This document shows positions 1 through 56,799 of a DNA stretch of 56,799 nt, piece by piece (within the stretch, counting starts at the first letter, position 1; the number at the start of each line of letters is the position of its first letter). Source of the DNA: a virus; IMG/VR virus record IMGVR_UViG_3300049783_001292, positions 1 through 56,799 of that record. One strand, 5' to 3'. A model generated the notes under the pieces. That model was not told the origin of the DNA. It made no database searches and saw only the letters and a list, made by a program, of their open reading frames with translations. The translations under genes were made by a program, and so were the position numbers.

Positions 1-35
1 ATGTAGTTACAGTGTAGTTGAGGTGCGTTTTATAT

Positions 36-74
36 GAAAAAACCCTTTAAAAACAAGCGCTTTTAAAGGGTTTT
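36..74 (-). terminator. ssrA intrinsic terminator, left copy
   Basis: Read leftward, an AAAACCCTTTAAAA arm, a short loop and TTTTTAAAGGGTTTTTT form an A/T-flanked hairpin just downstream of the tmRNA CCA end. The same hairpin occurs at 56659-56697. Here it follows only the displaced 3' tip of ssrA; it may also stop leftward int transcription. Confidence 0.75.
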
Positions 75-77
75 GTG

Positions 78-105
78 TGGTGGAGCGGGGGGGAATCGAA
101 CCCCC
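78..105 (-). pseudogene. ssrA: Displaced 3' tip of ssrA (tmRNA)
   Basis: Read on the minus strand this is the 3' strand of the tmRNA T-arm and the acceptor end, finishing GCTCCACCA. It matches the tail of the ssrA copy at the right end. Only 28 bases are present and the sequence inward is phage DNA, so it is a by-product of integration and not a functional RNA. Confidence 0.85.
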
Positions 106-143
106 CAGCTAAACCTCTACAGCCCCCTGTTTATGGCAATCTG

Positions 144-1334
144 TTATTTCGAGTGCCAGATCGGTGCCATATCGTTCGCTTTTTCCTTTTCTGTTTTCTC
201 GTATGCTTCGATAAAACTGCCGTAATGTCGGAAGATCATTTCCGTATTTTTATGGCCCATCCAGTTCGCTATTTTCCATAAATGCACTTCTTGTGAAATA
301 TGCTTAGTAGCGAAAGTGTGGCGCAATTGATAAGGGTAACGATAGCGAACACCTGCCGCTTTTAATATTCTTGTCTGCCATCTATGCTTTCTGAAACTTT
401 CATGTTCCCACTGTTTGCCCTGATCATTAAGGAAAACATATTCGCTATGTAGGAAGGTTAATTCTTTTTGTCGCTTGAGTGCGGTCAGTGCTTCATCGTT
501 TAACGGAATAAAACGTTTATTTTTGGTCTTGGTCGGTTTGGTGATGCCTTGAGAATATGACTCAACAATTTTCACTTGCTCATGTACAAAGTCTACATCA
601 ACCCATTTTAGCGCGGGCCATTCAGCGGAGCGAACACCAGTATTAACCCAAAATTGTATGATGTTTAATTCTGCCGGTTTACAGCGCTGATAAATTTCCT
701 CTAGCTCTGTTGGGGTGAATACGTCAATATCATCATCATCTTCGTTACGCGCATCAACAATTTTTTGAGTAATGTATTGATTAGTGTTTACCTGGCGTGA
801 TGGATTGAATTGTATTACCTGGTCAGTCACGGCTTGATCTAAAGCAAGATCAAGCACACTTTTCTGATTAGTGATGGTTTTTTGCTTAACGGTTTTGTTT
901 CGCTCTTTGATCCAATTGGCTATTTCTTTCGGTGTGATCTTGGCAACCAAGAGATCATGCAAAGGTTTAAGGGCGTTTTTGCCCTTGATATAACCTTCGA
1001 TAGTGGTGTGGGAAAGTTTACGAACCGTTTCGCCCTGGTGGATAAGCTCTTCTATATAAGAGAGGACGGTTGTTTTACTTGTTGCTACGCCGAATACTTT
1101 AAGCTTTGGCGAGTTAGGGAAGTATTCAGCATAGTGAAAGGTTTCGCGTTCTATGTTGTTTCTGATTTCACCAGCCAAGTTACCGGCCCAGGCAATGTTG
1201 GCCTTTGTAACATCAAGGGCTAATATCTCACGACACCTAACCCCTTTGTAGAAAAAATCAACCCGTATTGATTGACTCTTGGCATTCTCACGAACCGTTA
1301 TGCCGCTCGGAAGCCTCCCCCATTTCTTACCCAT
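144..1334 (-). CDS. int: Tyrosine-recombinase integrase
   Basis: 396 residues. It catalyses integration and, with the excisionase, excision at the ssrA attachment site. The N-terminus (SGITVRENAKSQSIRVDFFYKGVRCRE read in two parts, about residues 10-36) looks like the arm-binding domain of Min27/DUF3596-type integrases. The catalytic half shows the first Arg in NTGVRSAEW, the R-x-x-H box in QLRHTFATKH, and the late His and nucleophile Tyr in WMGHKNTEMIFRHYG. The start ATG has GAGGGAAG about 8 bases upstream and overlaps the xis gene by 37 bp, so the two are probably translated from one message. The last codons (MAPIWHSK) are written in a GTGCCAGATCGGTGCC repeat shared with the right end, so an integrase-binding arm site appears to lie inside the coding sequence. 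Confidence 0.95.
   Translation of the reverse strand: MGKKWGRLPSGITVRENAKSQSIRVDFFYKGVRCREILALDVTKANIAWAGNLAGEIRNNIERETFHYAEYFPNSPKLKVFGVATSKTTVLSYIEELIHQGETVRKLSHTTIEGYIKGKNALKPLHDLLVAKITPKEIANWIKERNKTVKQKTITNQKSVLDLALDQAVTDQVIQFNPSRQVNTNQYITQKIVDARNEDDDDIDVFTPTELEEIYQRCKPAELNIIQFWVNTGVRSAEWPALKWVDVDFVHEQVKIVESYSQGITKPTKTKNKRFIPLNDEALTALKRQKELTFLHSEYVFLNDQGKQWEHESFRKHRWQTRILKAAGVRYRYPYQLRHTFATKHISQEVHLWKIANWMGHKNTEMIFRHYGSFIEAYEKTEKEKANDMAPIWHSK
149..170. promoter_or_regulatory. Left arm-type integrase sites (TCGGTGCCAGA-like pair)
   Basis: TCGAGTGCCAGA at 149-160 followed directly by TCGGTGCCAT at 161-170 repeats the 11-mer TCGGTGCCAGA found five times near the right end (56490-56521 and 56598-56619). 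Tandem short repeats flanking the core on both sides are the usual form of integrase arm sites. This pair lies in the 3' end of int. Confidence 0.6.
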
Positions 1335-1495
1335 TCTTCAACTTCCCTCAAATCAACAAAGCGTTCTTTAACGTTTTTAACTTTGTAAACATGCGTACCT
1401 TCTACCCATACGCCCTTGGTAATACGTGCCTGAACTGCTCTAACATTCTCGCCTGACAGTTCGCAGTATTTTGATAGTGGCACCACTGACAGCAT
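1298..1495 (-). CDS. Excisionase-like small DNA-binding protein
   Basis: 65 residues. The pattern PLSKYCELSGENVRAVQARI, then GVWVEGTHVYKV, then RFVDLREVEEWVRNGG is typical of short winged-helix excisionases placed directly before int: a helix-turn-helix with a Trp-containing wing and an EEW helix. The ATG has AGGGA about 8 bases upstream. It would direct the integrase to excision and may repress transcription. It overlaps int by 37 bp and lies after a strong hairpin (1522-1552). Assignment rests on pattern and location. Confidence 0.8.
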   Translation of the reverse strand: MLSVVPLSKYCELSGENVRAVQARITKGVWVEGTHVYKVKNVKERFVDLREVEEWVRNGGGFRAA

Positions 1496-1521
1496 TTTAC
1501 CATCCCTTCTATAAAATTATT

Positions 1522-1552
1522 GGATTCAGTTCCCTTTTTGGGAGCTGAATCC
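1522..1552 (-). terminator. Strong 13-bp hairpin before xis-int
   Basis: GGATTCAGTTCCC, loop TTTTT, GGGAGCTGAATCC: 13 pairs with one G-U wobble. Read leftward it is followed by AATAATTTTATAG, a weak U-rich tail. It could be a partial terminator or an RNase III-type processing site that separates int-xis expression from the upstream recombination genes. Confidence 0.55.
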
Positions 1553-1565
1553 GCGTCCGAAAAAC

Positions 1566-1688
1566 CTACTTTTGTTTAAGTTCTTTTCCAATGTACCAGG
1601 CGCTAGTTATACTACTAGGCATTTTAGTCACTTCGGATTCGTCAAAGTCTTCGTATATGTCGATACATGCTTGCTCTGATTCACTCAT
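1566..1688 (-). CDS. 40-residue acidic hypothetical protein
   Basis: A short gene encoding MSESEQACIDIYEDFDESEV..., ending GKELKQK. The ATG at 1688 is preceded by AGAGGTG at a good distance, one of the clearer ribosome sites in this operon, and it starts 13 bases after the stop of the upstream gene. The first half is strongly acidic. No family recognised. Spacing and ribosome site make it a credible member of the leftward operon. Confidence 0.6.
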   Translation of the reverse strand: MSESEQACIDIYEDFDESEVTKMPSSITSAWYIGKELKQK

Positions 1689-1700
1689 GATCACCTCTAC

Positions 1701-2030
1701 TTATTCGCAATGATTATGAAGTTCGTCTATTTGACTCTGCAGACTATCAACCTTCTTCATAAACGCGCTAACAGCTCTGTCTTCATATTTAACCGATAGC
1801 TTTTCTGTAGCTTGTGTTGCAATCGCTTTAATTAAGTCGCGGTTATAAGCAAACATATCCGTAGCATCGCGTTTATCTTTAGTGCTAAAGGCAACAACAG
1901 AAACAACATCAGTTGTTCCTTGTATCTCAATCAGGCTCATTAGATTATTGGCGGCAGTGTGAATGTCTTGTGATAATTTTTCTCTTGCGCCCTTTCTGAT
2001 TCTTTCGTCAATAGTGTTTATTTTGCTCAT
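1701..2030 (-). CDS. Hypothetical protein, leftward early operon
   Basis: 109 residues, mostly helical by eye, with a long charged C-terminal helix (residues about 75-109, ending QSQIDELHNHCE). Its ATG overlaps the stop of the Dam gene as TAATG, which argues for translational coupling. No recognised family. It lies in the recombination/modification block of the early left operon. Confidence 0.75.
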   Translation of the reverse strand: MSKINTIDERIRKGAREKLSQDIHTAANNLMSLIEIQGTTDVVSVVAFSTKDKRDATDMFAYNRDLIKAIATQATEKLSVKYEDRAVSAFMKKVDSLQSQIDELHNHCE

Positions 2031-2635
2031 TACGCAGCTCTCCCTAACTTAACTTTCTTATCTAAATCACTACGAACAAAATCAACGTATTCAGTGATGT
2101 TAAAATAACGGGGCGAAAACTCTACAAAGCAGCTAGAAAAATTAACACCTGACTTTTGCGTTACACCGTCAATATCAAGGAAAGGATAGCGGCCATCCGG
2201 AACAAAAACGCGACTTGCTTTGTTGCTGATAGTGTCACGCCACCAGCCCGTTGTTCGCTCAAATGGCAATAGCATGACGCTCGTTATTCCTTGCTTGCTG
2301 TACCGGTAACACTCGTCAATAAACTCAACTTTGTTATCAAAAGGAGGATTACACCAGACTGCTGATTGCCTAAAAGGGGTGCGAACCGCTTCTATTTTGC
2401 TAATGCTTCTTTCGATGTTTGATAAACGGTTGGCCCAATCAACATTAAGCGAGTCTTCTTCAGGGCTAATGAAGTTTGCGCACTTAGCTGTTGCTTTTTC
2501 GGCACAAGCGTCAAGAATAAACGCATGACCAGTTAAATGTGCTGCGTGATTATTACAGCGCCAGGTAGTACCCCAGCGGTTTTTTTCTTCACTCTTGGTA
2601 TTGCTTCTAACTAAAATGGCCACCTTAACCACCAA
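2030..2635 (-). CDS. Phage DNA N6-adenine methyltransferase (Dam family)
   Basis: About 200 residues. It contains the catalytic DPPY-class motif as WCNPPFDN (about residues 93-100), and the phage Dam pattern in order: RWGTTW, FILDACAEKATAKC, FISPEEDSL, then NPPF and MLLPFERTTGWW. Phage Dam proteins methylate adenine in DNA, often to escape host restriction or to tune packaging and transcription. The open frame starts with TTG at 2635, inside the end of the upstream gene; GTG at 2632 or 2623 are alternatives and the true start is uncertain. A second adenine-methylase-like domain lies in the polyvalent protein at 42632-54301. Confidence 0.85.
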   Translation of the reverse strand: MVVKVAILVRSNTKSEEKNRWGTTWRCNNHAAHLTGHAFILDACAEKATAKCANFISPEEDSLNVDWANRLSNIERSISKIEAVRTPFRQSAVWCNPPFDNKVEFIDECYRYSKQGITSVMLLPFERTTGWWRDTISNKASRVFVPDGRYPFLDIDGVTQKSGVNFSSCFVEFSPRYFNITEYVDFVRSDLDKKVKLGRAA

Positions 2636-3476
2636 TCACTTGCAGATCATCAACCTGAACGGTCCAACCATTCTTCTTAAACTTGCGCAGTAACATACCG
2701 GCATGTGCTTTGGTATCGGCTTTAGGACGAATAGGGGCTTTGCCTAGAACAATCTCGCCATCTTCATCAAGGGTCATTAAACAGCCTCGGCCATCGTCGT
2801 TTAAGTAAAGAAAGCAAATCTCTTTATCAGCCATGCCACGGTTAGTAATTTGCATTACCTTTGGGAATAACCACAAGTGATCGCCATTTTGGTTGTACGC
2901 TTCGGTCATATCGACTTCACGCAAGCGGTAGGTGATTTCTTTAATGGCTTCTTCAGCTTTGACAATAGAATGGCGGTACTTTTTTATTTCAAGCTTATGT
3001 TGTTTCTCACCAGCTAAGTGCTTGGCTATGCGCTCTTGATAGTCTTTGCGCTGATCACGGATTTTTTTAGGTGAGCCAATTTCTTTATATGAAGCAACGG
3101 TAAGTATTGCATCATTGAGTTTGATTTCTATTTGAGCCTTTTCTCTGTTGGCTTGTTCAAGTCTTTGCATGTGATTTTTAGCGTTGTCAGATACCATTTG
3201 CGCTTTCTTCTCAAAATCTTTTTCTTTTGCTTCATCACGTTTTCTCGCTGCTATTAATTTTTCATTTTCATCGATAACACCGTCTAATCTGTTAGATAAG
3301 TTAGATAGTTGAAGCTTCAAGAAGGTGTTTTCTTGCTCGGCTTTATTTAATTCATCAATGATGCTGTTCGACTCTTGTGCGTCAGCTTCATAAGAGGCGA
3401 TAAGTTGATTAATAGCGTCAGCTAGCACTAATGGTAAGGCTTGTTCAGCGCTCTGTACTGCTTGTTGTGTGTTCAT
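2625..3476 (-). CDS. Coiled-coil protein of the recombination operon
   Basis: 283 residues from the ATG at 3476, chosen because GGTGGAG lies 6 bases upstream; the longer frame to 3515 has no ribosome site. Residues about 35-180 are a long heptad-rich coiled coil (LNKAEQENTFLKLQLSNLSN, EKDFEKKAQMVSDNAKN). The C-terminal 90 residues form a separate globular part (GDHLWLFPKVMQITNRG, then GWTVQVDDLQVIGG). No family recognised. It sits between the RdgC-like fusion and Dam and ends inside the Dam gene. A structural or DNA-end-processing accessory role is only a guess. Confidence 0.75.
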   Translation of the reverse strand: MNTQQAVQSAEQALPLVLADAINQLIASYEADAQESNSIIDELNKAEQENTFLKLQLSNLSNRLDGVIDENEKLIAARKRDEAKEKDFEKKAQMVSDNAKNHMQRLEQANREKAQIEIKLNDAILTVASYKEIGSPKKIRDQRKDYQERIAKHLAGEKQHKLEIKKYRHSIVKAEEAIKEITYRLREVDMTEAYNQNGDHLWLFPKVMQITNRGMADKEICFLYLNDDGRGCLMTLDEDGEIVLGKAPIRPKADTKAHAGMLLRKFKKNGWTVQVDDLQVIGG

Positions 3477-3545
3477 AATTACTCCACCAAGAATTATTAT
3501 ATAAAATTTTGGCACCGCGCATGCAGTGCCGGTTAATCTAATCGT

Positions 3546-4685
3546 TTACGCTGCAGCTAATACTTCTCTTGATCCGTTAAGGCCAGGCTCAGAAACTACG
3601 TCGTTACCCTCAAGTTCTTCAACAATACGGGCGGCTCGGTTATAGCCAATTCTGAACTTGCGCTGAATGCTTGAGATTGAAACGCGACGAGTTTCAGTGA
3701 CGAACTCGACAACTTCAGGGTAAAGGAAGTCTGGTGTTTCTTCATTGGCACTCTCGACGCTATCGACGGCTACTGGTTGGTTAATAGCGCTAGTTTCATC
3801 GTCACTGTTTTGGTCAAAAAAGTTCTTAAGGGCTTCGCAATGATTAACGATTATCTCTAGTTCAACGGCTTCTTCATGCAAGAATAGATCTTCAGCATCA
3901 CCAGATCCGCCATCCTCTTCAATTTCATAGCTGGTTGATATTTGCTTGATCTTGAACTTCTCAGTTAGCGTGAATGCGACACCATCTTTAGATAAGTTCA
4001 CTTGTTTGATGCTGTAACCTTCATCGAGCAATGTTTTTACCTGGTCAAGCGGGTAGTCACCTTTAAAGCGCACAACGTCTTTATTTGTATTAGCTAAAAC
4101 GAGCAAGTCACCTGTGCTAAAACCGGCGAACTGGATACCTTCAAAACGCGCCTGTTCGTCATTCAATGATTCAATCATGTTAGTTGTTAATGAGTTTGAT
4201 ATGCCTGAGCAATGAAGCGTTGCTGTCTCTAACGAGCCAAGCACCTTGATTAAGAATGAAAGCGCCATTTGTGCGTATGCCTCTTTAGCATCGACAATTA
4301 GCTTCTGGCTTTTTGTGTGATAATAAAGGCTGAAAAAATTTGTTTCTGGTAATACTTTGGCGCAATACTCGGCAAAAACCTCTTCTGCAACTTTTTGTTG
4401 AAGTTCTTCTATCTGAATATCAATAAGATCTTCAATAAGTGTTGCTTCGACTCTTCGGGCCACTTCTTGCGCTAGCGATGCTTTAGGAAGTTTTTTCCAG
4501 CTAAAAACAAAGTTGATTTTATAACCATTTTCAAGCTTTACGATGGGGTCGTTAGGGTTAAGACCAAGTTTTGCTGATTGACTTTCAAGTAAAGGTGAGA
4601 ACATTAAACCTTCTTCTTGTGTGATTTTTTCTTCAATTACTGCGATTACCGGTAACTCTGCTTGAAACACTTGGATATTTTTCAT
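3546..4685 (-). CDS. RdgC-like protein fused to an FtsK gamma DNA-binding domain
   Basis: 379 residues. Residues about 25-260 follow RdgC (a ring-shaped DNA-binding protein that restrains RecA): [16 protein letters not shown] matches the FTPCGSQDMAKMGW region of E. coli Rdg[19 protein letters not shown] matches the MMWIDTVNGLIMVD segment followed by KVLGSLET, and [20 protein letters not shown] matches the late [20 protein letters not shown] segment. Residues about 318-375 are a near-consensus FtsK gamma winged helix ([48 protein letters not shown]), the part of FtsK that reads KOPS DNA. An acidic linker joins them. I know of no standard protein with this fusion. The start ATG follows five 9-bp tandem repeats. 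It is encoded with a nuclease and RecT, so a role in phage recombination or RecA control is likely. Confidence 0.85.
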
Positions 4686-4694
4686 TTTACTGCC

Positions 4695-4739
4695 TTTGAA
4701 TTATTTGAATTATTTGAATTATTTGAATTATTTGAATTA
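4695..4739. repeat. Five perfect tandem copies of a 9-bp unit (TTTGAATTA)
   Basis: TTTGAATTA is repeated five times without error, ending 9 bases before the ATG of the RdgC-FtsK-gamma gene (read leftward the unit is TAATTCAAA). It fills the leader between the nuclease and the fusion gene. Such short tandem arrays can change copy number by slippage; here that would alter leader length and not reading frame. Confidence 0.9.
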
Positions 4740-4799
4740 ATTTAGCCCGTTAGGGGCAGCACTTGCCGGAGTAAACAAGTGCCGCATTGGTGGAACTGG

Positions 4800-6590
4800 T
4801 TAAGCTGCGTCGCTTTCTTGCTCTTCAAGATAAGCATGCTGATTAATAATGTTTAGTAAGTCGGTAAACTCAGAGTTACGAACTCCGTACTCTTCTTTCC
4901 AAAAACTAAGTTGACGCAGCATTTCTGATCTGCCGCTTTGAGTTGTGCTGGAAAATCGCGTTGATAGCCGTTGCTTGACGGGTGATTCTTCTTTAATTGG
5001 GGCGGCTTCCTTGCCTACGCTAGTTTGCGAATCTTGTTGTGCGGTTAGTCGCTGCTCAGTTGCTTTCGCTGAACCTTCGTTATTAACAGCGTGATTTCCA
5101 ATTGAGGGGGCTTGTTCTGCTTGTTGTCGTGCAATAACTGCTTGTTGCTGTTGCGCGATAGCATCTTGCTCTGCCTGGGCTTTAGCACGTTCTTCACTGC
5201 GAATGCGCTGTTCTTCTGCCGCGGCTCTTGCTTGCACTTCACGTTCAGCTTTTTCCTGGGCTGCTTGCTCCATGCGTAATTGTTCTACACGTTTGCGCTC
5301 AGTTTCAGCCTGATCATGCTCTGTTATGCGCATTTTTATTAAGTTGATTAAATCTTCAGTAGGCTTTAACACTAACTGAGCAAAGTCGTTGAATAAAAAT
5401 TTATGGCTTGACGCATGCGCTGTTAAAGCGGCAATGTTCGCATCAATTAATTTACCGGCCTCGGTTAGCTTTTCTGTTGCTTGCGATAATTCGGTATCAA
5501 CCGCAGTTTTTAGTGAGTCAACTTTACTTTTGCCTTTCATTACGCTGTCAAAATCAGGGCGGATAGTAATTACTTGAAAGCCAACTTTACCGTTAACCGC
5601 TGAAACGCGCTGATCCCACTCAGTTTGAGCGTTGGCTTTTAAGTTTTCTTTTAGTTCAAGTTTTCGCGCTTTAATCTCTTTTTCACCAGCACTAATCGTT
5701 TTCTGTAAAACGCTATCAAGTTCAGCCGCCACCAAGTCAAAGTCAGCCAGGCTTGCAAAGCCGTTTTTAACATTTTCGCGTTTTACTTTTAATTCTGCCC
5801 TGGCTAATTTGTAATTTTTAATACGAGCATCTTTATCAATAAAATCCTGATCACTTTCAAGAACAATGCTTTTCTCAAAGTTCGCTTTATCTTTAACGGC
5901 CATAAGGACTTGCTGTAAATTGGTGGTGATTACAGAACCGGCTACATCACACTGAATCGCCGGTAGGTTTTCCACTTCATTAGCAACTAGTTTTTCTGCT
6001 TTTGCTACCACTTCATGATTTGCTAAGTCGATGGCGAACTGCTTCCAACCGGCGATTAACTCTGCTCGACGCTCTGGTACTGACTCGTAGTACATTGAAG
6101 CAAAGTTTCCTGTGGTGCCGTCACTGGTGATAAATAATACCTTTTCAGCGCCGGACACTAGCAATTGTTGCTCTAACTGCCAGTAGTGAGCCGGACCTAA
6201 GACGTTATTTCTTACGTTTTCAGCAAGCGTTTTGTTAAAAAGCTTATGCTCAAAAACAACGTCTTCCATCATTGTTAAGCCATCAAATGACGCGCCGATC
6301 TTCTCGTTTTCTAACAAGCCAGTGACAGGGTAAAAATCACCCACACCATCATCAAGCATGCCCTCAGCGATAGGTCTTGCCATTTCCTCGGTTGCGTGAC
6401 CTTTATCAAACAGCTTTTGTTGCATTGAGGATACGGGCTTAGATATGCCTGTTTTCTTCATATCAAGCAATTCGTTACGGCTCATGTACGGAGAATCACC
6501 CTTCATAGCTGCTGCTTCACTAGCCATGAAGTTTTCTAAGCGAAATTCTAGCCACTGTTGACTGCCTTGCTTTAGCGATAAGATGATCAT
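4800..6590 (-). CDS. YqaJ/lambda-Exo-type recombination nuclease with long coiled-coil extension
   Basis: 596 residues, much longer than the roughly 200-330 of usual YqaJ nucleases. Residues 1-200 are the nuclease: QGSQQWLEFRLENFMASEAA, KGHATEEMARP, then GASFDGLTMMEDVVFEHKLF, which carries the D and E-x-K of the PD-(D/E)xK site, and HYWQLEQQLLVSG. It would resect DNA ends to give 3' single strands for RecT. Residues about 210-400 are helical, and about 410-490 are a charged Q/E/A/R-rich coiled coil (QAAQEKAEREVQARAAAEEQ). The C-terminal 60 residues form a small domain. The ATG overlaps recT by 4 bp (ATGA). Confidence 0.85.
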   Translation of the reverse strand: MIILSLKQGSQQWLEFRLENFMASEAAAMKGDSPYMSRNELLDMKKTGISKPVSSMQQKLFDKGHATEEMARPIAEGMLDDGVGDFYPVTGLLENEKIGASFDGLTMMEDVVFEHKLFNKTLAENVRNNVLGPAHYWQLEQQLLVSGAEKVLFITSDGTTGNFASMYYESVPERRAELIAGWKQFAIDLANHEVVAKAEKLVANEVENLPAIQCDVAGSVITTNLQQVLMAVKDKANFEKSIVLESDQDFIDKDARIKNYKLARAELKVKRENVKNGFASLADFDLVAAELDSVLQKTISAGEKEIKARKLELKENLKANAQTEWDQRVSAVNGKVGFQVITIRPDFDSVMKGKSKVDSLKTAVDTELSQATEKLTEAGKLIDANIAALTAHASSHKFLFNDFAQLVLKPTEDLINLIKMRITEHDQAETERKRVEQLRMEQAAQEKAEREVQARAAAEEQRIRSEERAKAQAEQDAIAQQQQAVIARQQAEQAPSIGNHAVNNEGSAKATEQRLTAQQDSQTSVGKEAAPIKEESPVKQRLSTRFSSTTQSGRSEMLRQLSFWKEEYGVRNSEFTDLLNIINQHAYLEEQESDAA

Positions 6591-7339
6591 GAGTCTTCTC
6601 CTATTTTAATACTTTCGATGATGGATTGTTTCTCTGGCGTTAGTAGCCCTTTGAATTCAACCGTTTGAATTATTTCGCTTGCCGTTTTCTTTTTCTTCTC
6701 GATGAGAGTGCGCCACAGCGGTAAGTTTTTAACAAAGTCAGCGTCAGGGTAGTAATCATCACTAACCTCTTCTGCGGGAGCTGTTGATTGAGCGGGGGTA
6801 ACATCCTTTTCAATCGGCATATCTTGTTGTTCTTCTGCTACAGCAAGTCCTTTGAGTACGTCGGCAAATTCATCTCTAGCCGCAAAGCCACGAGAGCGCA
6901 TTTGAAGCATACGTTTAGGGTATTGCGTCCACGGTCCAGCTTTACCCCATAACTTTGCCGCTTCAGCGTCTTTCCTTGAAAAAGAAACTGTCTTTTCTTC
7001 ATGACCTTTACGCTTAACCTTTGTGTAAGCGGTCATAGTATTTTCATCAAGAGTTTCTTCAAACTTTTCACATAAGGGGGAGGCTAAAACAATCGCTTTT
7101 ATTGCGTCACCCCATAAAGCCGGTCTGCCATTGATAACTGCAATGTTTTGGATTGCTTGCATTGGGGCTAAGCCAATGTCAGCGCCCATTTGAACAGCAA
7201 CAAGCACGTTACCTGGCTTGCCTTGAAAATCTTTAGGGACCATTTCACTGTCAGCCATGATTTGAGCCAATTGCATGGCTTCATTTAGGCTTTGAGGTGA
7301 TAGGTTGAAACTACCGTTGGTTGTCATTTGATTAGACAT
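6587..7339 (-). CDS. recT: RecT-family single-strand annealing protein
   Basis: 250 residues. It shows the RecT core: LNEAMQLAQIMADSEMVPKD, VQMGADIGLAPMQAIQNIAV, INGRPALWGDAIKAIV, and GPWTQYPKRMLQMRSRGFAARD. It anneals complementary single strands made by the partner nuclease. The C-terminal 80 residues are variable. Start and stop overlap the flanking genes by 1 and 4 bases, so the unit nuclease-RecT is a translationally coupled phage recombinase pair like RecE/RecT. Confidence 0.92.
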   Translation of the reverse strand: MSNQMTTNGSFNLSPQSLNEAMQLAQIMADSEMVPKDFQGKPGNVLVAVQMGADIGLAPMQAIQNIAVINGRPALWGDAIKAIVLASPLCEKFEETLDENTMTAYTKVKRKGHEEKTVSFSRKDAEAAKLWGKAGPWTQYPKRMLQMRSRGFAARDEFADVLKGLAVAEEQQDMPIEKDVTPAQSTAPAEEVSDDYYPDADFVKNLPLWRTLIEKKKKTASEIIQTVEFKGLLTPEKQSIIESIKIGEDS

Positions 7340-7515
7340 TACGCTGCGCTCCTTACTTGGGCTTTTGCTTTATAATCGTTGCGGTTGGCACCTTCTTTTT
7401 GCATATCAATAGCCGCATTAATTTGTGCTTCCTTGCCATTGGTGGCTTCAACTGCATACACAAGGGAGAATTTCCCCTTTGATTTAGGCGAAAAAGTTAC
7501 GTTGAATTTTTTCAT
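7339..7515 (-). CDS. 58-residue hypothetical protein upstream of recT
   Basis: Encodes MKKFNVTFSPKSKGKFSLVY then AVEATNGKEAQINAAIDMQK and ends VRSAA. It begins with a TAATG overlap with the stop of the previous gene and ends with a TAATG overlap with recT. The form (beta strands followed by an alanine-rich helix, like short genes that often precede phage recombination genes) is coherent, but the function is unknown. Confidence 0.75.
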   Translation of the reverse strand: MKKFNVTFSPKSKGKFSLVYAVEATNGKEAQINAAIDMQKEGANRNDYKAKAQVRSAA

Positions 7516-7766
7516 TAGCTTGCTCCATTCATAGCAGCTTGAGCCGGAAGAATAGATTCAAGCTCTTTTTTTACGCAGCTAAGACGGGACATAGCATCTG
7601 AGGCATCTAAATTAACCACACGATTCATGTTTTCTGCTACACAAATTACGCTGATGTAGTTTTCCAAAGGGGCGATATCAACATTGATACCAGCAGCAGT
7701 ACAAGCTGATGCTAAGGTACAAATTTGCTCTAATAGAGGGTTAATAATTGCAGTTGTGTTCGACAT
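7515..7766 (-). CDS. First gene of the leftward early operon, hypothetical
   Basis: 83 residues, first gene after the PL-like promoter (leader of about 165 bases with two hairpins). The ATG has GGAG 8 bases upstream. Two helical segments (INPLLEQICTLASACTAAGI, then DAMSRLSCVKKELESILPAQ) flank a hydrophobic strand. No recognised family; by position comparable to small PL-proximal regulators or host-takeover proteins. Confidence 0.75.
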   Translation of the reverse strand: MSNTTAIINPLLEQICTLASACTAAGINVDIAPLENYISVICVAENMNRVVNLDASDAMSRLSCVKKELESILPAQAAMNGAS

Positions 7767-7789
7767 GGTTTACGCTCCGTTTTGTTAGT

Positions 7790-7849
7790 CCGACAAGCGC
7801 TTGCTTATCGGTAGTTAATGGCCCTTTACTCCACCAAGAATCGAGGGCC
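7790..7849 (-). promoter_or_regulatory. Two hairpins in the PL leader
   Basis: CCGACAAGC/GCTTATCGG (7790-7798 with 7803-7811, loop of 4, one wobble) and GGCCCT/AGGGCC (7820-7825 with 7844-7849, loop of 18). Both lie in the leader between the PL-like promoter and the first gene. Neither has a clean U-tract in the leftward sense, so antitermination or translation control is more likely than termination. Confidence 0.5.
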
Positions 7850-7935
7850 GTTTTCTTAATGACTATCTCTAGCCAAAATTTTAAACTTCATCTAGTTCCG
7901 AACAGCCTTTCTTTCTAGCCATTCGCTAAGTTGAA

Positions 7936-7949
7936 TCTAGAATAGTAGA
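7936..7949. promoter_or_regulatory. Operator dyad 1 (TCTA-N6-TAGA) over PL -10
   Basis: TCTAGAATAGTAGA. It covers the -10 box of the leftward promoter, so a bound repressor would block PL. Same 14-bp form as the sites at 7986, 8216, 9182 and 9384. Confidence 0.6.
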
Positions 7950-7967
7950 CTTTTAAGTGATTATCAA
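7939..7967 (-). promoter_or_regulatory. PL-like early leftward promoter
   Basis: Leftward -35 TTGATA (7967-7962), 17 bases, -10 TATTCT (7944-7939). The start would be near 7932, giving the operon 7766 to 144 a leader of about 165 bases. The -10 lies in operator dyad 1. Confidence 0.65.
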
Positions 7968-7985
7968 TACATTTAGATAAATAAA

Positions 7986-7999
7986 TCTAATTATTTAGA
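7986..7999. promoter_or_regulatory. Operator dyad 2 (TCTA-N6-TAGA)
   Basis: TCTAATTATTTAGA, extended outward to 8-bp arms TAAATCTA and TAGATTTA (7982-8003). It lies upstream of the PL -35 box; an overlapping alternate dyad TAGAT-N6-ATCTA occupies 7974-7989. Confidence 0.55.
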
Positions 8000-8215
8000 T
8001 TTATAGTGGGAGCGGGGTTGTCAATGGTTTGTAAATAAGAGGGCTTTTTGCTGGCCTGCTGGATATATGGCTTTGTTTTTGCATGTGTTATCTGTTTTTT
8101 ATTTTGTATTTACTTTACTTATCCTAATTATGTTCTGATTTATTGACAGTTACAGTATAGGGAGTAATTCGCGGCTGATTGTTTAAGCCACGCCTAAATA
8201 AAAGACTTCCATAAC

Positions 8216-8229
8216 TCTAGAATAATAGA
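8216..8229. promoter_or_regulatory. Operator dyad 3 (TCTA-N6-TAGA)
   Basis: TCTAGAATAATAGA, matching dyad 1 at 13 of 14 bases. It lies 147 bp before the membrane protein gene at 8377. A leftward promoter reading TTAACT, 17 bases, TATTAT could overlap it. Confidence 0.5.
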
Positions 8230-8376
8230 TATAGTCTATTTTTTAGTTAAAGCAAGGAGGATTTATTATTATATTTTGCAGTATCCAGGGTAGTAAGCAG
8301 TGAAACAAAAAGCACACAGCGGTAAGTGCGCAATTTATAGATCACCTTTAACGACTAACCTTTAGGATAAGATAGA

Positions 8377-8655
8377 ATGATAGAATATATGGCAGCGGCA
8401 GCAGCGGCATTTGTGCTTTTTCAATTAATATTTGTTGGATTGGTTATTATGTACAAGAAGAAAGAAGGGCGAGAAGAAGCGGCGCTGAACTTAGGCACTG
8501 TTCGCGTATCAGCAGGGCTTATTGAGAGCGCAGTGGAGGTTAGTGACATTATGCTGGACTCCCCATCAAAAGAAGCCCAACGGAAAAGCTTACCAGGAGC
8601 GCTTTATAGTTTAGAGAAGGAAGTGCTTAGGTTTAGGCGAGTTAAAGCAAGATAG
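8377..8655 (+). CDS. Small single-pass membrane protein in the immunity region
   Basis: 92 residues. Residues about 5-27 (AAAAAFVLFQLIFVGLVIMY) form a membrane segment, followed by KKKEGREE, so the C-terminal part should face the cytoplasm. It is read toward the repressor gene, with which it converges (16-bp gap). An upstream operator dyad at 8216 suggests repressor control. Placement between PL and the repressor is typical of genes expressed in lysogens, such as superinfection exclusion factors, but nothing in the sequence proves that. Confidence 0.7.
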   Translation: MIEYMAAAAAAFVLFQLIFVGLVIMYKKKEGREEAALNLGTVRVSAGLIESAVEVSDIMLDSPSKEAQRKSLPGALYSLEKEVLRFRRVKAR

Positions 8656-8671
8656 GATTTTGGGGTAAAAG

Positions 8672-9124
8672 TTAAAGCCTGGGCTGATAGTTAGCTAACT
8701 GCTTTTGCCATTCAAGATCTGCAACATCCAACCCCTTGTCGGCTGCTACTTTAATAACCGCAGCAGTAGCCGATGCTTGAAAATCTAGATCATCTATTTC
8801 CATGTGCGACAATGCGAGTGTTATTTTCTTAACAGCCCACTTTACAGCCGATAAAGGCACACTGTTGCCGACACCGATAGGCTTTCCATCACTGTCGAAA
8901 CCCGCAGACCATAAAAGGAAGGCTGGTTCTATATCGAAAACATACCCCAAAGCGTCTAGCTTCTCAGAGCGAAAGTCATGACCCATTTCTACAATATTTT
9001 TAACGGTAGATGAATGGAGCTTAAAACCACCCTCTGATGCCTTTCTCGACATTTGGGCGTTGTTCATGCCTTTAATTTCTTTTAGCTTCGATACGTTCAG
9101 AGCTAATAAGTTGTTTGAATTCAC
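8672..9124 (-). CDS. Phage repressor, XRE-type HTH (CI-like position)
   Basis: 150 residues from a GTG at 9124. The N-terminal 65 residues have HTH form: LNVSKLKEIKGMNNAQMSRK, then SSTVKNIVEMGHDFRSEKLD, and ALGYVFDIEPAFLL. The C-terminal half is helical and lacks a LexA-type Ser/Lys peptidase site, so RecA-triggered self-cleavage is not expected. It is transcribed away from the Cro-like gene, with dyads at 9182 and 9384 between them, as in a lambdoid switch. It is the best candidate to bind the TCTA-N6-TAGA sites. Confidence 0.75.
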   Translation of the reverse strand: MNSNNLLALNVSKLKEIKGMNNAQMSRKASEGGFKLHSSTVKNIVEMGHDFRSEKLDALGYVFDIEPAFLLWSAGFDSDGKPIGVGNSVPLSAVKWAVKKITLALSHMEIDDLDFQASATAAVIKVAADKGLDVADLEWQKQLANYQPRL

Positions 9125-9181
9125 TATTTTACGCTTCTCATGTTATTTCATCGTACAAGTGTAAACTTTATAGTGAATAAG

Positions 9182-9195
9182 TCTAGTCCACTAGA
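9182..9195. promoter_or_regulatory. Operator dyad 4 (TCTAGT-CC-ACTAGA)
   Basis: A near-perfect palindrome with 6-bp arms and a 2-bp centre, 58 bp upstream of the repressor start. It probably controls the repressor's own promoter. Confidence 0.6.
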
Positions 9196-9317
9196 ACTGT
9201 TTATTTATACAGTGGTATTGGCTGATTAATTGACCTGTACCAAAAGTTACATTTACTTTGTTGATTTTTAAGTGAAAATACCGCCCTAAACCAGTGTCGC
9301 CTTGTTTACATGGCGTT

Positions 9318-9352
9318 AATATTATTTTCAAAACCTCGATAAAAATAATATT
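9318..9352. repeat. AT-rich inverted repeat in the repressor-Cro interval
   Basis: AATATTATTTT (9318-9328) and AAAATAATATT (9342-9352) are exact inverted repeats with a 13-bp spacer. They lie just upstream of the PR-like promoter. They may be a protein-binding site; the pairs are all A-T, so a stable RNA hairpin is unlikely. Confidence 0.5.
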
Positions 9353-9362
9353 CAAATACCGG

Positions 9363-9391
9363 TTGATCTTTAATGCTGGAATATCTAGAAT
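9363..9391 (+). promoter_or_regulatory. PR-like early rightward promoter
   Basis: -35 TTGATC (9363-9368), 17 bases, -10 TAGAAT (9386-9391). The start should be near 9398, about 26 bases before the Cro-like ATG. The -10 lies inside operator dyad 5, mirroring PL. Confidence 0.65.
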
Positions 9392-9397
9392 GTTAGA
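9384..9397. promoter_or_regulatory. Operator dyad 5 over PR -10
   Basis: TCTAGAATGTTAGA, matching dyad 1 at 12 of 14 bases and also overlapping a promoter -10 box. It is followed at once by the perfect palindrome GACTTTAAAGTC (9396-9407), which may be a second, Cro-type site. Confidence 0.6.
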
Positions 9398-9423
9398 CTT
9401 TAAAGTCGATCAAAGTAGATTAA

Positions 9424-9666
9424 ATGAAAACAGCTACCCTGAATGTATTAATGCAAAGTTTAGTGAAAGAAGCGGTAGACAATAAACAAGCTTATGCACT
9501 CGCTAAAAAATCGGGTTTATCTGTCCATTGGTTTTATGAAGTAGCCAAAGGCCGCATAAAAGACCCGCGCAGCTCGGCTGTAGAAAAGTTTCTCCAGGCG
9601 ATAGACCACCCCCTTTATAGCGAAATAAAAAAACACTGCTCTGCTCAGTTAGATTTGGCTGCGTAA
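9424..9666 (+). CDS. Cro-like HTH protein
   Basis: 80 residues. NKQAYALAKKSGLSVHWFYE is a clear helix-turn-helix, followed by VAKGRIKDPRSSAVEKFLQA. It is the first gene of the rightward early operon, 33 bases after the PR -10 box, and divergent from the repressor. It would repress the immunity promoters during lytic growth. Its stop overlaps the next start as TAATG. Confidence 0.75.
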   Translation: MKTATLNVLMQSLVKEAVDNKQAYALAKKSGLSVHWFYEVAKGRIKDPRSSAVEKFLQAIDHPLYSEIKKHCSAQLDLAA

Positions 9667-10121
9667 TGGAAAATATAACGCGACTAACGATACGACAACA
9701 AGCAGCGATGCGAACGCTTTTTAAATTAGAGCATCCATCTAGTTTGCGTAAGATTATTGCTAACTCTGAAGCTGCGTTTGATGGCATGAGCCAACTTAGA
9801 ACTGTTTTAGATCAGTTAATCTCACGGAATGAAGTGTCATTGCAAAGTAACAATCAATACCGCATATCAACGCCCCGCAGAGACTACGAACGCAGTATAG
9901 CAAAAGACTTAGGTATTAAAGTAGGCGCTATCACTGAGGTAGAGATAGAAGAAATCAAACTGTTGGATTTGCCAAACTTGGCAGTAGGCAGAGGAAGATT
10001 AAAAGTAAAGACAGACTTATTAAAACGCCTGGCAGAAGTGCTTGGTAACGATGTTGGCCAGGTATTGCTAAGCATTACTGACGATCTAGCTGTTGCTAGT
10101 AGATGCGCAGACGAAGAGTAA
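9666..10121 (+). CDS. CII-position early protein, possible winged helix
   Basis: 151 residues. Residues about 8-65 (RQQAAMRTLFKLEHPSSLRK, LRTVLDQLISRNEVSLQSNN) look like a winged-helix reader; the rest is charged with a helical tail (KTDLLKRLAEVLGNDVGQVL). It lies between cro and the replication genes, where lambdoid phages encode CII, but no CII similarity is seen. It is coupled to the Cro-like gene by TAATG. Confidence 0.65.
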   Translation: MENITRLTIRQQAAMRTLFKLEHPSSLRKIIANSEAAFDGMSQLRTVLDQLISRNEVSLQSNNQYRISTPRRDYERSIAKDLGIKVGAITEVEIEEIKLLDLPNLAVGRGRLKVKTDLLKRLAEVLGNDVGQVLLSITDDLAVASRCADEE

Positions 10122-10127
10122 AAAGGT

Positions 10128-10197
10128 GTCTGGTGTTTTACCACCAGACGGAAACAAAAAAACCGCTTCAATCCGACCAAAGATTTCAAAAGCGGTT
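10128..10197 (+). promoter_or_regulatory. Two hairpins in the leader of the replication genes
   Basis: GTCTGGTG/CACCAGAC (10128-10135 with 10142-10149, loop of 6) and AACCGCTT/AAGCGGTT (10161-10168 with 10190-10197, loop of 21), both perfect. Neither is followed by a T-run. Together with the PL leader hairpins they recall paired RNA elements used for processive antitermination, though no sequence identity between the two leaders is evident. Confidence 0.5.
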
Positions 10198-10217
10198 AAT
10201 AAGTAACGGGAAATATT

Positions 10218-11147
10218 ATGACAAATATTACACGACTAATCAAGCCGCCCATTCCGGTAAAGGAAAAGAAGATGAACGATGGCTTTATTTTGTTTTATCG
10301 TTCAATTCAAGAACAGGATTGGTACAACGCAGACATACCTAAAACGATGCTGTTTAACTATTGCTTGCTAAATGCTAGTCACACTATGTATGAGTCTGCT
10401 TTTCGCGGTAAAACGCTCTTATTAGAAGCAGGGCAGCTTCATTCAACCTACAAAAAGATAGCGGAAGAATCGGGAATACTTAGATTGTACGGCCAGTATG
10501 TCAAGTCTAAAAATCCGCTAGGTTCAAGTAAAAAAGCCATCAATAAATGTTTGGAAGCTTTCACCAAAGAAGGGACGTTATCCTATTATGTTGAAGGTAA
10601 TGGACGGCTACAAAGCACTGTAATTACGATCAGTAATTGGGCTAAATTCCAATCGTTACCAGTAACGAAAGAAGTAACGCAGCTAGTAACGAAAGATAGC
10701 CTTACACACCAAGGGCTAGAGAGTAGCGCGGTAACGAAGCTAGTAACGAAAAAGGTAACCAAGAACAACAATACTCTATCTAAAGATAGAGTAGATCCTA
10801 CGTTGACGAATAAATTCTCAACGGAAGATTTAACCGCAGCAGAATACATTTTAAGTAAGATCATTCAACTCAAGCCAAACTTAAAAAAACCCAATATTAA
10901 CAGTTGGGCAGATCAAGTAAGACTTATGCGAGAGCAAGATAAAAAAACCCATCGTGAGATATGTGAGTTATTCAAATGGGCAAATAAAGATTCGTTCTGG
11001 CAAGCCAATATTCTTAGCCCTAAAAAACTTAGGTCGCAATGGGATGAACTTGAAATAAAAAGCAAGGCGACACCAAGCACTAAAAACACAAAGAATCTTG
11101 ATCCTAACGATACCTCCTGGGGTGATGGCTTGAAGGTGACACTATGA
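10218..11147 (+). CDS. Phage replication initiator (lambda O-type)
   Basis: 309 residues. The N-terminal part (GFILFYRSIQEQDWYNADIP, then SSKKAINKCLEAFTKEGTLS and GRLQSTVITISNWAKFQ) is a winged-helix DNA-binding region of the kind found in phage O/DnaD-like initiators. The middle (residues about 148-182) has VTK-x repeats written in 12-bp DNA iterons. The C-terminal part (LKPNLKKPNINSWADQVRLM, KTHREICELFKWANKDSFWQ) resembles the helicase-loader-contact module of such proteins. An internal ATG at 10272 has a better ribosome site (AAGGA, 7 bases) and may be the true start. It overlaps the P-like gene by 4 bp. Confidence 0.82.
   Translation: MTNITRLIKPPIPVKEKKMNDGFILFYRSIQEQDWYNADIPKTMLFNYCLLNASHTMYESAFRGKTLLLEAGQLHSTYKKIAEESGILRLYGQYVKSKNPLGSSKKAINKCLEAFTKEGTLSYYVEGNGRLQSTVITISNWAKFQSLPVTKEVTQLVTKDSLTHQGLESSAVTKLVTKKVTKNNNTLSKDRVDPTLTNKFSTEDLTAAEYILSKIIQLKPNLKKPNINSWADQVRLMREQDKKTHREICELFKWANKDSFWQANILSPKKLRSQWDELEIKSKATPSTKNTKNLDPNDTSWGDGLKVTL
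10651..10792. other. Putative replication origin: 12-bp iterons and hairpin inside the initiator gene
   Basis: GTAACG recurs at 10662, 10674, 10686 and again at 10731 and 10743, with GTAACC at 10755: two trains of three at exact 12-bp spacing. An inverted copy (CGTTAC) lies at 10654. The second train is followed by the perfect hairpin ACTCTATC-TAAA-GATAGAGT (10773-10792) in AT-rich DNA. Iterons within the initiator gene are the lambda-type origin layout. Confidence 0.65.
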
Positions 11148-11794
11148 GAAATCAACCTAAGCCACTATCAAGCATCGCAAACGGGTTAAATTTTCAGACG
11201 CGCTATGAAGCGCCACAAGAGTTTGAATTACCTCCGCAAGCCATAGCCATCGTTAACAACTTGTTTAATGATTTAAAGGGTATCTGCACTGCTTGGCAGC
11301 ACACCTTCACAGATGCAGCCATCGAACAAGCCGCGAAAAAGCAATGGGTACAAGCATTATTTGAAAATGACGTGGTGAATCAGCATCAAATTAACATCGG
11401 CATGAAAAAAGCACGAAGACTTTCTAAACCTTGGTTCCCGTCCTCTGGTGAGTTCATCGAATGGTGCAAGCCAAGCCTAGAAGACTATGGTTTGCTCCCT
11501 GTTGACGAGGCATTAAGGGTGTGGATTGACAGGAAAAGCAAAAACTATCCAGCAATCTATGTAGCGGCCAAAGCAACCGGTTCATGGGCATTAAATAGCA
11601 TGAGTCATAAAAACCTGTTTTCCTTATTTTCTCGCAACTATGAGATTTCGTGTAATCGCGTGATGGCAGGGGAAGATTTATCTAATGAAATTCCGCTAGC
11701 ACTACCGCCTAAAGTTTTTGTACCGGTACCGGCAACCAGTGACTTTAAAACGGCGCGTGAAAAGCTCAAAAAAACCATAGGGGCTGACTCATGA
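11144..11794 (+). CDS. Replication protein P-like (helicase loader)
   Basis: 216 residues. IVNNLFNDLKGICTAWQHTF, AIEQAAKKQWVQALFENDVV, INIGMKKARRLSKPWFPSSG and EFIEWCKPSLEDYGL follow the phage P family, which recruits the host DnaB helicase to the origin bound by the O-type protein. It starts 4 bp inside the initiator gene (ATGA) and ends with the same overlap into the next gene. Confidence 0.85.
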   Translation: MRNQPKPLSSIANGLNFQTRYEAPQEFELPPQAIAIVNNLFNDLKGICTAWQHTFTDAAIEQAAKKQWVQALFENDVVNQHQINIGMKKARRLSKPWFPSSGEFIEWCKPSLEDYGLLPVDEALRVWIDRKSKNYPAIYVAAKATGSWALNSMSHKNLFSLFSRNYEISCNRVMAGEDLSNEIPLALPPKVFVPVPATSDFKTAREKLKKTIGADS

Positions 11795-11994
11795 TGTACG
11801 AGAGCGGATTAATTTGCTTTATCGCAGCATTTTTCTATTGGCTAGGCTGTAAGCGCACAAAAATCAAACTTGAACTGATCAGCTTAATGACACCGGTTCA
11901 ATATCGTGGATTTACTGAGATAAAGCTCTGTATCGCCAAGTTCATAATTATCCTGTTGATCACCTTACTTTTTTGGATGAAGCACAATGCCTGA
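11791..11994 (+). CDS. Small two-segment membrane protein
   Basis: 67 residues, or 66 from the second ATG. GLICFIAAFFYWLGC and AKFIIILLITLLFW are two membrane segments separated by a charged loop. ATGATG overlaps the stop of the P-like gene. Early membrane proteins in this position often interfere with host envelope or exclusion functions, but no family is recognised. Confidence 0.65.
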   Translation: MMYESGLICFIAAFFYWLGCKRTKIKLELISLMTPVQYRGFTEIKLCIAKFIIILLITLLFWMKHNA

Positions 11995-12373
11995 TTTAAA
12001 TAAACTTGTTGCGGCTCATGCCTATTGGTCCGATAAAAAACGCGATCTAAAAGCACAGGGCGCTCATGAAGCTAGTTCTTGTGAAGGCTTGGATACTTGC
12101 GAAGATAATCACAATCAGATTGTTAATATCGGGACGACTTGTATTGATAGAGTCATCGAGCAAATGCGTGACAGTAACAAAGACAACCCTTATGACGGAT
12201 ATGACTTTGAAGAAACATGGGCCGTTATGTGTGGCGATGATGAAGTATGTCAGCACTGTAAAAACGTAAGAACTCTAAAAGCTCAGCGCGTTAAAGCTTC
12301 ACAGAGATTAGGCGCTGTTCGTGGAGCAATGACTCGCATAGGTCGAACTTTAGAATACAAAGGCGATAAATAA
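11987..12373 (+). CDS. Cys-rich hypothetical protein
   Basis: 128 residues with seven Cys, including the pair CQHC near residue 88 that could bind a metal with CEGLDTC (residues 32-38) and nearby cysteines. The C-terminus is basic and helical (AQRVKASQRLGAVRGAMTRI). Overlaps the previous gene by 8 bp. No family recognised. Confidence 0.75.
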   Translation: MPDLNKLVAAHAYWSDKKRDLKAQGAHEASSCEGLDTCEDNHNQIVNIGTTCIDRVIEQMRDSNKDNPYDGYDFEETWAVMCGDDEVCQHCKNVRTLKAQRVKASQRLGAVRGAMTRIGRTLEYKGDK

Positions 12374-12389
12374 TGCCTGATTGTTACCG

Positions 12390-12860
12390 ATGAAAGATTA
12401 CCAGGTGTCCACTCATAACTTAGATGCTTTTATTGACGAACTTCAAGATGAACTCAGTAAAAACAAATTAATGATTATTACTACTCAGCAAGCGAGGACC
12501 GGCAAATGGGGAATGGCAAGGCTTTGGCGAAAATGGATGGCAACAACCGCATCGTTCATGGCTAAAAATGGCGCAAAAATGCCATTGATGCTTAGTGTTA
12601 GCGGTGAGAATTACGGGTCTAGGGCTTTTAATTCAGATGATGCTCACGAACTGTTTACCTCGCACCACCTGGGTCTTGATGAAAAAGGTTACCGGTTAAG
12701 TTGGAGTAAATCAGGAAGTGATGATTCAAGAGCGGCAACCAAGGGCGAAAGGTTTGATGCTTTAAGGAAACATGAAAACTGGTGCGTTGAAAAAGGCATT
12801 AGATTATTTAAACCTCGTGATTGTGAATATGAGTTATTGAGCAAGGAGCAGTCTTCATGA
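12390..12860 (+). CDS. nin-region protein, possible NinB-like recombination accessory
   Basis: 156 residues from the ATG at 12390, chosen over TTG at 12381 because a six-codon frame (12373-12393) ends on it with an ATGA overlap. QARTGKWGMARLWRKWMATT and FNSDDAHELFTSHHLGLDEK followed by SWSKSGSDDSRAATKGERFD form a conserved-looking phage protein of the type found where lambdoids carry NinB. The NinB likeness is in general form and position only; the function is not established. Confidence 0.7.
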   Translation: MKDYQVSTHNLDAFIDELQDELSKNKLMIITTQQARTGKWGMARLWRKWMATTASFMAKNGAKMPLMLSVSGENYGSRAFNSDDAHELFTSHHLGLDEKGYRLSWSKSGSDDSRAATKGERFDALRKHENWCVEKGIRLFKPRDCEYELLSKEQSS

Positions 12861-13069
12861 ATAAAATGATTTCAATAAAAGAACTTTCATACGAACAAAA
12901 TTTCTATTGGCAGGGTACGCAGTATCGACAAGTGATAAGACCTAAACGTCCGAGAGGCCCATTTAAAATTTATGCGTGTGACGTAACCCTTAGTAATTAC
13001 AACGCCGTGGAAATGCCATCGGGCCGGAAAGTTAAGCCAGTGCTAAGGATCGTTAATGAAGCAAACTAA
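12857..13069 (+). CDS. Small hypothetical protein
   Basis: 70 residues, beta-rich and basic (FYWQGTQYRQVIRPKRPRGP, PSGRKVKPVLRIVNEAN), with the look of a small barrel. Starts with an ATGA overlap with the previous gene and overlaps the next by 14 bp. No recognised family. Confidence 0.7.
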   Translation: MNKMISIKELSYEQNFYWQGTQYRQVIRPKRPRGPFKIYACDVTLSNYNAVEMPSGRKVKPVLRIVNEAN

Positions 13070-13349
13070 AATAACAAAAAGCGCTAGAGATATGGATTGC
13101 CAAATCAGATTACCATTTATTTGTAATTTTGACTCTACGACTACTGTTTTTGCTCACGTTGGTATCGATAGTGGTATGGGCGGCAAGTCGAGTGACATTG
13201 AAGGGACTTATTCTTGCTCTAGTTGTCACGATGAAATTGACGGTAGGACAATGAAAATGGCAGACCGTCAAGAAGTTAAGTTGTTTGCTTATGAAGGGGC
13301 TATGCGAACTAGAGAAATATTGACTTGTATGGAGCTAATAAAAACCTAA
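13056..13349 (+). CDS. DUF1364-type (YdfU-like) phage nuclease
   Basis: 97 residues. KITKSARDMDCQIRLPFICN, FAHVGIDSGMGGKSSD and TYSCSSCHDEIDGRT match the small phage HNH-like proteins of the DUF1364/YdfU family, with the Cys-x2-Cys-His motif and conserved His. These occupy nin regions and are thought to be nucleases. Coupled by TAATG to the next gene. Confidence 0.8.
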   Translation: MKQTKITKSARDMDCQIRLPFICNFDSTTTVFAHVGIDSGMGGKSSDIEGTYSCSSCHDEIDGRTMKMADRQEVKLFAYEGAMRTREILTCMELIKT

Positions 13350-13543
13350 TGAGCGACATAACAATGTGTACAAATCACGACTGCCCCATGCAAGATAACT
13401 GTTGGCGATTACTGGCTCCACCGGACAAGATCAGGCAAGCATATCAAGACTTTAAATTTGATTATGACGGTTTTAATGACGGCACTAATGACAAGGGGTG
13501 TGATTTATACATAGCTATGGACGAATTAAATGACTTTTCATAA
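13349..13543 (+). CDS. Small Cys-containing phage protein
   Basis: 64 residues from the coupled ATG at 13349. MCTNHDCPMQDNCWRLLAPP has a CxxxxCxxxxxC arrangement recalling iron-sulfur or zinc binding, followed by FKFDYDG and GCDLY. This short family recurs in phage accessory regions; function unknown. Confidence 0.75.
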   Translation: MSDITMCTNHDCPMQDNCWRLLAPPDKIRQAYQDFKFDYDGFNDGTNDKGCDLYIAMDELNDFS

Positions 13544-13733
13544 CGCGAGTAAGTTCGGGCCGCAATCGGAAGATGAAGCAAAAAAAATGAACTGGCAGAG
13601 AATGGACTGTTTGGCTGCTAATCAACTAAGGGTTGAACGTGATAGCTCAAAGTTAAAAGCCTGGTTCGCTGCGCAAGATGAAGAATGGCAAGTGGCTCGT
13701 AAAGTTCGGTTTATGTCTCGGTTAAGAGGGTAG
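13530..13733 (+). CDS. Small basic hypothetical protein
   Basis: 67 residues, two helices (DEAKKMNWQRMDCLAANQLR, EEWQVARKVRFMSRLRG). It starts 14 bases inside the preceding gene in another frame. It probably has a nucleic-acid or protein-binding role, but nothing specific is recognised. Confidence 0.65.
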   Translation: MTFHNASKFGPQSEDEAKKMNWQRMDCLAANQLRVERDSSKLKAWFAAQDEEWQVARKVRFMSRLRG

Positions 13734-13736
13734 TTA

Positions 13737-14141
13737 ATGGAATCTATCAGTATTGACGATTATCGGGCTATGACAGCGCCAAAGGCCACGAACAAGGCCA
13801 AAGCGAAAGAGCAAGCTCGAAAATTAGCGGCGCTGGTAGAGGTTAATTTAATTGATTTACCTGGTTACACCAAAGAGCATATTTTTCACCCCACACGAAA
13901 ATGGCGCTTTGATTATGCCTGGTTAGATTTGAAAGTTGCGTTAGAGATTCACGGTGGGGTTTTTACCAATGGTAGGCACACTCGCGGTAAAGGTTTTAGT
14001 GAAGACAAAGTAAAGATGAATAGCGCCCAGCTACTAGGGTGGATAGTTATTGAGGCTACAACAGCACAAGTGAAAGATGGGCAAATGCTCACATGGATTA
14101 AAACTGCAATCAACACTAGGAATAAATGTGCATCCAATTAA
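13737..14141 (+). CDS. Putative PD-(D/E)xK endonuclease or Holliday junction resolvase
   Basis: 134 residues. RKWRFDYAWLDLKVALEIHG gives a D then E-x-H arrangement, followed by GGVFTNGRHTRGKGFSEDKV and LLGWIVIEAT, the pattern of small phage resolvase-like nucleases (VRR-NUC/DUF559-like). It sits just before the Q-type gene, exactly where lambdoids carry RusA or Rap. The catalytic assignment is by motif only. Confidence 0.78.
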   Translation: MESISIDDYRAMTAPKATNKAKAKEQARKLAALVEVNLIDLPGYTKEHIFHPTRKWRFDYAWLDLKVALEIHGGVFTNGRHTRGKGFSEDKVKMNSAQLLGWIVIEATTAQVKDGQMLTWIKTAINTRNKCASN

Positions 14142-14685
14142 GTTACTAGCAAAAATGACACCAAAAACTTTAAACCTGGGCGCAATTGGCGGTGGTACAT
14201 CACTTGATACAATAGATTGGCGGGATGCGGCTCACTCATTAGTGGGGTTAAACAAAGATGCGTATAATTGGGCACTGTTTAGATTCGCAGGGCATGACGA
14301 TAAAGAGAGATCTATCGTTAGAGTGTTAACAATGACAGTAACGCTATTGATAAAGATTAAACGATTTAAAATAAAGCCTGATACGTTAGATGGAATCGTT
14401 AGAGCGGCAATGCTTGAGTTCACTCAACCGGTCTGTGTTGAATGCTCAGGTAGTGGGTGGTCAGTTGATTCAAGCATACAAAAGGAATGCTCACACTGTA
14501 ACGGCAGGGGCAAGAAAGCCATATCAAAAAGAGAAAGATGTAAGGTTATCGGTATAAGCAATAGAAGTTATACAAACAATCATGATGAAGTCTCAAAAGA
14601 GTTGATGAATATTATTTCAACCTGGGAACAACAGATTATTAAAAACGTTAATGAAAAAATGGGCGAAGACGAGGAAGTAGCATGA
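14128..14685 (+). CDS. Q-type late antiterminator with DnaJ-like zinc finger
   Basis: 185 residues from GTG at 14128, chosen for AGGA 6 bases upstream; ATG at 14155 is the alternative. CVECSGSGW and CSHCNGRGKK form two CxxCxGxG knuckles as in lambda Q-like antiterminators. These bind the late promoter and let RNA polymerase pass the terminator before the lysis genes. Position (last early gene block, before a promoter-terminator pair at 16697-16809) agrees. Overlaps the resolvase gene by 14 bp and the alpha-CTD-like gene by 4 bp. Confidence 0.82.
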   Translation: MHPIKLLAKMTPKTLNLGAIGGGTSLDTIDWRDAAHSLVGLNKDAYNWALFRFAGHDDKERSIVRVLTMTVTLLIKIKRFKIKPDTLDGIVRAAMLEFTQPVCVECSGSGWSVDSSIQKECSHCNGRGKKAISKRERCKVIGISNRSYTNNHDEVSKELMNIISTWEQQIIKNVNEKMGEDEEVA

Positions 14686-15158
14686 TTAAATCAACAGAAG
14701 AACAACTATTAGAGAAAATCAACGTATTCGCGGATAGTGCTGTGATATGTAGGCAATTAGATAGTTTAGCGAAAGAGCTAACAGAAGAAATCGATTACTC
14801 ACCAGAAAAAACTTACTGGATAAAGGAAGCTCAAGAAAATCTTTACGGTATGTTTGAGTTGTTAATGGATATAAAAAAACAACACCTACTTGATAACAAC
14901 GATAACAACGATAAGAGCGATGAAGAGCATAAAATATTCACCATAGCTAATTTGAATTTATCTGAAGAAGCTACGGATGCGTTAAAAGTTGCTGATCTTC
15001 ACTGTGTATTGGCGCTATTTAACAGCACTGAAGTTGAAGTGCTTAAGGCTTTTAATTACAGTAACATAAGAAACAGAAAGATAATCTTTGAAGAAATAAA
15101 GTATGCGCTTGAAAATTTAGGGTTATTTATTGGCTGTGACTTACAATATAAAGCATAA
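14682..15158 (+). CDS. Alpha-CTD-like phage protein, copy 1 (degenerate DNA-binding face)
   Basis: 158 residues. Residues 16-67 form a helical domain shared with the protein at 54446-55084 (40 of 52 residues identical by eye, including EKTYWIKEA and GMFELLMDIKKQ). After an Asn/Asp-rich linker, residues about 87-152 resemble the RNA polymerase alpha C-terminal domain: NLNLSEEATDALKVADLHCV, STEVEVLKAF, EEIKYALENLGLFIG. The positions of alpha R265 and N268 are E and D here and the GKKSL loop is lost, so DNA contact as in alpha is unlikely. Its ATG overlaps the Q stop (ATGA), so it should be made with Q and may act in late transcription; that role is inference. Confidence 0.75.
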   Translation: MIKSTEEQLLEKINVFADSAVICRQLDSLAKELTEEIDYSPEKTYWIKEAQENLYGMFELLMDIKKQHLLDNNDNNDKSDEEHKIFTIANLNLSEEATDALKVADLHCVLALFNSTEVEVLKAFNYSNIRNRKIIFEEIKYALENLGLFIGCDLQYKA

Positions 15159-15175
15159 AAAATATCGAAAGTACG

Positions 15176-15259
15176 ATGCTTGAACTATCCAACAATCTGC
15201 GCAAAACTCTGCGCAATAAGCGAATGCGCAACAACAGACTGCGCATTGCGCAAAGGTGA
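15176..15259 (+). CDS. Possible 27-residue basic peptide
   Basis: MLELSNNLRKTLRNKRMRNN then RLRIAQR. It fills the gap between two genes and ends four bases before the next ATG. About nine Arg/Lys in 27 residues. No good ribosome site precedes it, and the sequence is dominated by TGCGCA repeats, so it may be non-coding. Confidence 0.3.
   Translation: MLELSNNLRKTLRNKRMRNNRLRIAQR
15198..15252. repeat. Cluster of five TGCGCA palindromes
   Basis: TGCGCA occurs at 15198, 15210, 15225, 15240 and 15247. The steps are 12, 15, 15 and 7 bp, in a 55-bp span of otherwise AT-rich early DNA, directly after the alpha-CTD-like gene. It looks like a protein-binding array or part of a folded RNA. Confidence 0.7.
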
Positions 15260-15262
15260 TTT

Positions 15263-15541
15263 ATGTTTGATAATCCAATAGTGCAAGAAGTTACAAAATT
15301 AAAGCCAGGCCAAGCAATAAAGTTCAATGGAAGGGAGTTAGATGCCGAAGTACCTAGATTTTATCATAATGACTCAACGTTCACTTCAGCGGATCGTGTG
15401 CTTGAAAATATAATAGGCGCTTCTTATGAGTATTATTACGAAGAAAACTTAATGAGTCCTGGCCGCGATGTAACATTTTACAGATTAAAAGAGCCGTTAC
15501 GTGATGGCCGTAGATGTTACGTTTCTCCGGATAGAAGGTGA
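15263..15541 (+). CDS. Hypothetical protein
   Basis: 92 residues. Begins MFDNPIVQEVTKLKPGQAIK and has a Tyr-rich middle (GASYEYYYEENL) and a strand-rich, basic tail. AAAGGTGATTT precedes the ATG. No family recognised; one of the small accessory genes between Q and the late promoter. Confidence 0.7.
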   Translation: MFDNPIVQEVTKLKPGQAIKFNGRELDAEVPRFYHNDSTFTSADRVLENIIGASYEYYYEENLMSPGRDVTFYRLKEPLRDGRRCYVSPDRR

Positions 15542-15903
15542 TTGCCACCAGAGAACAGCTAAAGCAGTGGGAAGATGAAAGGGCCGTAAAGCTTATGGTT
15601 GGCACTATGGATACAAATAGGCCGATTGTTTACATTGAGACTACGCCGTTTAGCGCGAGAATATCAGAAAAATTACGTGGTATTGCCTATGTAATCATTG
15701 TTGATAAACTTCCTGATTATTGCAGCCAAGTAGACGAACTGGTCGATTACGCCACTGTGTTTGATTCTCATGCTGTGCTACAAAAGTCAAGGCTAGGGGT
15801 TGATATGATTAACTGTTCGAGCAATAACCAGACAAAAAAGCGGTCACATGGTTGGTATCGTCAATTCGATAAAAGCAGTAAGAAGCGAAATTTAAGGGGT
15901 TAA
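15538..15903 (+). CDS. Hypothetical protein, GTG start
   Basis: 121 residues. The GTG overlaps the upstream stop (GTGA) after AGAAGG. An alternation of strands and helices (RPIVYIETTPFSARISEKLR, IAYVIIVDKLPDY, YATVFDSHAVLQKSRLG) suggests a compact alpha/beta fold; the C-terminus is very basic (TKKRSHGWYRQFDKSSKKRN). No family recognised. Confidence 0.65.
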   Translation: MIATREQLKQWEDERAVKLMVGTMDTNRPIVYIETTPFSARISEKLRGIAYVIIVDKLPDYCSQVDELVDYATVFDSHAVLQKSRLGVDMINCSSNNQTKKRSHGWYRQFDKSSKKRNLRG

Positions 15904-15904
15904 T

Positions 15905-16306
15905 ATGAAGCGTAGAGTAATTGAAACAGTGAGCAATCATTATTGCGATAAAACCCAACATGAGGCCTTGGAAAGTGTAAGGCTAGATTACCCTGATATT
16001 GATTGGGTTTACTACGGCTGGAGTTCACATAACGACTCTTATGTATTTGATGCTGTGACCGATGTAAGCAACATACCTGAAGGGCTAGAATCTTATGAAA
16101 CAGACGAAGATGCAGTTACAAGGGTAATAGAGGCCAAGTCCACAGGAAAGGCCTGCAAAGACTGCAGGTATTTCAATGGCGTTGATACATGCAATCACAT
16201 TGCAAATACACAAGTAGTTGAATCTACATTTCACAGCCCAAACCCTTATAGAAAATTAAAGGTTTCACCAAATCATATGTGTGACTACTTTGAGTTAAGA
16301 GGTTAA
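15905..16306 (+). CDS. Hypothetical protein with C-terminal Cys cluster
   Basis: 133 residues. The C-terminal 50 residues carry CKDCRYF, DTCNH and HMCDYFE, a four-Cys arrangement that may bind zinc or an iron-sulfur cluster and is seen in small phage proteins. The N-terminal half contains DYPDIDWVYYGWSSHNDSYV. Starts 2 bases after the previous stop. Confidence 0.7.
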   Translation: MKRRVIETVSNHYCDKTQHEALESVRLDYPDIDWVYYGWSSHNDSYVFDAVTDVSNIPEGLESYETDEDAVTRVIEAKSTGKACKDCRYFNGVDTCNHIANTQVVESTFHSPNPYRKLKVSPNHMCDYFELRG

Positions 16307-16307
16307 T

Positions 16308-16586
16308 ATGAAAGAATATTTAGTCCTCGACATAGTGACAAGAATAAACGAAGTGGCGGGTAAAGACGGGGTTCGCGCAATGGTTAATTACACGCCAGGT
16401 ATATTCAGAAGCATACCAAACTCAATGACGATTTGGGACGTAGAGATAGAGCACAAGGGCTATCATCTAGTTGAACGATTTAATAATTCTATGAATATAA
16501 CTGATAGTGACGTTGACCTTGTGGCTAAAAATTTATTGGGTGACTTATTTCGTGACTACTTCAGTGCAAAGATTAGGTATAAATAA
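16308..16586 (+). CDS. Hypothetical protein, last gene before the late control region
   Basis: 92 residues, with strand-rich middle (FRSIPNSMTIWDVEIEHKGY) and an amphipathic C-terminal helix. One base separates its ATG from the previous stop. No family recognised. It is followed by an intrinsic terminator. Confidence 0.65.
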   Translation: MKEYLVLDIVTRINEVAGKDGVRAMVNYTPGIFRSIPNSMTIWDVEIEHKGYHLVERFNNSMNITDSDVDLVAKNLLGDLFRDYFSAKIRYK

Positions 16587-16650
16587 AACAACTGAGCTTT
16601 TGCATCTTGCACACCTCCCGTTATTAGTGTTATATTTCCCATCTTGCAGA

Positions 16651-16680
16651 AATCCGCTCATTTATTGAAGCGGATTTTTT
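16651..16680 (+). terminator. Intrinsic terminator of the rightward early operon
   Basis: AATCCGCT (16651-16658), loop of 10, AGCGGATT (16669-16676), then T-run to 16680. It closes the early block after the gene ending at 16586. Confidence 0.85.
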
Positions 16681-16696
16681 GCGTTCAGGGCTAAAG

Positions 16697-16726
16697 TTAT
16701 TCATTGAGAATATCACAGCATAGAAT
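16697..16726 (+). promoter_or_regulatory. Candidate late promoter (pR'-like)
   Basis: TTATTC (16697-16702), 18 bases, TAGAAT (16721-16726). It lies between two terminators, after Q and before the lysis genes, so its transcript would meet a terminator after about 75 bases. This is the layout on which Q proteins act in lambda. Confidence 0.5.
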
Positions 16727-16781
16727 TAGCGACTCTTTAACCAATACCTTAGCTCACATACATAGCCTTACAACCTTGCTT

Positions 16782-16809
16782 GCCTCACCTTAACCGGTGG
16801 GGCTTTTTT
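16782..16809 (+). terminator. Terminator before lysis genes (tR'-like)
   Basis: GCCTCACC, loop TTAACC, GGTGGGGC (one wobble pair), then six T. It ends 15 bases before the endolysin ATG and would block late transcription unless antiterminated by the Q-type protein. Confidence 0.8.
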
Positions 16810-16824
16810 ATTTGGGAAACTATC

Positions 16825-17253
16825 ATGCCTAGCTTCGGGAAATCATCAAGAGAACGGTTAGCAACATGCCATCCAGATCTACAGTTGATCTTCAATACCG
16901 CTATCAAGACGGTTGATTGCTCTATCTTTTGCGGTCACAGACCTAAAGTTAGTCAGAACAAAGCGTTCAACGATGGGTTTTCTCAATTAAAATGGCCGGA
17001 TTCAAAGCACAACTCAACTCCATCCGTAGCCGTTGATGCTGGTCCTTACTTTCCTGAGCTAAGGAATACCGATTGGGCAGATCATAAAGCCTTTGCTGTT
17101 TTTGCTGGTTATTGTATGCGCGTTGCTGACGAACTATTAGAAAAGAAATTAATCTCGCACCGCCTTAGATGGGGCGGTGATTGGGATGGTGATGGAAGAA
17201 CACTAGACGAAGGTTTTGTTGACCTACCGCATTTTGAACTGATGAAGATATGA
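16825..17253 (+). CDS. Endolysin, M15 L-alanyl-D-glutamate peptidase type
   Basis: 142 residues from the ATG at 16825 (GGGAAA 7 bases upstream). SKHNSTPSVAVDAGPY carries the zinc-binding H and D, and WGGDWDGDGRTLDEGFVDLP then HFEL supplies the downstream D and H of the peptidase M15C fold used by T5-like endolysins. It cleaves the peptidoglycan stem peptide. No signal peptide, so it relies on the holins encoded next (4-bp overlap). First gene after the late terminator. Confidence 0.9.
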   Translation: MPSFGKSSRERLATCHPDLQLIFNTAIKTVDCSIFCGHRPKVSQNKAFNDGFSQLKWPDSKHNSTPSVAVDAGPYFPELRNTDWADHKAFAVFAGYCMRVADELLEKKLISHRLRWGGDWDGDGRTLDEGFVDLPHFELMKI

Positions 17254-17732
17254 GTAACTTACTAGCAAAGGCCGCTGACTTTTTCAGTGGCGGTTTAGGC
17301 TCGGCGATTGTTGATGGCGTTAAAAGCTATTTCCCACCATCAATGAGTGATCAAGAAAAAGCCGAGCTATCAGAGCGAATAAACAGAGAAGCTAACATAC
17401 AAGCTAATGAAGCAGCCCGTATTGTCAATGAAGAACGTGCTGAGTTCAATCAACGTATTCAAGAGATGGAAGGAACAGCGAGTGATCTTAAGTCTATTGC
17501 GTTTTTTGGTCCTATTGTTATTTTTCTGCGTGGTTGTCAGCGCCCTGTTTGGGGTTACGCTACATTATATATGGACTTCATGGTGTTTAGCGGCCGTTGG
17601 AAAGAGCTTAGCGAAATGCAAGAAAGTGCTTTGTGGGTCATTAATTTACTTGTGCTTGGTTTTTTATTTGGTGAACGTGCAGTTAAAAATATTATGCCAT
17701 TAGTCGCTCAATATTTTAAAGGCGGTAAGTAA
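17250..17732 (+). CDS. Holin of the three-membrane-segment family
   Basis: 160 residues. Amphipathic charged helix (EKAELSERINREANIQANEA, about residues 37-75), then hydrophobic segments IAFFGPIVIFL, VWGYATLYMDFMVF and LWVINLLVLGFLFGE, and a short tail. This matches the 3TM holin family linked to phage and gene-transfer-agent release. It opens the inner membrane for the endolysin. Overlaps endolysin and next gene. Confidence 0.82.
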   Translation: MSNLLAKAADFFSGGLGSAIVDGVKSYFPPSMSDQEKAELSERINREANIQANEAARIVNEERAEFNQRIQEMEGTASDLKSIAFFGPIVIFLRGCQRPVWGYATLYMDFMVFSGRWKELSEMQESALWVINLLVLGFLFGERAVKNIMPLVAQYFKGGK

Positions 17733-18064
17733 TGCCAGATCAAGGTATATCATTTTTCAAACAATTATTTGGTAATGGATTTGGCTATCTTTGGTTTGTT
17801 TTCCTAGCAGCATGGGGAGGCACAGTGAGTTACATCACTCGAAAGAAAAGCGACAAGTCTCCCTTTTCAATTTTTGAGTTAATCGGCGAATGGGTTATCT
17901 CCGGCTTTTCTGGCCTGATCACAGCGTTTATCTGCCAAGAAATGAATATCCCTTTTATGTATACGGCTGCGGCGGCCGGTGTTGCTGGTCACATGGGCGG
18001 CAGAGGAATATATTTAATTGAAGCATTCCTCAGAAAGCGCATTGGGCTACCTGGTGACAAATAG
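17732..18064 (+). CDS. Second holin-like membrane protein (LydA/holin 3 type)
   Basis: 110 residues with three hydrophobic stretches: FGYLWFVFLAAWGGTVSYIT, FELIGEWVISGFSGLITAF, and FMYTAAAAGVAGHMGGRG. The pattern GEWVISGFSGLITAFICQ is like LydA-type phage holins. Two membrane proteins in tandem suggest a holin-antiholin pair, but which is which cannot be told. Starts by TAATG coupling. Confidence 0.75.
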   Translation: MPDQGISFFKQLFGNGFGYLWFVFLAAWGGTVSYITRKKSDKSPFSIFELIGEWVISGFSGLITAFICQEMNIPFMYTAAAAGVAGHMGGRGIYLIEAFLRKRIGLPGDK

Positions 18065-18753
18065 TGGCGAACAACTGGCAGGCATTACAGGCTGAGTTTA
18101 CCAAAGCGCATGCTGAAACGGGCATCAAAGTAAAAGAATGGTGCGAGTCAAAAGGCATAAACTATTCTTCAGCACGACGCTACATCAAGATAACCAAGGC
18201 CAAGGCTAAAGTTAAAACTCAAGTCAAAGCAAGAGCAATGGCTGAGAATAAAAATTTAGGCGCATTAAAGCATGGCGGCTACAGCAAATATTTTAACACT
18301 GACATAACAGCATTAGTTTCAGATACAGATTTAACTGACGAACTAGCGTTATGCCGATCGCGCATTCATTTAGTTGTTTGCACGATTGAAGAAATTCAAC
18401 GTCGACTAGAACAACGCCCTAGGGTTGAAGTTGACATAGCGGCTAGCCTGTTCGATTCATTGCTAAAAGCTGATATTGCACTCGATAGAAACGTTGCCCG
18501 AGCAGAATCGATAACCAAAACATTATCCTCTATTCGCCTGGACGATTTAAACGAATATAAAATCATGGCTGATACGGATCGTAGCATTCAGATAACAAAA
18601 TCAACGATAATTAATACTAAGAAATCTATTGTACAAACTGAGCTAGTCGAATTACAAATCAAGAAAGCTGAAAAAGAAATGGGCGGCACAAGTAAGCTTG
18701 ATAAGTACATTGATAGCTTAACCGGTAACGGTGTTGATGTGGTGGTCGGGTAA
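18064..18753 (+). CDS. Terminase small subunit
   Basis: 229 residues from GTG that overlaps the previous stop as TAGTG. The N-terminus WQALQAEFTKAHAETGIKVK and GINYSSARRYIK is the helix-turn-helix of small terminases; LGALKHGGYSKYF and a helical middle follow. It recognises the packaging site and loads the large subunit, whose gene follows by TAATG. Confidence 0.83.
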   Translation: MANNWQALQAEFTKAHAETGIKVKEWCESKGINYSSARRYIKITKAKAKVKTQVKARAMAENKNLGALKHGGYSKYFNTDITALVSDTDLTDELALCRSRIHLVVCTIEEIQRRLEQRPRVEVDIAASLFDSLLKADIALDRNVARAESITKTLSSIRLDDLNEYKIMADTDRSIQITKSTIINTKKSIVQTELVELQIKKAEKEMGGTSKLDKYIDSLTGNGVDVVVG

Positions 18754-20486
18754 TGCAGCCCAATACCGCTAAATACTCAACAGATACTTGGCTAACGAGT
18801 GAAGAACGTTTTGAACTCGATGAAGCAGAGCTATTAGAACGGTGCGGCCCTTATTTAGATTGCTGGTGGTGGCGTATGAATAACTTATACATCATTGCTA
18901 ACGAGTATGGCCAACCTGTGCTGTTTCGTTGTCGTAAAGCGCAAGCCTTTTTGTTTTGTGTGATGTGGTTTTTAAACATCATATTAAAAGCGAGGCAACT
19001 CGGATTCAGTACAGCGATTCAAATTTTTATCTTAGACCATGCGCTATTTAATAATGATAGACAGTGCGGCGTTATCGCCCAAGGGCTAAGTGAAGCAACG
19101 GCAATATTTGCCAGTAAAATTTTATACCCTTACGTTCGACTCCCTTCCTGGTTAAAGACCGGTAGCAGGGCTGTTACTTCTAAAACATCGACGAGTATTT
19201 ATTTTGCTAATGATTCTTATGTGCGTATCGCTGTTAGTTTCCGATCTGGAACCTTACAAGTGCTGCACGTTTCAGAATATGGAAAAATTTGCGCTCAATA
19301 TCCGCTTAGGGCCGATGAAGTGCAAAGCGGCTCCCTCAACGCTATACATAAAGGCAGTTTATTATTCGTTGAAAGCACCGCTGAAGGTGCGGCGGGGAAC
19401 TTTTTTGATATGTCGGTTGAAGCTATGGAGCTATTGGCAGCAAGCATACCGCTGACGCACCAGGACTTTAAGTTTCACTTCTTTCCGTGGTTTGATGATC
19501 CCAAGTATGTTTTAGCCGCACCCGACAGCGGTTTAAAACTCACCAAGCCACAAATAAAATATTTCACGGCAGTAGAAGTTGCCATGAAAGTCACACTTAG
19601 CGACGAACAGAAGAACTGGTATATCGCTAAAGAACGTACACAAAAGCAAAAAATGAAGCAAGAATTCCCATCCACTGCGATGGAAGCATTCTTAACGTCT
19701 GGCCGCAAAGTCTTTGATACCGATGATTTGATGCGTGTTGAAGGTCGTTGTAGTAAACCGCTCATTGTTTATGACATAGAGCCAACAACCGGCAAGATGA
19801 AAAAAGTTACTGCCAAGGTCGATTTAACCTCTAAAGCGACTGATAAATTAAACATGGCCGCTGCGGGTTATCTTTTAGTGTGGGAATTGCCCGACAAAGA
19901 TGAAGACTACGCTATTGGCGGCGATGTAGCTGAAGGTTTAGAACATGGCGATAGAAGTTCACTTGATGTTGTTGCTAAAAGTGATGGCAGACAAGTGGCG
20001 CATTGGTTTGGTCATATTGATACCAAGCGTTTCGCAAGATTAATGGCGCACGTTGGCCGACTTTACAACATGGCATACCTTGGGCCTGAACGAAATAATC
20101 ATGGTCACGCCGTATTGCAAGAACTGGTAGAAATTTATCCAGTGGCCCGAATTTATAAAGAAGAACACATAGATCGTGAAGATGCCGATGAAGAAACCGC
20201 AAAAGTGGGTTGGCATACCTCGGCACAATCCAAACCTATGCTGACCGGCTCGTTTGAAGATTTACTCGCTAATGATGCTGATGGCCTTAGATGGCGCGGC
20301 ACGTTAGCTGAATTTAATATATTTGTTTACGACAAAAAAGGACGAATGGGCGCTCAATCTGGTGGTTTTGATGATCAGGTTATGAGTTATCTTATCGCAC
20401 AAGAAATGCGGGCAAGAATGCCAAAACGTCACATTGTCGATGATTCTAATGCTGAACATAACCCTAATCACTGGATGGCCCGTTAA
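18753..20486 (+). CDS. terL: Terminase large subunit
   Basis: 577 residues. ATPase half: KARQLGFST (Walker A-like, about residue 78), VLHVSEYGKI (Walker B-like, about residue 173) and LLFVESTAEG (coupling motif). Nuclease half: YAIGGDVAEGLEHGDRSS with the first catalytic Asp, and GGFDDQVMSYLIAQ with the late Asp. It translocates and cuts phage DNA at the portal. A headful or cos mechanism cannot be decided from sequence. Confidence 0.93.
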   Translation: MQPNTAKYSTDTWLTSEERFELDEAELLERCGPYLDCWWWRMNNLYIIANEYGQPVLFRCRKAQAFLFCVMWFLNIILKARQLGFSTAIQIFILDHALFNNDRQCGVIAQGLSEATAIFASKILYPYVRLPSWLKTGSRAVTSKTSTSIYFANDSYVRIAVSFRSGTLQVLHVSEYGKICAQYPLRADEVQSGSLNAIHKGSLLFVESTAEGAAGNFFDMSVEAMELLAASIPLTHQDFKFHFFPWFDDPKYVLAAPDSGLKLTKPQIKYFTAVEVAMKVTLSDEQKNWYIAKERTQKQKMKQEFPSTAMEAFLTSGRKVFDTDDLMRVEGRCSKPLIVYDIEPTTGKMKKVTAKVDLTSKATDKLNMAAAGYLLVWELPDKDEDYAIGGDVAEGLEHGDRSSLDVVAKSDGRQVAHWFGHIDTKRFARLMAHVGRLYNMAYLGPERNNHGHAVLQELVEIYPVARIYKEEHIDREDADEETAKVGWHTSAQSKPMLTGSFEDLLANDADGLRWRGTLAEFNIFVYDKKGRMGAQSGGFDDQVMSYLIAQEMRARMPKRHIVDDSNAEHNPNHWMAR

Positions 20487-22582
20487 TGGTTGATCACGTT
20501 AAAAAATTAGAAGAAGGCTTCACTCTCAAGCAGTTAATGGACTTAATGGGCGCTGTTGATATTCAACCGGATTGGCGCACCCCTGCCAATATTGCTTGTG
20601 CTTATTATGATGGTGATCAGCTTAGCGATATGATCCGCCAGGTATTGCAAGAGCGTGGACAGCCCGAAATCGTTCATAACATGATTGGTCCTACAATCGA
20701 TGGCGTATTAGGCATGGAAGCTAGAACCCGTAATGACCTGTTGATCAGTGCTGATGATGATGAAGGTGAAGAACTTGCTCAAGCTATTAATGAAAAGTTT
20801 AAAGATGCGTGGCGTTTAGCCGGTGCAGATAGAGCCTGTTCGGATGCGTATGCCTCACAATTAAAAGCAGGGTTAGGCTGGGTTGAAGTTACACGAAACC
20901 CGATACCCTTTGAAGCGGCGTACCGCATTAAATACATTCACCGACGTAATATCTGGTGGGATTGGCATTCTACAGAGATTGATAGAGCCGATGCTCGATG
21001 GAAGATGCACAAAAAATGGGTTGATCTTGATGAAGCTACCGCGACGTTTCCGGACCATGCTGAAATCCTAAAAAACTCAGTTAATGAGTGGCAAGACTTT
21101 ATTCAATCCGAAGATTTTAACGGCCAAGATCCGAACTTACATGCCGCATGGCATGAGTTTGACAGTTGGGACAGAACACAAGCGGAATGGCTAGACAGTG
21201 AGCGCAAGCGCGTATTGCTGCAAGTTGTTCAGTATAAAGTATGGAAACGTGCGCATGTTATTAAACTCTCTGATGGCCAAGTGCTTGAGTTCGATAAAGA
21301 CAACGAGGTTCATGTAGCTGCAGTACAGTCGGGTAAAGTAAAGCTCGAGTATGCAGCATTCCCTAAAATGCGTGAAGCCTGGTTCGTTGGTCCACATCGC
21401 ATTACTGATAGAGCAAGCCTAGCACCGGATGGCAAAGATTCATTAACCGCTTTTATTGGCTATCAAAAAGATTCAAGTGGCGAACCTTATGGCTTAGTCA
21501 GTCGCATGATACCGGCTCAAGACGGTATTAACGCCAGGGTAATTCGCCTTAACTTTTTATTACAAGCGCGTCGTATTATTGCTGACAGTGATGCGACTGA
21601 CTTAAGTGAGCGTCGATTAAAAGAAGAAGTTGAAAAGCCTGATGGTTATATATCGCTAAACCCCGATCGTAAAAACAAGAACTCGGCAAGTGATGCGTTC
21701 AGCGTTCAAAATGATATAGGTATCGCAGCGCAACAATTTAACTTGATGCAAAACGATATGAAGTTAATCCAAGATTGTGCGGGTGTTTACTCGTCAATGT
21801 TGGGCCAAGACTCTAACGCAACGTCGGGTGTGGCTATATCGAACTTAGTCGAGCAAGGCACGACAACGCTTGCTGAAGTTAACGATAACTTTCATTACTC
21901 ACGGAACAAAGTCGCTGACATACTCATGGCGTACATTATTGAAGATATGAGCGGTCGTGACAACATCGACGTTACTGTTAACCGAAACGATAAAGCCCGT
22001 AAAAAAGTCATTCGAGTTAATGGTATTGAAGAAGGGAGTGATAAGCGCACGAACGATGTGACACGTTTTAAAGGTCATATTGCGTTAGTGCCTGTACCTA
22101 CAACGCCAACATATCGACAACAGCAAGCTAATTTGTTGACGCAAGCGATGGGTAAGCTACCGGAATCCGCACAAGCGGCCGTCGTGCCAATGCTCGTTGA
22201 ATTGATGGACTTACCCAATAAGGAAGAGTTCTTAAGCACCATTCGTCAAGCGCTTAACATTCCAAAAGCTCAAGAAGATATGAGTGAAGAAGAGTTAGCA
22301 GCACAAGGCCAGGAGAAAGAAAAAGCCGATATGCTTGAGCAAATGCAAATGCAAGAAATGCAAACGCAAATGAAAAAAATCGTGCTTGAAAACGAAAAGC
22401 TAGGTGCGCAAATACTTGAGATACAAAGTAAAGCGGAAACTGAGCAAGTCAAAGACGACAAGTTAGTCGCTGAAACTGAGCAAATCCTTACTAACATTGA
22501 GAAAAACAAAGCTGAAATTGCGGCTATGCGCTCAACTATAACCAATGACATTAATTCTAAACTAGACGAGATACAGGCTTAG
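20486..22582 (+). CDS. Portal protein, P22 gp1-like
   Basis: 698 residues, close to the 725 of P22 portal. WRTPANIACAYYDGDQLSDM, IVHNMIGPTIDGVLGMEART and IKYIHRRNIWWDWHSTEIDR followed by MLGQDSNATSGVAISNLVEQ are P22-portal hallmarks. The C-terminal 110 residues are a long coiled coil (EKEKADMLEQMQMQEMQTQM), comparable to the P22 portal barrel. It forms the dodecameric DNA gate between terminase and tail. Coupled to terL by TAATG. Confidence 0.92.
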   Translation: MVDHVKKLEEGFTLKQLMDLMGAVDIQPDWRTPANIACAYYDGDQLSDMIRQVLQERGQPEIVHNMIGPTIDGVLGMEARTRNDLLISADDDEGEELAQAINEKFKDAWRLAGADRACSDAYASQLKAGLGWVEVTRNPIPFEAAYRIKYIHRRNIWWDWHSTEIDRADARWKMHKKWVDLDEATATFPDHAEILKNSVNEWQDFIQSEDFNGQDPNLHAAWHEFDSWDRTQAEWLDSERKRVLLQVVQYKVWKRAHVIKLSDGQVLEFDKDNEVHVAAVQSGKVKLEYAAFPKMREAWFVGPHRITDRASLAPDGKDSLTAFIGYQKDSSGEPYGLVSRMIPAQDGINARVIRLNFLLQARRIIADSDATDLSERRLKEEVEKPDGYISLNPDRKNKNSASDAFSVQNDIGIAAQQFNLMQNDMKLIQDCAGVYSSMLGQDSNATSGVAISNLVEQGTTTLAEVNDNFHYSRNKVADILMAYIIEDMSGRDNIDVTVNRNDKARKKVIRVNGIEEGSDKRTNDVTRFKGHIALVPVPTTPTYRQQQANLLTQAMGKLPESAQAAVVPMLVELMDLPNKEEFLSTIRQALNIPKAQEDMSEEELAAQGQEKEKADMLEQMQMQEMQTQMKKIVLENEKLGAQILEIQSKAETEQVKDDKLVAETEQILTNIEKNKAEIAAMRSTITNDINSKLDEIQA

Positions 22583-22584
22583 AT

Positions 22585-23298
22585 ATGACTGAATTAAAAG
22601 AAACAATCAACGTAATTATTGACGGTGACGAACAGGCTGTTGTCCATATCCGTGAAGTGATGGCTGAGTTTCAGTGTCATAAAGTGGTGATGGCAGCAAA
22701 AATAACCGAAATTGATGAATCTAACGGTAACTGTGATACTTCCATGGAGCTTACCCTACCTGATACTGATATCTCCATGACGTATATTGCGCCACTTGAA
22801 GTGATTGCTCGTTACATGCCTGTAGTTGGTGACTATGTTGTTCTATATGAAAACGATTATGTTTCCATTAGCCCTAAACAGGCATTTGAAGATGGTTATA
22901 GTCAAATTCAGTTTACTAACCTTGGTGATGAATTAAATATCCCCACTGAAAACATGGACCAAATCACGGCGATTGCTAAAATGTGCCATGAAGTATTAAG
23001 CGCCTATTGCTTGGCATTGCGCGAAGAACAAACGCTCTGGTCTGAATTAAGTGATGAAGCGCGAGATAAAATTATTGGTCGTGTCGCTTTTATTATTCTT
23101 AACCCTGATGCCAAAGCTCAAGCTAATCATGATGTTTGGATGCTTAAGATGCTATCGAATGGTTGGACATACGGAAAAGCTAATGACACTGCTAAGAAAA
23201 AGCATTCGAGCCTAGTGCCGTTTCATCATTTACCCACTGAGCAACAAGCCAAGGACCATATCTTTAACGCGATAGTTCGACAAGCTATCGATAGTTAG
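22585..23298 (+). CDS. RyR-domain phage protein
   Basis: 237 residues. Residues 1-110 are a beta-rich domain. Residues about 145-232 follow the RyR repeat: LWSELSDEARDKIIGRVAFI, VWMLKMLSNGWTYGKANDTA, KKKHSSLVPFHHLPTEQQAK. RyR domains were named from ryanodine receptors and occur in phage and bacterial proteins, often linked to nucleotide-derived ligand sensing in conflict systems. Here it lies between portal and scaffold, so a structural or host-takeover role is possible. Confidence 0.8.
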   Translation: MTELKETINVIIDGDEQAVVHIREVMAEFQCHKVVMAAKITEIDESNGNCDTSMELTLPDTDISMTYIAPLEVIARYMPVVGDYVVLYENDYVSISPKQAFEDGYSQIQFTNLGDELNIPTENMDQITAIAKMCHEVLSAYCLALREEQTLWSELSDEARDKIIGRVAFIILNPDAKAQANHDVWMLKMLSNGWTYGKANDTAKKKHSSLVPFHHLPTEQQAKDHIFNAIVRQAIDS

Positions 23299-23305
23299 TT
23301 TACCC

Positions 23306-23340
23306 CAAGGGCTAGCCTTTACCATCAAGGGCTAGCCTTT
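23306..23340. repeat. 15-bp direct repeat (CAAGGGCTAGCCTTT)
   Basis: Two exact copies, 23306-23320 and 23326-23340, each built round a GGCTAGCC palindrome. A related GGCTAG pair forms the hairpin after the capsid gene (25762-25791). Confidence 0.75.
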
Positions 23341-23355
23341 GCCCTAAGCAAATAC

Positions 23356-23393
23356 AAAAAAGCCACCTTTGAATTTTTCGAGGTGGCTTTTTT
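23356..23393 (+). terminator. Strong bidirectional terminator after the RyR gene
   Basis: AAAAAAGCCACCT (23356-23368) and AGGTGGCTTTTTT (23381-23393), perfect 13-bp arms with a 12-base loop. It would limit read-through from terminase-portal genes into the scaffold gene, which may therefore have its own promoter in 23394-23480; none is obvious. Confidence 0.88.
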
Positions 23394-23484
23394 GTGGCTG
23401 TTTTTTAGCACAATTCGCAATGGCAGCGATACGCCTGAACTTAATAAATTCGTAACCATACGATAAATGGTCGAGGAAACAAAC

Positions 23485-24531
23485 GTGAGTAAAGACTTTG
23501 ATGAAATTTTAGCATCTGGTGATGAAGCCGCAATTGAAGCAGCTTTGGCAGAAATGGAAACCAGTGGTGACGTTCTCTTTAGTGAAGAAGATGACGAAAC
23601 CGCACCGGTAGAAGCTCCAGTAGAAGCACCAGCAGTTGTTGAACCTATCGCAGAAAATGACGTAGCAACACCGGAACCGTCACCCGCTGACACGACAGTT
23701 AAACAACCAGGCGTTAGAGAAATAGATGGCAAGCTTTACGCTGAAATCTCAGCCGATAACGCAGTAATACAATCGAAAAACGGTAAACACCATGTTCCTT
23801 ACGATGTGCTAGCAAACGCACGACAAGAGACTATGAGCACCAAAGCGCAATTGGATGAACTCACACAAGCGAATTCCAAGCTACAAGTTAGCTTCGACGA
23901 AACAAAACGCGTCAGTGAATTATATTCAAAGCAATTAGGTGATGCCGGTTTAGATCCAGAATTACTACCCGAACAAATGCTAAAAGACCCTGCGCTCATG
24001 GCGCAAATCAAAGAAGACTATCCACAAATCGGTGAATTGGTTGGCGCACTAGCAAGTCAGTTAGAGCAAAAATCAGCGCAAGCGGCAGCTTCACAAGCAG
24101 AAGCCCCGCAAGCACAAGCACCGGTTGCCGCAGATCCCTTTCGAGCAGCATTTGAGCAAACAGCCCACTTAAAAGCGTGGCAAGCAGATGATATTGACCG
24201 CTGGGATTTTGCGCAAAAAGTGGATAGCCGACTCGCTGAAGATCCCTTGTTTGAAAGCAAACCCTTAGCGGAGCGCTTGGCAGAAGTAGAACGTCGCACA
24301 ATGGCGGCGTTTGGTGATGAATTACCGGCATTAGCTGAAAAACAATCACCCTCTACCAACCCTAAAGCTCCAATCCCAAATACCCCGACTGACATAGGAC
24401 ACCAGGGCAGCGATACGAACCCTCATGCTCATATTTTAGACCAGGACGCAGGGTCAATGACCACGCAAATGGAAAGTATGACTGAAGCACAAATCGAAGC
24501 CCTGTTGTCTGATGCGTCGAATTTTCTCTAG
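23485..24531 (+). CDS. Scaffold-like protein
   Basis: 348 residues from GTG at 23485, chosen for GAGGAA 6 bases upstream; ATG at 23467 gives six more residues. Very acidic, low complexity in the first 80 residues (EEDDETAPVEAPVEAPAVVE), helical middle (KAQLDELTQANSKLQVSFDE), Ala/Gln-rich spacer, and a short C-terminal helix (MTEAQIEALLSDASNFL). This composition and the place directly before the capsid gene are those of phage scaffolding proteins, which shape the procapsid and then leave. Confidence 0.75.
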   Translation: MSKDFDEILASGDEAAIEAALAEMETSGDVLFSEEDDETAPVEAPVEAPAVVEPIAENDVATPEPSPADTTVKQPGVREIDGKLYAEISADNAVIQSKNGKHHVPYDVLANARQETMSTKAQLDELTQANSKLQVSFDETKRVSELYSKQLGDAGLDPELLPEQMLKDPALMAQIKEDYPQIGELVGALASQLEQKSAQAAASQAEAPQAQAPVAADPFRAAFEQTAHLKAWQADDIDRWDFAQKVDSRLAEDPLFESKPLAERLAEVERRTMAAFGDELPALAEKQSPSTNPKAPIPNTPTDIGHQGSDTNPHAHILDQDAGSMTTQMESMTEAQIEALLSDASNFL

Positions 24532-24540
24532 GAAAAAACA

Positions 24541-25752
24541 ATGACAACTATTACCAAAGCTCAGGCAGCTAAAGCGTTTGGTGCTGCGTTATTCACGCAC
24601 ACTCGTCGTCAAAACTCATTCGTTAACATGCTTACTGGCTCTGCTCCACAAGCCGCTAAGAAAGATGGTAACAAAGGCAAAAACCAAACGGAAAAGGGCG
24701 CACCTATCGTTATGATTAACGATTTAGCGTCACAAGCCGGTGATGCGGTTGAAATGGATTTATTCCACAACCTAAACGGTTTGCCGACTATGGGTGATCG
24801 TAAGTTAGAAGGTCGCGGTGAAGATTTATCGAAAACAACGTTCGAGCTTGGCATTAACCAAGGCCGTAAGATGGTAGATAGCGGCGGTAAAATGTCGCAA
24901 AAGCGTACTAAGCATAACTTACTTAGCACTGCCAAAACCTTACTTGGTAACTTCTTCAATGATTATCAAGATGAAATCTCTATGTACCATTTAGCCGGTG
25001 CGCGTGGCTCATTTGCGGGTGATGATATTATTATCCCACTAAGTAATCATGAAGAATTTGAAGACATTATGGTTAACCCTGTAATGGCGCCAACGTATGA
25101 CCGTCATATTTTTGGTGGTGATGCGACGAACTTTCAATCCCTTGATGCTGCCGACATTATGACAATGGATAAGTTAGATGATTTAGCGTTGATTTTGGAA
25201 GAGCAAAGTCACCCAATCAAACATATTCAGTTTGAAGCCGATCAAATGTCAAATGAAGACCCGTTCTTCTTGTTGTTCGTCACCCCTCGCCAGTGGCGCG
25301 ATCTGTACGCTTCTGCAACGGATAAAAAATTACAAGAGTTACAGGCTCGTGCAATGAAGCGTGGTAGCGGCTTTAATCATGCCGTATTCAAAGGTGATGT
25401 AATCATGTGGCGCAACATTCTTGTGCGTCAGTATCGCAAGCCAGTACGTTTCTATGCCGGTGATGAAGTCGCTGTATCGAACAACAACAAGCTAGCAACA
25501 ACCTCAATACAAACAGCCAGTGTTGATATTGATCGCGCTATTTTGTTAGGCGGTCAGTCATTAGCGAATGCTTACGGTGGTTCAAGCTCAGGCTCTCACT
25601 TTTCAATGACTACTGAAAAAACCGATCATGGTAATGGTCGCGAAACTTCAATTGGTTGGATGAACGGTTGTAAGAAAGTGCGCTTTGCTGAAAAGTCTGG
25701 TCGCATTAACGATTACGGTACCATGATTTTAGATACGGCTGTCACGCTGTAA
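24541..25752 (+). CDS. Major capsid protein, N4 gp56-like
   Basis: 403 residues. FTHTRRQNSFVNMLTGSAPQ, GDAVEMDLFHNLNGLPTMGD, LEGRGEDLSKTTFELGINQG and FVTPRQWRDLYASATDKKLQ match the N4-gp56/DUF4043 family of HK97-fold capsid proteins. The C-terminus ends NDYGTMILDTAVTL. AGGA 7 bases before the ATG. Followed by a hairpin at 25762. Confidence 0.9.
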   Translation: MTTITKAQAAKAFGAALFTHTRRQNSFVNMLTGSAPQAAKKDGNKGKNQTEKGAPIVMINDLASQAGDAVEMDLFHNLNGLPTMGDRKLEGRGEDLSKTTFELGINQGRKMVDSGGKMSQKRTKHNLLSTAKTLLGNFFNDYQDEISMYHLAGARGSFAGDDIIIPLSNHEEFEDIMVNPVMAPTYDRHIFGGDATNFQSLDAADIMTMDKLDDLALILEEQSHPIKHIQFEADQMSNEDPFFLLFVTPRQWRDLYASATDKKLQELQARAMKRGSGFNHAVFKGDVIMWRNILVRQYRKPVRFYAGDEVAVSNNNKLATTSIQTASVDIDRAILLGGQSLANAYGGSSSGSHFSMTTEKTDHGNGRETSIGWMNGCKKVRFAEKSGRINDYGTMILDTAVTL

Positions 25753-25761
25753 CTAACAACG

Positions 25762-25798
25762 AAAGGCTAGTCTTTTAAAGGGCTAGTCTTTTATTTTT
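25762..25798 (+). terminator. Weak hairpin after the capsid gene
   Basis: AAAGGCTAG pairs with CTAGTCTTT (25783-25791, one wobble) followed by TTATTTTT. Could attenuate transcription so capsid is made in excess. Confidence 0.55.
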
Positions 25799-25820
25799 GA
25801 TATTTTTTGGAGAAAATCCG

Positions 25821-26204
25821 ATGAAAAGAACATTTTATAAAGGCGCAATGGGCAACCTTTCGCTACACACCATGACCGTATCGTTAGCAGCATTGGCTGC
25901 GTCTGCAAAAGAAGTGTTGGAAGGTGAGTTGCCAATTGGCGCTGAAATTACCGGCGTTCGCTTTAACGTTGACGCATTGGGCGCAGATACGGAATTCAAA
26001 GTTGACTTAGTTGATAAGTCTAGTGGCTCTCGCGCTATTTTAGCGGCCACTACTTCAACCAGTGCAACCTCTGGCATTAATTCCATTAAGCCTGTGTACA
26101 TTGGCGATGAAGGTGTTTGCGATTTAGTGCTGCAAAATACGGGTACAGGTCCGGCAAGCGGTGAAGTGAGCATTAGTATTGAGTATCGCTTTAAAGGTTA
26201 CTAA
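25821..26204 (+). CDS. Capsid decoration-like or head protein
   Basis: 127 residues from the ATG at 25821, preceded by TTGGAG. Predominantly beta with a regular pattern (GAEITGVRFNVDALGADTEF, VYIGDEGVCDLVLQNTGTGP) and no Trp. The position just after the capsid gene is that of decoration or stabilising proteins. No family firmly recognised. Confidence 0.6.
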   Translation: MKRTFYKGAMGNLSLHTMTVSLAALAASAKEVLEGELPIGAEITGVRFNVDALGADTEFKVDLVDKSSGSRAILAATTSTSATSGINSIKPVYIGDEGVCDLVLQNTGTGPASGEVSISIEYRFKGY

Positions 26205-26237
26205 GCCTTACCCCGACTGAATTTTAACTTTTTAATT

Positions 26238-26265
26238 AGCCTGGCTTACTGAGTCAGGCTTTTTT
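26238..26265 (+). terminator. Intrinsic terminator after the decoration-like gene
   Basis: AGCCTGGCT, loop TACTG, AGTCAGGCT (one wobble pair), then TTTTT. It ends 15 bases before the next ATG. Confidence 0.8.
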
Positions 26266-26280
26266 ATTGGGAATAATAAA

Positions 26281-26727
26281 ATGAGCAAGATTGATATTAC
26301 TTACATTGGCACCAAGCCGGTAAAAAAAGACACTGTTACAGGTTCGCGCCTTTTATTTCCTCGCGGCAAGCCAGTACCGGTAGAGTCTGACGTTGCACAC
26401 CAACTGCTTGATTACCCGAAAGTGTGGGCATTGGCCGATGAAGCGGAAGAAATTGTTAAAGAGCAAGCCATTAAAGCTAAAGCGATTGCTGAAAAAATAG
26501 CAAAGGAAGCCGAAGCCGAAAATAAAGCAAATTTAGACCAAAGTATGCTAGTCAATGTTAACGGTGAAACGATTGATATTGCTAAGTTTAGCGGCAACCA
26601 GCTTGAGACATTAGTTGAAGCCAATGATTTAACAATTACCGCCAAGCCTAAGCCTGTTACTCAGTATCGTGAAGCTGTGCGTAATGAATTGCGTGAGTTA
26701 AACGGCAAACCTGAACTAGAAGGTTAG
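26281..26727 (+). CDS. Head-region hypothetical protein
   Basis: 148 residues. Starts with a small beta domain (IDITYIGTKPVKKDTVTGSR, PRGKPVPVESDVAHQLLDYP), continues with an Ala/Glu/Lys coiled coil (about residues 55-85) and a C-terminal helical hairpin. The N-terminal pattern is like short phage proteins that follow capsid genes. Function unknown. Confidence 0.68.
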   Translation: MSKIDITYIGTKPVKKDTVTGSRLLFPRGKPVPVESDVAHQLLDYPKVWALADEAEEIVKEQAIKAKAIAEKIAKEAEAENKANLDQSMLVNVNGETIDIAKFSGNQLETLVEANDLTITAKPKPVTQYREAVRNELRELNGKPELEG

Positions 26728-26736
26728 GAGCAGTAA

Positions 26737-27312
26737 ATGGCACAACTACGTGAACTCTTGCCATTGTTGCGGGAAAAATGCAGTGGCATGTTAGATCAGC
26801 AAGCGATTGACCAAATAAAAAAGGCTTATCGAAATTTTTGCCTTGAGTCTGGTTATCTACAACAAGTTGAAACCGTTACTCGCAGTGCTGACGGGACTAT
26901 CTTATTAACCCCACCGGTTCAGCATTACATTGGCGCTATTCAGGTAGTGATTGAAACCAAAGGCGGCAAAGTGCTTGAAAAAGGTGTGGGTTATAAGGTT
27001 GATTCAAGCCAGAACGTCACTGTCGCTCAAGGCTACGATGAAGTTCACGTTACATATTCTATTGTGCCAAAGCTTCCAATGGACGATGCCATTGATGCTA
27101 ATGATGATATTTTGCAGCGTTGGCCGGACGAGATAGCCGCCGGAGCCGCCGCTTTGTTGCGGATAATACCAGAACGGCCGTGGAGCAACCCACCACTGGC
27201 TGATTTTTATCAACGGGATTTTGTTAAGGGCCACCGCGAAGCGTTTCAACTACGTGTCGCAGCCAATGACGAGATCCAATTTCAACCTCAATCAACTCGG
27301 AACTTCTTCTAA
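26737..27312 (+). CDS. Head-tail connector-type protein
   Basis: 191 residues. AGGAG 7 bases before the ATG. LREKCSGMLDQQAIDQIKKA helices, then a strand-rich part (TILLTPPVQHYIGAIQVVIE), then WPDEIAAGAAALLRIIPERP, DFYQRDFVKGHREAF. The last motif resembles adaptor proteins that bind the portal base. Placement among portal-distal genes supports this. Confidence 0.62.
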   Translation: MAQLRELLPLLREKCSGMLDQQAIDQIKKAYRNFCLESGYLQQVETVTRSADGTILLTPPVQHYIGAIQVVIETKGGKVLEKGVGYKVDSSQNVTVAQGYDEVHVTYSIVPKLPMDDAIDANDDILQRWPDEIAAGAAALLRIIPERPWSNPPLADFYQRDFVKGHREAFQLRVAANDEIQFQPQSTRNFF

Positions 27313-27965
27313 TGTCACTAGTCACCTCAAATGAAATAATTCTTAGAGTCAATAAGCTGTTAAATGACAGTGGTTTTATCCGCTGGACTAAAGAGGAACT
27401 GCTTGATTACTTTAACGATGCCCAACGCGCGATAGTTATTCGCCGCCCTGATGCTTACACCGTTGATGTAGACGACTTTGCTTGCAGCTTAGGGACTAAA
27501 CAAACCTTGCCCGCTGACGCATTGCGCTTAATTGATATTACACGCAACAGCAGTGGCCGAGCCATTAAAGGCCCGTTTGATAAAACAGTATTAGATGATA
27601 ATTACCCTAACTGGTATTCGGGTGATACGGCTACAGAAGCCGAGTTGTTTATTTATGACGAGCGCAACCCTAAAACATTTTACGTTTACCCCGGCGTTGT
27701 TGTTGCGACGAAACTAACAGCGGTTTACTCGAAAGCGCCACCGGCAATCACACTCGCGCAAAATGAAGCGCAAGAGGTTATGTCGCTTGATGATATTTAC
27801 GTTAACGCCATTATTGAGTGGATCATGTATCGCTGTTACATGAAAGATGCTGAATATGCGGCTAGCCCGAACAAAAGCATGATGCACCAAAACGCATTTA
27901 AAACGCAGATCGGTGAAAAATCACAAGCGGATAGCGCCGTTGCTGGCCAGGTAATTAAGGACTAA
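27312..27965 (+). CDS. Tail adaptor-type protein (DUF6682-like)
   Basis: 217 residues. RWTKEELLDYFNDAQRAIVI, then beta segments TLPADALRLIDITRNSSGRA and KTFYVYPGVVVATKLTAVYS, and IIEWIMYRCYMKDAEYA. This order recurs in podovirus tail adaptor proteins and I associate it with DUF6682. TAATG coupled to the previous gene. Confidence 0.68.
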   Translation: MSLVTSNEIILRVNKLLNDSGFIRWTKEELLDYFNDAQRAIVIRRPDAYTVDVDDFACSLGTKQTLPADALRLIDITRNSSGRAIKGPFDKTVLDDNYPNWYSGDTATEAELFIYDERNPKTFYVYPGVVVATKLTAVYSKAPPAITLAQNEAQEVMSLDDIYVNAIIEWIMYRCYMKDAEYAASPNKSMMHQNAFKTQIGEKSQADSAVAGQVIKD

Positions 27966-27967
27966 TC

Positions 27968-30900
27968 ATGACTGCAAACTCAGGTGCTTGGTATCGCACA
28001 GGTAAAGTTACCCTCGTAAATGGCAGCAAAAGTATTGTTGGCACTGATACCTCTTGGTTATCGGCACTAATAGCGGTTGCTGTTGGTGATATTTTTAGTG
28101 TGGACTCGGCAACCTGGTATGAAGTAACTAGCATCAGTGCTGACGGTAGTCTTGAATTAGATAGAAACTTTGAAGGTGGCTCAGCAGGGCCAATTAACTA
28201 CGCGATTATTCGCAACACTTCAGGCACAGTGCTAACCCGTATTGCTGGGCAAATAGCGGTGCAGTTTAATCAAAAGCAATTATTCCTTGATGAATTGCGC
28301 ACCTGGTTAAACTCGGTTAATACAACTGAGAATGTTACTGATAGTCACGGCGTATCAACAGCCATCACGACACCGGCGCAAATGGAAAGCGAACACTCTG
28401 GCCGCATTGCGCAAGTCGATACCTTAGTAAATGGTATTTCTGCCATGACCAAAGCGGAGTTCTTTGCATTAGCTGAAAAGCGTAAAACGGATAGCGCAGG
28501 GAGTGGGTTTAGTGAGTGGGGTAAAACTTATACAACTAGCTCAGTTTATGAAATTGTTAATGAAGGTATTTGGTCATATAGCTCACAGCCAAATAGGTTA
28601 ATGCTTGGTGATGACTTAGATATGATAGGTAATAGTAGAACACCTTACGCGATTTCAAATGTGAATGGTGTTCAATTAGTTATCAAGGCAGTAAATGAAG
28701 ACAATGACAGAGCCCTTATAAAGTTCCCCAACGCTCCCGATGGCACAGAAACATACGACACAAGCAATGGTAACGTAGTCCAACACTCTAGTACTACATT
28801 AGCGTTTGCTTCTGAAACTGCAACGAATAAAGTGATTACTTCTCGTCAAGACTTTGTATTTTTAGAGTCGTGGCATGAGAAAATCTCTGATAAAGACGTA
28901 GTGTATCCTCTTGGTAACGTCCAGTATGGGGCAACTAGTTATGAAGGTATCGCATTAGCTACTAACGGTATTCCTCAAGGTTACTCAGCGTTTGGTGAAT
29001 GGGATACTGCAACAACTGGTAACGATGCTATATGGTCAACATTATCAGATGCAAATAAAGAAAAGTTCATACAAGACCCTGAGAACAATATTTATAGTGA
29101 TGGTGGTGAGTTAATTCAAGTACGTTATAGAAAACGTGTTGTTAAGGGGTTGGGTGATAATTGGGGTGGGTTAGACTTCTCTACCAATTCAGCTAGTTCA
29201 ATCTTATATAACTCTACAAAAAGAGTACAACCACAAGGGTCTAAAACATCACTACCGACAGGTGATTTAGATACATATACAGTGGCTCAGTTCTATAGAA
29301 ACAATACCTCTGGTACTATATCAACAGGACTCCCTTATGGAGTTAGCGTTGCTACTATTGGTAATGACGGAAGTACTTATACCACATCAGCACACAACGG
29401 CCTATGTTTTGCTATCCCTATCGCCCTTGTGAGTAGACGTAATCAAGGCGGTTATCATCCAGTTTATAATAGTAATGGCTGTATGACTTATGCGGCGGAT
29501 GCTAATAGTGATGGATTGGTTAGTCAAAGGCGTGAATGGTCTGCTATGGAAGCTGGAAGGACTATAAGTAACCAACTTGATTGTTTTAGTGATAAGTTAA
29601 ACTGGAACTCAGCAATACCTTCAACAGGGGTTTTTCGTGGTTATTCTGCCGATGGTGCTATAGCTGGTGGCAATTCAGGAAGACCAGACGATAAGTTCTA
29701 CGATGCTATCTATGCTTCTGACGTAAATGACCTAAGAATGTCATCTAAGAAACTACCTTTAGCTGAAATACGTGAAAAGTATAAGAGAATGGCTATTGCA
29801 GGGGAAGTTAGAGGATTTGAGAGTGTTCCTTATTTGTTAAGGTTCGATACTAACTCATATTCAACAAACCCAGATAAACTTAATGTTTTAATAGGAGATG
29901 CCTCTGACGTTTCTGTTGGTGATATAATTGTAATAGAAAGTAGTAATAATACATATGTCACACGTACAGTGGATGCTATTACTAATGATACCCTATTCTT
30001 CCTTGTACCCTTTGACAGATTAGCTAATGGCATAGTTGCAATCCACAAAGCACAAACCCACAAACAAGCCAACCCAACTTGGACGGATATTATAGGTAGT
30101 CCTGCCAACATAGCCGCTACTTTTCCTGATGGTGTTGAGGGGCAGTGGATACCTGTGATACCTGATGGTACTGGTAATTATAAATTAAACAGGAAATCCA
30201 TTAGCTCAGAAGTATCCGCAGAGTGGTCAAACGACAATGGTGCCTCATGGAGTCAGACAGGTACAGCTACTAACTTAGATACTACCAATAATGATATTGG
30301 GCATCCAAGTGTCCACGCAGCTAATTCTGTATCTCTGAATCACTACGAAACCCAAGCGCATTTCACTAGTGATGTGGGTAGTAGCGGTGATAATAGCAAG
30401 GTGTTGGATTTGGGGGGTGTGTGGTGTCATAATGATTATTGGGTTCCTAATGGAATGATACTTCATTCTAGCTTAATAGGTAAAATAGCAACTTCGGGTG
30501 GTTCAGTTGTGCATAATATTGAGCCATCATTAGAGTATATCGCTTTTGATAGTACGGGAGTGATTAGAAGCGGGGGCGCTTACATTGAACCAACACACCC
30601 TACCATTTCCCTAGAAAACCCTGACAATTCTGCCATAAAAACCCTAGACTACTTATCTCATGATAACAACGTAGCTAAATTGTGTTATGCGTATAAAGAA
30701 ATGATTTGGGATAGTGCTGCTGCTGATGTAACTTATTATACTAATATTACTATGGCTTCAGCGATGAACTCAGTAAATACTGGTGAACATTATAATATTA
30801 CAGGCGGTAATCTTTCAGGTTACTACCAGTGTATGTCGCAGTTTTCAGGTAGTTCGTTTCAGACTCATTATGATTCTGGGATAATACGCCTAGACAACAA

Positions 30901-31084
30901 CGGTAACATAATAAAGTCTTCAGATGGCTCGCTAATTGGTAGTTACATGACAGGGGCTGGTTTTGGTGACAACAACAAGTTTGAAATCACTGATGGTCAA
31001 GAATCATTTACTGATGATAATGGTCAGACAGGTCTACGAGGTTCTGCTTCATTTAATACACAACATTTTATAGTGGAGACATAA
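27968..31084 (+). CDS. Tail fibre or receptor-binding protein
   Basis: 1,038 residues. Residues 1-170 form a conserved virion-attachment part (GKVTLVNGSKSIVGTDTSWL, LELDRNFEGGSAGPINYAII, MTKAEFFALAEKRK). From about residue 175 the sequence changes to a Ser/Thr/Asn/Gly/Tyr-rich, beta-type body with frequent TAT and AAT codons, unlike its neighbours, which suggests module exchange. The end is rich in Gly and Asn. Short C-terminal partner gene follows. Receptor binding is inferred from this pattern and context. Confidence 0.72.
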   Translation: MTANSGAWYRTGKVTLVNGSKSIVGTDTSWLSALIAVAVGDIFSVDSATWYEVTSISADGSLELDRNFEGGSAGPINYAIIRNTSGTVLTRIAGQIAVQFNQKQLFLDELRTWLNSVNTTENVTDSHGVSTAITTPAQMESEHSGRIAQVDTLVNGISAMTKAEFFALAEKRKTDSAGSGFSEWGKTYTTSSVYEIVNEGIWSYSSQPNRLMLGDDLDMIGNSRTPYAISNVNGVQLVIKAVNEDNDRALIKFPNAPDGTETYDTSNGNVVQHSSTTLAFASETATNKVITSRQDFVFLESWHEKISDKDVVYPLGNVQYGATSYEGIALATNGIPQGYSAFGEWDTATTGNDAIWSTLSDANKEKFIQDPENNIYSDGGELIQVRYRKRVVKGLGDNWGGLDFSTNSASSILYNSTKRVQPQGSKTSLPTGDLDTYTVAQFYRNNTSGTISTGLPYGVSVATIGNDGSTYTTSAHNGLCFAIPIALVSRRNQGGYHPVYNSNGCMTYAADANSDGLVSQRREWSAMEAGRTISNQLDCFSDKLNWNSAIPSTGVFRGYSADGAIAGGNSGRPDDKFYDAIYASDVNDLRMSSKKLPLAEIREKYKRMAIAGEVRGFESVPYLLRFDTNSYSTNPDKLNVLIGDASDVSVGDIIVIESSNNTYVTRTVDAITNDTLFFLVPFDRLANGIVAIHKAQTHKQANPTWTDIIGSPANIAATFPDGVEGQWIPVIPDGTGNYKLNRKSISSEVSAEWSNDNGASWSQTGTATNLDTTNNDIGHPSVHAANSVSLNHYETQAHFTSDVGSSGDNSKVLDLGGVWCHNDYWVPNGMILHSSLIGKIATSGGSVVHNIEPSLEYIAFDSTGVIRSGGAYIEPTHPTISLENPDNSAIKTLDYLSHDNNVAKLCYAYKEMIWDSAAADVTYYTNITMASAMNSVNTGEHYNITGGNLSGYYQCMSQFSGSSFQTHYDSGIIRLDNNGNIIKSSDGSLIGSYMTGAGFGDNNKFEITDGQESFTDDNGQTGLRGSASFNTQHFIVET

Positions 31085-31086
31085 TC

Positions 31087-31689
31087 ATGGACTTATTATA
31101 TTTTGAAACTTTAAATGAAGCGGGTGAAGTTGTTGTTAATCGCCCTGAAACAAAATCTAATACCGATTTAGAGCGAGTTATTGCGTTAAACAAGCCAATC
31201 AGTGTTGTTGAGAGATTCGCTGAAATGGTGGTGTTGGGCGAACAATGGGCATGGTATGACTTATATCAGCAATATCTTATCGATGTTATTGAGCATGACG
31301 AGTTAGTTAATAACCATGTGATTGAATACGATGAAGATGGCGTCGAAATAGAATGGTTAGCGCCAATGCCACCGGTTGAAACTACTCGCCCCGTATTAGT
31401 CACCACTGAGCAGTTATTAGCGAGTGCAAAAGGACATTCCGCTTTAGTAAAAAATCGCGGCGTTGAATTGCTTGGCAAAACAATCAGTTTAAATGAGTCT
31501 AATCAAAACGGCATAGCCGCCGTCTTAACCGGCTTGTCTTTAGCTGAAAGCGTTGGCGCTGATATGTTTCCCTTATCGTTTAAAGCGGAAACATTAAGCG
31601 GCGTGGTGTCTATGCCATTTGCTGACTTAGCAGCGTTTAAAGGCTTTGCTTTGCAGTTTATGGGTGCAAGACAGGCGTTTTTCAAATGA
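31087..31689 (+). CDS. Tail fibre assembly-like protein (DUF4376-like C-terminus)
   Basis: 200 residues. N-terminal half mentions of own tail (VVVNRPETKSNTDLERVIAL, EYDEDGVEIEWLAPMPPVET), C-terminal half is the helical part (NRGVELLGKTISLNESNQNG, MPFADLAAFKGFALQFMGAR) typical of small proteins encoded after tail fibres that act as chaperones or remain bound. The segment SLAESVGADMFPLSFKAETL fits that family. GGAG precedes the ATG. Confidence 0.68.
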   Translation: MDLLYFETLNEAGEVVVNRPETKSNTDLERVIALNKPISVVERFAEMVVLGEQWAWYDLYQQYLIDVIEHDELVNNHVIEYDEDGVEIEWLAPMPPVETTRPVLVTTEQLLASAKGHSALVKNRGVELLGKTISLNESNQNGIAAVLTGLSLAESVGADMFPLSFKAETLSGVVSMPFADLAAFKGFALQFMGARQAFFK

Positions 31690-32018
31690 TGCCGGTACTT
31701 AGAGCGCTCCGGCAATTGCTCGGTTATGCGTTTTTCGGCTACTTACTATTAGGCACTCCATTAGGGGTGTTTTTTTTGGTCCAGTTTTTCTTTATTAGCA
31801 AATATCCGTACTGCTTTTCGACCTGGCTTGTGCTTGATGTTTTTGCATGCCATGTTTTTCATGGCACAGGGGTTAAGCGAACCATTAGCGGTTGGACGGG
31901 GCAGCACATGCACATAAGTAGGCGTTATTACTATCAAGCCAAAGTTATAGATTTTGCTTTTGGTAAAGCCCATTGCTTTAAAACCTTTAAAAGTGAACGC
32001 GCCAAGGGTTACACGTAA
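31686..32018 (+). CDS. Possible membrane protein of 110 residues
   Basis: ATGATG overlaps the previous stop. YAFFGYLLLGTPLGVFFLVQ gives one or two membrane segments, followed by a Cys/His-rich part and basic tail. A terminator-like hairpin with an eight-T run (31754-31777) lies inside the frame, so the frame may be partly accidental or may have low expression. No family recognised. Confidence 0.5.
   Translation: MMPVLRALRQLLGYAFFGYLLLGTPLGVFFLVQFFFISKYPYCFSTWLVLDVFACHVFHGTGVKRTISGWTGQHMHISRRYYYQAKVIDFAFGKAHCFKTFKSERAKGYT
31754..31777 (+). terminator. Terminator-like hairpin with long T-run
   Basis: CACTCC, loop ATTA, GGGGTG (one wobble pair), then eight T. The stem is short but the T-run is long. 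It follows the tail fibre and its partner gene. Confidence 0.5.
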
Positions 32019-32073
32019 CTCATAGCGCGAGTTAACTCACTTCACGCCCTCCTTTCGTCAATAGAGATAACTA

Positions 32074-33702
32074 ATGGCCGCTATTTTTTTAAAATCCTTT
32101 CAAGGTGAAAGACCTAGAATTGATCCTAGACATTTACCTAATGAATTCGCGCAAAAAGCAAAAGGGTGCCACTTCTATCATGGCAACCTTTCACCACTAA
32201 GGCAGTTAGCCACAACGGGCGATAACGTCATTACTAATGCAAAGACTATCTTTAGATACCTTAATGAGCATTGGTTTGCGTGGAACGTTGATGTTGATGC
32301 GGTTAACAGTCCAATAGCCAACGATCCGTGGCAACGGGTTTATTTTACCGGTGATGATTTCCCTAAAGTGACCAACAACGCGACATTTAGCGGGGCAAGC
32401 ATGCCAGCAGTATCTTACCGGTTAGGTATTCAGCCGCCTGAGATACCGGTGATCGGTGTGGTGACGGAAGCTGCAACGGAAGAAGTTGATCCTAATGATG
32501 ATGAAGACAGGTATTACACGCACACCTTTGTCACTGAACAAGGCGAAGAAGGACCACCAGGTGAAGCGTCACAAAAAATAGTCTTACTTTACCCTGAAGA
32601 GGCAGAAACCTTTGTCTCGCTTGCCTTTTCACCGCCAAACGTTAACCAGGCCAACATTACGCGCCGAAGAATTTACCGCACTTCAACCGGTGGTGGTGTG
32701 GCTGATTACTTGTTGGTGGCTGATATACCCATTGCTCAAGCACAATTTGTTGATGATATTGCCAGTGCTGCGCTTGGCGCTCCATTAGAGACATACGACT
32801 ATGAGCGGCCACCAACAGATATGTTTGGTTTAGTGTCTATGGCTAACGGCATTATGGCAGGGTTTACCGGCAATACGGTTTGCTTTAGTAAAGCTTACTT
32901 GCCTTACGCTTGGCCAACTGACTATCAAATGACAACTGAGCATAACATTGTCGGCAGAATTGCTATGGGTAACTCAGTAGCAGTGCTAACGGAAGGGTAT
33001 CCTTATATTTTTTCAGGGGTTACGCCTGAGTCAATGGCCGGTCAAAAGCTAGAGTCTAATCAATCTTGTGTCAGTAAGCGCTCGGCAGTTATCGCCAGTG
33101 GCCGCATTATTTACGCAAGCCCTGATGGTCTTGTCGGGCTTACCAGTGCGGGGGCTGACGTTATCACGGATACCATTATCACTAAGGAGCAATGGCAAGC
33201 TTTTGAACCTAGCACTATTGAGGCGTATTTACAGGAAGGTCGATACTTGGCGTTTTATGGCGCCAACCTTGATAAGTGTTTTATCTTTGATCCAACTAAC
33301 GGGGATTTTCGCACCTTTGATGCAATCGCGACTTGTGGCTTTAACGACTTAATGAGTGATTCACTTTACTTATGCCAAGGCGGGTTCATTACCAAGTGGG
33401 AGGCCAGTGCCGGTCTTATGTCCTTTACATGGCATTCAAAAGAATATCGCCTATCCGATAAGTCGATGGCGCATGTTCGCGTGGACGGTGACGATTTAGG
33501 CAATGTGGGTATTCGTATCTTTTGCGACAAAATAGAAATAGCACATAAAACCCCAGGGCAATTAACGCCATTGTCGTTTAGGTTGCCGACTAATCGCGGT
33601 GATGCTTGGGAGTTTGAATTGTATGGCACAGGCACAGTTAAAAGCGTCATTATCTCTGACTCGGCTAGCGACATTAAGAGGCTGTTAAATGAAGCGCAAT
33701 AA
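32074..33702 (+). CDS. Tail stabilisation or beta-propeller-type tail protein
   Basis: 542 residues. FLKSFQGERPRIDPRHLPNE, ARNCDFYHGNL-type motif seen here as AKGCHFYHGNLSPLRQ, TRRRIYRTSTGGG, and the repeated ASGRIIYASPDGLVGL and RYLAFYGANLDKCFIFDPTN. The latter are propeller-like. This is the pattern of podovirus tail tube B or P22 gp10-like proteins closing the tail. Located between fibre and tail-needle-like genes. Confidence 0.72.
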   Translation: MAAIFLKSFQGERPRIDPRHLPNEFAQKAKGCHFYHGNLSPLRQLATTGDNVITNAKTIFRYLNEHWFAWNVDVDAVNSPIANDPWQRVYFTGDDFPKVTNNATFSGASMPAVSYRLGIQPPEIPVIGVVTEAATEEVDPNDDEDRYYTHTFVTEQGEEGPPGEASQKIVLLYPEEAETFVSLAFSPPNVNQANITRRRIYRTSTGGGVADYLLVADIPIAQAQFVDDIASAALGAPLETYDYERPPTDMFGLVSMANGIMAGFTGNTVCFSKAYLPYAWPTDYQMTTEHNIVGRIAMGNSVAVLTEGYPYIFSGVTPESMAGQKLESNQSCVSKRSAVIASGRIIYASPDGLVGLTSAGADVITDTIITKEQWQAFEPSTIEAYLQEGRYLAFYGANLDKCFIFDPTNGDFRTFDAIATCGFNDLMSDSLYLCQGGFITKWEASAGLMSFTWHSKEYRLSDKSMAHVRVDGDDLGNVGIRIFCDKIEIAHKTPGQLTPLSFRLPTNRGDAWEFELYGTGTVKSVIISDSASDIKRLLNEAQ

Positions 33703-36700
33703 AAATCAATTTCCTGGTATCCCAAGAAACCCAAAAACAGATGTAGTACAAAGCACGATAACGGAAAACGTTGAGCTGTTAACGGGGGCGCGAGGCAAAA
33801 ACAGGGCGCTATTGGTTAGTGACTTAGTGAACCTTGACGATATGAAACGCAATTCGTTGATTCAGTCGGCTAAAGGAGGCAATAATGGCGGCTTGCCTAT
33901 TGTGCCAGGTGGAGGCATTGAGCGCCCTCATGCGCCGGTCAACTTACAAGGCACTGGTGGTTTTACTTTTATCGCCTTAACGTGGAATGCGCCTAATTAT
34001 AAAGGCCATGCTTATGCAGAAATATTTAGATCTGACACTAACATTTTTGCTGATGCGATAAGGGTAGCCACGGAAGTCACCGATATTTTCAGTGATAGCG
34101 TTAACATGGGTTCACAGTATTATTATTGGGTTCGCTTTGTTAACAAGGCCGATATGATTGGTCCTACTCAGGGGGCTAATGGCTTATACGTTGAAACCCA
34201 GCGATCAGCCGAACAGATACTTGCGGAAATTGGCGGCCAAATTGAGGATAGTCATTTAGGCGAATTTTTATCGAGTAAAATAGGAAAAATACCAGATTTA
34301 TCGTCGGATATGGAAACCTTTAAGGCCGAAATACCTCAGTTAATTGCTGATGTTGGTCAGTTCAAAGTAGACATACCCGCGCTAAGCTTTGATATTGGCG
34401 AGTTAAAGGCCGACATACCCGCGCTAAGTTTTGATGTTGGCGAACTAAAGGTTGATGTTCCTAACATTAAGGACGCAGTTTTTGGCGTTGATGGGTTGGT
34501 CGATACGGTCAAGCAAGACTCAGAAAACGCCAAGCAAACCGCTAATAATGCTAAAGAAACGGCTGAAATTATTTTAGCTGACAATGAGTCGTTAGCGCGA
34601 AGATTGATAGATTCGGCCCTGGTGGGTGATTTAAACTGGAGAAACAATGCGGTTAGCCTTATATCGCTAGAAGCATCGATTGATGGTGTTAAAGCTACGG
34701 TAGCAAGCGAGTTCTACACCCGAACTGAAGCAAACTCTGCCATTGCCGCCGCTTCAACCACTATCCAAACGATGATAGAAGAGAACGGGCTTGCGTTATC
34801 AGGCGATATAGATTCCACTTACTACACCAAAACAACAACCGACGAGGCGATAGCGCTTGCTGGCTTAACCCTTAAAGCAAGTATTGAAGATCCTGAAGGG
34901 GGTAGCGTAGGCGCGACACTCTTTAATGACTACTACACAAAAGTAGGGGCTAACACTGCCACTGCCGCTGCCGGTGACACGCTAAAAGCACAGATTGAAG
35001 ATCCAACCGGCACAAGCTTAGGGGCAACCTTATTCACTAATTATTACACGCAAGCAAACGCTAATGAGGCCATTGCACAAGCAGATACGGCGTTAAAGGC
35101 TGCCATTGAAGATCCAAGTGGTACAAGTATTGGCGCTGAACTGGTGAACAATTACCGTACCACTGCCGACTCAGACACCGCAATCAGTGAAGCAAACTCA
35201 CTGCTAAGAGCGTCTATTGAAAGTCTAGACGGGGGTAGTATTGGCGCAGAGCTTGTGACTAACTACCGCACATCAGCCGGTACTGACACCGCTATCAGTG
35301 AAGCAAGCGACCTCTTAAAGGCTACGATTGAAAATCCCAACGGCGATAGTATCGGTGCCGAGCTATTTAATCACTATGAAACCAAGGCCGACAGTAACGA
35401 GTCGGTTGCCAAGTCTATTTTTGAACTAAGCAGCACGTTTGATAAAGCGACCGAGGCAACGATAGATAACGCTATTGCTAACGACATTCAAAGTGACCGG
35501 CAAAGGGTGGTTGCCGCGAACCTTATTCAGCAACAGAAAACATTTGCTAACGAAAACCAAGCACTAACAGAAACATTGCAAGTGTTAGAATCTCAATTTA
35601 ATGATAGCAATGCCAGTGTGTTTAATTTGTCGCAAACTATGTCCACCAATATCCAAGCGACAGCTAAGAAAGTGTTATTGCTGACCAGTAACATAGGCAA
35701 CGTTAGTGCTGACGTTTATCATAATTTTTATACTAAGGCTGATGCCAATGAAGCAACGGCAACAGCCGATACCGCGCTAAGGGCGGCAATAGAAAATCCA
35801 ACCGGTGATAGTATTGGCGCTGATCTGCAAACGAATTATTACACAAAGACCACCGCTGACAGTGCTATTTCTGAAGCAACGACACAAGTAAAATCCACGA
35901 TTGAAGATCCCACCGGCTCAAGTATTGGCGCTGACCTAGTGGAAAATTACTACACTAAAGTTACTGCTGATACTGCTATATCAAAGGCTGACACCGCACT
36001 AAAAGCCGCAATAGAAAACCCAGTAGGTGATAGCATTGGCGCTGACTTACAGTTAAATTATTACACTAAAACCACTGCTGATGAAGCCACAGCCGAAGCG
36101 AAAACCCAGCTAAAGGCCGCCATTGAAGATCCAAATGGCACAAGTATTGGCGCTGACGTTTATAATAACTTCTACACTAAAACTACCGCTGACGAAGCTA
36201 TCGCAACAGCCGACACCGCATTGAAAACAGCCATTGAAGACCCCACTGGCTCAAGTATTGGCGCTGATCTGCAAACGAACTATTATACTAAAACCACTGC
36301 TGATGAAGCCACGGCTGAAGCAACAACTCAGCTTAAAGCCGCCATTGAAGACCCCATTGGCACAAGTATCGGTGCTGACTTGGTGGAAAACTTTTACACT
36401 AAAACTACCGCTGACGAAGCTATCGCAACAGCCGACACCGCATTGAAAGCAGCCATTGAAGATCCAGTTGGTTCAAGCATTGGCGCTGATCTGCAAACAA
36501 ACTATTACACCAAAGTTACCGCCGACGAAGCCACAGCCGAAGCGACAAAACAACTCAAGGCCGCCATTGAAGATGTTGATGGTAGTAGCATTGGTGCTGA
36601 TCTGGTGGAAAATTTCTATACAAAAACCACCGCCGACGAAGCCACCGCCAAGGCAACGAAGCAACTTAAAGCGGAGGTCGAAGATCCTGATGGCAACAGT

Positions 36701-38725
36701 GTAGGGGCTGAACTTTACAACCGATATGAGACTAAAGCGGATAACGAGAAGTCAACGGCACAAGCGGTATTTGCATTAAGCAGCACTTTTGGCAAATCCA
36801 TTGAAGCCACACTAGATAACGCTTTGGCAAACGATCTAGAAAGCGATAGGCGGCGAGTCATTTCGGCTGACTTAGTTAAGCAGCAAAAGACATTCGCTGA
36901 TGAAACACAAGCGTTAACTCAAAGCTTATTGCAACTCAAGTCACAGTTTAATGACAGTAACGCGCGTGTATTTAGTTTGACACAAACTATGGCTAACAGC
37001 GTCCAGGCAACGGCTAAAAAAATACTTCTGATCAGCAGTGAGCTAGGCAACGTTAGCGCCGATGTTTACCAAAATTTCTATACTAAAACTACGGCTGATG
37101 AAGCTATCGCTGAAGCCGATACCGCACTAAAGACTGAAATGGAAGATCCTGAAGGTTCAAGCATTGGTGCTGATCTGCAGTTAAATTACTACACTAAAGT
37201 CACGGCCAATGAAGCGGTGGCTGAATCGAGCAAGTTACTTAAGGCTGAAATAGAAAACATTGATGGTGATTCTATAGGCGCTGACCTTTACAACAACCAC
37301 TATACTAAAGTCACAGCTAATGAAGCGGTGGCCGAGACAAATAAGATACTTAAGGCTGAAATAGAAGATGCTGATGGCACAAGTCTTGGCGCTTCACTTC
37401 AAGCGCTAGGAAAAACCGTTGCTAATAATGATGAACAATGGGCAATGTGGGGGGTTAAAACCACTGTCAACGAGTTAACTAGTTCGTTTGGCTTGGTGAA
37501 TGACGGGGTTGATCCTATCTTTGCTATCAAAGGTGCTAAGTTTGCGATTATCACAAGCCAAGACCCAGATAACTTAACACCAGTGTTTGCGGTGGTTGAC
37601 GGTAAAACGGTGATGAATGAAGCGGTAATAGACAGTGCTTTTATTCAGTCACTTGTTACGGATGATTTATTGTCTAATCGCGTGACGGTAGGCTCAGTGC
37701 TGAAAACACCCTCTATTAATTATGATCCTACCCTTGGGCGCAGTCAAAATTTCTCAGTAGATCCCAATGGCAACATGCAAGCCAAAAGCGCCGTTTTAGA
37801 AAGTGTGGTTATCAAGGACTCGCTAGGTAATATTGTCATGAGTTCGACCGGCGCTATTCCATCAACCAGAGTTACAGGACTTGGAGGGTTGGCTTTACTG
37901 GATGCGCTTGGCTATGATTCACTGAGTGGCAGACCTACGCTTGGCGCCTTTGCTGCGCTAGATTCGCTTGGCTACGATTCACTGAGTGGAAAGCCTACGC
38001 TTGGTAGCTTGGCCTCGCAAAACTCTCTCGGCTATAATTCACTAACCGGTAAGCCGACACTTGGATCGCTAGCCGCATTAAGTTCGCTAGCCTATGACAG
38101 CGTGACGGGCAAGCCAACTCTAGGGCCATTTGCGGGTTTAGCTAAATTACTGTCAACCAATGTCAGCACCTATATAGAATCTGGCGCCATTGGTAGCGCA
38201 CAAATAAACCAAGCCTATATTGCTGAATTGTTTGGCAATAACGCGTCTTTTGCAGGGACGGTTTATGCGGAGAATATAGATGGTGATGTGGTCGATGTGG
38301 AGACTTATAGCTATCCAAGCACAAGGTCGATAACAACAAGCGAAACGTTTACCTTGTTTAGTGGTTCTGTGGCTGCTGCTGCATTTGGTCGCAAGCTAAC
38401 CTTTGGCGCTATTCCGCTTCATGCGGTCCTAGATCCGACCTCAAATGATACAGCGACATTGACAGTCACATTAAAATACTATCGAGGTTCCTCACTAATT
38501 TATACGTCACCTAGCCTCACGTTTCTTCATGAGGATGCAGGGGAGGTCAAGAGTAGTTTAGCTTCCCATCCTGTTGTTATTGCCATTGCAAGCTCCGCAT
38601 CAGCTACGAGTTTCAATGTAAAGTGTGCGGTTATCAGGGGGTCAAGCCACTACAGTCACCCCAAACTAAACCAATCACAATCTTGCATGGTTAGTTTATT
38701 TAAAGCTGGGGGTGCGCTGTCTTAA
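33689..38725 (+). CDS. Giant repeat-rich tail protein
   Basis: 1,678 residues. In order: N-terminal part; an FN3-like domain (about residues 76-150; PVNLQGTGGFTFIALTWNAP); three 15-residue repeats ending in (A/V)D(I/V)P (about 210-260); a 37-residue unit (YYTKTTADEATAEATTQLKA...) repeated about 17 times (378-1240), interrupted by two related 110-residue insertions that begin YETKAD; a DUF1983-like tail-tip segment (FGLVNDGVDPIFAIKGAKFA); four 20-residue GYDSLSGKPTLG repeats (1408-1484); and a beta-rich C-terminus. The repeats suggest a long shaft. It overlaps the previous gene by 14 bp. Likely host recognition or attachment; no reverse transcriptase for directed diversification is present. 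Confidence 0.78.
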   Translation: MKRNKNQFPGIPRNPKTDVVQSTITENVELLTGARGKNRALLVSDLVNLDDMKRNSLIQSAKGGNNGGLPIVPGGGIERPHAPVNLQGTGGFTFIALTWNAPNYKGHAYAEIFRSDTNIFADAIRVATEVTDIFSDSVNMGSQYYYWVRFVNKADMIGPTQGANGLYVETQRSAEQILAEIGGQIEDSHLGEFLSSKIGKIPDLSSDMETFKAEIPQLIADVGQFKVDIPALSFDIGELKADIPALSFDVGELKVDVPNIKDAVFGVDGLVDTVKQDSENAKQTANNAKETAEIILADNESLARRLIDSALVGDLNWRNNAVSLISLEASIDGVKATVASEFYTRTEANSAIAAASTTIQTMIEENGLALSGDIDSTYYTKTTTDEAIALAGLTLKASIEDPEGGSVGATLFNDYYTKVGANTATAAAGDTLKAQIEDPTGTSLGATLFTNYYTQANANEAIAQADTALKAAIEDPSGTSIGAELVNNYRTTADSDTAISEANSLLRASIESLDGGSIGAELVTNYRTSAGTDTAISEASDLLKATIENPNGDSIGAELFNHYETKADSNESVAKSIFELSSTFDKATEATIDNAIANDIQSDRQRVVAANLIQQQKTFANENQALTETLQVLESQFNDSNASVFNLSQTMSTNIQATAKKVLLLTSNIGNVSADVYHNFYTKADANEATATADTALRAAIENPTGDSIGADLQTNYYTKTTADSAISEATTQVKSTIEDPTGSSIGADLVENYYTKVTADTAISKADTALKAAIENPVGDSIGADLQLNYYTKTTADEATAEAKTQLKAAIEDPNGTSIGADVYNNFYTKTTADEAIATADTALKTAIEDPTGSSIGADLQTNYYTKTTADEATAEATTQLKAAIEDPIGTSIGADLVENFYTKTTADEAIATADTALKAAIEDPVGSSIGADLQTNYYTKVTADEATAEATKQLKAAIEDVDGSSIGADLVENFYTKTTADEATAKATKQLKAEVEDPDGNSVGAELYNRYETKADNEKSTAQAVFALSSTFGKSIEATLDNALANDLESDRRRVISADLVKQQKTFADETQALTQSLLQLKSQFNDSNARVFSLTQTMANSVQATAKKILLISSELGNVSADVYQNFYTKTTADEAIAEADTALKTEMEDPEGSSIGADLQLNYYTKVTANEAVAESSKLLKAEIENIDGDSIGADLYNNHYTKVTANEAVAETNKILKAEIEDADGTSLGASLQALGKTVANNDEQWAMWGVKTTVNELTSSFGLVNDGVDPIFAIKGAKFAIITSQDPDNLTPVFAVVDGKTVMNEAVIDSAFIQSLVTDDLLSNRVTVGSVLKTPSINYDPTLGRSQNFSVDPNGNMQAKSAVLESVVIKDSLGNIVMSSTGAIPSTRVTGLGGLALLDALGYDSLSGRPTLGAFAALDSLGYDSLSGKPTLGSLASQNSLGYNSLTGKPTLGSLAALSSLAYDSVTGKPTLGPFAGLAKLLSTNVSTYIESGAIGSAQINQAYIAELFGNNASFAGTVYAENIDGDVVDVETYSYPSTRSITTSETFTLFSGSVAAAAFGRKLTFGAIPLHAVLDPTSNDTATLTVTLKYYRGSSLIYTSPSLTFLHEDAGEVKSSLASHPVVIAIASSASATSFNVKCAVIRGSSHYSHPKLNQSQSCMVSLFKAGGALS
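34820..37408 (+). repeat. Protein-coding tandem repeat of about 111 bp
   Basis: About 17 copies of a 37-codon unit with consensus YYTKTTADEAxAxAxTxLKA and IEDPxGxSIGADLxxN, in blocks of 5, 9 and 3 separated by two longer diverged segments. Neighbouring copies, for example at about 36150 and 36380, are close to identical in DNA, pointing to recent duplication or gene conversion. Confidence 0.85.
37910..38140 (+). repeat. Four copies of a 20-codon repeat
   Basis: GYDSLSGRPTLGAFAALDSL and three variants in tandem (60 bp each) near the end of the tail gene. The GKPTLG motif recurs in phage fibres with collagen-like or shaft repeats. Confidence 0.8.
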
Positions 38726-38790
38726 TGTGCATTCAAATTCAGGGCTTGTTGTGCAGATAAGGGGTTGGGTTACTCCTCATAGTTGATGGT

Positions 38791-39378
38791 TTAAAAGCGC
38801 AACCTTACCCCTGCACTTGGTACTAAGGCGTTAATATCACCGTTTTTATACAGGTCTGCACCAAGGGTAATACTAGAATGACCTGTTCGGTAGGCTAGCC
38901 CTATATAGATATGCGCAGCGGCATTAGAATAATCATAGTAATTCGTAAGCTTTACCTGTTCACTAATGTCAGGTTCGGCATTGTAAATTTCTCGGTAATT
39001 ACTGTTCACTGAAACTTCTGAAATCCCGATTTTAGCAATGATATTGAATGGTTCAGTTAAGCTAAATTCTTTTACTACATCTAAAGTGGTCACTTCAAAT
39101 TTTCGCTTAGTGTTAGAGTCAATAACACCGTCCAGGTAAGGTGCGCTAGACCTGCCTATTGTGTCTTTGTATACCGCATAACCTAACTCAAAGCCTAAGC
39201 CTGATGTTGATAACCATCCGGCTTTAAGCTTTACACCTTTTGCTTTTACGTTTGCTTGATTAGTTACATCTATATCTGCCTGGCCTAGACTCACCTCAAG
39301 CACCGTACCGGCAATACTTGATACAGACGTTACGCAAAGAGCGATTACAATCATTATACTGAATAAAATTTTCTTCAT
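38791..39378 (-). CDS. Outer-membrane beta-barrel protein (Lom/Ail-like moron)
   Basis: 195 residues from ATG at 39378, preceded by AGAGG. Signal peptide MKKILFSIMIVIALCVTSVS then SIAG (cleavage near residue 24). The mature part has alternating amphipathic strands (LKAGWLSTSGLGFELGYAVY, AAAHIYIGLAYRTGHSSITL) and ends with RLRF, the terminal aromatic residue of barrels. It runs against the late operon, so it should be expressed from its own promoter in lysogens, as Lom in lambda. It probably changes the surface of the lysogen; adhesion, serum resistance or phage exclusion cannot be told apart. Confidence 0.82.
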   Translation of the reverse strand: MKKILFSIMIVIALCVTSVSSIAGTVLEVSLGQADIDVTNQANVKAKGVKLKAGWLSTSGLGFELGYAVYKDTIGRSSAPYLDGVIDSNTKRKFEVTTLDVVKEFSLTEPFNIIAKIGISEVSVNSNYREIYNAEPDISEQVKLTNYYDYSNAAAHIYIGLAYRTGHSSITLGADLYKNGDINALVPSAGVRLRF

Positions 39379-39403
39379 TAGTGCCTCTTCTCTGTTATTA
39401 ATG

Positions 39404-39450
39404 ACAGTTATGTATACAACTACAGTTATTGTATAAAAAATACAGTATAC
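39404..39450. promoter_or_regulatory. Repeated motif in the promoter region of the barrel gene
   Basis: ACAGTTATGTATA (39404), ACAGTTATTGTATA (39422) and ACAGTATAC (39442) are three copies at 18 and 20 bp, i.e. about two helical turns, upstream of the leftward barrel gene. Likely a binding array of a regulator that controls the moron. Confidence 0.5.
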
Positions 39451-39525
39451 CAAACTATTCATCTAGGTTGAATTGTAAGACTAGATATAGCCAAACCTCC
39501 CGATTTAAGGTAATATTTCACCACT

Positions 39526-39936
39526 ATGGACAAATTCACTTTGGTTAAATCTGAGTGGTTAGCACATAGGGTCAGACTTAAAGACCAAATAGATCGCATA
39601 GGCGAACTTGCTAACGACAAAGATTTTTATACCAACATCGACAAAGCCTGCTCTAACGAGTGGGCTTTTTTGTTTCTGTCTCCTAATGGTTTCTTGATTT
39701 TAAGGCCAAGGCATAACCAACAAGTCAGTTACATTGATGTTGTAGCCGCGCATTGCCATGAAGGTGATGCTATTTCTAAATACCTTCCTTTTGTTTTAAC
39801 TCTTGCCAAAAAAGGCCAAGCGCAATATCTACGGTTTTACACTGTCCGAAAAGGCTTTGATAAAGTTGCGCTTAACCATGGGTTTACTAAAGTCGGGTTT
39901 CACCACAAATTCGCTGTTTGGCGATACAAAATATAG
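39526..39936 (+). CDS. T7 gp13-like, acetyltransferase-fold virion protein
   Basis: 136 residues. NEWAFLFLSPNGFLILRPRH, YLPFVLTLAKKGQAQYLRFY and KVALNHGFTKVGFHHKFAVW look like a GNAT-type fold as found in podovirus proteins encoded before the ejection proteins (T7 gp13 type). Acetyl-CoA binding residues are not clear, so it may be non-enzymatic. Confidence 0.62.
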   Translation: MDKFTLVKSEWLAHRVRLKDQIDRIGELANDKDFYTNIDKACSNEWAFLFLSPNGFLILRPRHNQQVSYIDVVAAHCHEGDAISKYLPFVLTLAKKGQAQYLRFYTVRKGFDKVALNHGFTKVGFHHKFAVWRYKI

Positions 39937-39944
39937 AGGCCATT

Positions 39945-40577
39945 ATGGGTGGTAGTGAAGAAGTAGAAGAAACCGAGTATGAAAAAGAACTCGCCAAAGT
40001 GTATAAGGACCAATGGAACTATTATCAAAAAGACGTAGTGCCGATGGAGGGCGTTGTGATTGACGAAGCCAAGTCGAGCAATGACACGAAGGTCTATGAC
40101 AGTATTTCTGGTGATGTAAATCTAGGTTATCAAAAAGCGTTTAGTAAAGCGGGTGAACAAACGTTAGATAATTTAGCCGCAAGCGGTGTTGATCCAAGCT
40201 CAGGCAAAGCTAAGGGGCTATTAAGCGACTTAAGCAATGAACAAGCTTCAGTGTCGGCAGACGCAACAAGTCGCGCTGAAAGTGATGGTCAAGAGCGATA
40301 CACCGACAAAATGTCGAATGTAATGGCAATGGGGCAAGGTGAAGCGCAACAAGCGGTATCATCACTGAGTGATATTGCAGCGAACTCACAACGAAAAGCT
40401 TTTCAAGATGCCAGTATTTCAGCGAAAAACAAAACCAACACGTTAAGCACTATCGGTGCGGTGGGTGGCGCTATGGCAAGCGGCTCAATGAAGAAGCCAG
40501 GCGTTGACCTGAATTCTCCCGAAATTTTAGCCGGTACGCCGACTAATCAAAGTTATAACGGAACGAGGGTTACGTAG
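39945..40577 (+). CDS. Internal virion (ejection) protein, first
   Basis: 210 residues from ATG at 39945 (TAGAGG upstream). Acidic N-terminus EEVEETEYEKELAKVYKDQW, long helical middle, and a short hydrophobic patch LSTIGAVGGAMASG. Composition and position match small T7 gp14-like ejection proteins. The WNxYxxxxxPxE motif near residue 28 recurs in the next protein (WNDFKTRYLPVQ), so the two share an N-terminal module. Confidence 0.65.
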   Translation: MGGSEEVEETEYEKELAKVYKDQWNYYQKDVVPMEGVVIDEAKSSNDTKVYDSISGDVNLGYQKAFSKAGEQTLDNLAASGVDPSSGKAKGLLSDLSNEQASVSADATSRAESDGQERYTDKMSNVMAMGQGEAQQAVSSLSDIAANSQRKAFQDASISAKNKTNTLSTIGAVGGAMASGSMKKPGVDLNSPEILAGTPTNQSYNGTRVT

Positions 40578-40579
40578 TC

Positions 40580-41023
40580 ATGATGGAATATACAAAAATT
40601 GAAAGAGAAGATGCTGGCATGATAGCGGGCAAGACTTCAGAGAAAGGCTATCAAGACACGATGGCCGATCTTACGCGCGACCAGTGGAATGACTTTAAAA
40701 CGCGATACTTACCAGTGCAAAAAGACTTATTTAACCTGGCCACTAGTGATCAGTTATTAACGGAGCAGTTAGGGCGTAATAAAGAAAACATTGAAAGCTC
40801 TTTTGCCAACTCAGAGCAAAACGAGTCAATGCGACTAGGTAGATATGGCTTAGACGCTGAAAAATCACAGCAAAACGGCAACAACACTAATCTACTTAAA
40901 AGCCTCACTACCGCATCAGTGAACAATGAGACTCGCGGAGCCGTTGATGATCTGCAAAATAAAATCATTACCGGTCAAGGTGGCGCACCTAAATCACTTG
41001 CTGACATTGGAGGCACAGGATAA
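40580..41023 (+). CDS. Internal virion protein, second (related to the previous)
   Basis: 147 residues. DLTRDQWNDFKTRYLPVQKD repeats the WN-(Y/F)-x-P module of the preceding protein; the rest is Asn/Gln-rich helix (NSEQNESMRLGRYGLDAEKS). Probable tandem duplicate serving the ejection complex. Starts ATGATG; TAATG coupling to the next gene. Confidence 0.65.
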   Translation: MMEYTKIEREDAGMIAGKTSEKGYQDTMADLTRDQWNDFKTRYLPVQKDLFNLATSDQLLTEQLGRNKENIESSFANSEQNESMRLGRYGLDAEKSQQNGNNTNLLKSLTTASVNNETRGAVDDLQNKIITGQGGAPKSLADIGGTG

Positions 41024-41259
41024 TGAGCTATAGCATAATGAATGCCGGAGCTAGCACGAAAGCCCAGGCTAAAAATTCTTTAAAAACACTTTCGGATCTA
41101 GAGCAAAACCGAGAGGCCACCAATAAACAGCTAGCCCAACAAAAGAAAGGCAATCAATTAAGCGGCGTTAGTAGCGGTGCAATGATGGGCTTTATGGTTG
41201 GTGGCCCTGCGGGTGCGGCTATCGGGGCCGGTGTTGGCTTAATTGCGGGATCACTTTAG
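41023..41259 (+). CDS. Glycine-zipper membrane-active protein
   Basis: 78 residues. A coiled-coil segment is followed by MMGFMVGGPAGAAIGAGVGL and IAGSL, a glycine zipper that can enter membranes. Likely an ejection protein helping to form the channel through the cell envelope. Confidence 0.7.
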   Translation: MSYSIMNAGASTKAQAKNSLKTLSDLEQNREATNKQLAQQKKGNQLSGVSSGAMMGFMVGGPAGAAIGAGVGLIAGSL

Positions 41260-41268
41260 GAGAAAACA

Positions 41269-42606
41269 ATGGGCGCACCACTTTTAGACGGCTTTGAGCG
41301 TGGCTTTAACATGATGGAGCGGCACGATGCTCGAGTCGGCCGTAAAGAACGTTTATCTAGAATGGATGAACAAAACGAAAGTCGATACCAGGCCGGTCAA
41401 ACAAGATTAGCTGATATGGATAAGCAGAACGAAAGTCGCTATCAGGACAATCAAGCAAGGCAAGTCACTAATGACAAAGCTGCCGTTGACTATCGGGCAA
41501 GCATGCTTAGTAGTAGACAAGAGAGCACTGAAAATCAGCAAAAGCATTACAAGTGGCAGCAAAATGTTAAGGAACGCGAACAGAAGTGGAGCCTAATCGC
41601 CCCCCAATTAGAAAATATTCACAACCAATTTTTTGAAACGGGAGCCATGCCAGAACAGGCTGCGCAGTTCTTTAAAGATACCCCGCTGTATAACGATTAC
41701 AACCCTGCCACTTATACAGATAAAAAGCGCAGAGACTCAATTAAACAGCTAGAGGCTAAAACTAAAGGGGCGCTTGATAGTGGTAATTTTTCCGTTTTTA
41801 AAGAGCCTGAATTTTTAAAGCTTTTCAACACCTCCTATCAATCCACTATTAAACGTGGCGTGGGTGATTTTGATGATAAAGAAGGAGCAACAATAGTAGA
41901 CAAGGAGTTATACCGGCTTATTCCAGCCGGTGAGGGTTCTGTATCAATTGAGTTAAACGTTACATACCAAAAGCCTAACGGTGATAAATACACTAAACCT
42001 CAACCTATGACGAAGGGCGGCACTAATGAGGAAGAAGATCCTGTTAACCGCTGGTCTTTGGGTGAAATGATGAACACTATGAAGGTTCGCTCAAGCATGG
42101 CTGACTTAGCCGAAAATGGCGAGAAGTACCGAGCTAGAAGTCAACAAACACTAGGAGCAATGAAAGGGCCAGATAAAAACCCCGATTGGAAAGAAGTGAA
42201 AGGCAACATGGGCGAAACGCTAGGTTACCAGAACTTAAATAACGGCCAGTTCCAGAAGTTAGCCGGTGGCGCTGAAGAAGCGGGGATGAACATTGAAGAG
42301 AAAGCGAACAACAAGCAACAAGTGGCACTAGAGCAAACCAATACATTCCTTTCAGCCGCAGGGGGCATGAGTAAAGATCTTGGTCTTGACTTGAATGATG
42401 ATGATATAGCAACCGTGGTTCAAATGTTTGAAACTCAAGCTAGATCATCTGGTGGTAAAACCGACCTTAATGAGCTAATGACCAGTATGTTAAAGAATCA
42501 TGCGAAAACAAAGGCAGCAACCACCAAGCAAAAAGCTGAACAGCGAACAGCAAGAAAAGCGCATATCGCTGAAAATCCAGATACCTCACCACTTAGCTTT
42601 AAATAG
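41269..42606 (+). CDS. Coiled-coil internal virion protein
   Basis: 445 residues. Imperfect repeats MDEQNESRYQAGQTRLADMD and KQNESRYQDNQARQ (residues 28-65) start a long helical protein. The middle has beta elements (VSIELNVTYQKPNGDKYTKP) and the end is helical and basic. AGGAGA before the ATG. It lies between the glycine-zipper protein and the polyvalent protein, as ejection proteins do. Confidence 0.68.
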   Translation: MGAPLLDGFERGFNMMERHDARVGRKERLSRMDEQNESRYQAGQTRLADMDKQNESRYQDNQARQVTNDKAAVDYRASMLSSRQESTENQQKHYKWQQNVKEREQKWSLIAPQLENIHNQFFETGAMPEQAAQFFKDTPLYNDYNPATYTDKKRRDSIKQLEAKTKGALDSGNFSVFKEPEFLKLFNTSYQSTIKRGVGDFDDKEGATIVDKELYRLIPAGEGSVSIELNVTYQKPNGDKYTKPQPMTKGGTNEEEDPVNRWSLGEMMNTMKVRSSMADLAENGEKYRARSQQTLGAMKGPDKNPDWKEVKGNMGETLGYQNLNNGQFQKLAGGAEEAGMNIEEKANNKQQVALEQTNTFLSAAGGMSKDLGLDLNDDDIATVVQMFETQARSSGGKTDLNELMTSMLKNHAKTKAATTKQKAEQRTARKAHIAENPDTSPLSFK

Positions 42607-42631
42607 TAGATTATTTACAGGACTTTTTTAA

Positions 42632-45600
42632 ATGACAGATCTTAACAAGTACGCCAAAGACTCAGGCTATTTTGACCAGGTAAAACCAGAAGATGATCGC
42701 TACGAATTCACCAAAGGCGTTACTTCCGCTTTAAGCAGTACGGTATCAGGCGGTAAGGCGTTGGTTGGTGCGGTTACTGGTGATGAAAACTTACAGTTAC
42801 GTTCGCTTGATGATATGCGCCAAAACTCGACAGATAACGCCGGTAAAGTGGGCCGCATTGAGGATATTGAAGGGGTTGGAGATTTTACCGACTGGCTATC
42901 TTATAACCTTGGTTCGGGTACCGCTTCAATTGCGACTATGGTGGCCGGTGGTGGTTTGGGCGGCTTGGCTCTAAAGGGGGCTGCCAAAGGCGCTTTAGTT
43001 AATGCCGGTAAAACATTAGGGGCAACAAGTACAGGTTTTGCGCCTAACTATGGTGAATCATTACAAAGCGCCTACGGCACAACAGGTGAAATCAAGAATC
43101 AAGCGGCGCTTGCGTCTGCCAGTATCAAAACCGCATTAGATTTTATTGTCCCTGCAAAATTATTAAAAGCTGGTATCGGCAAAGAAGCCTCTAAAGAATA
43201 TTCTGAGATTGCAAAGCAGAAGATGATTAATGACAAAGGCTTTGTTACCTGGGCGAAAGAAGCGCTTAAAACAGGTAAGACTGAAGCCTTTACTGAGGGC
43301 TTGCAAACTTACACCGATCAGGTGATGAATAACATACTAACAGAAGGAGATAATCCTCTTGCTGTTCGTAGTGGTTCGGAAATTTTTAACGCTATGGCTG
43401 CCGGTGGTGCCGGTTCTATGGGTATTGGTGCTTATAGTGGTTATCAACAAAATAGAAATGCTGAAGCTTTACGCAATCAATCCAGTGATGTTAATGGCCA
43501 GGTCGATGATTTATGGGAGCTTGCTCAAACCGATGAAGTAGCAAGCAAGCGCGTTAATCAATGGCAGCAAAAGCGCTCTGACGTTGCTAAAACAGGGGTG
43601 CGTGATCTAATTGCTCAAGGTGCTTCACCGGAAGAAGCCAACGCCGAAATGAGAAAATCTTTAATTCTTTCGGCTAAAAAACAAGGTATGTCAGATTTAA
43701 ATGCCATTAGCAGTGCTGACAATGCGTTAACCATGACTGAAGTTGAGATCATGCAAGACAACGCACCGGAGTTTTTTGAAGAACTGAACGGTAGTGAAGC
43801 GTCGGTTGACTATGATGTGCCAACCGCCGCAAGAAATGCCGGAGCTAAAAACGACTTAGAAGCGGGTAAATTTGGTGAGGCGCTAGAGTCTGGTGAACCG
43901 CTAACAATCCCTAATCGAGAAGCGCCTAAAGGCAAAGAGAACGCTGACTATGACGTTCCAGCCGCCGCGAGAAATGCGGGTGCTAAAAATAATGTAGAAG
44001 CGGGTAAGTTTGGTGATTGGATAACAAGCCCTTTGCAAGAGTCATTAGGCACAATGAAGGATCAAACACCGGCTGATATGGTGGGCGAGGCGAGTAGCAA
44101 TACGGGTTATACCCCGCAAGACAGGACAGTGCTTGAAGGTGATGTACTTTCAAAAGAGCAAAGTAGCGAACTCGTTAATCAACGCACCTATACGGGTATT
44201 AATGGTGACTTCATTGAAGGGGAGTCAACGGCGGCAAAAGGTAAGTTTCCTACCGAGCAAGAAGTAAATCAACGACAAGGCCGCGATAAAGCTAAGGCTG
44301 ATTTTTCAGAACAACCCGCACAAGTGACCGATAAAAACATTGTGTATGGCCAAGATAATACGCGAGAAGTTGACGGTAAAGTTGCACAAGAAAAAATGGT
44401 TGATGGCATTAAAAATCAACCCAAGCAAATAACTGACAAGAATATAATTTTTGCTAAAGATACGGATGAATTAGGTAAAGTACACGTTAAAGCCAATGGC
44501 AAACCGTTTAAAAATGAGCGTCTACTTAAAATATCAAGAGGCTATAAAGAAGCGGTTCGTCAAAAAGAACCCGTTGAAGTGATCGCCCATGAAGGTGGGT
44601 TAGCTTGGCGTTATCAGCCGAAGAGTGAAAAATCATCAGAAGCGACCGCACCTATCTCTGGTCCTAAAGCAATCGACGAGGCCGCGCACGAAGCCGCCAC
44701 TTCTCCCATGAATGATCTAGCTGAGCCTACCATTGCTCAGGCGGAAGCCAATAACTACAAGTTAGGCCGAATAGTACATAGTGGCATTAAAATCGGTATT
44801 GAAAACCCGCAAGGCAGCTACCGCAAAGGTATTGATGGTGACGGCAAAAAGTGGTCCAATAAAATCAATCATCATTATGGTGACGTTACCGGCTCAAAAG
44901 GCGCAGACGGTGACGCACTTGATGTATTTGTTAACCCTAATACGGAAAGTAGCACGAATGCTTACATCGTTGACCAAGTAGAGCCGAAAACAGGCGCTTT
45001 TGATGAACATAAAATCATGCTTGGTTTTGACTCTAAAGATGATGCCGAAAAAGCATACTTATCTAATTATGATAAAGGCTGGAAGGGTGTTGGGGCCATT
45101 AGTGAAGTGCCTATTGAAACATTTAAAGGTTGGGTGGAAAAAGGCAACACTATTCAAGCTTATAAAAAGCCCGATACACCCCAAGAACAAACACCACAAG
45201 AAACGGCCTCACAAAAGGCCGTTGTCGTATCTGAAGCTAAAGAAACCGATGTTAACCTTACCAGTGAGGGTGACATACCTCAAGAGACTGATATGTTTGG
45301 AGATAGCGCACCGGTAGAGCCTAAATCTCAATCCAAAATTAAAATTGGAAAAATTGATACCGACGATTGGGCTGAACACCTTGAAGATGCCGATGGTGAT
45401 ATTGAGCAAGCTAAACAGGACTATAACGACAGTTCACTTGAAGCTATTGACTATGGCATTAATGAGATCGACAGTATAGACAGCCCTAGCCAGGTTGCAT
45501 TAGCTGCGGATGAAATACAAAAATACATCGATGCGGGGGTAACTGGTTATGATGAAATCGCCGTTAATCGAATATTAAGAGCAAATAAAAAGCTAAATAA

Positions 45601-48600
45601 AGTTCAGGAACCTGAAACGGCTCAGGACAGCGAACCTTCATGGAAGGAGTGGATGGGCAAAGACGAGCAAGCCCAATTATCTGTCACTGCCAGAGCAATT
45701 GGAGATCTGGAAGAACGCATTGTGTTAGCCAGTGAGCCTTTTTCAAAGAAAAAGTACCAAAAAGAGTTGGCTGAGCGAAACGAACAGAGAGAAATGCTTT
45801 TATCTGGCATGACTATTGAAGAAATACTGAAAAACCAAAAAGCCACTGAAACCCTCGGCGGTGAAACTGGTGTCATTCAAGGCATAGAAAGGACCACCAC
45901 TGAAAGCCTTAACGATGAAGCCGAACAAGCCAGCGGTCCAATTTCCGGAAATAGAAAGCTACTCGACTTCATGGTGCAAGAGATTAAAAAATCTTACATT
46001 GCCAACAACAATGACTTAAAGGCCGTAGGTAAGCGATATTATGGCTTAGAAAAGGCTCTCGACGTTACGCCTCAACAATTAAAATTGCTACAAGAGGCTT
46101 TTGAAACGGTTAACGTGATCAAGCGCAGAGCTAGCACTCAAAACTTGTTAGGAACACTGAAGAACAAAGATGCTGCAGTGTTAAAAGTGTTTAATGGCCA
46201 TGTTAAAGCTTATGAAGGGCAACCCAACCTAGATGTAAGAACTAAAAAATCGGTTGAGTTCCAAGCTTACAGTACCCCTTCACCTATGTCATTTTTAAGC
46301 AATATTGCTGCCGGTGTTGATGCTAATTCTACGGTGTTTGAGCCTACCGCTGGTAACGGATTACTGCTATTAACTTCAGCACCAGAAAACACCTTTGCCA
46401 ACGAGTTAGACCCTGTTCGTGCGGATTCATTAGCCTATACCGGTTTTAATGTTACGATGAAAAACGCCACTAATAGCCCTTTTGATGGTTGGCTAGATGG
46501 ACCGGTTGATGCGGTACTTGCCAACCCTCCTTTTGGGCGTTTACGCGATGATAACGGCAAGCCAACTGATTTTACCTTTACGGACAAGCAAGGTAAGTCG
46601 CGTGTATTTAAAGAAATAGATCATGTGATTGCTTACCAGGCATTGGAGGCCATGAAGGATAACGGCAAGGCTTCGCTGATATTGGGCGCACCAAAAGAGG
46701 CGAGTGATTACAAAGGCAATAACAAAATATTTTTAAATTGGCTTTATCAGAACTATAATGTTCAACATCACATTGAAGCTGATGGTAAACTCTATAAAGG
46801 GCAAGGTGCTGCATGGCCCTTGCAGATGATTACAATTAATGGTCGGGCGCTTGAAGGTACGGGTAAGTTTGCGCCCATCAAAGGACAAATTGAGCGATTA
46901 ACATCGTGGGAAGCTATCTATGAAAACTACAAGCAATCTGGATTACTGGACACCAACAACAAGCAATTTAAGCTTGGAAGAAAAAGCGCTAGTAACTTGC
47001 CGGATAGCCAAGGGGCAAAAGTTGTCCCACTTTCTGATAGAGCAAACGATACAGGACAATCTGATAGCGGAGTTGATGGAAATGCCAGTAGCAGACAGGC
47101 AAGACCTCAAGCCGTATTACCAGACGATAGATCCACAGGAGCTAGCGCAGATGCTAGTGTCGGATTCGACAGTCAACCAGATATTATCGACACTGGATTG
47201 GTCAAAGCAGACAGTAAACCAAAGACCGGAAGAACTGGCAATACAACAAGCGAAGCAACTGACAGTGTGGGATTACCTGGACAACGCCCAAGCGAATCAA
47301 TAGCCGAGCAAAAAGGTCACAGCAAAGCACCAAAGCAAATTTCTACCAAAGTAAAAAAGATAAATGACTTCCAGGCTGAATATCAAACGGCCTCTGACGG
47401 ATTCAACGACAAGGTATTAACACCGGTTAATATCGCCTCTTATACGCAATCAGCATTAATCGACATTCAAACCCGTCACGGCAGTATTGATGATTTTGTT
47501 ATGGCCCGTTTAGGCTACGACAACAAAAAAGATTTACACAAAGCCTTTATGGGGCTGCAAGCCGACTCTGTTGCGCTTGCGGTTGATGCCATTGAAAAAG
47601 GTCGCGGCATTATTATTGGCGATCAGACCGGTGTAGGTAAAGGCCGTCAAGCTGCTGGTATTATCCGCTATGCGCTTGAAAACGGCAAAACGCCTATTTT
47701 TGTTTCTCAAAAGCCGAACTTATTCACTGATATGTACGACGATCTTGAAGATGTTGGTGTGAAGGGCTTTACCCCTTTAATTGTCAATCAAGACAAAGGT
47801 TACATCTCTAAAGATGGTAAAAAGGTTTTTAACCACTCGTCAGCCAACCGTAAAAAGCTAATGGATAAAGTGTCAGCTAACCGCGAACTGCCTAAAGGTT
47901 ACGATGCTTTATTTTTAACTTACTCGCAAATATCATCAGATAAGCAAGGCACAAAAACTAGCATGATTGATGGCTTGTTAGATAACGCTATCTTGGTCAT
48001 GGACGAGTCGCACACTGCTGCCGGTGGTGCGTCTAAGCTTGGTGTTGCCTTTCAAAATTTTGTAAGTAAAGCGGCAGGGGTAACTTACTTGTCGGCTACT
48101 TATGCCAAGCGCCCTGATAACATGTTGCTTTACATGCGCACTGACTTAGGCTTAGCAACCGATAACTACGAAAACTTAGTTAATGCGGTCCAAAATGGCG
48201 GCTTGGGTATGCAAACGTACATTGCCAGTAAACTTGCTGAAGCAGGGCAGATGGTAAGGCGTGAACGCTCTTTTGAAGGTATTAGCATTAAAGATGCCGT
48301 TATCAAAGACGCTTCAGGCGAAACCGCTAAGTTATTTGACCAAACAACCGAAGCACTACGGGCCATTCAAGATACATCGGCTTATTGGCGCTCTTATGTA
48401 GAACGCGACTTAGCCAACGACATACAGCGTGAAACGGGCTTGGATACTCGTATTTCAGGTAATCAGTCAGATACCGCAATCAACGTCACCTTGTTTAGTT
48501 CAGTTGTGCACAACTACATACGTCAACTCACACTAGGGTTAAAAGCAAAAGAATCAGCGCAATTGGCCATTAAAGCCATTAAAGACGGTAAGCGCCCTGT

Positions 48601-51600
48601 TATTGCCCTTGAAAGCACACTAGGATCCGCATTAAAAGCGTACATGGATAAGTACGGGAAAGTGACCGGTGATCATGCCGATAGCTTGAATTTTTCTACC
48701 ATGCTTGAAGCTGTATTGGATAACACGCTTGCTTATTCAACGAAAGAACCTGGTGAGAAAAAAGGCGTTAAAACCGTCGTCAGTATTGATGCGGTTAGCG
48801 ATCCGATGGTGCAAGAAATGTATCAACAAGCTAAGGCCGCTATTAAGCGCATTGATGCCAGTAAAATACCAGCTTCACCTATTGATACAATCCGTCATGA
48901 GATAACCAAGGCCGGTTATAGTGTTGCTGAAATTACAGGTCGAGACTTGATCATTGATTACAACGACAACGCTAAAATCATTAATCGTCCGGCAAGCGAG
49001 GACAATCGACGCGATACTGTTGATAGGTTTAATACCAGTAAGCTTGACGTTATTATTTTAAACCAAGCCGGTTCTACGGGGCTTTCTTTACATGCCAGTG
49101 AAAAGCTTGCTAAAGAACACCAAAAACCTAGATATATGGTCATTGCTGAGCCTTCTCTTGATGTAAATGTTTACATGCAGATGTTAGGTCGCGCAAACAG
49201 AACAGGGCAAGTTGTGCCGCCAAGTTATGATAATGCCTGGCTTGATTTACCTTCTGAAAAACGCCCTGCTGCGGTTATAGCTCGTAAAATGAAAGGCTTG
49301 AACGCCAATACTTCAGGCAATATCGATTCAGCAACCAGTGTTGAATCTATTGATATTTTAAATGAATACGGTGATGAAGTTGTTCGCAATTACGCGGCAG
49401 AGAATCGCAGCATGCTGGCTTCATACAATGCTAAGTTAGTTTCTTTGCCTGAAGAAGATGCGGCAAATTACTTCTTGGGCAAGGTTGCTGTACTTCCTGT
49501 AAAAATTCAAGACAAGGTGTTAAATGAAATTGAAGCCGCTTACAAGGATCACATTGCTTTTCTTGATGCGACAGGGCAAAACCAACTAAATACTAAGTCA
49601 CTTGATTTAGAAGCGCGACCTATTTCACAAAAAATTATCGCTGAAAGTCGCGCCAGTGCGGGTGTCTTTGCTGAGCCGGTCTATTTAACGAAGGTAGAAG
49701 CAAAGGCGCAAGGTAAAGCGCCTAGTTGGTCTGAAGTCAGTGATGCTTTAGCCGAGTCGAGTCAAGCCGAGTTTGATGTAGCCACTCAGGAAATGCAAGA
49801 CGATACTGTTTATAGCGAATCGTTATCTGGTCGTTTAGTTCAGCTACAAGAAAAGGAGGCCGAGGCCCGTTCTGAAGGAAAGAAAACAGATGGCTATGCG
49901 ACACAAATTAACGGCATAAAAGAGCGTCAACGAGATTTTGAAGCCGACAAGCGCCAAATAAAGAATGATTTTAGCGAAGGGGGTACTTACAGTCACGGCG
50001 CATTTATTAATGTTATGCCTAACGAAAGCTTTGAAAAGGCGGTTCATGGCGTAATTGTTGGCTTGGACTACAAGCACGAAACCGGAAACCCTACTGCTAA
50101 ATCAAAATGGAAACTAAAGGTAATGGTTGCCGATAGAATGCGCACCATTCCAATTAACTTAAGCCGCGCCCAAGATGGGGTGATCCAAGGTAAGCGTTGG
50201 GATAGTCAATCAAACATGGCCAAGATGTTTGATCAAATGAGTCAGTTACCACAAACTGAAACGCGACATATTATGACCGGCAACCTTGTTGAAGCAACCA
50301 CATCAACAGCAAAGCAAGGTCGTATCGTGCCATTTTCAACGCATGATAACAGAGTGATTCAAGGGCTGTTGTTACCGGCAAGCTTTAACGCAGACGAAGA
50401 TGTAAAAGCTAAATCTCAAGCGACAACCGAAGAGTCGGTGAAATGGCTGCTTAATGTTGACGATGATATTTTTGCCTCAATGGGTCTTAGCACGAATGAT
50501 AAAGCGGTCACGGTTAGGCGCAAACGATGGGAGGAAGGTTATTCAGTCGAAATGCCTAAGTCAGCCGCCAAAGGTAAGAAGTATTGGGGTAACGAGGCAA
50601 TTGAGGCTGTTATTGGTGAACAAGCGGTTAAAGGTGGTGGTACATTCTCAGTCAACTTGACTAAAGAACAAGTTATGCCTTTTGCCAAAGCCATGAAAGC
50701 GATTAACCCGTTAAGTGTCCAGGGGCAGGTACAAATAAAATCTTTCAATAAAATGTTTGGTAAAGAGTCTAATGATTTTGCCAAACAAGATATTGTCTTT
50801 AGTAGAGATAAATCAGCGGGGGTCGTATCTGATAGTGGGTCCGTGGGCGTTAGTGATGCGACCACCGTTAGTCAAGCTGATGCTGATATAGTCGTCGATC
50901 GTATCATCAGTGATTGGGATGGCGGCTCGTTGCGCAAGGATGATTTTATTGTTGTTTCTACGTTTGACGAACTTCCGCAAAACATAAAAGATGCCGCTAA
51001 AGATCAGGGCGCTGAAAATCAAGTAGGTGGCGTATTCCATCGAGGTAAAACCTATTTAGTTAGAGACAAACTTAAAGATCAACAGGAAGTTGAAACAACA
51101 ATTTTCCATGAAACCTACGGGCATCATGGCATAAGAAAGTTATTCGGTAAAGAAATCGCGCAAAAGCTAAATCAACTACTCGTTGGTATTGGCGGCATGA
51201 AAGGCATGGACAAAATAGCGAAAAAGTATGGTATTGATCTGGATGCTTATAAGGAGGGGCTTGCTGGTTCAACATTAACCAACGCCCAGGCGCAAACTAT
51301 ATTGATGGACGAGTTACTTGCGCATTTAGCGGAAAATAACAAACCGTCAGTGATGCGTAAAGTTAGAGAAATTATTGGCGCTGTTCGTCAGTGGCTTAAA
51401 AACTCTGGCTTTATCAAGCTACAAGGCGTAAGCGATAGCGAGTTGTTTTATATCTTAAAGCAAGCACGAAAAGCGGTTCAAGGTGGCAATGGCAAAGGCG
51501 GCAATGGTGACATTCGCTTTTCAAGAGTCAGTGATGTTGTTGATAAGCTAGCCCCTAAAAAGCAAAGCAATACCCTTATTGCCAATGAAGATGAAGGTAA

Positions 51601-54301
51601 TATCAATAAGTTTATTCGTACCATTCAAGACAAGTTCAAGCCGTTAAAAACCGTTCAAAATATTATCGAGAAGTCGGGCAAAAAAATATCAGACCAAGAA
51701 AATGCTTATGTTGCTGAAGAGCTATTTCACGGTAAGGCCGAGGAAGATTTGCGCAAGATGGAGCAAGATTATGTTCAGCCGTTAGTGGATGCGCTAATGA
51801 AAAGCAAAGTCGATATGAACGAGTTAGATCTTTATCTAATGGCCAAGCATGCCAAAGAGCGTAACGCCGTAGTCTCGAGTAAGAATGATGCGTTTGATGG
51901 TGAAAGCGGTAGTGGTATGACGAACGACGAAGCGCAAGCGATACTTGATAAAGCAACTGGTGACGGTAGAACAAAGGCGCTTGAAGAAGTCGCGCAAAAA
52001 GTTTACGCCATGACCAAAGCAAGGCGCGATATTTTGAGTAAAAACGGGCTACTAAGTGACAATGAACTTGATAGCTGGGAAAGCACCTATGAAAACTACA
52101 TACCATTAAAAGGCTTTGCTAACGATGAAGTGGACAGTAGTGGCAAGGGTATCCCAAGAGCAGGGCAAGGTTTTGCTATTCGTGGTAATGAGTCAATCAG
52201 GGCGCTAGGTCGCAGAACAATGGCCGCAAGCCCGTCAACGCAAGTTATCCAAGACTTAACCGAGTCAATCATTCGTCATAGAAAAAATGAAGTGGGCAAT
52301 GCGTTTCTTAAGCTTGTTAACGGCAATCCAAATAAAGAGTTCTGGCAAGTATTTACTGACAGCAACCCTGAAATTGACAGACGTTACAACAAGCAAACGG
52401 GGCGCGTAGAAGAAACCAGAATGCCTATGGCTATGATGGCAGATCAATACTTCACAACGAAAGTCGATGGTGAAACGCATTACATTAAGATAGAAGATCA
52501 GCGTTTAATGAGCGCAATGAAAAACTTAGGTGTTGATAAAAGCAATGGTGTTGTTCAAACGTTGGGGACAATCAACCGCTATCTATCGACAATCAACACA
52601 AGTTTTAACCCTGAATTTGTTATCTCCAACATGGCGCGTGATGTTCAAACGGCGGTATTTAACGTATTAGCTGAACAAGACTTGCCACAAGGAAAAATCA
52701 AAGGCAAAAATATTGCTAAGGATATGGTCAAAGGTTGGGTCCATGCGCGTAAAGGTATATCGCTAAGTTTATCGAATAAAAAAATAGAGCGGGACAGTAA
52801 CGGCAAGCCGACAACTAAAGCGGGTGAGTATCAAGAGTTGTTCGAGCAGTTCAGACAAGATGGCGCCAAAACGGGTTATTTTGATATGAAGGATATGGAC
52901 CAGCAAGTCAGTGAAATTAACAACATGCTTGAAATGTCTAGCGACTCTAAAAAAGGTGCAGTATTAAGGTTCGCTAAAAAAGCCGGTGACTTTATCGAAA
53001 ACGCTAACCAGGCGGTAGAAAATGCGGTGAGGTTAAGCGCATATAAAGAAGCCATTGATGCAGGGATCAGCAGACAAAAAGCAGCAAGTTTGGCCAAAAA
53101 CTTAACGGTGAACTTTAACCGTAAAGGTGAAGCCGGTACCACAATGAATGCGCTTTATATGTTCGCTAATGCCAGTGTACAAGGTACGGCGCAATTTTTA
53201 CGCAGCATGCAAGGTTACCGCGACACCGAGGGTAACTATAAATTTACTGGCGCACAAAAAGCAGCCGCAGGGTTTGCCGCTGCCGGTTTTGCTTTAGCGG
53301 CCATTAACCGAGCCTTTTCAGATGAAGATGATGATGGTGTCAGTTTTTGGGACAAAGTACCTGATCATGTAAAAGAGCGAAACATTGTCGTTATGAAGTC
53401 TGTTTTCGGCCAAGATGATAAGCCTGGTGATTATTATTCGATACCGCTACCTTACGGCTATAACATCTTTAGCGTGTTTGGCACATCGGCCGAGAGTGTG
53501 GCCCAGGGAAATAAAACAACAATTGAAGCATCAAGTAATATTGTTGGCGCCTTAATTGGTTCATTCTCGCCTATTGGTTCACAAGGCAGTGGTAGCACGA
53601 TCAATGGTGTGGTCAAGTCTATTAGCCCGACAATTATTTCGCCTTTTGTACAGCTAGCCGTAAACGAAAACTTTTATGGTGGCAGTATTTATCGTGAGAA
53701 TTACGAGTTTGGCACTCAACGACCTGATAGTTCACTCGCTAAACGTGGTACCCATGAAGCTTACAAGGCAGTTGCCTCATGGCTAAACGATGCTACTGGT
53801 GGTAGTTATTATCGTAGTGGTGTTATTGATATAAACCCTGAAGTATTCGCGCATTTAATCGATTTTACTACAGGTGCCGCCGGAACATTTGTTACACGAA
53901 CAGCAAATGCCGGTGCAAAATTATCGAAAGGTGAGGATTTTGATTCTAGAGAGGTGCCTTTTTATCGCAAACTTAATGGTGAGGTTAATGATAGTTGGGG
54001 TGATCAAGATAAATTCTACGAGCGCGGTAACCTAATAAAGCAATCGTTTGACGAGTACAGCTCATTAAAAGGCAGTGACCGCAATGAGTTTAAACGAGAA
54101 AATAAAGGTAAGTTAGTTATGATCAATCACGTTAAGGTCACTGAAAAACAACTAACCGCATTAAGAAAGCGCTATAGAGCGGTAGAAGCAAGCAAAACGA
54201 TTTCAGCTAGCGCCAAGATCAAACAGCTTGAAACTATCAGAAAGCATCAGGACCGATTAGTCGATAAGTTTAACTTGAGGTACAACACTATGAATAAATA
54301 A
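42632..54301 (+). CDS. Giant polyvalent ejection protein: InPase-like, N6-methylase, Strawberry-notch helicase, metalloprotease-like
   Basis: 3,889 residues in one frame. In order: glycine-rich hydrophobic N-terminus (about 100-130); two DYDVPxAARNAGAKN motifs (391, 439); InPase-like domain (707-850; SYRKGIDGDGKKWSNKINHH); adenine methylase with FEPTAGNG (1236) and ANPPFG (1294); SF2 helicase of the Strawberry-notch/DarB kind with GDQTGVGKGRQ (1663), MDESH (1790), SATY and QMLGRANRTGQ (2183); HETYGHHG metal-site motif (2822); and a long C-terminal part with FNPEFVISNMARDVQTA (3328) and a hydrophobic hairpin (3545). Such polyvalent proteins travel in the virion, enter with DNA and shield it from restriction. 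The C-terminal part is like T7 gp16 in position. Confidence 0.85.
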   Translation: MTDLNKYAKDSGYFDQVKPEDDRYEFTKGVTSALSSTVSGGKALVGAVTGDENLQLRSLDDMRQNSTDNAGKVGRIEDIEGVGDFTDWLSYNLGSGTASIATMVAGGGLGGLALKGAAKGALVNAGKTLGATSTGFAPNYGESLQSAYGTTGEIKNQAALASASIKTALDFIVPAKLLKAGIGKEASKEYSEIAKQKMINDKGFVTWAKEALKTGKTEAFTEGLQTYTDQVMNNILTEGDNPLAVRSGSEIFNAMAAGGAGSMGIGAYSGYQQNRNAEALRNQSSDVNGQVDDLWELAQTDEVASKRVNQWQQKRSDVAKTGVRDLIAQGASPEEANAEMRKSLILSAKKQGMSDLNAISSADNALTMTEVEIMQDNAPEFFEELNGSEASVDYDVPTAARNAGAKNDLEAGKFGEALESGEPLTIPNREAPKGKENADYDVPAAARNAGAKNNVEAGKFGDWITSPLQESLGTMKDQTPADMVGEASSNTGYTPQDRTVLEGDVLSKEQSSELVNQRTYTGINGDFIEGESTAAKGKFPTEQEVNQRQGRDKAKADFSEQPAQVTDKNIVYGQDNTREVDGKVAQEKMVDGIKNQPKQITDKNIIFAKDTDELGKVHVKANGKPFKNERLLKISRGYKEAVRQKEPVEVIAHEGGLAWRYQPKSEKSSEATAPISGPKAIDEAAHEAATSPMNDLAEPTIAQAEANNYKLGRIVHSGIKIGIENPQGSYRKGIDGDGKKWSNKINHHYGDVTGSKGADGDALDVFVNPNTESSTNAYIVDQVEPKTGAFDEHKIMLGFDSKDDAEKAYLSNYDKGWKGVGAISEVPIETFKGWVEKGNTIQAYKKPDTPQEQTPQETASQKAVVVSEAKETDVNLTSEGDIPQETDMFGDSAPVEPKSQSKIKIGKIDTDDWAEHLEDADGDIEQAKQDYNDSSLEAIDYGINEIDSIDSPSQVALAADEIQKYIDAGVTGYDEIAVNRILRANKKLNKVQEPETAQDSEPSWKEWMGKDEQAQLSVTARAIGDLEERIVLASEPFSKKKYQKELAERNEQREMLLSGMTIEEILKNQKATETLGGETGVIQGIERTTTESLNDEAEQASGPISGNRKLLDFMVQEIKKSYIANNNDLKAVGKRYYGLEKALDVTPQQLKLLQEAFETVNVIKRRASTQNLLGTLKNKDAAVLKVFNGHVKAYEGQPNLDVRTKKSVEFQAYSTPSPMSFLSNIAAGVDANSTVFEPTAGNGLLLLTSAPENTFANELDPVRADSLAYTGFNVTMKNATNSPFDGWLDGPVDAVLANPPFGRLRDDNGKPTDFTFTDKQGKSRVFKEIDHVIAYQALEAMKDNGKASLILGAPKEASDYKGNNKIFLNWLYQNYNVQHHIEADGKLYKGQGAAWPLQMITINGRALEGTGKFAPIKGQIERLTSWEAIYENYKQSGLLDTNNKQFKLGRKSASNLPDSQGAKVVPLSDRANDTGQSDSGVDGNASSRQARPQAVLPDDRSTGASADASVGFDSQPDIIDTGLVKADSKPKTGRTGNTTSEATDSVGLPGQRPSESIAEQKGHSKAPKQISTKVKKINDFQAEYQTASDGFNDKVLTPVNIASYTQSALIDIQTRHGSIDDFVMARLGYDNKKDLHKAFMGLQADSVALAVDAIEKGRGIIIGDQTGVGKGRQAAGIIRYALENGKTPIFVSQKPNLFTDMYDDLEDVGVKGFTPLIVNQDKGYISKDGKKVFNHSSANRKKLMDKVSANRELPKGYDALFLTYSQISSDKQGTKTSMIDGLLDNAILVMDESHTAAGGASKLGVAFQNFVSKAAGVTYLSATYAKRPDNMLLYMRTDLGLATDNYENLVNAVQNGGLGMQTYIASKLAEAGQMVRRERSFEGISIKDAVIKDASGETAKLFDQTTEALRAIQDTSAYWRSYVERDLANDIQRETGLDTRISGNQSDTAINVTLFSSVVHNYIRQLTLGLKAKESAQLAIKAIKDGKRPVIALESTLGSALKAYMDKYGKVTGDHADSLNFSTMLEAVLDNTLAYSTKEPGEKKGVKTVVSIDAVSDPMVQEMYQQAKAAIKRIDASKIPASPIDTIRHEITKAGYSVAEITGRDLIIDYNDNAKIINRPASEDNRRDTVDRFNTSKLDVIILNQAGSTGLSLHASEKLAKEHQKPRYMVIAEPSLDVNVYMQMLGRANRTGQVVPPSYDNAWLDLPSEKRPAAVIARKMKGLNANTSGNIDSATSVESIDILNEYGDEVVRNYAAENRSMLASYNAKLVSLPEEDAANYFLGKVAVLPVKIQDKVLNEIEAAYKDHIAFLDATGQNQLNTKSLDLEARPISQKIIAESRASAGVFAEPVYLTKVEAKAQGKAPSWSEVSDALAESSQAEFDVATQEMQDDTVYSESLSGRLVQLQEKEAEARSEGKKTDGYATQINGIKERQRDFEADKRQIKNDFSEGGTYSHGAFINVMPNESFEKAVHGVIVGLDYKHETGNPTAKSKWKLKVMVADRMRTIPINLSRAQDGVIQGKRWDSQSNMAKMFDQMSQLPQTETRHIMTGNLVEATTSTAKQGRIVPFSTHDNRVIQGLLLPASFNADEDVKAKSQATTEESVKWLLNVDDDIFASMGLSTNDKAVTVRRKRWEEGYSVEMPKSAAKGKKYWGNEAIEAVIGEQAVKGGGTFSVNLTKEQVMPFAKAMKAINPLSVQGQVQIKSFNKMFGKESNDFAKQDIVFSRDKSAGVVSDSGSVGVSDATTVSQADADIVVDRIISDWDGGSLRKDDFIVVSTFDELPQNIKDAAKDQGAENQVGGVFHRGKTYLVRDKLKDQQEVETTIFHETYGHHGIRKLFGKEIAQKLNQLLVGIGGMKGMDKIAKKYGIDLDAYKEGLAGSTLTNAQAQTILMDELLAHLAENNKPSVMRKVREIIGAVRQWLKNSGFIKLQGVSDSELFYILKQARKAVQGGNGKGGNGDIRFSRVSDVVDKLAPKKQSNTLIANEDEGNINKFIRTIQDKFKPLKTVQNIIEKSGKKISDQENAYVAEELFHGKAEEDLRKMEQDYVQPLVDALMKSKVDMNELDLYLMAKHAKERNAVVSSKNDAFDGESGSGMTNDEAQAILDKATGDGRTKALEEVAQKVYAMTKARRDILSKNGLLSDNELDSWESTYENYIPLKGFANDEVDSSGKGIPRAGQGFAIRGNESIRALGRRTMAASPSTQVIQDLTESIIRHRKNEVGNAFLKLVNGNPNKEFWQVFTDSNPEIDRRYNKQTGRVEETRMPMAMMADQYFTTKVDGETHYIKIEDQRLMSAMKNLGVDKSNGVVQTLGTINRYLSTINTSFNPEFVISNMARDVQTAVFNVLAEQDLPQGKIKGKNIAKDMVKGWVHARKGISLSLSNKKIERDSNGKPTTKAGEYQELFEQFRQDGAKTGYFDMKDMDQQVSEINNMLEMSSDSKKGAVLRFAKKAGDFIENANQAVENAVRLSAYKEAIDAGISRQKAASLAKNLTVNFNRKGEAGTTMNALYMFANASVQGTAQFLRSMQGYRDTEGNYKFTGAQKAAAGFAAAGFALAAINRAFSDEDDDGVSFWDKVPDHVKERNIVVMKSVFGQDDKPGDYYSIPLPYGYNIFSVFGTSAESVAQGNKTTIEASSNIVGALIGSFSPIGSQGSGSTINGVVKSISPTIISPFVQLAVNENFYGGSIYRENYEFGTQRPDSSLAKRGTHEAYKAVASWLNDATGGSYYRSGVIDINPEVFAHLIDFTTGAAGTFVTRTANAGAKLSKGEDFDSREVPFYRKLNGEVNDSWGDQDKFYERGNLIKQSFDEYSSLKGSDRNEFKRENKGKLVMINHVKVTEKQLTALRKRYRAVEASKTISASAKIKQLETIRKHQDRLVDKFNLRYNTMNK

Positions 54302-54446
54302 TGGTGGCGAGGGTGCTTGCTATGACTAGCACACCCCACATTATCCAAAGCGCATATGTTAGACGTTGTAAGTATTTTCTTTTCATACGTCTATCATAGG
54401 CTTTATATCGAAAAATGCAAAACACTAAACCTATGGGGATATTCAC
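54288..54446 (-). CDS. Possible 52-residue membrane protein
   Basis: GTG at 54446 shares its G with the stop of the alpha-CTD-like gene (TAGTG). MNIPIGLVFCIFRYKAYDRR is followed by a basic stretch and the membrane segment YALWIMWGVLVIASTLATII. It overlaps the end of the giant gene by 14 bp on the other strand. Credible through its coupling and clear membrane helix, but too short to be sure. Confidence 0.45.
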   Translation of the reverse strand: MNIPIGLVFCIFRYKAYDRRMKRKYLQRLTYALWIMWGVLVIASTLATIIYS

Positions 54447-55084
54447 TACATCGACAAGCCTTGCTCTGCTAGTTTATCGACTATCTCTGTCATCATCATT
54501 TTAGTTACCACTTTGTCTTGCAGCAGTGCTAGCATGCCATATCCTTGCAAATGATCTAAGGTCCGAATACTCCTTCCCTGTAAAGCCATGCTAGTTTCAG
54601 GTGTAAGTTTGAGAGTGCTAGTATATACAGTGTCAGGGCCACCACTGACTAACTTTAGTCCATAACTAGATAATAATGCCTCTACGTCGGTAAGCGATGA
54701 TTTACCGAACCCCTCAATCGTTAATAGTTCGAGACTAGAACATAATAACAAGTGGCGTAGTGTGAAAATTCCTTGTTTAACCAGGTGGTTTTTAGTTCTT
54801 GCTGTCAAGTCTAAATCTTCAACAGGCATACTTTCGTCGAAGCCACTAGCGTTAGCTGGTTCTATTTTGCTTTCACTTACAAGGCTTTGTTTTTTAATGT
54901 CCATCAAAAGCTCGAACATGCCGTTCATATTATCAATGGCTTCTTTTATCCAGTAGGTTTTTTCGCTTGAGTAATCTAAGTCCTCAGTTAATTCCTTAGC
55001 TAGTTCGTCAAGCGATTTACAGATAACACCATTATCCGCAAATTTTGGTATTTCATTTAACAGATCAGGTAATTGCTTTTTCAT
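54446..55084 (-). CDS. Alpha-CTD-like phage protein, copy 2 (DNA-binding face kept)
   Basis: 212 residues from ATG at 55084, chosen for AAGGAA 6 bases upstream. Residues 15-66 are the shared N-terminal domain (FADNGVICKSLDELAKELTE, EKTYWIKEA, GMFELLMDIKKQ). Residues about 87-148 follow RNA polymerase alpha-CTD closely: PVEDLDLTARTKNHLVKQGI, LELLTIEGFGKSSLTDVEAL, LSSYGLKL, against VDDLELTVRSANCLKAEAI and [21 protein letters not shown] in E. coli, with the equivalents of R265, N268, G296 and S299 kept. A second, degenerate copy (LKLTPETSMALQGRSIRTLD ... IVDKLAEQGLSM) fills the C-terminus. Could bind promoter UP-type DNA or compete with alpha. Overlaps nothing upstream: 10 bp after the PP-loop gene. 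Confidence 0.82.
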   Translation of the reverse strand: MKKQLPDLLNEIPKFADNGVICKSLDELAKELTEDLDYSSEKTYWIKEAIDNMNGMFELLMDIKKQSLVSESKIEPANASGFDESMPVEDLDLTARTKNHLVKQGIFTLRHLLLCSSLELLTIEGFGKSSLTDVEALLSSYGLKLVSGGPDTVYTSTLKLTPETSMALQGRSIRTLDHLQGYGMLALLQDKVVTKMMMTEIVDKLAEQGLSM

Positions 55085-55094
55085 TTTTATTTCC

Positions 55095-56111
55095 TTAGTC
55101 ATTACACATACAAGGCATATCCGAGCCAACATTTAGCTCAGGGTTTGATATTACTTCGCGCCACGAATAACTACGGCCTAGCCCCCTAACCTTTGATGGG
55201 GTCCATATTTTTTCAATAGAAACATAAGCAACAGGTTCGGGCTGCATAAAATCAAGATCAAGACCTCCCCCTTTGACATTTACCTCAATGTCACCAAGTA
55301 GAAAATCAACCTCTTTTTTATCCATATCGGCGATGATACCTATTAAAGAATCATCCTCTATGCGCCGTAATAACTTAGCATCTATATGCCGCCCCCTGGC
55401 ATTGTCCGACTTTAAAAAAGCATCTTCAACTTCTAAAGCCTTTTTTAAAGCTTCAGGTTCGTTAAGTGCCATTTCTCTAATTTCTGGCGCTTTCATGTTA
55501 GGACACATATAACAGCTACTTTTTATCGGCAAAGGTAGTGATGATTTTTTTATTATCTCTATACAATCATCACGGTCAATATCCCAATCCATGAGCGGAT
55601 AAATCACATTGTATTTATCGCAATCAGCATCTTTTCTTCGATGATCCTCACCAGCATCAAAACCAACAACCCTTGTTATCTTGTTTTTGATATCAGTGAG
55701 CTTTCTATATTTCCCCCATGCTTCTTTAGCCGGTAAGTGGTTATTAATAAAAATATCAACTTGCTCAACCTTGAAGCGTAACGAACAGCTTTTACCTGCA
55801 AAAGCTGGGGGTGGTAAAGTGGAGGATTTAAGGCATAGTTCATGGAGCTTAACTTGCTCCTTTGTTTTTCCGTCACGCACATGACAGCGTTTTATTTGAG
55901 GCCAACCAATAGAGAGTAGCCAATTATTTATAATGGTTAAATGTTGGTAAGTTCTTTCGCGCTCTGATCCTGTGTCAGCAAAGACAATTAAATCAGGTTT
56001 TTTTAATCCGCGAGAAAACCATTCTAATATCAGTGCGGTGAAATTAACCCCACCACCACAAGTTAAAACGGTAAAGTTGTTTTGCTGTAAAGCCTGTTCA
56101 GTCGTTAGCAT
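55095..56111 (-). CDS. PP-loop (PAPS reductase-like) phage protein with altered loop
   Basis: 338 residues. LTCGGGVNFTALILEWFSRG is the PP-loop, but the usual final Ser of the S-G-G-x-x-S pattern is Phe here. LIVFADTGSERERTYQHLTI and SSCYMCPNMKAPEIREMALN are the hallmarks of phage PAPS-reductase-family proteins; the CxxC may bind a metal or carry sulfur. Family members activate substrates with ATP for sulfur or amine transfer to nucleotides, or act in DNA modification. The Phe change may cripple or redirect this one. AAGGG precedes the ATG; it heads the leftward cargo operon under the palindromic repeats at 56132-56194. Confidence 0.8.
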   Translation of the reverse strand: MLTTEQALQQNNFTVLTCGGGVNFTALILEWFSRGLKKPDLIVFADTGSERERTYQHLTIINNWLLSIGWPQIKRCHVRDGKTKEQVKLHELCLKSSTLPPPAFAGKSCSLRFKVEQVDIFINNHLPAKEAWGKYRKLTDIKNKITRVVGFDAGEDHRRKDADCDKYNVIYPLMDWDIDRDDCIEIIKKSSLPLPIKSSCYMCPNMKAPEIREMALNEPEALKKALEVEDAFLKSDNARGRHIDAKLLRRIEDDSLIGIIADMDKKEVDFLLGDIEVNVKGGGLDLDFMQPEPVAYVSIEKIWTPSKVRGLGRSYSWREVISNPELNVGSDMPCMCND

Positions 56112-56131
56112 GGGAACCCTTTTTGATAATA

Positions 56132-56194
56132 TTACTATGTAATCAACTCTACATGATTAATATGTAATCATCAATATAAATTACTATGTAATCA
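56132..56194. promoter_or_regulatory. Three copies of TTACTATGTAATCA between divergent genes
   Basis: TTACTATGTAATCA at 56132-56145 and 56181-56194, TTAATATGTAATCA at 56157-56170, at steps of 25 and 24 bp. Each carries the dyad TTAC-N3-GTAA (the middle one imperfect). They occupy the interval between the PP-loop gene and the small gene at 56247, so they are likely a shared operator. Confidence 0.65.
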
Positions 56195-56246
56195 GTATTT
56201 AATTTGATAAAGTATTTGTAATGGTTCAAAAGTAGAGATTAACACA

Positions 56247-56465
56247 TTGGTAAGCGATGAACGCAAGAGGCAAATAGCCGCCGCTGTAAAAGCACATAGA
56301 GAAAAGCAGAAAAAGGAGTCTGGTAGAAAACAGGTTCCTTTAATGCTGACTGATATTGATCGCGAAAATATGTCTACTATAAAGGAAAGGGAGGTCAGTG
56401 TTAAAAATCAGGGTGAAGCTGTTAGTGCGGCTCTCTCTGAATACGTGAAAAAGTACGACAGCTAA
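56247..56465 (+). CDS. Small basic, ribbon-helix-helix-like protein
   Basis: 72 residues from TTG at 56247; no in-frame ATG exists upstream and the next is at residue 33, so the start is uncertain. A very basic helix (KRQIAAAVKAHREKQKKESG) precedes RKQVPLMLTDIDRENMSTIK and QGEAVSAALSEYVKKY, a strand-helix-helix pattern of Arc/MetJ-type repressors. It lies just downstream of three palindromic repeats and may bind them and control the divergent cargo operon. Confidence 0.55.
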   Translation: MVSDERKRQIAAAVKAHREKQKKESGRKQVPLMLTDIDRENMSTIKEREVSVKNQGEAVSAALSEYVKKYDS

Positions 56466-56489
56466 AACCCGAAGTTTACCCTGAAATCA

Positions 56490-56521
56490 TCGGTGCCAGA
56501 TCGGTGCCAGATCGGTGCCAT
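56490..56521. promoter_or_regulatory. Right arm-type integrase sites, cluster 1
   Basis: Three end-to-end copies of TCGGTGCCAGA (56490-56500, 56501-56511, 56512-56521; the last ends GCCAT). Same 11-mer as in int and cluster 2. Confidence 0.68.
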
Positions 56522-56540
56522 AAAATTTTTTGCCCTGTAT

Positions 56541-56561
56541 GTATGATCATGATGATCATAC
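56541..56561. repeat. Perfect 10-bp inverted repeat (GTATGATCAT-G-ATGATCATAC)
   Basis: Centre of the 76-bp interval between the two arm-site clusters near attR. Candidate binding site for the excisionase or a bending protein. Confidence 0.65.
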
Positions 56562-56597
56562 GATCAGTTTTGGCCCTTTCAGCCCTTTAAAAATGTA

Positions 56598-56619
56598 TCG
56601 GTGCCAGATCGGTGCCAGA
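56598..56619. promoter_or_regulatory. Right arm-type integrase sites, cluster 2
   Basis: Two end-to-end copies of TCGGTGCCAGA (56598-56608, 56609-56619), 4 bp before the attR repeat. Confidence 0.66.
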
Positions 56620-56623
56620 TTAA

Positions 56624-56728
56624 ATGTAGTTACAGTGTAGTTGAGGTGCGTTTTATATGAAAAAACCCTTTAAAAACAAGCGCTTTTAAAGGGTTTTGTG
56701 TGGTGGAGCGGGGGGGAATCGAACCCCC
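56624..56728. repeat. attR: 105-bp direct repeat, right prophage boundary
   Basis: Identical to 1-105. The right end of the repeat lies in the T-arm of ssrA. Since the intact side of ssrA is to the right, the tmRNA 3' end here (56701-56728) and the terminator are the copy supplied or shared by the phage. Confidence 0.93.
56659..56697 (-). terminator. ssrA intrinsic terminator, working copy
   Basis: Same hairpin as at 36-74, downstream of the tmRNA CCA end. It lies within the att repeat, so integration leaves host ssrA with a terminator. Confidence 0.8.
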
Positions 56729-56799
56729 GTCCGAAAAGCCTACATCCTTGGTACTACATGCTTAGTCGATCATTTATTTAACCACTTGGACGCCAACCG
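56701..56799 (-). ncRNA. ssrA: tmRNA, 3' portion (runs off the window)
   Basis: Read leftward: GACTAAGCATGTAGTACCAA, then GGATGTAGGCTTTTCGGAC, the T-arm GGGGGTTCGATTCCCCC and the acceptor end GCTCCACCA. This is the conserved 3' region of bacterial tmRNA, which rescues stalled ribosomes. The 5' part and tag-coding part lie beyond the right edge. The 3' end is intact despite prophage insertion. Confidence 0.93.

Follow-up and report, generated by a model that had tools for sequence, protein, structure and literature searches.

An open reading frame on the plus strand at 14682-15158 (P0001), already noted in a preliminary description of this DNA, encodes a protein of 158 aa, which consists of an N-terminal domain (N-domain) and a DNA-blind domain resembling the C-terminal domain of the RNA polymerase alpha subunit (alpha-CTD). 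Its start codon shares the sequence ATGA (14682-14685) with the stop codon of a Q-like antiterminator gene (14128-14685, plus strand), confirming the overlap claimed earlier for the two genes, and GAGGAAG upstream of the ATG is a possible ribosome-binding site. From the gene order and the ATGA overlap, P0001 is likely produced together with Q. A second protein of 212 aa, P0003, is encoded at 54446-55084 on the minus strand (the strand was omitted in the preliminary description), with its ATG at 55084 preceded by AAGGA; it carries the same N-domain, followed by an alpha-CTD with a DNA face and a second, degenerate alpha-CTD. No third copy is found within the window, which is the whole 56.8-kb stretch analyzed, a provirus record terminating in the 3' part of ssrA. 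Because the ssrA sequence at the junction is identical to that of Colwellia genomes and approximately 100 bp are repeated between both window ends, we take the record to be, most likely, a temperate phage integrated in a relative of the marine bacterium Colwellia. The portal protein shows 50-52% identity to the portals of Vibrio phage douglas 12A4 and Stx-type podophages. The window also contains short tandem TTTGAATTA-type repeats (4695-4760) beside a gene ending at 4685, and a 3889-aa protein (42632-54301) with pyrophosphatase, strawberry-notch-type helicase, and LPD38 domains, a mix typical of very large polyvalent phage proteins. Directly upstream of P0003 and on the same strand, the gene at 55095-56111 (minus) encodes a protein that by eye is like PAPS-reductase-type phage proteins; it has no match in Pfam or NCBIfam.

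For the Q-like gene, a GTG start at 14128 is favored within a reading frame that opens at 14077. Its product matches phrog_127 (3.6e-6), a match that is unspecific by itself, as it also occurs in chaperone-bearing control genomes, and the only Pfam match is to a DnaJ-like zinc motif. A full-length homologue is present in Vibrio phage douglas 12A4 (29% over 178 aa, E 5e-21). We assign the gene as Q because the phrog_127 match is combined with this homologue, which lies upstream of lysis genes.

Downstream of P0001, five copies of TGCGCA lie within 55 bp of the gap (15198-15252), compared with 23 copies in the whole 56.8-kb window, and could form an operator or regulatory site. They are followed on the plus strand by four small ORFs without family matches (15263-16586) and by a candidate late promoter pR' (16607-16636), TTGCAC-18-TATATT with TG before the -10 element, which is flanked by CATCTTGCA repeats at 16603 and 16640. 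Promoter-like matches in the late region are fewer than expected by chance, so the candidate pR' is proposed from its context. The leader folds better than shuffled sequences (z -3.1). The candidate promoter is followed by a hairpin (AATCCGCT/AGCGGATT) with a T run, a possible terminator (16651-16676, plus strand), and by an intrinsic terminator, the candidate tR' (16782-16803, plus strand), immediately before the endolysin gene. The order of candidate promoter, terminator, and lysis genes is similar to that in lambdoid phages and in douglas 12A4, where, read by eye, the end of Q leads to TTGACT-18-TATGAT, a terminator, and lysis genes. In both phages, the Q gene also follows, and overlaps, the same phrog_503-type gene. 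However, P0001 and the four ORFs without family matches separate Q from the candidate promoter here, and a P0001-like gene is absent from douglas 12A4, the closest phage in which a Q homologue was found. The Q proteins of this family therefore do not generally need P0001, and since the douglas 12A4 Q gene leads straight to the promoter, P0001 is probably an inserted accessory gene and not a conserved Q partner. Because P0001 lies upstream of the candidate late promoter, it is probably expressed along with Q from the early transcript and not from the late promoter.

The roles of the determinant residues of alpha-CTD are well established, and we compared them in both proteins in E. coli numbering, with the Colwellia RpoA residues (R, N, G, K, S) as the reference. 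The first alpha-CTD of P0003 (residues 86-145; 54650-54829, minus strand) retains R265, N268, G296, and S299 and has S in place of K298, so that 4/5 positions of the DNA-binding 265 determinant are kept (R, N, G, S, S). It scores 47.1 bits against PF03118, above the gathering threshold of 23.8 bits, and matches solved alpha subunits in phmmer (4.7e-8). The C-terminal residues 158-212 (54449-54613, minus strand) also align with Colwellia RpoA, with a score of 66 compared with 22.5 +/- 4.3 for shuffled sequences, and are found as well by an alpha-CTD profile that was built partly from the first domain of P0003. This second alpha-CTD was overlooked in the preliminary description; with E265 and M268, it is, judged by its residues, degenerate and DNA-blind.

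The alpha-CTD-like domain of P0001 (residues 87-150; 14940-15131, plus strand) scores 18.6 bits against PF03118 (E 0.0016), which is below the Pfam gathering score of 23.8. However, its alignment score with the B. subtilis alpha-CTD is 82, compared with 23.9 +/- 4.4 for shuffled sequences, and 0/2000 shuffles score that high; the hydrophobic frame of alpha-CTD is also retained. At the level of sequence, the domain is thus a real, diverged alpha-CTD despite its sub-threshold Pfam score. Predicted structures of both proteins match alpha-CTD structures (0.6-0.8 A rmsd and TM 0.87-0.88 for P0003; TM up to 0.83 in Foldseek for P0001), values that are to be read with the bias towards the alpha-CTD fold introduced by alpha-CTD rows in the alignments used for both predictions. 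E and D had been noted earlier in place of R265 and N268, together with the loss of the GKKS loop, and the comparison agrees: P0001 has E265, D268, S296, I298, and I299, and a 5-residue insertion that sits in a loop of the predicted structure and breaks no helix. The sigma-facing 261 determinant reads V, E, D, D in P0003 (258 E, 259 D, 261 D) and I, A, N, N in P0001, while the activator-facing 287 determinant is kept in P0001 (T285 E286 V287 E288). The window thus holds, as first proposed, two paralogues in separate transcription units, one with and one without the DNA face of alpha-CTD.

The C-domain of P0001 and the first alpha-CTD of P0003 align with a score of 26 (shuffles 23.4 +/- 4.4). 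Descent of the P0001 domain from either alpha-CTD of P0003 was considered and is not supported by direct alignment, the scores with the first and second domains (26 and 21) being at the shuffle level. The alpha-CTD tree is poorly resolved, with very long branches, including that of the P0001 domain, and fits a module swap and fast divergence in place alike. Extra alpha-CTD genes in Colwellia genomes were also dismissed as a candidate, because the second PF03118 matches in these genomes are to a 535-aa protein beside a dnaE-like gene, which by eye we take to be an ImuB-type polymerase and not alpha.

Compared with the C-domains, the N-domains of the two proteins (P0001 residues 9-70, 14706-14891, plus strand; P0003 residues 8-69, 54878-55063, minus strand) are closely related. 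They are identical at 44/62 positions (71%; E = 6e-29 for the pair), and the best block gives exactly the 40/52 identities counted by eye before. The dN between the copies is approximately 0.22-0.24, dS is saturated, and third codon positions differ at 34/62, indicating an old duplication with the N-domain under strong purifying selection. Conservation covers polar and hydrophobic positions and is found chiefly in the second helix (EKTYWIKEA..N..GMFELLMDIKKQ). Structure prediction gives, with moderate confidence (pLDDT about 56-82), a hairpin of two helices for the N-domain (residues 6-36 and 41-74 in P0001). The two-helix hairpin is a common assembly form. Weak sequence matches of the N-domain to ROP dimers are not significant (E 0.24). 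NCBIfam rpoA models run on the full proteins reach into the N-domain (residues 46-146 of P0003 and 47-150 of P0001). The isolated N-domain matches no rpoA model, and a relic of the alpha-NTD dimerization helix was rejected on this ground; its alignment with Colwellia RpoA is no better than that of shuffled sequences, which also argues against an alpha-NTD origin. The alpha-NTD through which alpha assembles with beta and beta' into RNA polymerase is, as far as sequence can tell, absent from the N-domain of P0001 and P0003.

No significant match to the N-domain is found in Pfam, PHROGs, NCBIfam, or PDB; a phrog_27747 match (E 0.0093) was set aside as too weak. Relatives were found neither by tblastn in phages and plasmids nor by pattern scans of IMG/VR and GTDB contigs, the latter using short exact patterns that distant relatives would escape. 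A profile search of samples of 399 family, 395 order, and 369 class genomes, chosen around the Colwellia with the identical ssrA end, gave nothing real, its single weak match being to the coiled coil of a methyl-accepting chemotaxis protein.

Stand-alone alpha-CTD proteins with other N-domains are found at 34 IMG/VR loci and in several named phages, including Bacillus phage Goe8, Microbacterium phages Mazun and Morrill, Ruegeria phage V16, Morganella phage Mecenats66, and Rhodococcus phage Finch, and ORF40 of Erythrobacter phage L02 is also such a protein (PMC9127768). Like P0001 and P0003, these proteins are small and have an alpha-CTD at or near the C-terminus and an unrelated, non-alpha N-domain in front. 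R265 and N268 are kept in those compared, with few exceptions (Mecenats66 has N268 only, and locus L056 has R265 only), in a set whose IMG/VR part is biased, since the search patterns contained R or N. None of the compared proteins has the N-domain shared by P0001 and P0003, and the presence of two paralogues, one of them DNA-blind, sets this phage apart from them; in the two records with two alpha-CTD proteins (L057 and L061), both members of each pair keep R265 and N268. Proximity to Q, which the preliminary description had suggested looking for around other copies, did not recur: none of 22 other phage records with alpha-CTD-like proteins has a convincing Q (one 14-bit match). Relative to RNA polymerase alpha itself, the first domain of P0003 is an alpha-CTD by fold and sequence and P0001 a sub-threshold relative; both proteins differ from alpha in being without an alpha-NTD, and hence would not assemble into RNA polymerase, P0003 in carrying two tandem CTDs, and P0001 in being without the DNA and sigma determinants. 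Phages thus appear, from these sequences, to have taken up the alpha-CTD repeatedly as a module, and the DNA-blind sister is the unusual part here. Stand-alone phage alpha-CTD proteins were known already, and what is new is a paralogue pair differing in the DNA face; our search of the open literature found no description of a DNA-blind phage alpha-CTD or of a link to Q.

Starting from the domains of both proteins, their determinant residues, the constraint on the N-domain, and the positions of the genes, we infer how the pair might act. We tentatively favor a reading in which P0001 may be a partner or antagonist that does not bind DNA and uses the shared N-domain to meet P0003 itself or the target that P0003 meets. 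P0003 would be a stand-alone regulator that assembles via its N-domain and whose first alpha-CTD would bind A+T-rich DNA or promoter complexes. P0001 would bring the same N-domain with an alpha-CTD unable to grip DNA in the usual way; made along with Q in the lytic phase, it would join P0003 or take the same N-domain target, giving complexes with fewer DNA-binding heads. The action of P0003 would thereby be relieved or redirected as the phage turns to late transcription. In favor of a partner or antagonist, the N-domains are 71% identical whereas the C-domains align at the shuffle level, and the DNA and sigma faces are kept in the first alpha-CTD of P0003 and lost in P0001. Both proteins are predicted to fold as alpha-CTD and the N-domain as a two-helix hairpin, and the genes lie in different transcription units, with that of P0001 overlapping Q. 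Phage T4 offers a possible precedent by analogy: its Alt and ModA proteins act on R265 of host alpha and alter promoter use (PMC2988021). Here, too, a phage would act via the alpha-CTD DNA face, but Alt and ModA are enzymes that modify host alpha, whereas this phage encodes its own alpha-CTD copies. Against a partner or antagonist, the moderately confident N-domain model is silent on partners, the P0001 gene is missing in the nearest phage with a related Q, and no orthologue was found that would show the pair kept together. A DNA-blind alpha-CTD is also already present in P0003 as its second one, which may make a separate dead partner superfluous.

It is possible, although doubtful, that the two proteins never meet and instead bind the same third party, of the host or the phage, via the N-domain at different stages, with their C-domains as adaptors. 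The conservation of polar and hydrophobic positions alike in the N-domain, strongest in the second helix, would suit such a shared target, as would the different transcription units, and in other phages the alpha-CTD is found behind many unrelated N-domains, a pattern to be expected if these proteins are adaptors. Against a putative third party stands the lack of any significant N-domain match in Pfam, PHROGs, NCBIfam, or PDB. We regard as distinctly unlikely that P0001 plays no role in transcription and is an accessory gene with an alpha-CTD in decay or used as a mere small scaffold. The place after Q is a usual accessory insertion site, Q leads directly to the promoter and terminator in douglas 12A4 while P0001 and four ORFs intervene here, and the P0001 CTD sits on a very long branch. 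These points are opposed by the strong purifying selection on the N-domain between the copies, the intact P0001 reading frame, the retained hydrophobic frame of alpha-CTD, and the placement of the 5-residue insertion in a loop.

Lambda Q competes with host alpha-CTD for shared sites on NusA-NTD and NusA-AR2, and either of them can release NusA autoinhibition (PMC7171158). This competition makes a link between P0001 and Q plausible, and P0001 might be an alpha-CTD decoy that acts on host factors (NusA or an activator), aiding Q loading or keeping NusA open late, which we consider unlikely. A decoy is consistent with the overlap of the P0001 translation start with the Q stop and with the retention of the 287 determinant despite the loss of the DNA and sigma faces. 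However, the 287 likeness amounts to four residues, and the douglas 12A4 Q homologue does without such a gene. NusA-AR2 contacts the basic DNA face of alpha-CTD, and this face is missing from P0001, a further point against a decoy. A direct contact between lambda Q and alpha-CTD has also been excluded (PMC7171158). A broader scheme, a two-protein switch derived from the alpha-CTD, appears very unlikely as a whole; in it, a DNA-binding form produced from the attachment-site operon would be paired with a DNA-blind form that is produced with Q and acts on the competition among alpha-CTD, NusA, and Q, so that late transcription would start when the DNA-blind form is present. The pair is of use beyond this phage: phage proteins bearing an alpha-CTD copy are common but have hardly been studied, two natural proteins that differ mainly in the DNA face offer a ready-made experiment on the roles of alpha-CTD beyond DNA binding, and the position beside Q makes the proposed competition between alpha-CTD and Q for NusA testable with phage parts.

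Several of the other phage loci are of separate interest. Fusions in which sigma-70 region 4 stands N-terminal to an alpha-CTD are found in the IMG/VR loci L031 (4260-5198), L034 (1255-1980), and L056 (3750-4514), and sigma region 2 was not found in these three proteins. By their domains, each could be one polypeptide reading the -35 element and the UP element together; a literature search found no paper on such phage fusions. L057 (4215-5787) has a tandem of a gene with an HTH/sigma-4-like domain and an alpha-CTD, a second alpha-CTD gene, and a gene that by eye is sigma-region-4-like. The single virus record L061 encodes two different alpha-CTD proteins (4497-5120, plus strand, and 7244-7669, minus strand). 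In Mecenats66 (L064, 3641-4204), a DUF2591-annotated protein has a C-terminal alpha-CTD without R265 and with N268 kept, and a second DUF2591 protein, without an alpha-CTD, is encoded nearby.
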